DNA of 33,402 nucleotides, from positions 1 through 33,402 of IMG/VR virus record IMGVR_UViG_3300020172_006002; one strand, written 5' to 3'. The notes beneath the pieces were generated by a model, which searched no databases, was not told where the DNA came from, and saw nothing but the letters and a program-made list of their open reading frames with translations. The translations under genes were made by a program, and so were the position numbers. Positions 1 through 33,402 of this stretch are shown in pieces. Every line of letters starts with the position of its first letter. Position 1 is the stretch's first letter. This DNA is from a virus.

Positions 1-1360
1 AAGATATGGTGACTTGGTTGGATTTTTCTTTATGGATAGTATGTGGCCGAAGCCACTGTTCATGCACCCTTGGCAGGTCATGCACCTGAGGTTGACCAAC
101 TTCGAAAATCTTTACGCACCATATGGCAAGTCGATCTTAGATGGTGGGCGAAAGGCATTCAAGCAGTTGCGGCTAATGGAAGATGCAGCATTGATTTATA
201 GGATCACAAGGGCTCCTGAAAAGCGTAAATTCACGATCCCAGTTGGCATGATACCACCAAAGGAAGTGCCCGAATACATGCAGATGATTGCACGGAACTT
301 TAAACGCCAACGTTTTTATAACCCATCGACCGGCACTTTTGACGAACGATACTCGCCGCTTATTCAGGAAGATGATTTCTTCCTACCAAGGAGGCCTGAT
401 GGTACTGGGCCAGATGTTGACGTTTTGCCTGGGGCTGAAAACTTAGATCAGATCGCGGATATTGAATACTTCAAGAAGAAAATGATAGCACCTATGAAGA
501 TACCATTTAGCAGAGTGGGTATCGGTGAAGGTGCGGGCGAAGCCAGCGAGAAGTCGCTATCTCAGAGCCATAGTGAATTTAGCAAGGCAGTGCAATGGAT
601 CCAGAGGGAAGTGGCGACTGGCCTGACGAAAGTCGCTATAGTTCATCTAGCATTGCGCGGTTATGATGTGGAGGATTTAAAGGGATTCGAAATAGCACTA
701 ACTGCTACTAGTGCTATGGAAGAATTATATCGGATCGAGACCTGGCAGACTAGAACTGGTGTGATGGCTGATTTAAAGGATCTGGGATGGTTTCCGAAGG
801 AATGGATTGTCACGCACTTTACAGACCTCAGCCCAGATGAAATACAAGAACTCAAAGAAATTGAAGACGATGCAAATGCACCAAGCGGGGGTGGTGGCGG
901 CGGTGGCGGTTTGGCTGACTTGGGTGCTGAGCCTGAACCGGCTAGTGATGAAGATCTGATGGCTGGTATCGATGTGCCAGGTGCTGAAGAGCCGGCGGCA
1001 GAAGCACCAGAAAAAGGTGGAGAGGCCGGTGGAGGGCTGAAAGAAGGCAATATTAGGGGTTATGACTATGCCGCTGAACAACGAATAATCAATGAAACTG
1101 CCGCTGCTGAGAAAAAGCAGAAGATGCAAAAATTGCTGACTGAATGGAATGATAAAGTAAGCGGTGTGACTGGCGATCTGAGCAGCTGCTATAATCATAT
1201 CCTTGAGAGCAAGGAGCTCGACGGCCTTAGCAGAAAATTCGTCAGAGGCGATTTGAATCTGCCTGATGAAATGATATATAATGTGTCGATTCCGCAAGCT
1301 GATCGAGAGCAAGCTATTAAGGATACTTTGGGGATATTGTTGAAAGATGAAGCCCAATAA
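1..1360 (+). CDS. 20: Portal vertex protein (T4 gp20-like), 5' end outside window
   Basis: This is the dodecameric portal at the unique head vertex, through which DNA is packaged and ejected and on which the prohead is initiated. The frame is open from base 2, so the 452 visible residues are the C-terminal part of the protein. Segments such as EDAALIYRITRAPEKRKFTI, FFLPRRPDGTG, DVLPGAENLDQIADIEYFKKK and IPFSRVG match the conserved stem and clip region of T4 gp20. A low-complexity linker follows at about 887-1060, with nine consecutive glycines and then an Ala/Glu/Pro-rich stretch, before a charged helical C-terminus. That linker and tail are longer than I expect for T4 gp20. The gene order that follows (protease, scaffold, capsid) supports the call. 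The true start cannot be seen. Confidence 0.93.
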   Translation, partial: RYGDLVGFFFMDSMWPKPLFMHPWQVMHLRLTNFENLYAPYGKSILDGGRKAFKQLRLMEDAALIYRITRAPEKRKFTIPVGMIPPKEVPEYMQMIARNFKRQRFYNPSTGTFDERYSPLIQEDDFFLPRRPDGTGPDVDVLPGAENLDQIADIEYFKKKMIAPMKIPFSRVGIGEGAGEASEKSLSQSHSEFSKAVQWIQREVATGLTKVAIVHLALRGYDVEDLKGFEIALTATSAMEELYRIETWQTRTGVMADLKDLGWFPKEWIVTHFTDLSPDEIQELKEIEDDANAPSGGGGGGGGLADLGAEPEPASDEDLMAGIDVPGAEEPAAEAPEKGGEAGGGLKEGNIRGYDYAAEQRIINETAAAEKKQKMQKLLTEWNDKVSGVTGDLSSCYNHILESKELDGLSRKFVRGDLNLPDEMIYNVSIPQADREQAIKDTLGILLKDEAQ

Positions 1361-1448
1361 CTACGGTTTTCTGCCAGTGCTGATCTGCTTGGCTTTTGTC
1401 TTTGTGGTTGAATTGCTAATTGAGTTAGCGAAGATCGCATTTAGGTAG
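1347..1448 (+). CDS. Small single-pass membrane protein overlapping the portal 3' end
   Basis: This 33-residue reading frame starts with ATG inside the last codons of the portal gene, overlaps it by 14 bases and stops at TAG. It begins MKPNNYGFLPVL and has one hydrophobic helix of about 18 residues (LPVLICLAFVFVVELLIEL), ending in a short basic tail. No strong ribosome-binding site is visible, but the overlap would allow translational coupling. It fills most of the space before the next gene. I do not recognise a family. A chance ORF is possible given the size, but its placement and clean transmembrane profile make a real gene plausible. Confidence 0.45.
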   Translation: MKPNNYGFLPVLICLAFVFVVELLIELAKIAFR

Positions 1449-1487
1449 AACTCATGCTCAACTAGTATATCAAAGCACTGCGCACAA

Positions 1488-1500
1488 ACATATAATATGT
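1488..1500 (+). promoter_or_regulatory. Palindromic TATAAT-containing element, possible promoter
   Basis: A perfect 13-base palindrome, ACATATAATATGT, lies about 60 bases upstream of the 980-aa gene and contains TATAAT. No TTGACA-like -35 box is present at normal spacing. A similar element, followed by a similar tail ending GGTTGAT, occurs at 8001 upstream of the scaffold gene. A promoter role is inferred from that recurrence and from its position in front of two head genes. Confidence 0.35.
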
Positions 1501-1560
1501 AGATTTTACCTTGCGGTTGATCAAAACTAGATTTAACGGCTGTTGTTGTAGGAGTTTAAC

Positions 1561-4503
1561 ATGGCTTGGAATAATAATGCTCGGCAGTCTGACCCTATCA
1601 CCATGGATAGCCGAAAATTCCTTGGTGCATTAAACGAATCGGCCCAAGCCAAGTTGACGTTTTTCGAAGATCACGTCAAGGAGATGGGCCGCCAAGTCAA
1701 GAAAGACTACCGGCTAACAGCTTTATTCGCAAAAGAGCTGTACTTCGAAGATGTTCAAAACAAGCAATACTTTGTTGCTGACCACAGTCGGCAGCATGGC
1801 AAGGTGGTAATCAACCATATTCGGCCGATTCAGATTGTAGAGCAAGAGAAGAAGGGACTCTTTGAAGAGTCATGCCTTAAGCTCATCGATGCCATCGAAG
1901 AGAATGATCAGCGTGGCATGCAAGCCGCCTTTAACCGCATGAAGGCTCAACGGTTCTCCGGGCGTGCAATCCCAGAGAGCGGAGTAGTGCGTTGCCGAGA
2001 CGGTGTGACTCGCAAAGTCAAGCTGCACAACGAAAGCATCAAGGAAGGCAGTTACAAGGCCAAGATCGTGAAAGCGATCGTTGAGCACTTCCAAGACAAG
2101 GTTCTAGTGGAAAACGGACAAGTCGTTGCCGGCTATTTTGGCGACAATCTCACTCATCTGCCGATTACTAAATGGGCTGGGCGAAAACTTGTCGCTCGCA
2201 CCATGCGTGAAGCCGCTGAAAAGGCTTTCTTGTCCGATGGATTCCAGAACCGCATGGTCAAACTGGCCAACCTGGTCAGCGAAGGCAAGATTGAAACCGC
2301 CGTGAAGTATGTTTCTGATTTTCTGCGCGAAAACGAAGAGTTCACGCTTCTCGGATCCGCCAAGACCAAAACGTTGGTGGAAAATGCACTCGCAGCGCGT
2401 GGCGTCTTCAACCAGAGGCTGTGCGACGACACCTCGCTGCTATTCCATCGCACCAATCTCCGGGTTAATCGCGACACCATTCTTAAGGAATGGAAAAACA
2501 TTGCCAAAAACTCTGAGCATCCGATTCTCATCGAGAACGTGATGACTCTTAAGGATAGCAAGAACTTCGAGAACAGCTACGACAAGTTCATCCAAGTCGT
2601 TTTCGAGACGATGAGCAACAAAGATGTCGCCGCTCATGCTTTGGCAACGACTCTAGAAGTTCTTAGAGACCGCACTCCGAGGATCAAGGAAAGTGCCGAT
2701 CTAAGTGGCAAACTCAGCAATCTCATCAATAGATTGCAGCGTCCGGATTTCGACGACAACGCGATATTTGAGGCTGAAGACCTCATCGCAACCATTCAAG
2801 AAGAGCTCGCTGCTAACGAAACGTTGAACACTTTCGACCAGCTGCCAGGCGAAGCACCTACGCCAATGGCCGATGAAAAAGCCAGCAGCCAACAACCAGT
2901 CGTGATCAACATCAACGCTCCGCTTGTGCAAACTGGTGGTGAAGCAACTGCTCCCGAGCAGAAATCGGCAGAAATGGCTCCGCCAGAGTCTCCAGCCGGC
3001 GATACTGATGACGAGCTGGAAGCATTACTTGCAGAACCTCCAGCAGAGCCCACAGCAGAGCCAGGTGCTCCTGGCGCGCCGAAAGCTGGTGCAGCACCAG
3101 CCCCAGCTCCTGCTCCGGCCGCACCGGCACCTGGCGCACCTCGCACACCGCTTCCTGAGAGTCGCAATTCGCGAGCGGCGATTAAGGAATCTAGTGACCC
3201 GTACGCTGAGATCGCTGCATCGCTGAGCCATACTATGGCCGACTATGGCAGCCCAGCAATTCGCGAGAAGGACGCTGTTCGCAAGGTGGTCGCCTTGGTG
3301 CAAGAGAGTGTCGCTCGTGGCGAGATGAAGGGCAAGAGCACTAACGAAGCTCTCGAGGCCATCGCTGAGTCCGCCCTGCGCAAAGCTGGCTACAAAATAC
3401 CGGCTTCTCAGCTTGAAGCGACTATCGAGCGCATCATCTCGGTCTATTTAGAGGACAGCGACAAGCCTTGGGAAAAATTCGCCGACAAGGACGAAAAAGC
3501 CAAAGGCAAGAGCGGTGGCAAGCCATGGGAGAAGAAAGACAGCGAGGACGATGAGGACGAAGAAGGCGTCGCCGAATCTCAATACAAGTCCCCGAAAATG
3601 AAAAAGCGCGGCATCAAGAAGTCGGCAGTTGCCCACGAAAGCATTCAGTGGGTCAAGGCGAAGTCTGGGAACGTCGGGTCCTTCTTGGGCGTTAACTTCC
3701 TCCTAGAGAGGCAAGATGGCGACATGGTCATCATCAGCGAGGATGGCGAGACGGTGATTCCCGTCCCGACTTCTCTGACGGTGAGGCCAGGCACCCAAGA
3801 TAACGGATTCAAAGTGTGGCTTGAAGAGAGCCTCGACCAGCTTCAGTCCACGGACGAAGAGGACGAGAAGGCCTTCGACGCAGACCTTGAAGATGAGGTC
3901 GGTGGCGATGAAGAGCCAATGGACGGTGCCGAAGAAGGCGTCGATGATGACGAAACCGACATGGATATGGACGCTGGCGAGGAAGTCGAAGAAATCGACG
4001 ATGAGTTCGATGGCGACATGGGTGCCGGCGAACAGGCTTCTGTGACCATTAAGACCAAGCCCAATGGCGGTATTGAAGTTGATGTCGACGGTGACGTCGA
4101 TGTCAACCAAGACGAGATGAAGCCTGTCGACACGGTCGCAGTAAAGACTGACGACATGCCATCATTCGATGCCGACACTGAGGAAATGCCAGACTTCTCC
4201 TCGATGGACGCAGAGATCGAAGTCGACGAAGAAGATGGCGACTCTGACGAGGAAGTTGACGATGTCGAAGATGCCGACGAGGCATTTGAGAGCGACATGG
4301 AAGACGACGAAGAGGGCATCGCTGAAGACAAGGATATCGGTAAGGGCGGTTCGACTGGCTACACTAAGCACGTCAAAGACGACAAGCGGAAGGTAACAGA
4401 CGCAGACATGCCCGAATTCTCTGGCGATGACCTTGAAGGCTTCGATACCGACCCCAAGGAAGATGACGGTACCGGCACCAAGCACCAAGGGAAGGCGAAA
4501 TAA
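1561..4503 (+). CDS. 980-aa highly acidic protein, possible prohead-core component
   Basis: The function is not recognised from sequence. It sits where T4 has its small acidic core genes 67 and 68, between portal and protease, so a prohead-core or internal head role is inferred. Residues 1-430 look folded and helical. A Pro/Ala-rich linker runs to about 540. A helical segment follows at about 550-650, then a Lys/Glu stretch and a compact beta-like segment at about 693-755. From about 760 to 950 the chain is overwhelmingly Asp/Glu. Several tripeptides fit the T4 protease preference (I/L-x-E), namely LNE-S, IPE-S, IKE-S (twice), LPE-S and IAE-S, so it may be processed. TAGGAG lies at good spacing before the ATG, and its stop overlaps the protease start (TAATG). 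It is far longer than T4 gp67 or gp68, so a fusion or a new protein is possible. Confidence 0.8.
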   Translation: MAWNNNARQSDPITMDSRKFLGALNESAQAKLTFFEDHVKEMGRQVKKDYRLTALFAKELYFEDVQNKQYFVADHSRQHGKVVINHIRPIQIVEQEKKGLFEESCLKLIDAIEENDQRGMQAAFNRMKAQRFSGRAIPESGVVRCRDGVTRKVKLHNESIKEGSYKAKIVKAIVEHFQDKVLVENGQVVAGYFGDNLTHLPITKWAGRKLVARTMREAAEKAFLSDGFQNRMVKLANLVSEGKIETAVKYVSDFLRENEEFTLLGSAKTKTLVENALAARGVFNQRLCDDTSLLFHRTNLRVNRDTILKEWKNIAKNSEHPILIENVMTLKDSKNFENSYDKFIQVVFETMSNKDVAAHALATTLEVLRDRTPRIKESADLSGKLSNLINRLQRPDFDDNAIFEAEDLIATIQEELAANETLNTFDQLPGEAPTPMADEKASSQQPVVININAPLVQTGGEATAPEQKSAEMAPPESPAGDTDDELEALLAEPPAEPTAEPGAPGAPKAGAAPAPAPAPAAPAPGAPRTPLPESRNSRAAIKESSDPYAEIAASLSHTMADYGSPAIREKDAVRKVVALVQESVARGEMKGKSTNEALEAIAESALRKAGYKIPASQLEATIERIISVYLEDSDKPWEKFADKDEKAKGKSGGKPWEKKDSEDDEDEEGVAESQYKSPKMKKRGIKKSAVAHESIQWVKAKSGNVGSFLGVNFLLERQDGDMVIISEDGETVIPVPTSLTVRPGTQDNGFKVWLEESLDQLQSTDEEDEKAFDADLEDEVGGDEEPMDGAEEGVDDDETDMDMDAGEEVEEIDDEFDGDMGAGEQASVTIKTKPNGGIEVDVDGDVDVNQDEMKPVDTVAVKTDDMPSFDADTEEMPDFSSMDAEIEVDEEDGDSDEEVDDVEDADEAFESDMEDDEEGIAEDKDIGKGGSTGYTKHVKDDKRKVTDADMPEFSGDDLEGFDTDPKEDDGTGTKHQGKAK

Positions 4504-5210
4504 TGAACAGAAACATCGCTGACATGCGCCGGCTCATCGCAGAGACCGGCCAGTTGCCAGATGGCATGAAACTCATCCGCGACACCTTCAACTTCAAGGT
4601 GTTGGACAAGAAGAACGTCGTGGTCGAAGACGCAAACGGTAAGGAACAGAGGGTCATGAAAGTGACCGGACTGTTCCAAGAAGGCGACAAGCCCAATGCC
4701 AACTTGCGAACCTACGGCACTAGGGAAGTGCTACGACCAGCCGTTGAGGCTATCCAAAAGGATGTCGACCGCCGCGCCGTTCTTGGCGAGTACGACCATC
4801 CATCTGATGCTAAGATCCACCTCGATCGCGTCAGCCACGTGATCACCAAGCTGTGGATCGAAGGCAAGAAAGTCTTTGGCGAAGCAGAAATACTGCACAA
4901 GCTGCCGCTAGGCGCCTGCCTGCGCGGCCTGTTTGAGCACAAGGTCGAAGTAGGCATCAGCAGCCGTGGCGTCGGCGACATGGAGATCCAAGAGTCCAAC
5001 GGAAGAGAATACTATCGAGTGATGCCTGGATATGCTTTCGTCACTTGGGACGCAGTCGCTGAGCCATCAGTTAGCGGTGCTATCCTTAATATCCAGGAAT
5101 CGTTACAGAAGCGTACTAAGCCTATTCATGAGAATAAGGCTCGCTTTGGCAAGGAAATCTACCAGGCGATGCTGGTGCGCGAAATTAATGATTTTTTCGG
5201 TCTGAAATAA
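4503..5210 (+). CDS. 21: Prohead core protease (T4 gp21-like)
   Basis: This is a serine protease of the herpesvirus-assemblin-like fold that cleaves scaffold, core and capsid precursors inside the prohead before packaging. At 235 residues it is close to the 212 of T4 gp21. The catalytic His region is visible as LGEYDHPSDAK (His99) and the catalytic Ser region as VGISSRGVG (Ser153/154). The stretch between them (VITKLWIEGKKVFGEAEIL) matches the family core. IQE-S near residues 197-200 fits the I-x-E preference and may be a self-cleavage site that removes the C-terminus. The start overlaps the stop of the acidic protein, with AAGG upstream. A hairpin and a homing endonuclease gene follow directly, interrupting the usual 21-22 adjacency. 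Confidence 0.93.
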   Translation: MNRNIADMRRLIAETGQLPDGMKLIRDTFNFKVLDKKNVVVEDANGKEQRVMKVTGLFQEGDKPNANLRTYGTREVLRPAVEAIQKDVDRRAVLGEYDHPSDAKIHLDRVSHVITKLWIEGKKVFGEAEILHKLPLGACLRGLFEHKVEVGISSRGVGDMEIQESNGREYYRVMPGYAFVTWDAVAEPSVSGAILNIQESLQKRTKPIHENKARFGKEIYQAMLVREINDFFGLK

Positions 5211-5229
5211 TCACTGACGAATACGTAGC

Positions 5230-5265
5230 TTGGTCCTCTTGAGTAAATATACTTAAGAGGACCAA
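5230..5265 (+). promoter_or_regulatory. 15-bp hairpin enclosing the ribosome-binding site of homing endonuclease 1
   Basis: TTGGTCCTCTT at 5230-5240 pairs with AAGAGGACCAA at 5255-5265. The stem extends inward through one G-U and three more pairs to a six-base loop, AAATAT. The likely Shine-Dalgarno (AGAGGA, about 5257-5262) lies in the 3' arm, six bases before the ATG at 5269, so it would be occluded in any transcript covering the whole stem. T4 homing endonuclease I-TevI is known to be held silent by such a hairpin. There is no U-tract, so a plain terminator is less likely. Confidence 0.7.
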
Positions 5266-5268
5266 ATC

Positions 5269-6801
5269 ATGTTGATGTTACAATTGTCGAAATTAAATCC
5301 GAAAAATAAAGACTTAGTAATAGTAGAATGTGAGTCTTGCAAAAAAAGACGTGAGCAGCTATATCTAGTCGCTAAAAGGAAATGCACCCACATTTGCAAT
5401 AGCTGCAGTCGAAGTAAAAATCCACATAAGACTGGTGAAATGGTAGAATATTGTTGCATTGACTGCGACGCAAGGCAAATGCAAAAGTACCGGCCTTCAA
5501 GATTCAAAGATTGGCGTTGCCATCGCTGCGCCATGGTGCAGGGGCACAAGGAAGGCAAGTTCACTGTAGTTCGTAATAGACCGAGTGAAGAGGGAAGGCG
5601 CAAAATATCGCAATTAGCGAAGGAAAGATGGATCTCTGCTGATTACAGAGAAAAGTGGTCTAAGACTAGATCGTCTACAATCGAGAAGCGCAGAAAGACA
5701 TCTAAGGAGATCTGGGCTGATTCCGAAAGACTTTCAAGATTATCAGAATCGATCAGGTCGGTTTGGAACGTTGACAGTTATAGGGAGTTGAAGAGCAAGC
5801 AGAGTCAAATGCTCTGGCAGGACGCCGATTATATCGCAAAGCATGCCAGCGGCATGGCTAAAGAAGATGCGAAGCTTAAGATGGCTGATGCTAGGCTGTC
5901 ACAATTAAACAAGCTCAGTTCAATCCAAACCATGCTATACAAGTATCTTGACGACCTGAAGGTGACTTATATAAAGGAAAGTGAAGAGACTAAAATCGGC
6001 TATTATCATTTTGACTGTCTAATTCCAAATGCGTCTAACGGCGGATTGCTAATAGAATGCCAAGGCGACTACTGGCATTCTTTACCACGTACTCAGAGGA
6101 CTGACAGGGCTAAGTTCACTTTCATCGAAAAGTATCATCCACAATATAGTATCATGTATGTGTGGGAGCACGAATTCTATAGTGCTGGTAGGGTTTTGGA
6201 TAGAATTAAGACTGCCCTCGGCATCGGAATTCAATCGATCGACTTTAATTTCTCAGAATTATCGATAAGAGAAGTCGATGCAAAACAATTACGCAGTTTT
6301 CTGGACTCTTATCACTATATAGGGGCTGGAAGATGGGGCAAAGCGTTTGGTGCTTTCGCTGGCGAAGAACTGATTGGGACTGTAGTTTTTAGCAGTCCTC
6401 TTCGCCAGAACATCGCGGCCCAATTTAAGTCCGAAAAATTGCTCGAAATTTCGAGAGTCTGCATACATCCAAATTATCATAAAAGAAATTTCGCATCATG
6501 GTTGGTAACCAAGACCATGAAAATGCTCGACAATAATGATTATGTTGCATATGCTGACACAACGGTAGGACATCGTGGAACAATATATAAGGCCCTGGGA
6601 TTTACATTGCACCATGAAGTTGATGCTGATTATTGGTATGTCGATGGCGACGGCTACGCCATGCATAAAAAAACACTTTACAACCGAGCCACAAAAATGT
6701 CGATGACTGAATCTGAATTTGCAGAGCGCAATGGTTATGTGAAAAAATTCGGCGGTAAAAAATTGTGCTTCATCAAATACGCTAGAACAGCTTTCGCATA
6801 A
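5269..6801 (+). CDS. Homing endonuclease: Cys-rich fingers, Vsr/EDxHD-like nuclease, Mom/GNAT-like C-terminal domain
   Basis: This is a free-standing homing endonuclease between genes 21 and 22. Residues 20-90 hold Cys pairs (C21/C24, C43/C46, C63/C66, C84/C87) that look like zinc ribbons. Residues 105-200 contain repeated helical DNA-binding modules of the type KERWISADYREK and KEIWADSERLSRLSES. Residues 215-315 form a Vsr-like PD-(D/E)XK nuclease, with Asp249, then LIECQGDYWHSLP (Glu263, Asp267, His270) and Asp279, fitting the EDxHD signature. Residues 330-510 resemble the GNAT fold of Mom-like proteins: SYHYIGAGRWGKAFGAF, LEISRVCIHPNYHKRNFASW and YADTTVGHRGTIYKALGF. The role of this last domain is unknown to me; acyl transfer to DNA is speculative. 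Its AT-rich composition and upstream hairpin set it apart from neighbouring head genes and suggest insertion. Confidence 0.82.
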   Translation: MLMLQLSKLNPKNKDLVIVECESCKKRREQLYLVAKRKCTHICNSCSRSKNPHKTGEMVEYCCIDCDARQMQKYRPSRFKDWRCHRCAMVQGHKEGKFTVVRNRPSEEGRRKISQLAKERWISADYREKWSKTRSSTIEKRRKTSKEIWADSERLSRLSESIRSVWNVDSYRELKSKQSQMLWQDADYIAKHASGMAKEDAKLKMADARLSQLNKLSSIQTMLYKYLDDLKVTYIKESEETKIGYYHFDCLIPNASNGGLLIECQGDYWHSLPRTQRTDRAKFTFIEKYHPQYSIMYVWEHEFYSAGRVLDRIKTALGIGIQSIDFNFSELSIREVDAKQLRSFLDSYHYIGAGRWGKAFGAFAGEELIGTVVFSSPLRQNIAAQFKSEKLLEISRVCIHPNYHKRNFASWLVTKTMKMLDNNDYVAYADTTVGHRGTIYKALGFTLHHEVDADYWYVDGDGYAMHKKTLYNRATKMSMTESEFAERNGYVKKFGGKKLCFIKYARTAFA

Positions 6802-6810
6802 ATATAAATC

Positions 6811-7989
6811 ATGATAATTGTCGATCTTATCAACAGGGCAATGGTCTTGTCCACGGCCAAGGCGGCAGCGCGGGCCATGGTAGAGTGTCTCTCTCGGTAT
6901 GACGACATTTCTCTATTCGGGCTTCTTATAGAAGAAGAAGGCGACAAAGAAGTCTTCATTACCGAATTAGAAAAATATTTGCAGTCCAGAGAGCCCGAAT
7001 TCGTCGATATGGTATTCTTCATATTTCGGACTATTCTGAAGACTAAGTCGCTCGAAGACACATTAGCTAAAATAAAACAGCGCCCAGCACTTGTCAGAGC
7101 TGCAGACTATGTGATGAAGCTATATGATGAGTATGCAAGCTCGAAAGAGCTGCTGAACAGGGTGGCAATGACAAAGGGAGATCTAAACCAAATTAGGTCA
7201 ATGGCTTTCCCAGAATTGCCCGCCAAAGACGTCGGCCTCCCTAAAGACTTCATCGACACGATGACGAGCACTGTTACCAGAGAGATCGAGCGGTTCTCGT
7301 ACGACTTCGTCGACGGACCTGGCAGGCAACTTCTAGCTAACTCTTACAAATGGACGGACTCCCCCAAAGTCAAAGACTCCCCCGAAGTCAAAGACTCCCC
7401 CGAAGTCACAGACGACGACATCGAAGCTGCGGCTGGCGAACCGCCAGTTGCCACAAACGTCAGAAGTGATGCAGCTAAGCCATTGACAGATTATCTTCGA
7501 CTGTATAAAGCTCAAAAATCTGGCAATTCAGACCAGGATAGAGCTAATTATCCTTATCTGAAAAAGTTAAAGGCGTTAGATGCAGCGTCAGAACATTATT
7601 ATAACACTCTACGCGATGCAATAAGGGGAGTGGCGTCTTCTCGTGATTATGAGAATATAATCAAGGTTTTCAAATACCAGGGAAATGACTTCCCTCAACT
7701 TTATAACGTGAGCGACTTAATATCAGAATTCGGGGATCCTAGGGTTACTGTTGATCCAGCTTGGGCAGAAAAAACTGTAATAGGTATGTCTAAATTTGGC
7801 CCATTTTATTCAATGGCTGATTTGCTAAGATTGTACTCTTTGGCTGTTATGGAAAATGGAGAAGCCAAAGGGATCACCGATCGAGGCGATGCGATTCGCA
7901 GGGTGATCGCTGCATTAAAAAGACTTTCAGATCAGGTGATGGCTGATGCGGCAGCGGTAAGGCCGGACAAGATAGATCTCAGAGGTTAA
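6811..7989 (+). CDS. Unknown 392-aa protein between the homing endonuclease and the scaffold gene
   Basis: I do not recognise this protein. It is predicted to be mostly helical and mixed-charge, with no signal peptide or membrane segment. Residues 1-165 and 225-390 look like two helical domains joined by an acidic, Pro-containing linker (about 180-220) that carries three tandem copies of a DSPxVK hexapeptide. The ATG at 6811 lies just after the endonuclease stop and lacks a clear ribosome-binding site; an alternative ATG at 6841 follows AGGG at very short spacing. Its place in the head block suggests a core or structural role, but it could have arrived with the adjacent mobile gene. Confidence 0.72.
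   Translation: MIIVDLINRAMVLSTAKAAARAMVECLSRYDDISLFGLLIEEEGDKEVFITELEKYLQSREPEFVDMVFFIFRTILKTKSLEDTLAKIKQRPALVRAADYVMKLYDEYASSKELLNRVAMTKGDLNQIRSMAFPELPAKDVGLPKDFIDTMTSTVTREIERFSYDFVDGPGRQLLANSYKWTDSPKVKDSPEVKDSPEVTDDDIEAAAGEPPVATNVRSDAAKPLTDYLRLYKAQKSGNSDQDRANYPYLKKLKALDAASEHYYNTLRDAIRGVASSRDYENIIKVFKYQGNDFPQLYNVSDLISEFGDPRVTVDPAWAEKTVIGMSKFGPFYSMADLLRLYSLAVMENGEAKGITDRGDAIRRVIAALKRLSDQVMADAAAVRPDKIDLRG
7357..7410 (+). repeat. Three tandem 18-bp in-frame repeats
   Basis: Three consecutive 18-base units (gactcccccRaagtcaMa) encode DSPKVK, DSPEVK and DSPEVT in the linker of the 392-aa protein. The units differ at only two positions, which suggests recent slippage or duplication. The whole-codon length keeps the frame. 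Confidence 0.9.
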
Positions 7990-8000
7990 ATCATTTGGTA

Positions 8001-8013
8001 ACATAAAGATATG
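8001..8013 (+). promoter_or_regulatory. Possible promoter element upstream of the scaffold gene
   Basis: ACATAAAGATATG lies about 80 bases before the scaffold start, within a roughly 100-base gap that otherwise shows only the GGTGGAG ribosome-binding site. It and its downstream bases (TGTGCGATCTTAGGTTGAT) resemble the segment at 1488, upstream of the 980-aa gene. This may be a shared head-gene promoter, but the resemblance could be fortuitous. Confidence 0.3.
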
Positions 8014-8089
8014 TGCGATCTTAGGTTGATTGCACGGTTTTTAAGGGTGTCACGCAAAAATAATTATTAGAGACGGGTGGAGACTTACA

Positions 8090-8794
8090 ATGGATAAGAT
8101 TAAGAATTTGCTCGCCAAGGCCGGATGTAACCCAGAGCTTGTAGAAGCTATCGGTGAATCCTTTGCCCAGTATAAGACCAGCTTAAAGGAACAATACGAG
8201 AAGGATTTCGCCACTCGTATTCAGCAGGCCAAAAAGGTCTGCGTGGAAGAGACTGAGGCCCATAAGCGTGAGCTTGCACGGCGTCTTCAGATCTTCTGTG
8301 AGGCGAAGACAGCTGCGATCGAGGCCCAGGCTTCAAAGCAAGCCGCCATGGCCGAGAGTGTTGCCCAAGAGAAGCTGAACAAGGTGCATGCCCTTCTTGA
8401 AGGCATCAACCTTAAGGCTGAGGGAAGCAAGCTCGCCGGCGCGGTCATTGAGAAGGCCAAAGCTCAGATTAGGCTGGCTAACGAAGAGCGCACCCGCGCT
8501 ATCGAAAAGGCGAACCGCCAGACGGCGATCGCTGAGAAGGTGCTCCGTCAGAACCGGCAGCTCGTAACCGAAAATACTTCGCTAAAGAAGCGAGTCGGAA
8601 GCCCTGCGCCCATCTCAGAAGGGCGCAAACTCGACACTCGCAAGCGTTCGGTGCAACCGGTCTCGACACGGGCGACTCTCGTGGAAAACCAGGAGAGGAG
8701 AGTCCCGCATCGCGACACCCCCTTAACCCGCACCAACGGAAACGGCTTCGCTGTCACCGACATCGCAGCCGCAATTGACGAAGATCTCATCTAA
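8090..8794 (+). CDS. 22: Prohead scaffolding protein (T4 gp22-like)
   Basis: This is the internal scaffold around which the capsid shell forms and which the prohead protease later degrades. The 234 residues are almost entirely charged alpha-helix with heptad-like coiled-coil character from about residue 25 to 175 (for example AIEKANRQTAIAEKVLRQNRQL). A basic, Pro/Ser/Thr-containing region follows, and then a short acidic end (AAAIDEDLI). Sequence conservation in this family is low, so the call rests on architecture, length (T4 gp22 is about 269) and position directly before the major capsid gene. I-x-E tripeptides (IGE-S near residue 23, IDE-D at the C-terminus) are candidate protease sites. 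GGTGGAG precedes the ATG at about seven bases. Confidence 0.85.
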   Translation: MDKIKNLLAKAGCNPELVEAIGESFAQYKTSLKEQYEKDFATRIQQAKKVCVEETEAHKRELARRLQIFCEAKTAAIEAQASKQAAMAESVAQEKLNKVHALLEGINLKAEGSKLAGAVIEKAKAQIRLANEERTRAIEKANRQTAIAEKVLRQNRQLVTENTSLKKRVGSPAPISEGRKLDTRKRSVQPVSTRATLVENQERRVPHRDTPLTRTNGNGFAVTDIAAAIDEDLI

Positions 8795-8818
8795 TTGGTT
8801 AATTCCAAGGAGTTACGA

Positions 8819-10405
8819 ATGTTGCCTAACAAGTCTCGTTTCATTGGTCAGAACCGTCAGCTGAGCGCTGGCGTCATGACCGAAGCCGCCGATCCCCACA
8901 AGGCCCAAGTCATTCACGAAGCTAAGAAGAACCAGCTCGTGAAGAAGTGGAGCCCAGTGCTCGGCAAGTGCCGCGAAGTGCCACAACAGAAGATGGGGCT
9001 CATGGCCGCCATCCTCGAGAACCAGTACAAGGCGTGGAACCCGAACGAGCGTTCGGTGATCTTCGAAGATCAGACCACCACCGCCAACATCGCCGACTTC
9101 ACCAGGTTCGCCCTGCCGCTGATCCGGAAGTCCTACCCTCGCCTCATCGCTGACAACCTCGTCGGCGTTCAGCCGATGAGCCAGCCTGCCAGCTTGATTT
9201 TCTACATCCGCTATCGTTACGCTCTGACCAAGGGCCAGACGGTTGCCGGCACTCAGATCATGCGGCAGAACACCGCCCAAGCGTTCAGCCGTAACAACGG
9301 CTTCGCGCTGGACCCCTACTACTCCAGCCAAGAAGTCCGTGGCGAGGACGCTACCATCACCGGTGGCACCCTTGTTCAGGCCACCTTGGCCCACCGTCCG
9401 GTTCTCGCCGGCACCGTGGTGGTCGAGTGCTTCGCTTCCGAAGCCGACGCCGCCCCGAACTGCGACGATCCGACCCCCTGCTTGCGGGTCAGCTTCGACA
9501 GCGACGGTTCCGCCGACGCCGTCCTGATCGGCGACTGCACCGAGTTCACCAGCACCATTGCTGTTGACACCACCACCCCTGGTGCGACCTCCTTCAACCA
9601 CAGCACTGGTCTCGCTAAGATCACCCTTAGCGCGGGTAGCCTGCCGGCTGGGGCAGTTGCTCGCGTTAACTACGAGTACGACCTGGAATCTAACCCCTTC
9701 CAGCCCGAGGTCACCCTGAGCATCGACAGTGATAGCGTCAGCGCCATCACCCGTAAGCTCAAGACCTCCTGGTCCCTCGAAGCCGCGCAGGACCTCAAGG
9801 CTGTCCATAACATCGACGCCGAGAGCACCCTGACCGACCTGATGGCTGACGAAATGGTCGCCGAGATCGATCGTGAAATCATCAACGATCTGATCGTCAG
9901 CGCGAGCATCCGCGCAAGCCACAACTTCGCGACCGCCGCTGGTGCTTCGGTTAACTTCACGGATCGTAACATCGCCCTGATGTACAAGACCTTGGAAGTT
10001 GCCAACATCATCCATCGGACCACCCTGCGTGGCCCCGCCAACTGGATGGTGATGAGCGCTGACATCGCAAGCAAGTTCGAGCAGCTGAACGACTTCCGCG
10101 CTTCCGATGCTTTCACCACCGAAGGTGTGGACGTTGGCATCATGAGCGTGGGCACCGTTCAGGGCAAGATGAAGCTCTACAAGGATCCGCTGTTCCCGAA
10201 CTGCAAGATTCTCTTGGGCTTCAAGGGTTCCAGCGTCCTCGACGCCGGCTACTTCTATGCGCCTTATATCCCACTGTTGAGCACCCCAACCGTGCTCGAC
10301 CCGAACAGCTTCACGCCGAACAAGGGCATCATGACCCGATACGGCAAGAAGCTCATTGAGGATGGTGGACTGTTCTACGGCACCATCAACGTTTCTAACC
10401 TGTAA
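8819..10405 (+). CDS. 23: Major capsid protein (T4 gp23-like)
   Basis: This is the main shell protein, with the HK97-like fold, 528 residues from an ATG preceded by AAGGAG at six bases; an in-frame TTG further upstream lacks such a site. The N-terminal region LVKKWSPVLG..ILENQ and the stretch LIADNLVGVQPMSQPAS match the pattern of T4 gp23 (KWKPLL, FENQ, FDICGVQPMNSP). The C-terminus retains FYAPYIPL and GIMTRYGKKL, also typical of gp23. Two glutamates could be the maturation site: MTE-A (Glu22) and ILE-N; T4 cuts at LTE-A. Codon use is strikingly rich in GCC, ACC, CTG, AAC and CGT, and the gene is much more GC-rich than its flanks, as expected for a very highly expressed product. The stop is followed by a terminator-like hairpin. 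Confidence 0.95.
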   Translation: MLPNKSRFIGQNRQLSAGVMTEAADPHKAQVIHEAKKNQLVKKWSPVLGKCREVPQQKMGLMAAILENQYKAWNPNERSVIFEDQTTTANIADFTRFALPLIRKSYPRLIADNLVGVQPMSQPASLIFYIRYRYALTKGQTVAGTQIMRQNTAQAFSRNNGFALDPYYSSQEVRGEDATITGGTLVQATLAHRPVLAGTVVVECFASEADAAPNCDDPTPCLRVSFDSDGSADAVLIGDCTEFTSTIAVDTTTPGATSFNHSTGLAKITLSAGSLPAGAVARVNYEYDLESNPFQPEVTLSIDSDSVSAITRKLKTSWSLEAAQDLKAVHNIDAESTLTDLMADEMVAEIDREIINDLIVSASIRASHNFATAAGASVNFTDRNIALMYKTLEVANIIHRTTLRGPANWMVMSADIASKFEQLNDFRASDAFTTEGVDVGIMSVGTVQGKMKLYKDPLFPNCKILLGFKGSSVLDAGYFYAPYIPLLSTPTVLDPNSFTPNKGIMTRYGKKLIEDGGLFYGTINVSNL

Positions 10406-10410
10406 TCAAT

Positions 10411-10427
10411 AAGCTTTACTAAAGCTT
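10411..10427 (+). repeat. Perfect 8-bp inverted repeat just after the capsid gene
   Basis: AAGCTTTA and TAAAGCTT flank a single C, directly after the capsid stop codon. With only one central base, the innermost pairs would open in RNA. It could protect the 3' end of the capsid transcript or form part of the adjoining terminator region. Confidence 0.6.
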
Positions 10428-10431
10428 CGAG

Positions 10432-10455
10432 ACGGCCTCCAGAAATGGAGGCCGT
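10432..10455 (+). terminator. Terminator-like hairpin after the major capsid gene
   Basis: ACGGCCTCC (10432-10440) pairs perfectly with GGAGGCCGT (10447-10455) across a six-base loop, a strong GC-rich stem 27 bases after the capsid stop. The downstream sequence, TGTCGTATATATCTG, has no real T-run, so termination may be inefficient, factor-assisted, or replaced by an mRNA-stabilising role. Its position after the most highly expressed gene fits either use. Confidence 0.55.
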
Positions 10456-10475
10456 TGTCGTATATATCTGCTGCC

Positions 10476-10535
10476 TGAATACTTCTATCGAACGCCAACT
10501 CCAAATCAAATGTATTTTATTGATAGAAGTATTCA
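10476..10535 (+). promoter_or_regulatory. Hairpin abutting the ribosome-binding site of homing endonuclease 2
   Basis: GAATACTTCTATC at 10477-10489 pairs perfectly with GATAGAAGTATTC at 10522-10534. One further pair at the base and two inward pairs (one a G-U) extend the stem. The loop is about 28 bases. The Shine-Dalgarno AAGGAG begins at 10535, the last paired base, so the stem could hinder ribosome loading at the ATG at 10546. It is comparable to the hairpin at 5230 before homing endonuclease 1, but unrelated in sequence. Confidence 0.6.
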
Positions 10536-10545
10536 AGGAGACACA

Positions 10546-12243
10546 ATGGATATAGAAGCACTGCATCGATCCGGATTGACTCAGCGTGAAATGGCTCAAT
10601 CCCTTGGTATTAGTGTGTCGTCGGTCAGACGAAAAATGAAGCAATTAGGACTACATGGGAATAGCAATGGCACGCGTGATTTTCAAATAGCTTCAGGTGC
10701 TTTTGATGATTTGACAAGGGAAGATTCGGCTTACTGGCTCGGTTTTTTGCTTGCCGATGGATGCATAGCTAAATCTGGTGGTACATTCAGAGCGTTGCGA
10801 TTGTCGTTACAAGATAGAGATGAAGAGCACCTCACAAAGTTCGCTGAATTCATTAATTACAAAGGAAAAATCTACCACTCGGTGGCTGATGGTCACAGTC
10901 GTAAGATAATAGTATTTAATGACAAGCCATTGACTTCTCGACTGATTGATTGTGGCTGGTTTGATTTTAAGCGCGGCATTGGCTTCGATATTCTTAGATT
11001 GATACCAGCAGCAAGCTTTCATCACTTTACTCGTGGTTATTTTGATGGTGATGGCTGCATTAGTTCACAGGCTAGGAAGCACAGATTGAAGCGTCGTTGG
11101 TACGCCAATATAGTTTGCAAATATGAGAAAATGCTGGAGTTGATGCGTGACTTGATGATTAGTCACGGTGGCCCACACTCTGAAGTTAGGAAGAGATCGG
11201 CTTGCTATGACTTGCGTTGGTCTAATGTTAATAGGGTGAAGGCGTTTTATGAATTCGCTTACAAGGATGCCACTGTTTATTTGGAACGTAAATTCTTGAA
11301 GTTCCAGCAAGCCGTGCAGACAAACGACTTCTCTTGGCAAAGCATCGCATCGTTTGCTTTGCCAAATGATCCTAATGACCAACTTAAAGAGGCATTTCTT
11401 AAAAACATATTGCAGTCTGGGTGGGCTAATCCGAGATACGATGTAGAAGAAGATTACCAAGCATGTGAGGCAATAAATTTATCGAACTATATGATTCAGA
11501 ATGTTGGTATCAAAACTGGCTTAGCGCCTGGCAACAAGCTGATAGCTAATTATCAGCCGATCATTTATAGAATTAGGCAGAATGGATCGCCATCAATATC
11601 AGAGTTGGTTAAGCACCCTAAGACTGTACAGCGAGCTTTGAAAGCCTTTTTTGTTCCTGATAAGCCATTGACGCCGGCTCGGCTCATCCGTGAATTGAGG
11701 TTTGCTGGATTTACGATGGCCTCTTTGTTGAGTGTGCCGGTCATCATGGCAGCCTTAGAATGGTTTAATCTGAAAGGTGTCTGGTTTGATCCTTGCGCTG
11801 GCTGGGGCAACAGGTTGCTTGCCGCTCACCTGAGAGGATTAGATTATGTTGGAATTGACCCAGGCGTCTCTTTTCCTGGTCTGGTTAGATTAAGAGAACA
11901 TCTTAAACAGCATAATTTTAAATTACACAATGTCAAGTACCAAGAATACGAGTGGGGCCGATCTGATTTTATTTTGACCAGCACGCCGTTTCATAATAAG
12001 GAAAATTATCTTGATAATATTAATTATGGCACATTTTCCAATTGGTGCACCTCATTTTTTCAGCCGCTCGTCGAAAAATGTCTTGCAAATTCGGATAGAG
12101 TCGTCCTTCATTGTGACAACGCGATGACTAGTTTTCTGGAGGATAATTATTCTGTATCTAAATGCCCACTTTTGTCTCCGAATCGCAAAAAGGCGCCGCT
12201 CGAATACTTTGTGGAAGTATTAAAGAAGGGCAGCAGACATTAG
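10546..12243 (+). CDS. LAGLIDADG homing endonuclease fused to a DNA-methyltransferase-like domain
   Basis: The 565-residue reading starts at the ATG behind AAGGAG; an ATG 36 bases earlier falls in the hairpin loop. Residues 7-36 form a helix-turn-helix (LTQREMAQSLGISVSSVRRK). Residues 60-255 form a monomeric LAGLIDADG nuclease whose two motifs are WLGFLLADGC (64-73) and FTRGYFDGDG (161-170), each with the metal-binding acid. Residues 370-565 look like a SAM-dependent amino-methyltransferase: WFDPCAGWGNRLLAAH (motif I region, 413-428), YVGIDP (motif II-like) and ILTSTPFHNKENY (476-488), the last resembling the TSPPY catalytic motif IV with Pro replaced by Thr. The gene lies directly after gene 23, the same place where T4 carries segD. 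The AT-rich composition suggests later insertion. Confidence 0.82.
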   Translation: MDIEALHRSGLTQREMAQSLGISVSSVRRKMKQLGLHGNSNGTRDFQIASGAFDDLTREDSAYWLGFLLADGCIAKSGGTFRALRLSLQDRDEEHLTKFAEFINYKGKIYHSVADGHSRKIIVFNDKPLTSRLIDCGWFDFKRGIGFDILRLIPAASFHHFTRGYFDGDGCISSQARKHRLKRRWYANIVCKYEKMLELMRDLMISHGGPHSEVRKRSACYDLRWSNVNRVKAFYEFAYKDATVYLERKFLKFQQAVQTNDFSWQSIASFALPNDPNDQLKEAFLKNILQSGWANPRYDVEEDYQACEAINLSNYMIQNVGIKTGLAPGNKLIANYQPIIYRIRQNGSPSISELVKHPKTVQRALKAFFVPDKPLTPARLIRELRFAGFTMASLLSVPVIMAALEWFNLKGVWFDPCAGWGNRLLAAHLRGLDYVGIDPGVSFPGLVRLREHLKQHNFKLHNVKYQEYEWGRSDFILTSTPFHNKENYLDNINYGTFSNWCTSFFQPLVEKCLANSDRVVLHCDNAMTSFLEDNYSVSKCPLLSPNRKKAPLEYFVEVLKKGSRH

Positions 12244-12304
12244 TTCAAATTTTAAAAATGTTGGTGAATCATGAAGTTATGTGTACTTCGCTGTAGGGGT
12301 CAAA

Positions 12305-13012
12305 ATGAGACTCACAAGCATTAATGAAGCCTTTGATAAATCACTTGCTAGTAAGCTGGCAGTCAAGACAGGCAAGACCCTCCCTGAAGTCAGGGAGATG
12401 GTGTCTTCGATAGATCCTGGGTATCGAAATGCTAGCTGGGTTATGAAAATTCTTTTAAATAATGATGTGACGAACGAACTGTCGAATAGGCTACAATCGT
12501 TACTGCAGAAATTTGAGTCGTTTAAAAAGAAATATCCATCCCATTTGCCAACAAACGACATTAACAAATACTCATACACAGATCTTGTTGATTTACTCGA
12601 CAATCTTGATGAGGACGATGTCAGGGCATCTTTTCCAGGTGTGAAAAAAGTACGACAATTCAAAGCAACCGAAGGGTTCGGTATTAAGCGAGGCAAACAA
12701 GCAACAGTTAGAGCCTACATTGTTACCAATGCAGAATCGCTGGCAAAGATCGGACAAGACGCACAATGGTGTACGTGGGACACAACAGTAAGTGCTAGCT
12801 TTATCATCGATTTCGGGCCTGTGATTATAATCACAAGAGACAGCAAAGCAATATCGCAAACTCAATTGTTTGACGCATCGATGCATGAAGATTCAGACTG
12901 TGATGAGGAATCACGGCAAGAAGTGTTGGACTTATGCGAAAGCATAAGAAACGAATATGCAGAACAATACCGCAATGGCCTTGGGAAGCCACTCGGACGC
13001 ACTGATAGTTAG
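12305..13012 (+). CDS. Unknown phage protein, 235 aa
   Basis: I recognise no firm family. The ATG at 12305 follows TAGGGG at good spacing and is preferred over an in-frame GTG at 12281. The N-terminal 110 residues are helical and charged. The second half has a segment ESLAKIGQDAQWCTWDT followed by beta-like strands (FIIDFGPVIIITRD). The QWCT element recalls a loose group of phage proteins with a WCT motif ahead of a beta-rich end, whose function I do not know. The C-terminus is acidic (HEDSDCDEESRQE), then helical. It stands alone between homing endonuclease 2 and the sugar block. Confidence 0.65.
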   Translation: MRLTSINEAFDKSLASKLAVKTGKTLPEVREMVSSIDPGYRNASWVMKILLNNDVTNELSNRLQSLLQKFESFKKKYPSHLPTNDINKYSYTDLVDLLDNLDEDDVRASFPGVKKVRQFKATEGFGIKRGKQATVRAYIVTNAESLAKIGQDAQWCTWDTTVSASFIIDFGPVIIITRDSKAISQTQLFDASMHEDSDCDEESRQEVLDLCESIRNEYAEQYRNGLGKPLGRTDS

Positions 13013-13049
13013 TTTTTGGTAGAATTTAGCTTAAAGTGGTAAGCGAAAT

Positions 13050-13329
13050 ATGGACGATATCAACACTACATACTGGCCTATCTGGCAGCGGAATCGCTTA
13101 AACTGGCTATTAAGGCATTTTGGAAGATCATTCTTTAAAGGCAAAAGCGTTTTAGAATTAGGTCCAATGAATGGTTTTTTTGGCGCTGCGATGTGTCGTT
13201 TGGGCGCGCATGTGATTCGATGACCCTGGACTTAATGCCGGACATCATTATGACTGGGTCGACAAGAATGATCGGTCCTTCGACCAATGCGCTAGACGAT
13301 TTTGGATAACACTGACTCGTGGGCGGTGA
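13050..13329 (+). pseudogene. Frameshifted or truncated SAM-methyltransferase remnant
   Basis: An ATG frame at 13050 reads 57 residues and ends in VLELGPMNGFFGAAMCRLGAHVI before stopping at 13221-13223. This is the classic motif I of class I SAM methyltransferases (LELGxxxGxxG, then LGAxV). A second frame takes over from about 13216 (FDDPGLNAGHHYDWVDKN) and stops at 13327, four bases before the next gene. The two frames joined give only about 95 residues, much less than a full methyltransferase, so both a frameshift and an internal loss appear to have occurred. The rest of the roughly 320-base gap between 13012 and 13333 shows nothing else. A sequencing error could explain the frameshift but not the short length. 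Confidence 0.6.
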
Positions 13330-13332
13330 CAG

Positions 13333-14169
13333 ATGAATCGCAAGAGACTGGCCGTTAATCTATCTGGCTCATTAAAATTCTGGAGCCGGTCTTTGCAGAC
13401 CATCAGAAAATTGTCAGATACGTATGATATAACTGTTTTCATTCACTGCTGGGAAAACAGTGAACTGTTAAATGAACACAGTTGGAAGTTCTCGCCTTAT
13501 GCCTTTGAGGCTGATGGTTCAGCCGCTAACATCATTAGCCAATATACTCATGTGGCCTGCGCCAAAATAGAAACATTTGCAGAACGACTTGATCTTTTTC
13601 AAGGCATCTTTGCCAAAGTTCCGTATCATATTCGCAACGCTGCGACGGTAGGTCCGATCTCAATGTTTTATAGTATGCATTGTTGCAGTGAACTTATCAA
13701 AGAATACGAAAATACAAATGGCCAATTTGATGCCATAGTACGCTTGCGTTTTGATTGCTTGCTTGGTGATCTTAATTTTTTCGAGAATGCCAACCAGCAA
13801 GTAATCTTGCCGGCTGTCTGTGAAGATATTTGGGAAACTACAGAAGCCGCCGCTTGTGATTGGTTCGCATATGGTCCGTCAAATTTGATGCACCAATACT
13901 TCAGTGTCTTCCAAAATATTGTAGAACTATGTGAATCCGGTTGTATCCTATATGGTGAAGGATTGCTCGGTACTCATTTGTGGCGTAGCAGAGTGCCAGT
14001 CTTAAGGAAATGCGTGCCTCTTGCCATAGCCAATAACCAGCTACCATCAGCTGAAGATGTGAAGTTCTTTAAAGAAGCGATTGGAGAGCACGCCGGACCG
14101 GTGCTAAGAGACGATCCCAATGTGCTATGGGTAGACTGGTACGGTCGCTACCAGTACGGTAAACAATGA
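13333..14169 (+). CDS. Glycosyltransferase-like protein (family shared with the genes at 21706 and 23282)
   Basis: The 278-residue product begins with a Rossmann-like strand, RLAVNLSGSLKFW, then YDITVFIHCWEN. The middle has ISMFYSMHCCSELIK and FDAIVRLRFDCLLGD, the last resembling a nucleotide-sugar-binding acidic strand (R-x-R-x-D). The same layout (LSG start, VxxHxW, S-x-x-Y-S helix, R-x-R-x-D) occurs in the 23282 gene and more weakly in the 21706 gene. I infer a nucleotide-sugar-dependent transferase; the donor and acceptor are unknown. It starts four bases after the methyltransferase remnant, with GGTGA as a weak ribosome-binding site, and heads the sugar block. Confidence 0.68.
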   Translation: MNRKRLAVNLSGSLKFWSRSLQTIRKLSDTYDITVFIHCWENSELLNEHSWKFSPYAFEADGSAANIISQYTHVACAKIETFAERLDLFQGIFAKVPYHIRNAATVGPISMFYSMHCCSELIKEYENTNGQFDAIVRLRFDCLLGDLNFFENANQQVILPAVCEDIWETTEAAACDWFAYGPSNLMHQYFSVFQNIVELCESGCILYGEGLLGTHLWRSRVPVLRKCVPLAIANNQLPSAEDVKFFKEAIGEHAGPVLRDDPNVLWVDWYGRYQYGKQ

Positions 14170-14202
14170 TATGAGCATTTCCGGTCACACCTAAGGAGTC
14201 TT

Positions 14203-14796
14203 ATGAATATTTTCATATTCGATCTTGATGGTGTGCTAATTGATACATGTGAGATGCATTTTAACTTATTAAATCAGGCGTTGGAGATGCTAGGCCACGA
14301 ACCAATTAGCTTGCTGACACACAAGACGATGCTAAATGGATTGCCGACGAAAGAAAAGCTTAGTAAATTGGGATTCGTTGAAGGCGAAATCGTAAAAATT
14401 AACGAATTAAAACAAAAATTGACACATGCTGCAATCGAAGGATTAGAGCTCAATCAGAATAAAAAAGAGCTATTACGATGGCTTCGCAGCCTAGGTAAGA
14501 AGATTGGGCTAGTTACGAATTCTACATCGGCGACAGTTGATCGTATATTGGCTAACAGTGACGTGAAGCATCTTTTTGACGAAATCGTGACTAATTCCGA
14601 CGTTCATAATCCCAAACCTGACCCAGAGGGCTACATTCTGGCCATCGAACGGTTGGCCGGTGATAAACGCAATGTGGTAATTATAGAAGATTCGGATAAC
14701 GGCTACGAAGCAGCAGTGCGAAGTGGTGCCTGGTGTGTTAAAAGGGTCGATGGTCCAGAAGAAGTCACCATCGAGTTATTAAAGGGATTGATATGA
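14203..14796 (+). CDS. HAD-superfamily hydrolase (phosphatase or phosphomutase type)
   Basis: This 197-residue HAD-IA enzyme has all core motifs: FDLDGVLIDT (nucleophile Asp7, acid/base Asp9), LVTNST (Thr105-Ser107), Lys138 in NPKPDPEGY, and IIEDSDNG (Glu162, Asp163) for Mg2+. The helical cap at about residues 15-80 is of the beta-phosphoglucomutase or phosphoglycolate-phosphatase type. AAGGAG precedes the ATG, and its stop overlaps the start of the nucleotidyltransferase (ATGA). HAD/nucleotidyltransferase pairs of this kind are common in capsule and surface-glycan loci, where the HAD enzyme prepares or hydrolyses a sugar phosphate. Sequence alone does not separate mutase from phosphatase. 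Confidence 0.85.
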   Translation: MNIFIFDLDGVLIDTCEMHFNLLNQALEMLGHEPISLLTHKTMLNGLPTKEKLSKLGFVEGEIVKINELKQKLTHAAIEGLELNQNKKELLRWLRSLGKKIGLVTNSTSATVDRILANSDVKHLFDEIVTNSDVHNPKPDPEGYILAIERLAGDKRNVVIIEDSDNGYEAAVRSGAWCVKRVDGPEEVTIELLKGLI

Positions 14797-15509
14797 AACT
14801 TGTAGTTCCAATGGCTGGAGAGGGTAGAAGATTTAAAGAGGCTGGATATGATAAGCCAAAACCTCTTATCAATATCGATGGCAAGCCTATGATTGCGCAT
14901 GTGTTACAGACTTTGCCAGCAAGCGATTCAACAGTATTAGTAACGCGAGTCGATGATGCTGAGCTTTATAGTGAAGACTGGATGCTCATTAAAAATCTGC
15001 GCCCGAACACTAGTGTCTGCAACTTAAAACAATTAACCGACGGTGCTGTGCGTACCGTTTTAGCTGTCAATGATTTCGTGAATCTTGATACTGACGAAGA
15101 ATTAATCATCGCCAATAGCGATCAGCTAATTGAGTACGACCAAGTCTCTTTTGATACACTGAGGCTTGAGGGATATGATGGTATTATATTCACGTTCTGG
15201 GCTAATCACCCGAAATGGAGTTATGTCAGAGAAGAGAATGGCTTAGTCGTGGAAGTAGCTGAAAAACGAGTGATTTCAGAGCGCGCCACGTGTGGTGTGT
15301 ATTATTTCAGAAAATCAAGAGACTACGTTGCTGGTGCATATAAAATGATCAACGAAAATATCCGCACAAATGGGGAATTTTATAATGCCCCAGTTTACAA
15401 TCAGATCGTTCGAGCTGGGCGAGTTGTTTCATTTGATGTGTTGAAAATGGATGGTCTTGGGACACCGGAAGATCTAGAATCTTATCTTAATTCGCGTGGA
15501 AGCACTTGA
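14793..15509 (+). CDS. Sugar-phosphate nucleotidyltransferase
   Basis: This 238-residue NTP_transferase-fold enzyme transfers a nucleotide to a phosphorylated sugar or small molecule. The N-terminal signature is complete: VPMAGEGRRFKEAGYDKPKP (Gly-rich NTP loop plus the PKPLI lysine). IIANSDQLIEYD gives the metal-binding Asp, and the C-terminal elements SERATCGVYYF, NGEFYNAPVYN and MDGLGTPEDLESYL are typical of single-domain members in capsule loci. The length is full. One relative that I recall with this pattern is a cytidylyltransferase of Campylobacter capsule modification, so the nucleotide and substrate remain open. It is translationally coupled to the HAD gene upstream, and convergent with the next gene. 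Confidence 0.85.
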   Translation: MKLVVPMAGEGRRFKEAGYDKPKPLINIDGKPMIAHVLQTLPASDSTVLVTRVDDAELYSEDWMLIKNLRPNTSVCNLKQLTDGAVRTVLAVNDFVNLDTDEELIIANSDQLIEYDQVSFDTLRLEGYDGIIFTFWANHPKWSYVREENGLVVEVAEKRVISERATCGVYYFRKSRDYVAGAYKMINENIRTNGEFYNAPVYNQIVRAGRVVSFDVLKMDGLGTPEDLESYLNSRGST

Positions 15510-15527
15510 AATTATCACCATGCATGC

Positions 15528-16397
15528 CTACACTAATTCGTTTTGGTTTTTAAACAGGTAGCAGCCTTCAAAGGTCCCGCGAATTGCTGGTATCATTGTG
15601 GTGAGGTTGCCAGGGTAGCCGATGAATGTCTTGCATCGTGCCGATAAATGCAGCAATGCTAGGAATCGTGCGATATACTGAAATTTCGTAATCGAATTGC
15701 GTCTAACGAATTCGACATCATTCATTTGGCATAGATTATTATGAAACCCTGCGCCACGCGTAAATGGTAATTCTTCTAACACAAGTGCATATTTGAAACG
15801 CCTAAACTCGTCAGCTAAATCATGGTCATCAGTCTGTACAATGATTCTCGAGCCGAATGACGCTTTTTGGGCCAGCTTTACATAATCTGAAGCCTGCGGC
15901 AATGCAAGCTCCTTTAATTTGTCAGTCCCTCTTGCCCATATAAAAGTCGTGTTTTGTGGATCGACGTCGTTGGTGCTTACGATCCTCAGCAATTCATCGC
16001 GGACTAGCCAGTTAGGCGTGAAAAACTCCGCTAGTGCGTTCAATGCGGCTAGGTTTTTTTCGATCAATGCTCTGTCGAATAATGTCCAGCCGTTAGATAA
16101 CCCGTATGATGTTGGGTAAAGCTCGGATACGACCCTTTTGGCTTGGTCTTGTGTGATGTGCCTGTTCGTATGCTGAAAGAACAAAGGGTGAAGATTGAGA
16201 TCATTAACGTACTCAGCCAATTTCCAGATTATTCGTTGTGGATTGTGTCCAAGTGAGATGATTTTGGCTAAACCGTGCATAGCCACCATCATGTTTGAAC
16301 AGATTCCGTAAATCCTGTGCAGGGTGTATGTATTGGTAGATGGGTCAAAATTGTGTTGATGGACCAAACCAAGATTTATGCGATCTAATTCTATCAT
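15528..16397 (-). CDS. Fucosyltransferase-like (GT23-type) glycosyltransferase
   Basis: This 289-residue protein is the only sugar-block gene on the minus strand. The C-terminal half carries TFIWARGTDKLKE, then IIVQTDDHDLADEFRRF, then FIGYPGNLTTMIPAIRG. This order (R-x-T-D-K, T-D-D, then a Gly/Asn-rich donor loop) follows alpha-1,6-fucosyltransferases and NodZ-like enzymes. The N-terminal half, with HRIYGICSNMM and WTLFDRALIEKNL, is less clear. By family it would transfer fucose or a related 6-deoxy sugar from an NDP donor; the acceptor is unknown. It converges on the nucleotidyltransferase with 18 bases between the stops and diverges from the 16455 gene across a 57-base spacer. Confidence 0.62.
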   Translation of the reverse strand: MIELDRINLGLVHQHNFDPSTNTYTLHRIYGICSNMMVAMHGLAKIISLGHNPQRIIWKLAEYVNDLNLHPLFFQHTNRHITQDQAKRVVSELYPTSYGLSNGWTLFDRALIEKNLAALNALAEFFTPNWLVRDELLRIVSTNDVDPQNTTFIWARGTDKLKELALPQASDYVKLAQKASFGSRIIVQTDDHDLADEFRRFKYALVLEELPFTRGAGFHNNLCQMNDVEFVRRNSITKFQYIARFLALLHLSARCKTFIGYPGNLTTMIPAIRGTFEGCYLFKNQNELV

Positions 16398-16454
16398 TGG
16401 TCACCAATATAAAGCTTGTGATCAACGGTATATTTTACCAGTTTAGGAGAAGCG
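16398..16454. promoter_or_regulatory. Short divergent intergenic region
   Basis: These 57 bases separate divergent genes and must hold the start signals of the minus-strand gene unless it is read from far upstream. Visible are AGGAGA (16445-16450) serving the plus-strand gene and an AT-rich patch, CAATATAAAGC. No clear -35/-10 pair can be assigned on either strand. Confidence 0.3.
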
Positions 16455-16877
16455 ATGGGACATGTGGAAGAAGATGATCGTTCTGTTAAAACGGATATGC
16501 TCTACGGTGTGGCTAAGTATTTCGCTTCGATCATTAATTCTTATAAAGCGGGGAATGGGTCGATGTGGTTTGTCAATGATGAAATCACTATAACAGTTGC
16601 TAGGCAGAATTATTATGATTCAGTCGAATTTAATTGCCGTGATTTCAGGTATTTCATTACGCAATATGACGTCGATGAATACCGATTTACTGTGGTGCGT
16701 AAACCAGTTGTGGAAGTCTTGTCTGAGCTGCTATTCACGGGCGATGATTTACTTAAGCATGATTTATTCTCTAGAAGGTTAAAGAATCGCTTAAAGCATG
16801 CTGCCGAGGTGAATGAGCTTGGATTAGGCAGGCCGACAGACCAATTTTCACCTGTAGGGTCGCTTGAAAATGGATAA
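16455..16877 (+). CDS. Unknown protein, 140 aa
   Basis: I do not recognise this protein. It is soluble and mixed alpha/beta, with a central part rich in aromatics and hydrophobics (MWFVNDEITITVARQNYYDS) that suggests a small beta sheet, and a helical, basic C-terminal half (LFSRRLKNRLKHAAEVNE). AGGAGA precedes the ATG. The 3' end overlaps the start of the following glycosyltransferase by eight bases, so the two are likely co-translated. It has a faint resemblance to the small protein at 21425 (hydrophobic helix, then G-x-M-W-x-V). Confidence 0.6.
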   Translation: MGHVEEDDRSVKTDMLYGVAKYFASIINSYKAGNGSMWFVNDEITITVARQNYYDSVEFNCRDFRYFITQYDVDEYRFTVVRKPVVEVLSELLFTGDDLLKHDLFSRRLKNRLKHAAEVNELGLGRPTDQFSPVGSLENG

Positions 16878-17646
16878 AAAGGTAGCTTTAATAAGCCTGT
16901 TTCGTAATAATAGTGCTGATGTTGGACGCATCGTTTCCGAATATCGTCAGCATGGGTTCACGCCAGATCGGCTGATAAGAATTTGCGTAGAAGGAGACAG
17001 TGAGGACGATACCTTTGCTGCTCTTGAGTCGGCGTCGAAGTCAATCCCACTTGTGCTGCGAAAATTCGACCAAGGCAACCCGCACTACAAAAGCGAGATC
17101 AATCAACATCGGCTAGAATGCCTTACGAGGTGCTGGAATATAGGCCTTGAGTTGTTTTTAGAGTCTGATGCCGAGTTTGGCATGATCATTGATTCTGACA
17201 TTGCGATGCCTGATAATATTATTCCTATATTATTACAAGAGTGTCGCGGGATTATTGCTCCTTTGATGCTATTCGAAGCGTCTATGTTCTTCAGGGACAC
17301 CTGGGGATATAGAGACTTAAATGACAATGACTTTTACAACCATCCTCCTTTCACTGGGAATTTCGATTGGCTTAAACCATTTGAAGTAAGTAGTGTAGGA
17401 TTGCCTTTCTTCCATCGTAACATCATAGAGTCGGGTTTAAGATTTGCCGATGACGAAGTGGTAGGATTTTGCCGCGCTGCAAGAAGGCAAGGACATAGGA
17501 TCTTTGCCACACCTAACGCGAGAGTTTACCACCCAAGAGTAGTGGAGGTTCCTAAAGTTTATGATCGAGAATGGTTCGTCCCTAGTCACATTAGCCATCC
17601 AGGACAGGGTGTACGGATTCGTGCTCAGAAAAGACGCCGTCCCTAA
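16870..17646 (+). CDS. GT2-like glycosyltransferase
   Basis: The 258-residue product has a GT-A arrangement: an N-terminal strand VALISLFRNNSADVGRIV, then LIRICVEGDSEDDT (donor-base Asp), a conserved Arg/Trp-Asn helix (RLECLTRCWNIGLELFL), and a DxD-type metal site in MIIDSDIAMPDN. Downstream GLPFFHRNIIESGLRF and DDEVVGFCRAARRQGHRIFA form the acceptor-side half, with the ED/DE and R-R-Q-G-H-R-I elements seen in GT2 and Anp1-like enzymes. The ATG at 16870 is taken as the start; a TTG two codons earlier has closer spacing to TAGGG. The 3' end overlaps the cupin gene. The sugar and acceptor are unknown. Confidence 0.75.
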   Translation: MDKKVALISLFRNNSADVGRIVSEYRQHGFTPDRLIRICVEGDSEDDTFAALESASKSIPLVLRKFDQGNPHYKSEINQHRLECLTRCWNIGLELFLESDAEFGMIIDSDIAMPDNIIPILLQECRGIIAPLMLFEASMFFRDTWGYRDLNDNDFYNHPPFTGNFDWLKPFEVSSVGLPFFHRNIIESGLRFADDEVVGFCRAARRQGHRIFATPNARVYHPRVVEVPKVYDREWFVPSHISHPGQGVRIRAQKRRRP

Positions 17647-17974
17647 TCAGACAACATTCTACTCCCATCCTGATGATTCGCAACAGGTTGGCCATATAGT
17701 TTATAAGAAGGGCTCGAAGATCCCACGCCACGTCCACAGAGTGGTGAAAAGGCAAGTGGAAAGAACCACCGAAGTGCTGCTGGTCCAGACAGGCACTTGC
17801 AAATGCTACTTCCACGATGATGAGGGAGTGGTAGTGATTACTGTTGAGTTGAGGACCGGTGACGTTCTCTGCATACTTGATGGTGCACATTCATTTGAAT
17901 TTTTGCAGGATACTGTTATGCTAGAGGTGAAGCAGGGGCCGTATCTTGGCAAGGATGAGAAGATCATATTATGA
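17609..17974 (+). CDS. Cupin-fold protein of sugar-biosynthesis clusters
   Basis: This small single-domain cupin, about 121 residues, has the metal-site pattern: PRHVHRVVKRQVERTTEVLLV (cupin motif 1 with two His and a Glu) and LCILDGAHSFEFL (motif 2 with His), ending in MLEVKQGPYLGKDEK. Close relatives that I recall sit in O-antigen and capsule loci beside aminotransferases; it does not look like the FdtA-type 3,4-ketoisomerase, so the reaction is open. The start is uncertain. GTG at 17609, preceded by AGGA, is preferred because homologues begin near VYGFVL. ATG at 17561 would add 16 residues and deepen the overlap with the glycosyltransferase. Its TGA overlaps the aminotransferase ATG. Confidence 0.75.
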   Translation: MYGFVLRKDAVPNQTTFYSHPDDSQQVGHIVYKKGSKIPRHVHRVVKRQVERTTEVLLVQTGTCKCYFHDDEGVVVITVELRTGDVLCILDGAHSFEFLQDTVMLEVKQGPYLGKDEKIIL

Positions 17975-19053
17975 TTCCAGTCTGCGCACCACATGTTGCT
18001 GAATTAGAGTTACAATATCTGGCTGATTGCGCCAAGTCAGGATGGATTGGAGCTGGGCCTTACATCGAACGATTCGAGTCTGAATGGTCCACATATTGCG
18101 GCCGAGCCAATGGGATGGCTGTCTCCAACGGAACTGTGGCTCTTGAATTGGCGATCAAGAGCCTGGACATACCTGTAGGGAAGAAGGTGCTCTTACCGTC
18201 TTTCACGATCATCAGTTGCGCACTCGCTGTGATAAAAAACGGCCTGGTGCCAGTCTTCGTCGATGTGGACCCCAGCACTTTTTGCATCGATCCCGACGAC
18301 GTTGCGAGGGTAATAGATAAAGACACTGCCGCGATGATAGTCGTGCATATGTATGGTCATCCGGCTCCAATGGATCATCTCTCAGCCATAGCCAAAAATC
18401 ATGGGTTATTAGTCATCGAAGACGCTGCGGAGGCACACGGAGCACTGTACAAAGGCCGTCGATGTGGGTCTTTTGGCGATGTCAGTTGCTTCAGTTTTTA
18501 CAGCAACAAAATCATTAGCACCGGCGAAGGTGGTATGGTGCTGGCAGATGATCCCATTATCGCCGACAAAGTCAGAAGCTATCGGAACTTATGCTTTGGA
18601 CTAGGTGCTGACAGGTTTATTCACACCGGCCTTGGTGGCAATTCTCGCATGACAAACATGCAGGCTGCCATTGGTTGCGCACAAGTATCACAGATCGGTG
18701 AATTTCTAAATGCCAAAAAGCGTATGGCTCATGTTTATGACGATGGTTTAGAGGGGCTTTCGGTGATTCGCCCGTCGATTCGAGACGGTTGTGATCCTGT
18801 TTATTGGATGTATGGTATCTTGGCTAGAAATAGCAAAGCATTAGCTGAAGCGTTGCGGAAAGATGGGATAGACACTCGCCCGTTCTTCTATCCTTTACAC
18901 ATGCAACCCGTTCTCGCTCAGTTTACCACAAGACCCCTGCCGGTGTCGGAAAGCATTTCTGAATTCGGATTGTACCTGCCGAGCAGCATAGATATTAGTG
19001 CTGAAGATCAGAAATTTGTTATTGAAGCTATCAGGAGGTTTTATGGTATTTGA
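17971..19053 (+). CDS. DegT/DnrJ/EryC1/StrS-family sugar aminotransferase
   Basis: This is a PLP-dependent enzyme that moves an amino group, usually from glutamate, onto a keto-sugar nucleotide. At 360 residues it is full length. It begins IPVCAPHVAELELQYLADC and GWIGAGPYIERFE, has the cofactor loop SNGTVALELAI, PLP-contacting Asp151 in IEDAAEAHGA, and the Schiff-base Lys180 in FSFYSNKIISTGEGGM. LGGNSRMTNMQAAIGCAQ and TRPFFYPLHMQP are substrate-side family motifs. The general pattern is nearest to the perosamine-synthetase branch (4-amination), although 3-amination cannot be excluded. Start and stop overlap the cupin and methyltransferase genes, so the three are one translational unit. Confidence 0.92.
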   Translation: MIPVCAPHVAELELQYLADCAKSGWIGAGPYIERFESEWSTYCGRANGMAVSNGTVALELAIKSLDIPVGKKVLLPSFTIISCALAVIKNGLVPVFVDVDPSTFCIDPDDVARVIDKDTAAMIVVHMYGHPAPMDHLSAIAKNHGLLVIEDAAEAHGALYKGRRCGSFGDVSCFSFYSNKIISTGEGGMVLADDPIIADKVRSYRNLCFGLGADRFIHTGLGGNSRMTNMQAAIGCAQVSQIGEFLNAKKRMAHVYDDGLEGLSVIRPSIRDGCDPVYWMYGILARNSKALAEALRKDGIDTRPFFYPLHMQPVLAQFTTRPLPVSESISEFGLYLPSSIDISAEDQKFVIEAIRRFYGI

Positions 19054-19804
19054 TGCTGGTTATTCTGCCGTTTACGATCTGCTGTATCAAGACGTTGATT
19101 ATGCTGGTGCCGTTGACCAGGTCGAGTCGCATCTCTCGGACGGCATGGGTCTGACTCTTCTTGACTTAGGATGTGGCACAGGTAGGCATCTCGAATTTTT
19201 TAAACATCGTCACAAGAAGGTAGTCGGCGTTGACATTTCAGCGGGAATGCTTAAGCGCGCCGCGCAGTTAAATCCTGATGTGGAACTGTTGTGCCAAGAT
19301 GCACGTTCGTTTGTGTTGAATGGCCATTTTGACGTTGTCGTTATGATGTCAGCCGTGCTGTGCTATCAAATCACTAACCAAGACGTTATCGATACGTTTC
19401 GCAGGGTTCACGACCATCTTGTGCCAGGTGGGTTGTTCATATTCGACGTCTGGCATGGGCCAACCGTTCTGTACACAAAGCCAGAGCGGCGAGCAAAACG
19501 CATACAAGATAAGGACTTCGACCTGATCAGGGTGGTTGAGCCGAAAGTGCATTTGATGACTAACATGGTCACATGTTCTTATAGCTGGAAGTTTGTAAAG
19601 AAAGACGAGGATGTCGATATCGGTGCGGCTTATGCCGATGGGAGCGAGGTGCACAAGGCACGTTATTTCTTCCCAACCGAAATAGATTTGTTCGCCAGAA
19701 CAACTGGGTTTGATGTTTTAAATGTCGCTAGGGCCGACAACGGCAAGCCGTTTGGCGAAAATGATGATTACTGGCACGCTCGGTATGTGCTGCAACGGGT
19801 ATGA
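19043..19804 (+). CDS. Class I SAM methyltransferase, probably acting on a sugar
   Basis: The 253-residue product starts at the ATG behind AGGAGG at four bases; an in-frame TTG at 18998 has no ribosome-binding site. The Rossmann motifs are clear: LTLLDLGCGTGRHLEFF (motif I), KVVGVDISAGML (motif II acid), LLCQDARSF, FDVVVMMSAVL (motif IV) and HDHLVPGGLFIFDVWHGPTV. The last segment, with FDVW after the PGG turn, is like the N-methyltransferases of amino sugars such as TylM1 and DesVI. Following an aminotransferase directly, N-methylation of an amino sugar is the best inference, with O-methylation as the alternative. It overlaps the aminotransferase by 11 bases. Confidence 0.85.
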   Translation: MVFDAGYSAVYDLLYQDVDYAGAVDQVESHLSDGMGLTLLDLGCGTGRHLEFFKHRHKKVVGVDISAGMLKRAAQLNPDVELLCQDARSFVLNGHFDVVVMMSAVLCYQITNQDVIDTFRRVHDHLVPGGLFIFDVWHGPTVLYTKPERRAKRIQDKDFDLIRVVEPKVHLMTNMVTCSYSWKFVKKDEDVDIGAAYADGSEVHKARYFFPTEIDLFARTTGFDVLNVARADNGKPFGENDDYWHARYVLQRV

Positions 19805-19813
19805 TGGCACGCA

Positions 19814-19838
19814 CAAATATATCGTATGCATATATTTG
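19814..19838 (+). promoter_or_regulatory. AT-rich hairpin overlapping the ribosome-binding site of the 19849 gene
   Basis: CAAATATAT (19814-19822) and ATATATTTG (19830-19838) form a perfect 9-bp stem around a seven-base loop. The Shine-Dalgarno TGGAG (19837-19841) overlaps the 3' arm by two bases. The stem is weak because it is AT-rich, so any translational effect would be temperature- or context-dependent. The palindrome could also be an operator or promoter element. Confidence 0.4.
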
Positions 19839-19848
19839 GAGTATCGGT

Positions 19849-20490
19849 ATGAACGACATCGAGTACCTTGCACGTTTTATTACAGAAGACGTGAACCACA
19901 AGCATATCATCAAGGAATCGAGCTTAAGTAAGCTATATGATTATGCTACCAAATACGACTGCGCTATTATTTCAGCCAACAGGGGTAATCCAGCAGATAG
20001 CACTAACTGTGCCGGAGACAAGCTTCCGAATTTAGATGACGTCTATGGTAGATCTACGGCCGTTCAAGGTCAAAATAGACGTAAGACCAAGAAATATACG
20101 ATCAACCAGACCAACACAGCCCAATTGAAAGGCGAGCTCCAAGCCTTTGGATACGTCGTAGTGCCGGTGCGCGGGGCCTATCTCGAAGAATTGAGCCCGC
20201 AAGTGCACCGCAGAGTGAGTGAGAATTCATTTTTTGTGGTGAACGTTTATGATGATATTCAATTTAACCACAATATGTCTGATCTTGGTATCAAGTACTG
20301 CCAAGATTCTGTCCTTTTGAGCCCTAAGGGTGCGACATCAGCGTATTTGGTTGGTACCAACAATGCTGAATGGCCTGGTTTAGGCGGTGAAGCACGGCTT
20401 GGTCGGCTATTTGCTGGTGAGCCGGAAGGTGCTCAACAGTTTCATACGCGTGTAAATGACAGGCCTTTTTCTTTCAGAGAGCAGAATTAA
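19849..20490 (+). CDS. Conserved phage protein of unknown function
   Basis: I recognise this as a family recurrent in T4-like and other large phages, but I know of no assigned function. Visible family landmarks are AIISANRGNP near the N-terminus, LKGELQAFGYVVVPVRGAYLEE, SENSFFVVNVYDD, GIKYCQDSVLLSPKG, AYLVGTNNAEWPGLG and the C-terminal VNDRPFSF. The fold looks alpha/beta. The 213-residue reading uses the ATG at 19849 behind TGGAG rather than the ATG at 19801, which overlaps the methyltransferase stop and lacks a good site. The region between those two ATGs contains a hairpin. Confidence 0.75.
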   Translation: MNDIEYLARFITEDVNHKHIIKESSLSKLYDYATKYDCAIISANRGNPADSTNCAGDKLPNLDDVYGRSTAVQGQNRRKTKKYTINQTNTAQLKGELQAFGYVVVPVRGAYLEELSPQVHRRVSENSFFVVNVYDDIQFNHNMSDLGIKYCQDSVLLSPKGATSAYLVGTNNAEWPGLGGEARLGRLFAGEPEGAQQFHTRVNDRPFSFREQN

Positions 20491-20497
20491 AGACCAC

Positions 20498-20806
20498 ATG
20501 GATCTACACGCTTTATTAGTATACTTGTTGTGCACTGCCAATTTTATGGGTGCTGTGGCTGTTGGGTTTATGGGATTGGTCTTAGTGGCGATGTCACTGT
20601 CGGGCTCAAAGGGACCACCACCGTCTAGTTTTAGCCTAATTGTCACTTCATTCTTGTTGCTATTCTGCATATTGGCCAGTTGTGGTTTAGTGCCTCTTCT
20701 TATCAGCGATCGCATAGCTGCTCTGCTTGTTTCTGGTGCTCCTCTTGTGATCTTCTGGTGCATCATCGCTTACACCAGCTTTCGTACTAAATTTAGCAAG
20801 GATTGA
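20498..20806 (+). CDS. Small membrane protein with about three transmembrane helices
   Basis: The 102-residue product has three strongly hydrophobic stretches: ALLVYLLCTANFMGAVAVGF extending into the next residues, SFSLIVTSFLLLFCILASCG, and AALLVSGAPLVIFWCIIAYT. They are separated by a Ser/Gly/Pro loop and a short polar turn, and followed by a basic C-terminus (RTKFSKD). There is no cleavable signal peptide pattern and no recognised family. The ATG at 20498 follows the previous stop by seven bases with only weak purine-rich sequence before it. It probably sits in the host inner membrane. Superinfection exclusion or a lysis-related role is possible but unsupported. Confidence 0.6.
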   Translation: MDLHALLVYLLCTANFMGAVAVGFMGLVLVAMSLSGSKGPPPSSFSLIVTSFLLLFCILASCGLVPLLISDRIAALLVSGAPLVIFWCIIAYTSFRTKFSKD

Positions 20807-20845
20807 TTTCATTTCTGTGTATTTAAAGTGCAGGAGGTGCGTCCT

Positions 20846-21139
20846 GTGCCCTGTTCAACATTACCAGAAGAGTCTGTGGATTCGGCGGTACTGCCGCCTT
20901 ATAATCTCATCATTTTTAATGATGACCACCACACATTTGAGTTCGTCGTAGCCATTTTAATGAAAGTGTTTCGTAAACCAGTAGAAGAGTCGTTTCGACA
21001 CGCTCTCGAAACCCATGAGACTGGCAGATCAATAGTGTGGTCTGGCTCAAAAGAACTGGGTGAGCTTAAATTGGATCAGCTGACTACTTTTCATGAAGGT
21101 GAAAAAGGGCCGATGTCGGCGGCTTTGGAGCCAGGATGA
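20846..21139 (+). CDS. clpS: ClpS-like N-degron adaptor
   Basis: ClpS delivers N-degron proteins to the ClpAP (or ClpCP) protease. The 97-residue product carries PPYNLIIFNDDHHTFEFVV at 17-35, matching the ClpS substrate pocket, where Asn25 and Asp26 correspond to E. coli Asn34 and Asp35. His57 in ETHETGRSIV corresponds to E. coli His66. The ELGELKLDQL helix matches the ClpA-binding side. The gatekeeper equivalent of Met40 appears to be Phe31. The GTG start at 20846 is chosen because AGGAGG lies eight bases before it; an in-frame GTG at 20828 lies upstream of that site. The end GPMSAALEPG resembles planctomycete ClpS forms. Its stop overlaps the next start (ATGA). Confidence 0.85.
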   Translation: MPCSTLPEESVDSAVLPPYNLIIFNDDHHTFEFVVAILMKVFRKPVEESFRHALETHETGRSIVWSGSKELGELKLDQLTTFHEGEKGPMSAALEPG

Positions 21140-21414
21140 ACATTGACTCATACTTGCGTTTGCTATTTAGGGAAGCCTCGGGTCAGGAATGGGCTCCGTT
21201 TCGCAAGTTAAACCATGGGGCAACGTTGCTGTTCTTTAAAAATAAAAAGACAAAGAGAGTCGTATATGTTGACCCATCGGACACAAAAGTCACTTTCATA
21301 GATTACAATCTTTTGATCTGCAAATGTGACTTAGAATGTCATGAAGAATCGGTAACTAAGTTGCGTTGGTTCCTATGCAATAGCGAAGTTAGGAAAGGAC
21401 GAGGCCGTGCATAG
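21136..21414 (+). CDS. Unknown protein, 92 aa, coupled to clpS
   Basis: I do not recognise this protein. It starts inside the ClpS stop codon (ATGA), with GGAG upstream, so translation is probably coupled to ClpS. The sequence is small alpha/beta with a likely beta hairpin (ATLLFFKNKKTKRVVYVDPS), four cysteines in the second half (Cys pairs in LLICKCDLECHE), and a basic tail (EVRKGRGRA). The cysteines are not spaced as an obvious zinc finger. It may be a ClpS partner or regulator, but only adjacency supports that. Confidence 0.6.
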   Translation: MNIDSYLRLLFREASGQEWAPFRKLNHGATLLFFKNKKTKRVVYVDPSDTKVTFIDYNLLICKCDLECHEESVTKLRWFLCNSEVRKGRGRA

Positions 21415-21424
21415 TGGACCGACC

Positions 21425-21709
21425 ATGGCTGAAATAGATTTAAGAGTGGCTGATTATATCTCTAAGACTCTGACAGAGATCTATGGGACAATGTGGACTG
21501 TTGGTGATAGTGATAAATTTTTCTTTTTAACTTTTCGGGGATGTGAAATCCGGTCAGAGGACGGGCGCGAAGTGATGCTCGCCAATGTTGATGGCAATTA
21601 CTTCCTTAAGACCGCTACCCCTGAAGGCCAATCGTTCATGCCGGTCAATGTGACTGACCATAAAGCTGTTGTTTCGATGATAAAACACTTTGAGATCGGT
21701 GCAAGATGA
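21425..21709 (+). CDS. Unknown protein, 94 aa
   Basis: I do not recognise this protein. The ATG at 21425 is preferred, although a GTG at 21407, overlapping the previous stop, is possible. An N-terminal helix (LRVADYISKTLTEIYG) leads into a beta-rich body (MWTVGDSDKFFFLTFRG, EVMLANVDGNYFLK). It faintly resembles the 16455 product in the helix and the G-x-M-W-x-V step. Its TGA overlaps the ATG of the next glycosyltransferase-like gene, so it belongs to the same transcription unit. Confidence 0.55.
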   Translation: MAEIDLRVADYISKTLTEIYGTMWTVGDSDKFFFLTFRGCEIRSEDGREVMLANVDGNYFLKTATPEGQSFMPVNVTDHKAVVSMIKHFEIGAR

Positions 21710-22575
21710 AAGCTCTGACGTGTGTCATCTGTTCGACTAGAACTTGGCAGGTCACCTGGAATAATTTTCGGACCCACTTGTTGCAAGTGACTGGTTCCGA
21801 TTTATGCCTGTCGATTGGTGTAAGCCAAGGCTACGACTTTAATAATCCACTATTTGACAACGCCAAGTATAAGTTTTTATATCCTGAGCCCGCAGACTAC
21901 GGCCATGCTTTCGATGCCGCTTGTGCAATGTCTGGTGCAACGCCTAATTGGCGGCAACTGCTTAAAATCAAGGACATATGGCTCGGTGGTATAGAAGACC
22001 CAAAATACCAGCAAATAAGCGGGTCAGCAATTCCGATTTTTTATAGATGGTGGCTTTGTAACAACCTTAGGATGCATGGTCTTCTGGACAAGTACGACTG
22101 GTTCATCATGACGCGGAGTGACAATTTCTTCGAGTATGACCATGTCAAGTTATCAGAATTAGACCCTGATTACATTTACATGCCAGAAAGTGAAGATTAC
22201 GGTGGGATTCAGGATCGGCACATAGTAGTTAGCAAGAAGCTCGTGTTAGCGGCACTTGATATCGCAGACCCAATGATACACCACGCTGATGACACTTTTG
22301 ACGGATTGTATCCGTTGCAGCCGATTAACATCGAAAGGTATCAGAAGTACGTATATGACTGTCGCGGGCTTACTGGTAGGATAGTAAGATTTCCACGTAT
22401 GATGTATCTTGTCAAGGGTGCAGCCGATAGCTCAAGATGGTCGCATGGCGTATTTGAGCCTCGTTGCAATAAGATTATCAAATACTATTCAGAGTTTGAG
22501 CTCGTTTGGGCTAACAAGCACAAGACCTTGATGCCAGTAATGTCACGTGTGCCAGTCATGAGGCCAGACATCTGA
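21706..22575 (+). CDS. Glycosyltransferase-like protein
   Basis: The 289-residue product has the general plan of the proteins at 13333 and 23282: an N-terminal strand (ALTCVICSTRTWQV), a middle helix (IPIFYRWWLCNNLRMHGLL) and then KYDWFIMTRSDNFFEYDH, which aligns with the R-x-R-x-D strand of the other two. Downstream, PESEDYGGIQDRHIVVSKK resembles the NEEDFAGINDQFAIG segment of the 23282 product, as expected for a donor or acceptor loop. I infer nucleotide-sugar-dependent glycosyl transfer from this shared plan; neither sugar nor acceptor is known. The start is coupled to the preceding stop (ATGA). Confidence 0.65.
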   Translation: MKALTCVICSTRTWQVTWNNFRTHLLQVTGSDLCLSIGVSQGYDFNNPLFDNAKYKFLYPEPADYGHAFDAACAMSGATPNWRQLLKIKDIWLGGIEDPKYQQISGSAIPIFYRWWLCNNLRMHGLLDKYDWFIMTRSDNFFEYDHVKLSELDPDYIYMPESEDYGGIQDRHIVVSKKLVLAALDIADPMIHHADDTFDGLYPLQPINIERYQKYVYDCRGLTGRIVRFPRMMYLVKGAADSSRWSHGVFEPRCNKIIKYYSEFELVWANKHKTLMPVMSRVPVMRPDI

Positions 22576-22585
22576 GGTAAACAAC

Positions 22586-23248
22586 ATGAAGCTGTTAGTG
22601 ATCGACATTGGTGGTAATAGCGTCAAGCCAGCGATGGTCACGCAATCAAAAGTCGTTAAATGCGATAAACTTCCGAGTGGGAGAGATCTCACACCGCATA
22701 AAGTCGTTCGACATATACGACGCCTGGAATTGAAATTCGATCGTGTCGTCGTAGGGTACCCAGGTGTCATCCATAATGGGAAAATCAAATGTGAGCCCAT
22801 CAATCTTGGCAAAGGTTGGAAGAAATTCGATTTTAAGAAGGCGTTTGATAAGCCAGTCCATCTGATCAACGATGCAGCACTGCAGGCGTACGGTTCTTAC
22901 AGTGGTAGCGGTCGGATGTTGTTCTTAGGGTTAGGATATGGCCTAGGCACCTGCATAGTAGATGATTGGCACATATTACCGCTTGAGGCTGGTCACCTGC
23001 CGTTTAAGAAAAAGACGTTTGAAAGTCTTGTTGGCACAAAAGCCTTGGAGTCGTCTGGGAAGGTGCGCTGGCAGAGCAATGTGTCCGAAGCCATCGAGGC
23101 TTTGCGGTTTTGCCTGCTTGCTGATGAGGTCGTGATCGGTGGCGGTAATTCCAAGAAGCTAGACCCATTTCCTAAGGGCTGCAAGAAAGGTGACAATGAC
23201 AATGCCTTTATCGGCGGGCTAAGGCTCATCCAGAAAGCCCCATCTTAA
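22586..23248 (+). CDS. ROK-family sugar kinase, polyphosphate-glucokinase-like
   Basis: This ASKHA-fold hexose kinase has 220 residues. LVIDIGGNSVKPAMV is the first phosphate loop. VVVGYPGVIHNG and NLGKGWKKFDFKKAF match the polyphosphate/ATP glucokinase (PpgK) branch. Catalytic Asp96 is in LINDAALQAYGSY, and FLGLGYGLGTC is the second phosphate loop, followed by PLEAGHLPF. The ROK zinc-finger Cys motif is absent, as in PpgK. The likely reaction is phosphorylation of glucose or a related sugar with polyphosphate or ATP. It is slightly short at the C-terminal end. GAGGT precedes the ATG. It sits between two glycosyltransferase-like genes, suggesting that it feeds the same sugar pool. Confidence 0.8.
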   Translation: MKLLVIDIGGNSVKPAMVTQSKVVKCDKLPSGRDLTPHKVVRHIRRLELKFDRVVVGYPGVIHNGKIKCEPINLGKGWKKFDFKKAFDKPVHLINDAALQAYGSYSGSGRMLFLGLGYGLGTCIVDDWHILPLEAGHLPFKKKTFESLVGTKALESSGKVRWQSNVSEAIEALRFCLLADEVVIGGGNSKKLDPFPKGCKKGDNDNAFIGGLRLIQKAPS

Positions 23249-23281
23249 AGATATCATAGTTTTGCAACACCGACAGTGAAT

Positions 23282-24223
23282 ATGCCTAACTATATTAATA
23301 AAAATCACTATAAAGTGGCATTGAGGAAGCCTGATGGTACAATGCAGTATCTGCAGCCTAATCAGTCAATGCATTTGCCGGCATTTTATGATCGATATAG
23401 AAAGCTAGGTCTAATAGAATTGCTGCCGGAGACAAAATCGACGCGAAAGCAGATATCACGTACTAAATCGGCTTCTAAAGACGACCAAGCAACAAAATTC
23501 AAAGTTAATGCACTCGATGGTGTTCACGTCAAACCGCAAGCTTCGAAAATAGCCGTGTGCCTGTCAGGTCGTGCGATTGATGCGAATTACTCCATTGCAT
23601 ATATCGACAGATTGAGAAGCTCTCACGATGTGGATGTTTATGCACACTTATGGGGTGAGACTAAAGAAATAGCGCAGAATTCTTGGTCAAAAAGAGCCAA
23701 TGGTAGGCTTCAAACGGAACGTTTAATTAAGGAGTTATCGAGAATAGGGGCGAGATACCAGCAAGACGATTTCGATACTGCCAATTTGCAGTTCATCCAG
23801 CTTCATAGTTATATGAAGAATGCTGGCAGCAACATGTCAAGAGCCGACACCGGTGCTCTTAGCATGTATTATAGCATCTTCAGGGCAAACGAACTTAGGC
23901 GCGCTTCTGGTATAAGTTATGACTATGTCATCAGGATGAGATATGACAGTGAGCCGAAAAGTGATTTGGACTTGTCGATCTTGGATCCAGGATCAATTAA
24001 CATACCAAATGAAGAGGATTTCGCTGGTATAAATGACCAATTCGCGATTGGGCCACCACATCTGATGGATGTGTATTGTGGCGTCTATAATAATGTGGCG
24101 TGGTTATCCGCGAAATGCACGCACCATCCGGAACTCTTATTGAAGTGTCAGCTTGAAGCATACAATATGCCGTTGCGCAGAATCAGCTACAGGGTATTAA
24201 TTGGTAGGAATAGAGGTTCATGA
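23282..24223 (+). CDS. Glycosyltransferase-like protein with an N-terminal extra domain
   Basis: The 313-residue product has a small N-terminal module (about residues 1-55, NYINKNHYKVALRKPDGT and FYDRYRKLGLIELL) that looks like a compact beta/helical domain, followed by a basic linker. From about residue 95 the glycosyltransferase-like body starts with KIAVCLSGRAID and DVDVYAHLWGETK, continues with LSMYYSIFRANEL and YDYVIRMRYDSEP, and ends with INIPNEEDFAGINDQFAIG. These landmarks match the 13333 product closely. The ATG at 23282 is used; a GTG two codons earlier is possible, and neither has a clear ribosome-binding site. It is the last plus-strand gene of the sugar block. Confidence 0.68.
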   Translation: MPNYINKNHYKVALRKPDGTMQYLQPNQSMHLPAFYDRYRKLGLIELLPETKSTRKQISRTKSASKDDQATKFKVNALDGVHVKPQASKIAVCLSGRAIDANYSIAYIDRLRSSHDVDVYAHLWGETKEIAQNSWSKRANGRLQTERLIKELSRIGARYQQDDFDTANLQFIQLHSYMKNAGSNMSRADTGALSMYYSIFRANELRRASGISYDYVIRMRYDSEPKSDLDLSILDPGSINIPNEEDFAGINDQFAIGPPHLMDVYCGVYNNVAWLSAKCTHHPELLLKCQLEAYNMPLRRISYRVLIGRNRGS

Positions 24224-24241
24224 TGGATTTACGATAATTGG

Positions 24242-24853
24242 TCAACGGTCAAAGTCGACGTTGAGATAGTGTACGTCGTGGTTTGTAGCATACGCTACGG
24301 CGTTTTTAGATATTCCAGGCCCAGCGATATAGCAAGCGGTTTGATCGTCGAATGTTTCCTTATAACGCAGGATCTGTGTCACATCCTTTAGTGTGACCGT
24401 CTTTCTTTTGGCTTCAACTATGACATGTAAGCCATTGCAGTTCTTGTATAAGTCGATCGGACCATGTGGTGTTGGGTATTCTTTAACTATGGTGCCGGCT
24501 GAATGGCCCAGTAATTCATCCCAGTTAGTTATGATTTTTTCAACTAGTTCCTTCTCGGTGTGTGTCTTAACAGGCTCATGCTCTGAGAGTTCGATTTTCT
24601 TACTTAGTTCTGTGCTAAAGACATTAACTATTATTCGCTCTTTCTTCCTAGTCCAAGTATAAAGGTTACCTTCTACAAGTAATTTGCTTTTATTGCTTAA
24701 GTAATTTAGTGGTTTAATCTTGTTAAGCCCATGGATCGCTAGCGAGCCATCTGCTTTATAGATCACAAGGTATTGCCCGCGCTTGAGGGCGCTTTTGGCG
24801 CGTCCCTCATAATGTACGGTACAATCGGCTAGAAGTAGGGTGCCTGGGAGCAT
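24242..24853 (-). CDS. nucS: NucS/EndoMS-like mismatch-specific endonuclease
   Basis: The 203-residue product matches NucS/EndoMS in both halves. The N-terminal DNA-binding domain shows LLADCTVHYEGRAKSAL and YLVIYKADGSLAIHG, then KPLNYL. The C-terminal RecB-like nuclease shows EYPTPHGPIDLYKN (Asp134), VIVEAKRKTV (Glu147, Lys149) and a QxxxY element (Gln160-Tyr164). In archaea and actinobacteria this enzyme cuts both strands at base mismatches in a non-canonical mismatch repair pathway. The length is slightly below the usual 220-250. The ATG is preceded by AGGGT at very short spacing. It lies 16 bases downstream of phoH on the same strand, so the two are probably co-transcribed. Confidence 0.85.
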   Translation of the reverse strand: MLPGTLLLADCTVHYEGRAKSALKRGQYLVIYKADGSLAIHGLNKIKPLNYLSNKSKLLVEGNLYTWTRKKERIIVNVFSTELSKKIELSEHEPVKTHTEKELVEKIITNWDELLGHSAGTIVKEYPTPHGPIDLYKNCNGLHVIVEAKRKTVTLKDVTQILRYKETFDDQTACYIAGPGISKNAVAYATNHDVHYLNVDFDR

Positions 24854-24869
24854 ACCCTATTTATGGTTT

Positions 24870-25730
24870 TCACTCTTTCAGGTTTTCCAAGATGTATCTG
24901 ACCAAACCGTGACGCTGCACGTCGATGGCTTCAAGTGTTACTTTCGCAATGTCTGGGTGTGATAGTGAATCCCATGCCCAAAGCAGCGGGTTTTTGTCTA
25001 CGTGCTTCAAGTCGGATTGCGTCACGTCTCCGCAGACTACGACTTTCGAATTTAGGCCGATTCTTGTAAGAAACATCTTGAGCTGCTTATGAGTGGCATT
25101 CTGCGCTTCGTCAAGTATCATGAAAGTGTCGTTGAATGAGCGGCCGCGCATGGTCTCAAGAGGGCATACTTCAATCAAGCCTTGGTCTTTGAGCTTGGTC
25201 AGGAACCCCCGATCGATGAAGTCGCTGAGTGAGTCAAACATTGGAGCCATGTAAGGGTCAGTCTTCTCTGCGATTCCACCAGGTAGAATGCCTAAGTTGC
25301 TGCCGCACTCAACAATGGGGCGTGTTAATACTATCTTGGTAAACTGGTGCGCAAGTAGGCGTTCAATGGCAATTCCGCACGCCATATAAGTCTTGCCTGT
25401 GCCGGCTGGGCCAGTGCATAGCGTCACGCTACAGGTGTCAATGCAATTGAAATAATGTTGCTGGTTGGCTGTTTTTGGTCTTATATGTTTTATTAAATCT
25501 CTTTTGTGCTCTTTATGTCCTTGTTGTGGATGTTCAAATCCTTTGTCTCGAACGGCTTTCCAATCGCCGTTTCCTTCCTGATCAATTAGCTCCTGCCAAT
25601 TTTTCAGATCACGCTTGGTGCGACTACTTTTTGCTGGCTTCATTGTTGGTTTCCCTTCGGCCAAAATATCTTCCGAGGGGGTATCTCCTTGCACTTTTCT
25701 TATATCAAATTTACGATGACGTTTCTTCAT
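24870..25730 (-). CDS. phoH: PhoH-like P-loop ATPase
   Basis: This is a predicted ATPase of the PhoH family, common in large marine and environmental phages; its role in infection is unsettled (RNA metabolism or phosphate stress have been suggested). The 286-residue product has a basic, variable N-terminus (1-80). The ATPase core follows: Walker A GPAGTGKT at 107-114, RPIVECGSNLGILPGG at 138-152, EVCPLETMRGRSFND at 187-201, Walker B MILDEAQ at 204-210, and VVCGDVTQSDL as the sensor region. The ATG start, MKKRHRKFD, is the longest reading. It is convergent with the sugar block and shares a strand with nucS and the protease. Confidence 0.93.
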   Translation of the reverse strand: MKKRHRKFDIRKVQGDTPSEDILAEGKPTMKPAKSSRTKRDLKNWQELIDQEGNGDWKAVRDKGFEHPQQGHKEHKRDLIKHIRPKTANQQHYFNCIDTCSVTLCTGPAGTGKTYMACGIAIERLLAHQFTKIVLTRPIVECGSNLGILPGGIAEKTDPYMAPMFDSLSDFIDRGFLTKLKDQGLIEVCPLETMRGRSFNDTFMILDEAQNATHKQLKMFLTRIGLNSKVVVCGDVTQSDLKHVDKNPLLWAWDSLSHPDIAKVTLEAIDVQRHGLVRYILENLKE

Positions 25731-25795
25731 TTAAGAATGTGCCTCCCATGAATGATCAAATAAATCAAAATTATACGAGTTCCGAGGGTACAGAT

Positions 25796-25990
25796 ATGGA
25801 ACAGCCACAACCAAAAGATGCTCGAGATTACCGACCACAGGGGCCTGCGTTCGAGGTGGACAGTCGGATAATCTTGAGAATTGATGTCGATCTCGCCGTG
25901 GCACTCGGCAAGTTGATTTTGGCGACTGATTCAAAGAACCCCGCAATCTTGGCATTAGGCCATCAGCTCCGGAGTTTCGAGCAAGCCTAA
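25796..25990 (+). CDS. Small unknown protein, 64 aa
   Basis: I do not recognise this protein. From an ATG preceded by GAGGG at seven bases it reads MEQPQPKDARDYRPQGPAFE, then a strand-helix unit (RIILRIDVDLAVALGKLILA) and a short helix (NPAILALGHQLRSFEQA). An in-frame ATG at 25748 would add 16 polar residues but has no ribosome-binding site. It is divergent from phoH, and its last four bases overlap the 3' end of the serine protease gene on the other strand. The frame is open further upstream, but that part lies antisense to phoH and is not believed. Confidence 0.55.
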   Translation: MEQPQPKDARDYRPQGPAFEVDSRIILRIDVDLAVALGKLILATDSKNPAILALGHQLRSFEQA

Positions 25991-27477
25991 CTGTAGAGTA
26001 GGTTTTCTATCTTACACGACCCGAGCTTGCCAGTCTGGCAGAGGCTCTTGCCGCCGCCTTCCTCGTCTAGCTTACCAACTCTGATGAGTTTGGGTTCACC
26101 TTCGACGATGCTTGCTGGCACGCACATGACAGTAGACCAGACCCCCTCGTTAAGGTACTGTGCACAAAGCAAATTACCTTCCTTATTGATTCGTAGGCTT
26201 ACCTTCGGCTCGCCATTTGAGGGCATTGTGTATTGCATCTTGTTAACTGTGGCGCAAATCGTCCCGTTTGCTTGCAGATTCAGCTTTATAAAACCATTTG
26301 ACCAGTGTAGAGCGATACCTGGTCCATAAACCTCGGATTCGTCGCTGCAGCGTTCAACGCTAAAGCGCGCCAAGTCGAATGGTGTAGAGATTTCCTTTTC
26401 TTTATAACAGGCTTGATCAGTGCACGCGTTGATTTCGAGGTGACTGTCAAACAGTTCTATCTCAGCCCCATTGTCAATTGTCTTCCAGCCTTCTGAGTAC
26501 AATGTCGTAGGCTTTTCGGCCAAATCCGGCCAGTCTTCAAGATTTAGGCTTACTGTGCTCTTCACTGCCGAACTGTTGTAGATCTCCAGTCCATAATGAG
26601 ATCTGACCTTGCTGATCGGAGTCGCTAGCGTCACTTTGCCAGACCCAGCAAACAACAGGCCTACTGCGTTCATGTTCATGTCCATGATCACTGAGCCACT
26701 ATCACCGCCAGCACTCATGTTTGTGCAAACAATGCAATCGGTGAATGTGGCAGGACCAAAGCCATATCCGATTGTGAATGTCGCATTGGTCGCTATGATC
26801 CTACCGTTGGTGTATCCGGTCGTTCTGCCTACCTTTTGGACTGGCGTCTGGATGGTAGGGTCCGCCCAGCCAGAGATGGCGCGATTGAGGGCTGGATAAA
26901 AGACGTTGATTCCGGAACCATTCTTTAGAGAATCGCTCACTTTCGCGATTGCGCTGTCGTGTAGGTTACCACTAGCTTCGATTCGCACAAAGCTTTTGAG
27001 GTTGGCTATTGCCGATAAGTTTCCATTAGCATCCATTGGACCTGGTTGGACGATCTCATCTCCGATGGCTGCGGCGTTTTCATTTGCTATCACGTGGTTG
27101 TTGCTGAGGATAACCAGGTCGTGATCTCGATCGATGAAAAATCCGCCAAGAGTGCCAGCGGTTATGCCACGGTGGCCAATGCTGGTCCCTGGAAGAAGTG
27201 GCCGGCACTTTGCACGAAGACTTTGTGGAATGATATGTCCTACTTCGACTACATCAGTCGTGACGCCATCGACTTTTGTGGGGATAAACTCGAGGTCACT
27301 TTGTTTGGTGACTTCGTCTGCTGCATATTTCTTCTGCACGAAGACTAACACTGCAGGCTCAGGTGTCGGTCGACCATTGACATATTTTAGCCCGACGCCT
27401 GTGCCGATAATATTGTTAGTCATCGGGATTTGGTCATTAAGCTGTTGCTGTGCACATTGTGCTCTGATAAAATCCAT
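25987..27477 (-). CDS. Trypsin-like serine protease with a C-terminal accessory domain
   Basis: The 496-residue product has a chymotrypsin-fold catalytic domain at about 20-300. The triad is visible: His128 in VILSNNHVIAN, Asp174 in NLHDSAIAKV and Ser260 in SAGGDSGSVI. VGRTTGYTNGRI is also typical of bacterial trypsin-like S1 proteases. Residues 320-496 form a separate beta-rich domain with several Cys (ACTDQACYKE, ERCSDES, KSLCQTGKLGSC), perhaps a jelly-roll or lectin-like binding module. No classical signal peptide is evident. GGAG lies seven bases before the ATG. It is divergent from the fibre gene block. It might act on host proteins after release or in virion maturation, but the substrate is unknown. 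Confidence 0.85.
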   Translation of the reverse strand: MDFIRAQCAQQQLNDQIPMTNNIIGTGVGLKYVNGRPTPEPAVLVFVQKKYAADEVTKQSDLEFIPTKVDGVTTDVVEVGHIIPQSLRAKCRPLLPGTSIGHRGITAGTLGGFFIDRDHDLVILSNNHVIANENAAAIGDEIVQPGPMDANGNLSAIANLKSFVRIEASGNLHDSAIAKVSDSLKNGSGINVFYPALNRAISGWADPTIQTPVQKVGRTTGYTNGRIIATNATFTIGYGFGPATFTDCIVCTNMSAGGDSGSVIMDMNMNAVGLLFAGSGKVTLATPISKVRSHYGLEIYNSSAVKSTVSLNLEDWPDLAEKPTTLYSEGWKTIDNGAEIELFDSHLEINACTDQACYKEKEISTPFDLARFSVERCSDESEVYGPGIALHWSNGFIKLNLQANGTICATVNKMQYTMPSNGEPKVSLRINKEGNLLCAQYLNEGVWSTVMCVPASIVEGEPKLIRVGKLDEEGGGKSLCQTGKLGSCKIENLLYS

Positions 27478-27566
27478 GTCGTATCTCCGTTATCAGCAGT
27501 TATTAAATATTTGTATGGATGACGCTGAATGCTTCCAGCCGAAGATAAGTTAGGGGATTTGTCTAG

Positions 27567-30218
27567 ATGGGATTACCAGTCAATCCATTTTCGGGCCAGC
27601 AATTCATCGACTCGGATAGAGTCGTGTGGCAATTTAATGGCTTATATCAGCTTTGGGAGAGGGTTGGCGTAGCAGAGGCTATTCCTACCGCCGATGAAGC
27701 CACTGTAGGATTACTTCCAGCTTCGTTTAAGGCCACTATCGACGGAATCCAAAATGCCGGTGGTGGTTTTGGACTGATTTTGCATCCCTTACAACAAGTA
27801 AATGACAATTCTTGTGAATTGATAACCGGAGATATCAAACTAGTATCTGATAGTATCGATATAACTTGCTTTAATGAAGATGCAGCAATAGAAAATTGTT
27901 ACATTGACGTGCCTCAGAACGAATGCTGCGGAGACAATGAGGTGTCTCCGCCTGTGATGCAATTTAGGATTAAAGACGTCTGGATGCGAAACACGAAGGT
28001 TCAGATAAGGTCGGTGAAGGGTGCCGAAGGCGATTGCGGCAATGTCGGCCCAAAAGGTTACAGCGGGTTTTGCGGTGGGCCTAGTGGTATTCCTGGGTTC
28101 TCAGGCGATAACGTGCTCAGGACTTTCAAATTAGCTGGAGTCATTTATCGAGACTTGGAAGGCACTACGGATCGTGCAATAGTGCAGATGAGGGTCAAGG
28201 CAAACAGCAATGCCGGCTGTGAGCTCACAATCACGACAAGTGCTCTATTTTTTGAAAATTCTGCTTCTTCTAGGCTTCAGACGCTTCAATTGCTGCGGTC
28301 GGTCACATACCCAGTATCCGATGACCAGTGTGCTCCTGTGCGTCTTCAGGACTACGTGTTGACAAAACCCGATAATGATACTACGCCGCTGAACCTTTTC
28401 ATGCTGAGGACGCCGGATAACAACGCTGTTGAATCGCCGAATGGCATTTATTTTAACGCTTCAGTCACTCTCGATGACTTGATCGCTGCCTTAGCCAACA
28501 AGTACGAAGCTGAGCTGTTTGCTGCAGATGCGCGTTACAAGAGTCAGACCAAGAAATATATTGAACTGGTCGACGACGAAGCACGTGGCATATTGAGTGG
28601 CATTTCTGGCCAGCTCGCTCAGACACAATTCAACACACCAGCTGTTGAATATGGTGTTAGCCTGTCGAAATTCGGCGATACAGCTCCACTTCCTCCTCCT
28701 GTGCCACCGCCTGTGCCGCCTCCTGTGCCACCGCCTGTGCCGCCTCCTGTGCCGCCTCCTGTGCCGCCTCCTGTGCCGCCTCCTGTACCGCCACCTGTAC
28801 CACCACCTGTACCGCCACCTGTACCGCCACCTGTACCACCACCAGCACCCCCTCCGCCCGGGCCTCTGCCGCCTCGGCCAGCAGACAATTATAGCTTTGG
28901 TAATCCAGCGCCATATGATTCTGACTATCGCGAGAGCTGTCTGACATATGAACTCCAAGATAGATATACTTTCGTCAATGTCTTACCAATATATGATTAC
29001 AATGATCCATTGATACGTATAAGCGCCATCGGATTTAAATTCGACGCATCGAAAGTACCACGTCAGACCTTTGGGGAAGTCGCTGTGGCGGTAGATTTTG
29101 TAGGCAGATGTGAGTCAGGGATAGAAGTAGAAATATCTTTGCAGTGCTTTGACAAGACTTTCGTTTATTTTAATGGGCAGATTGTAGAAACCATCGATGC
29201 CGCAGATCAATTCTATCGCATATTCATAGTTAAAAAATCCGATAGGATAACTGTTGCAGCGCCAGCAATAAATAATCCACGCGAGAAAGTTTACTCTGGA
29301 ACAGCTAGAATAGTCAACACAAGACAATATTTCCCGAGAGAGCTAGAATGTTTTCGGATTGGTGGAAGGTTTGGCGGGGTGCGAGGCGTCGATGCCATAT
29401 TCTCTAATGAAAATGTTAACAATTATCCTAAACAGTTAAATGTTACATCTATCGAAAAAGAACATGTGTTTACTTTGTCTGCTTTTTGTTATTCTCAAAT
29501 CTTGAACGTGCAGCTGGTAGCCACCGATTACGTCGACATTGAATTCCCAGACTTTGGATTTAGCCAACAGAAATTGATTAGCCTCAAGCCAGGTGACACA
29601 CTAGACGAAGATTACACATTCAGAGCAGGGCAAAGTATCAGAATCAGAAATAACAAAAGTGCGACCAAGCAAAGCGGCAGCTACACTGCTGTGTTCAAGT
29701 ACAAGAAGCCTGCCGATCAGCCAGTAATCATACCAGGAAAAGACGGCAAGCCGGAGTATCTCAATTGCCTCGGCCGCTTCTATTCGAAGCATGCTTCAAT
29801 TACCGCACTTGAGCCACCAAAAGTGGGCTATTCTTTTGCTGCTACGGCAGCACCAGCATGGCAATATCCAGTGTTGTCTTGGCAATCTGCGTGTGATAAA
29901 CTTACAGTCCAGATTGATCTGAAAGTACTTGATGTGCCGGCAGAAGTATACATTTACATTGGTGTTAGTTCGCCGAATCGGATCGCCATCAAAGTGAGTC
30001 GAAACGAGACTAAGCAGCTAGTGGTCACAGTCGGCTTGAACGAGTTGGTAACCATTTCTGGTGCCGGTACGGGCAACACAGCACCACCATCTTTCACTGG
30101 CAGCATCAGAGTCCTAGATAACACGGTGCCTGAGCCATACAAGCCGCAGGCTGCTCAAGGCGCACCATTGAAGTCAGGATTGATTCAATATAAACTGCTC
30201 GATCAGGAAGGTTTGTGA
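27567..30218 (+). CDS. Fibre-like virion protein with collagen-like and PPVP repeats
   Basis: The 883-residue product is probably a tail fibre, whisker or head-decoration protein. Residues 3-35 (PVNPFSGQQF, VWQFNGLYQLWERV) form an N-terminal module common in phage structural proteins and shared with the next gene. Residues 150-180 have Gly-X-Y triplets (GDCGNVGPKGYSGFCG). A helical/beta segment follows at 190-370. Residues 375-427 are a rigid proline tract with 12 PPVP units. Residues 445-870 are beta-rich, with two or three tandem-looking jelly-roll-like units (PRQTFGEVAVAVDF, LTVQIDLKVLDVPAEVYIYI). TAGGGGA lies upstream of the ATG, and the stop overlaps the next start. Confidence 0.8.
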   Translation: MGLPVNPFSGQQFIDSDRVVWQFNGLYQLWERVGVAEAIPTADEATVGLLPASFKATIDGIQNAGGGFGLILHPLQQVNDNSCELITGDIKLVSDSIDITCFNEDAAIENCYIDVPQNECCGDNEVSPPVMQFRIKDVWMRNTKVQIRSVKGAEGDCGNVGPKGYSGFCGGPSGIPGFSGDNVLRTFKLAGVIYRDLEGTTDRAIVQMRVKANSNAGCELTITTSALFFENSASSRLQTLQLLRSVTYPVSDDQCAPVRLQDYVLTKPDNDTTPLNLFMLRTPDNNAVESPNGIYFNASVTLDDLIAALANKYEAELFAADARYKSQTKKYIELVDDEARGILSGISGQLAQTQFNTPAVEYGVSLSKFGDTAPLPPPVPPPVPPPVPPPVPPPVPPPVPPPVPPPVPPPVPPPVPPPVPPPVPPPAPPPPGPLPPRPADNYSFGNPAPYDSDYRESCLTYELQDRYTFVNVLPIYDYNDPLIRISAIGFKFDASKVPRQTFGEVAVAVDFVGRCESGIEVEISLQCFDKTFVYFNGQIVETIDAADQFYRIFIVKKSDRITVAAPAINNPREKVYSGTARIVNTRQYFPRELECFRIGGRFGGVRGVDAIFSNENVNNYPKQLNVTSIEKEHVFTLSAFCYSQILNVQLVATDYVDIEFPDFGFSQQKLISLKPGDTLDEDYTFRAGQSIRIRNNKSATKQSGSYTAVFKYKKPADQPVIIPGKDGKPEYLNCLGRFYSKHASITALEPPKVGYSFAATAAPAWQYPVLSWQSACDKLTVQIDLKVLDVPAEVYIYIGVSSPNRIAIKVSRNETKQLVVTVGLNELVTISGAGTGNTAPPSFTGSIRVLDNTVPEPYKPQAAQGAPLKSGLIQYKLLDQEGL
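28692..28844 (+). repeat. 12-copy, 12-bp tandem repeat encoding a (PPVP)n tract
   Basis: Twelve valine codons occur at exact 12-base intervals from 28701 to 28833, each surrounded by proline codons. The first seven are GTG and the last five GTA, so the tract seems to have grown by two successive expansions. The result is about 50 residues of Pro/Val, likely a stiff polyproline spacer between collagen-like and beta-rich parts of the fibre-like protein. Confidence 0.95.
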
Positions 30219-32539
30219 TGGATAAGTTCGTTCAATTCCCAGTCAATCCGACAGACGGCATGGTCTTTGAGGTGACCAGGGGCGTGTATTATGCCTTTGA
30301 TCTGCAAAGCAATACTTGGAATCGCATTAGCAGTGTAGCCAGTGCGGTACCACCAGCAACACCTACTGAGTCAGGTTTGATGGTAGCCTCAGATGTGCAG
30401 AAGATTAACAAGCTGCTGGTACCGCCACTCACTGCTACTCTAGGAAGTGATAATTGCCCGACGCGGTTCTCACGTGGTACTGTTGGCTTCAAAAGTGCCG
30501 ATAATATCGTAAATGTCACTGGTGACGCTCTCTTTACAAATGTCGATGCGGAAGGGAAGCAGATTGCTGAGACGTTACCGTTTCAAGTGCATGAGAATAC
30601 ATATGCTTATGATTTTACTATCGACATGCAAGAACTCACCGATGCTTTGATTGTCAACGGCAATTATGTAAGCAAAGGTGTACAAGGCGATAGAGGGCCA
30701 AAGGGTCCGACTGGCGAGAAGGGCACTAGCTTTGTGCTATCAGGACCGCCTGGTGAGCAGGGCGAGCAGGGCAACGCTCCAGAATGCACCCTGAGAGTAG
30801 AGCCGGAAACTTTCGCCGTCGAAAGCGGTGGCAAAGCTTTGGTTGATGTTCGCGTCGTGTTAAATGAATGCGCACCAGGCACATACAAGCTTGAATTTGA
30901 TAGGCAGTCAGTTGGTCAATATGCTCCTGTTAGTAAGATTAAGCTTAAGGATGCATCTAGTAAATGGGTGTTGGGATTGACAACCCTAGATGGACCGAGC
31001 AGGGCTTATTATGTCGATATGACAGACATTGAGAACACCATTAAAGCGAAGTACCTTGAAGAATTAGCGCGCCTCAAGGCAGGATATGAAAAAGTTACTG
31101 ACTATTGGCTAAATCAGATGAATAATTTGTTTAACGAACAGAAGCGTGCGCTGTGTATATCTTTAGAGTATACCGAATCAGTTCGCAAAAATGCGCAATT
31201 GCGACAACATATGGAAAGTGTGGCTGCGACGGCCGCTGTGGCTGGTGCCAAGATTACTCTTCATACGCGCAATGATCCCATTACCAGTAATACGAGTGGC
31301 AATACTGCCCTAAATAGTAGCCTGTCTTTGCAGGGCCAATCTGCACCTGCCGGCACAACTGGTGCAAGGTTTCCGCAGCCACCAAATACGACATCTGCCA
31401 CTCAACGCTCTGGTGGCTTTGTAAAATCTGATGCCATTGATTTTGAAAATAGAAATCAAGCTATTCCCAGTCAAGCTGTTGATACTTCAAGCGATCAGTT
31501 CTTCGTGATTATGCGCGGCGAGAACACTTATATTTCAGGCACTGTTGCGGCATCTGGCACTGGATCATATGGCGGTGAGGTGTTTGCTTATCGTTCTTAT
31601 AAGGGTAAGCCACTCGGCGTGTCCTCGTGGTCGATAACCAACGACACGACAATTGGGCATTATCGGTTTGATGTCGTAGTGCCAGGAATTGATCAAGCCG
31701 ATTCACTAGGAGACAACTTTAAAACTTTCGTTTTTTCTGTGCCATATGAGCGCATGAATTCCGGCGTGCATATCCACGAAGACCATCAATTCAGCTGGGA
31801 GAAATACGGTAATCTGATTGGGTCCGAAGGACTCACTGTTCAGTCTGCCACAGTTCAATCTATAAAAGCGTTTAGTGAAGAATTGCATGTTTTAGATGCG
31901 TCGCTGTTCTTTTCCTCTACGAACCCGCTAATAGTGGTTGCACCAGAGGGCACGTACGAACTTGAGATTATAGACGTAGATGCATTTATAGACGGCAAGT
32001 ATCGCGGAGATATTCGCATTGTCTCTGGTAGTATGACATACAGGCTGTTGAATAAGGGTGCTTTTGATTCGGTTGATGCAGTGCGTGCGGCTTACATTGG
32101 TTTGACGATGGACTTTAGCCACAGGGGCGGGAAAATTGATTTCTACATCCCGTCTATGGATCCTACAAGCACACGAGGGAACATCAGGTTTGTACTTCGA
32201 AAGAAGTCAGCCGATCTTGGCTATCTTCAGAATGTCGCCATAGCTGCTGAAATTAAACATGATTATCTGCGAGGGCTTTCTAATTTTTCGAGGTGTAAGA
32301 CGATTGGTCAAGATTATGTGGTGATTTGCCTGTCTGCAAGATTATCGAAGATGCTTGGGTACGACGGGTTGACAACGGTTGCTTTTGCCTGGCCAATTGA
32401 CATGTATGGCGAATTAGCTCCATTGTCCGGATTTGAATTTGGCCAAGATCTTGATTTGCAAGCGCAGTTGGTAGCTAATGTAGTAGAGCACGCTGGTGAA
32501 TGCTCTCCGAATGTTTACCTTTTTGCGGTGGTCAAATGA
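30218..32539 (+). CDS. Fibre-like virion protein with collagen-like segment, paralogous at the N-terminus to the preceding gene
   Basis: The 773-residue product starts at an ATG behind AGGAAGG; a GTG one codon earlier is possible. Residues 5-33 (FPVNPTDGMVFEVTRGVYY, then TWNRI) match the N-terminal module of the 27567 product. It is followed by a P-A-T-x-x-x-x-G-L region similar in both. Residues 150-185 have Gly-X-Y triplets (GDRGPKGPTGEKG, GPPGEQGEQGN). A helical stretch (about 265-330) may be a trimeric coiled coil, followed by a Ser/Thr/Gly/Asn-rich linker (345-400) and a long beta-rich C-terminal half. It is probably a trimeric fibre or decoration protein that binds alongside the previous one. 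Confidence 0.8.
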   Translation: MDKFVQFPVNPTDGMVFEVTRGVYYAFDLQSNTWNRISSVASAVPPATPTESGLMVASDVQKINKLLVPPLTATLGSDNCPTRFSRGTVGFKSADNIVNVTGDALFTNVDAEGKQIAETLPFQVHENTYAYDFTIDMQELTDALIVNGNYVSKGVQGDRGPKGPTGEKGTSFVLSGPPGEQGEQGNAPECTLRVEPETFAVESGGKALVDVRVVLNECAPGTYKLEFDRQSVGQYAPVSKIKLKDASSKWVLGLTTLDGPSRAYYVDMTDIENTIKAKYLEELARLKAGYEKVTDYWLNQMNNLFNEQKRALCISLEYTESVRKNAQLRQHMESVAATAAVAGAKITLHTRNDPITSNTSGNTALNSSLSLQGQSAPAGTTGARFPQPPNTTSATQRSGGFVKSDAIDFENRNQAIPSQAVDTSSDQFFVIMRGENTYISGTVAASGTGSYGGEVFAYRSYKGKPLGVSSWSITNDTTIGHYRFDVVVPGIDQADSLGDNFKTFVFSVPYERMNSGVHIHEDHQFSWEKYGNLIGSEGLTVQSATVQSIKAFSEELHVLDASLFFSSTNPLIVVAPEGTYELEIIDVDAFIDGKYRGDIRIVSGSMTYRLLNKGAFDSVDAVRAAYIGLTMDFSHRGGKIDFYIPSMDPTSTRGNIRFVLRKKSADLGYLQNVAIAAEIKHDYLRGLSNFSRCKTIGQDYVVICLSARLSKMLGYDGLTTVAFAWPIDMYGELAPLSGFEFGQDLDLQAQLVANVVEHAGECSPNVYLFAVVK

Positions 32540-33114
32540 AAGTCAAGGTGAATCAGTTCTGCGGACTAAGCACATCGCCACAGATACAGGCTTGGCTCTT
32601 CAGGTATGACGAGGCGATTTATAACGATTTTACGGAGGAGATGAAGAATAGCAAAGGATGCCATCATAACCGCGATAACATGCAGCGTGTCTATGACAAA
32701 ATTGTCGCGAAGGGCGATCTCGAAAAGCTAGTGAATTATCTGAAGACCCATTTTCCACATGTGGTAGAAGCTGATGATGCACCACCGGAAGAGCCGGTAT
32801 TGGTGCCGAGCGGTGCAGACAAAGATTTTACCCTCAATGTGCTTCAGGCTATGAAGGATGTGTTTAATCGGCGGACCATCACTTTTCCGCGTCGCACAGT
32901 AGTGCCAGTTACTGGATTCGATCCCGATGTGGCTATTGAATCATTTAAGAAGGACAAAATCGCTATAAAATGGATAGTGTTAGATAACGTCCTATATATA
33001 GAATATCTCACTAAGGCTGACGAGTCAATAAAAGATAGTATATTAGAAACGAACTGGCTCGTGCCATATATGGAAGGGATGATCACAGGTGAAACACAAT
33101 ACGTATCGCAATAA
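32536..33114 (+). CDS. Unknown protein, 192 aa, coupled to the fibre-like genes
   Basis: I do not recognise this protein. Its ATG overlaps the preceding stop (ATGA). The first 80 residues are helical (QIQAWLFRYDEAIYNDFTEE, LEKLVNYLKTHFPHVVE), an acidic/Pro linker follows (DDAPPEEPVLVPSG), and residues 100-192 are alpha/beta (RRTITFPRRTVVPVTGF, IKWIVLDNVLYIEYLTK). Co-translation with the fibre-like proteins suggests a virion or fibre-assembly role, but no homology is seen. Confidence 0.65.
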   Translation: MKVKVNQFCGLSTSPQIQAWLFRYDEAIYNDFTEEMKNSKGCHHNRDNMQRVYDKIVAKGDLEKLVNYLKTHFPHVVEADDAPPEEPVLVPSGADKDFTLNVLQAMKDVFNRRTITFPRRTVVPVTGFDPDVAIESFKKDKIAIKWIVLDNVLYIEYLTKADESIKDSILETNWLVPYMEGMITGETQYVSQ

Positions 33115-33402
33115 AGAAGAACTAAAGGTGCGAGTTAATCCCAAGGGGGATGAAGAGACGATATATGACACAGACGAGGAAGTGCTGAATGATGATGTTT
33201 TGCAGGCTATGATGCCCGAGATGCAAAACTATCAGAGGGCCATGGTTTCTCCTCAGCATGTCGTGTCCGCTTCAGATATCCTTCGAGTGAACGATGATAC
33301 ATTGACTAATATGACGACTTCCGAGCCCTTAATGGCCGATGGGCCTGAGGACGGAAGGGCCAAGTCAGCAATTGCAGCTACCGCCCGAGGCTCTGATATT
33401 AG
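33089..33402 (+). CDS. Start of an unknown gene, 3' end outside window
   Basis: A frame opening at GTG 33089, overlapping the end of the previous gene by 26 bases, stays open to the last base (104 codons). It reads MKHNTYRNKEELKVRVNPKG and continues through acidic (DETDEE-like) and polar, helical stretches, with Met- and Asp-rich composition and the segment VSASDILRVND. GGAAGGGA lies about ten bases before the GTG. The visible part shows no recognisable domain. Long continuous reading and the phage style of overlap support a real gene. An internal start further in cannot be ruled out. Confidence 0.6.
   Translation, partial: MKHNTYRNKEELKVRVNPKGDEETIYDTDEEVLNDDVLQAMMPEMQNYQRAMVSPQHVVSASDILRVNDDTLTNMTTSEPLMADGPEDGRAKSAIAATARGSDI

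Follow-up and report, generated by a model that had tools for sequence, protein, structure and literature searches.

The core of a gene cluster in a large phage (positions 16864 to 19804) is best read as a portable operon that would make and attach an N-methylated amino-6-deoxy sugar, starting from GDP-mannose; we assign this reading a probability of about 0.55. It is based on the membership of the genes in known families, a conserved gene order, the presence of GDP-mannose 4,6-dehydratase (Gmd) in sister cassettes and phylogeny. From these we infer the nucleotide, the regiochemistry, methylation on nitrogen and not on oxygen, the reaction of the cupin and the acceptor.

The window and its genes

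The window, i.e., the whole stretch analyzed, is an entire linear virus record of 33.4 kb and not a complete genome. Matches to the portal protein gp20 (PF07230, E 1e-59) and the capsid protein gp23 (PF07068, E 1.1e-80) show that the fragment comes from a T4-like phage; this phage is large, and its relatives sit on contigs of up to 408 kb. The genes discussed here are:

14203..14796, + strand, HAD phosphatase, beta-phosphoglucomutase-like subfamily (PF13419, E 6.6e-34)
14793..15509, + strand, sugar-phosphate nucleotidyltransferase-like (phrog_3980, E 2.1e-51)
15528..16397, - strand, 289-aa ORF without a family match
16455..16877, + strand, 140-aa ORF overlapping the glycosyltransferase start, no family assignment
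16864..17646, + strand, GT-A-type glycosyltransferase (GT) of the cassette (PF03452 Anp1 matches of its relatives)
17561..17974, + strand, WbuC-like cupin (TIGR04366, 41.9 bits)
17971..19053, + strand, DegT/DnrJ/EryC1 sugar aminotransferase (PF01041, E 4e-104)
19043..19804 (ORF opens at 18998), + strand, class I SAM methyltransferase (MT), probable amino-sugar N-methyltransferase (PF13649, E 5e-20)
19801..20490, + strand, predicted S-adenosylmethionine lyase (PF23780, E 4.8e-9, above cut-off)

The HAD, nucleotidyltransferase, GT, cupin, DegT and MT genes that a first-pass annotation had placed close together are all open frames at these coordinates, each with a family match. The overlapping ends that it described are also present (HAD/nucleotidyltransferase, 4 bp; cupin/DegT, 4 bp; DegT/MT, 11 bp). 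The 140-aa ORF and the GT overlap by 14 bp, and the MT and the gene following it by 4 bp. GT, cupin, DegT and MT together make up the functional core.

Three genes had been left out of that annotation. The minus-strand ORF and the small ORF at 16455 interrupt the cluster, and the predicted SAM lyase gene, which has relatives at 40% identity in L029 and L030, overlaps the end of the MT. Searches of Pfam, PHROGs, NCBIfam, PDB, phages and IMG/VR found nothing similar to the minus-strand ORF, and its single-sequence AF2 model is unusable (pLDDT 36.6). By eye, two short segments of it, R-G-T-D-K and Q-T-D-D, are reminiscent of GDP-fucose-type transferases, a resemblance that is unproven.

Related cassettes and the origin of the keto sugar

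Phage relatives were found via DegT and the major capsid protein (MCP). The same four genes are present in the close relatives L026 and L234 (MCP 85% and 83%), and in L234 the GT, cupin, DegT and MT genes follow one another in an order identical to that in the window. In L026, a Gmd gene lies 4.3 kb from the DegT gene. The more distant T4-like phages L005, L006 and L010 carry DegT-MT-cupin-Gmd, and the 595-kb phage LR756511 carries cupin-acetyltransferase-DegT-Gmd. Cupin-DegT-MT operons also occur in cellular genomes, among them Hyphomonadaceae, Bauldia, Gemmatimonadetes, Chloroflexota and Gastranaerophilales; the search for the cupin in cell loci covered all frames, including cupins overlapping other frames. 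In 24 of the 31 cupin-seeded loci the cupin is followed by DegT, and in 12 the MT follows. Only six have a strong Gmd at a distance of 8 kb or less, which weighs against the preferred reading. The adjacency of DegT and MT is kept in phages and cells.

Gmd lies beside the sister cassettes of L026, L006 and L011 and beside the cellular loci L121, L190 and L215. It is the only 4,6-dehydratase recognized in the related loci, one example reaching 528 bits where the TIGR01472 cut-off is 415. It also counts against the preferred reading that several of the jumbo relatives encode Gmd and lack both cupin and DegT. Neither Gmd nor dTDP-glucose 4,6-dehydratase was recognized in the window, nor was the latter in the sister cassettes. 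The first-pass annotation had taken the dehydratase to be missing, with the phage possibly tapping a host intermediate, and had proposed a search of the rest of the genome. This absence proves nothing, because the record is a fragment and the contigs of its relatives are far longer; moreover, these genes have a bona fide Gmd next to them in related cassettes. The likely substrate is therefore GDP-4-keto-6-deoxymannose, giving a sugar of the perosamine or mycosamine type and not dTDP-mycaminose. The idea of an amino-sugar route that ends in methylation is retained, in keeping with the DegT–MT adjacency and the relatives of the MT (see below), while the dTDP/mycaminose chemistry was dropped.

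The HAD and nucleotidyltransferase genes were also considered as pathway steps. The two seem to form a module of their own, because they are fused in a single gene set apart in L006 (L006:3331-4695) and neither was seen next to the cassette of L026 or L234; accordingly, they were removed from the scheme. Relatives of the nucleotidyltransferase (phrog_3980) occur in cyanophages at 32-45% identity.

It appears very improbable that the phage carries the cassette only as host-derived passenger genes, with no functioning pathway. The window is a fragment without a recognized dehydratase, as this explanation would allow; however, the frames are intact, starts and stops are coupled and a Shine–Dalgarno site is present. 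Moreover, the four genes are conserved across three divergent phages whose DegT proteins form one clade at only ~50% identity, which argues for long retention.

Glycosyltransferase and methyltransferase

The cassette GT carries a DSD motif at residues 110-112 and shares 37-38% identity with its counterparts in L026 and L234. PF03452 (Anp1, GT62) is a family of GDP-mannose transferases. Against its cut-off of 28.8 bits, the L234 protein scores above (38.6 bits, E 1.1e-9), the L026 protein reaches 28.5 bits (E 1.3e-6) and the window GT matches weakly (10.9). From these orthologue matches, an Anp1-like enzyme of the GDP-mannose type is the best reading.

The MT most likely starts at ATG 19043, upstream of which AGGAGG is found at 19033-19038. 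In single-sequence and profile searches, its best characterized PDB relatives are DesVI, TylM1 and CalS10, which are amino-sugar N-methyltransferases, and the MT is probably an enzyme of this kind. A scan of IMG/VR with the window MT alone gave no match. Family-level matches cannot distinguish N- from O-methylation, and the names of class I methyltransferase families do not fix the acceptor; an MT that methylates oxygen or acts on a different sugar, yielding an O-methylated amino sugar, is thus conceivable. We regard it as unlikely given that the best characterized matches are amine methyltransferases and that the MT gene adjoins DegT in phages and cells.

The aminotransferase and the position of the amine

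The PLP lysine of DegT (Lys180) and a Glu-Gly-Gly segment are invariant, and judging from its sequence the protein is a sugar aminotransferase. Its substrate cannot be fixed by membership in the DegT family, and perosamine and mycosamine synthases are not separable by sequence (PMC8944477). The closest PDB entry is the Caulobacter GDP-perosamine synthase (E 9e-71). This similarity favors a plain C4 product, in which DegT makes GDP-perosamine that is then N-methylated and the cupin is an accessory (binding, quality control or other tailoring) with no isomerase activity. The acetyltransferase that takes the place of the MT in LR756511 points the same way, as it recalls the N-acylation of perosamine. 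We consider this a substantial possibility, if still on the improbable side.

Phylogeny speaks against it. The window DegT falls within a fully cupin-linked clade, whereas Gmd + DegT loci without a cupin form a separate clade that holds the known perosamine synthase, Caulobacter Per. One such Caulobacter-type locus, L133, has no cupin. Since these loci are cupin-free and belong to another clade, the cupin would mark something different. Cupin linkage changes seven times on the DegT tree (shuffled mean, 33), so the two genes came together on more than one occasion.

The cupin

A role for the cupin as a 3,4-ketoisomerase would place a mycaminose-like route on GDP-6-deoxymannose and lead to N-methylated mycosamine. 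The separate clade of the cupin-free Gmd + DegT loci and the cupin's repeated association with DegT fit such a role, as does the cupin-DegT-MT order, which parallels ketoisomerase-aminotransferase-N-methyltransferase. In the AF2 model (pLDDT 87.6), the top fold matches are the 3,4-ketoisomerases FdtA, FdtD and QdtA. However, these matches are weak (Foldseek E 0.018; VIA Z 6.9), and ketoisomerases score level with RmlC epimerases and dioxygenases. In addition, the ketoisomerase family PF05523 gave no match to the cupin up to E 0.1. The cupin is nearer to WbuC, a point in favor of an accessory in a C4 route: against TIGR04366 the window protein scores just under the cut-off of 42, L006 reaches 45.0 bits, and L110, L105 and L234 reach 28-32. 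A PDB profile search gave zero matches, a BFVD fold search nothing useful, and tblastn in named phages no match.

Among 13 relatives, Q42, H57, H59, H110 and a K-x-GP motif are invariant and E71 nearly so; the true start of the cupin may be later than 17561. The invariant HxH pair agrees with a ketoisomerase. The 3His-Glu set, in turn, suggests a metal site, and this favors the C4 reading, since no metal is listed for the solved FdtA ketoisomerase (2pa7; PMC3765361). Furthermore, polyene producers may need only spontaneous isomerization (PMC8944477). We treat the cupin as a candidate sugar-nucleotide isomerase. The more specific proposal, that it is the unidentified GDP-4-keto-6-deoxymannose 3,4-ketoisomerase and that phage and cell cupin-DegT-MT operons make GDP-linked N-methylated sugars of the mycosamine type, is tentative and rather doubtful.

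Proposed pathway

In our preferred model of an operon building on GDP-mannose, Gmd, encoded elsewhere in the phage or supplied by the host, would convert GDP-mannose to GDP-4-keto-6-deoxymannose. DegT with PLP would transaminate this keto sugar, at C4 to give GDP-perosamine; alternatively, the cupin would first move the keto group and DegT would act at C3, giving a GDP-mycosamine-type sugar. The MT with SAM would then methylate the newly made amine, and the Anp1-like GT would pass the sugar to a virion protein, such as a tail fiber, or to a host glycan. The tail fibers are encoded at 27567-32539 of the window. The model predicts an N-methylated amino sugar on the phage or on the host surface.

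Comparison with known systems

Single sugar genes are already known in phages. Here, divergent large phages keep a nearly complete sugar route side by side with its own transferase, and its cupin-DegT-MT operon recurs across several bacterial phyla. In the literature searched, we found no description of a cupin-DegT-MT-GT cassette ending in methylation. The cupin is also a specific candidate for 3,4-ketoisomerization of GDP-4-keto-6-deoxymannose, a step for which the enzyme was not previously identified (PMC8944477). If this function holds, the cassette would correspond to the mycaminose route outside antibiotic synthesis, with GDP-mannose as its starting point.

With the phage nucleotide-sugar and polysaccharide genes of cyanophages and groundwater viruses, the genes described here share viral Gmd, a nucleotidyltransferase and glycosyltransferases; among viral metabolic genes, Gmd is over-represented (PMC10980836). 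The cassette resembles the GDP-perosamine pathway (Gmd and Per/RfbE; Caulobacter, Brucella, Vibrio O1) in the nearest solved relative of its DegT and in the Gmd of sister cassettes, but adds a cupin and a methyltransferase and has its DegT in a separate, cupin-linked clade. The dTDP-mycaminose/desosamine pathways (ketoisomerase, TylB/DesV, TylM1/DesVI) have a cupin, a DegT and an N-methyltransferase-like enzyme in the same logical sequence and a related MT; however, the sister-cassette dehydratase is Gmd and not dTDP-glucose 4,6-dehydratase, and the cupin lacks a PF05523 match. The GDP-mycosamine pathway of polyene macrolides (AmphDIII/AmphDII) likewise originates in GDP-mannose and uses a DegT aminotransferase. 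For that pathway, a ketoisomerase gene is not known (PMC8944477), whereas the cassette has a cupin and a methyltransferase. Finally, the WbuC-family cupin of O-antigen clusters, for which we found no known reaction in the literature searched, is related through TIGR04366 matches that range from borderline to above cut-off, but the cassette cupin differs in consistently adjoining DegT.

A conserved phage cassette and the dehydratase of its sister cassettes

All the genes listed by the first-pass annotation for an amino-sugar pathway at 14203-19804 are present at the places given there, as judged by open reading frames and family matches in the window. Comparison of these genes with fetched loci defines the glycosyltransferase (GT), cupin, sugar aminotransferase (DegT) and SAM methyltransferase (MT) genes as one unit. 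The relevant features are:

14203-14796, plus: HAD enzyme
14793-15509, plus: nucleotidyltransferase, overlapping the HAD gene by 4 bases
15528-16397, minus: orphan ORF lying inside the cluster; some short segments are reminiscent of GDP-fucose-type transferases, a likeness that no tool supports
16455-16877, plus: further ORF within the cluster
16864-17646, plus: GT
17561-17974, plus: cupin
17971-19053, plus: DegT
19043-19804, plus: MT; likeliest start ATG 19043, with AGGAGG ahead and an 11-base overlap with DegT
19801-20490: predicted SAM lyase (PF23780), overlapping the MT gene end by 4 bases
27567-32539: large proteins of virion-like character that carry proline repeats; the second also has a collagen-like stretch at about residues 155-186

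In the close relative L234 (capsid 83%), all four genes match the window in order and relative strand; the cassette lies near a gene resembling a tail fibre by eye, for which a Pfam scan gave no match above cut-off. In L026 (capsid 85%), GT, cupin and DegT are ordered as in the window, MT is convergent and adjoins DegT, and a GDP-mannose 4,6-dehydratase (Gmd) gene begins 4.3 kb further on (PF16363, E 1.7e-122). The more distant T4-like contigs L005, L006 and L010 carry DegT-MT-cupin-Gmd (Gmd: TIGR01472, E 2.4e-116), and Gmd is also present in the cassette of the 595-kb phage LR756511. Hence, the 4,6-dehydratase previously described as missing is found in sister cassettes, in the form of Gmd.

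The 33,402 bases of the window make up an entire IMG/VR virus record, which is classed as linear, a class that often denotes a fragment. Its genes include those for a T4-like portal (PF07230, E 1e-59), a gp23 capsid protein (PF07068, E 1.1e-80), a head maturation protease and tail-fibre-like genes, one bearing a collagen-like stretch. Relatives of the capsid protein, at 72-87% identity, occur on 80 other IMG/VR contigs, the longest being 408, 395, 371 and 341 kb. The window is thus probably about one-tenth of a large genome, and the phage cannot be said to lack any particular gene.

The HAD and nucleotidyltransferase genes are treated as a separate sugar-activation module: they are not beside the cassette in L026 and L234, and they are fused in L006 (3331-4695). 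Nucleotidyltransferase relatives occur in 18 Synechococcus phage records.

Other genes in the window

The SAM-consuming MT adjoins the predicted SAM lyase, an enzyme type that destroys SAM (relatives at 40% in the fetched loci L029 and L030). Three phrog_13607 members, possibly glycosyltransferase-like, flank the cassette (13333-14169, 21706-22575 and 23276-24223; two with weak DUF7796 matches). The small ROK-family kinase encoded at 22586-23248 may be a sugar kinase of the phage; its top hit is polyphosphate-glucose phosphotransferase (NF045942), which at E 1.7e-17 falls short of the cut-off. Region 20828-21139 encodes a phage ClpS, a Clp protease adaptor (PF02617, E 5e-19). Within the capsid gene block, two endonuclease-like genes carry extra C-terminal domains: in the HNH-like 5269-6801 this is a Mom-like domain (phrog_1384), and in the LAGLIDADG-like 10510-12243 a weak DNA-methylase-like end. 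A trypsin-like protease related to NARROW LEAF 1 (25987-27477, minus; PF25608 and PF00089 just below cut-offs) resembles, by eye, the protein at L236:7192-8196.

Cellular operons and DegT phylogeny

When 84,980 genomes were scanned with a DegT profile, the closest relatives included cells with the ordered triplet cupin-DegT-MT: it occurs in Hyphomonadaceae (DegT identity 48%), Bauldia, Gemmatimonadetes, a Chloroflexota MAG (one gene intervening) and Gastranaerophilales, where Gmd adjoins. An archaeal contig carries Gmd-cupin-DegT. A cupin-only search of about 980 genomes from one class and three phyla, chosen to avoid DegT seeding, found the cupin in 2-5% of genomes. In 24 of the 31 neighbourhoods fetched, DegT is the next recognised downstream gene on the same strand; MT follows DegT in 12 (directly in 11), and a strong Gmd lies within 8 kb in six.

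In a DegT tree of 120 rows, 7 changes of the cupin label suffice, where shuffled labels need 33 on average (0/500 shuffles as low); this clustering is partly by design, as some rows were picked for cupin presence. Among 80 DegT-seeded loci, all nine with the cupin sit in one 42-row branch. In a careful 52-row tree, the window DegT groups with those of L026 and L234 (100/96), nested in an all-cupin clade (100/98), and the Caulobacter GDP-perosamine synthase falls in a cupin-free clade. The DegTs of L005/L006 and LR756511 are placed elsewhere; therefore, cupin and DegT have joined more than once.

Enzyme assignments and a proposed route

The GT has an invariant DSD motif, and its L234 orthologue scores 38.6 bits against Anp1, a GDP-mannose transferase family with a cut-off of 28.8 bits. 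The cupin is WbuC-like and gave no match to the ketoisomerase family PF05523. Gln42, His57, His59, His110 and a K-x-GP signature are invariant in 13 sequences and Glu71 nearly so, a pattern that, for cupins in general, suggests a metal site. The top fold matches of its structure model (pLDDT 87.6) are the ketoisomerases FdtA and FdtD (Foldseek E 0.018; Z 6.9). Because these matches are weak and tied with RmlC epimerases and dioxygenases, the resemblance is only suggestive. The best PDB match of DegT is GDP-perosamine synthase (3bn1, E 9e-71), followed about 50 bits lower by sugar 3-aminotransferases such as QdtB. According to a review, perosamine and mycosamine synthases are not separable by sequence, and no GDP-4-keto-6-deoxymannose 3,4-ketoisomerase is known (PMC8944477). 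For MT, the best profile matches having a known reaction are DesVI (E 5e-36), TylM1 (4e-31) and CalS10 (1e-27).

The analysis establishes the gene content, order and phylogeny of the cassette, and we infer the nucleotide, amine position, N-methylation and acceptor of the pathway. In the most likely route, Gmd would convert GDP-mannose to GDP-4-keto-6-deoxymannose, which the cupin might isomerise; DegT would then turn the keto sugar into an amino sugar, MT would N-methylate it, and GT would transfer the product to a virion or host glycan. The virion-like proteins at 27567-32539 are candidate acceptors.

In the open-access papers searched, an incomplete collection, no description was found of the GT-cupin-DegT-MT cassette, its Gmd link or the cupin-marked DegT clade; viral nucleotide-sugar genes, Gmd among them, are already well known (PMC10980836). 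In LR756511, a NeuD/VioB-like hexapeptide acetyltransferase (L011:14483-15001) fills the MT slot, between cupin and DegT, which points to acylation in place of the methylation proposed for the window.
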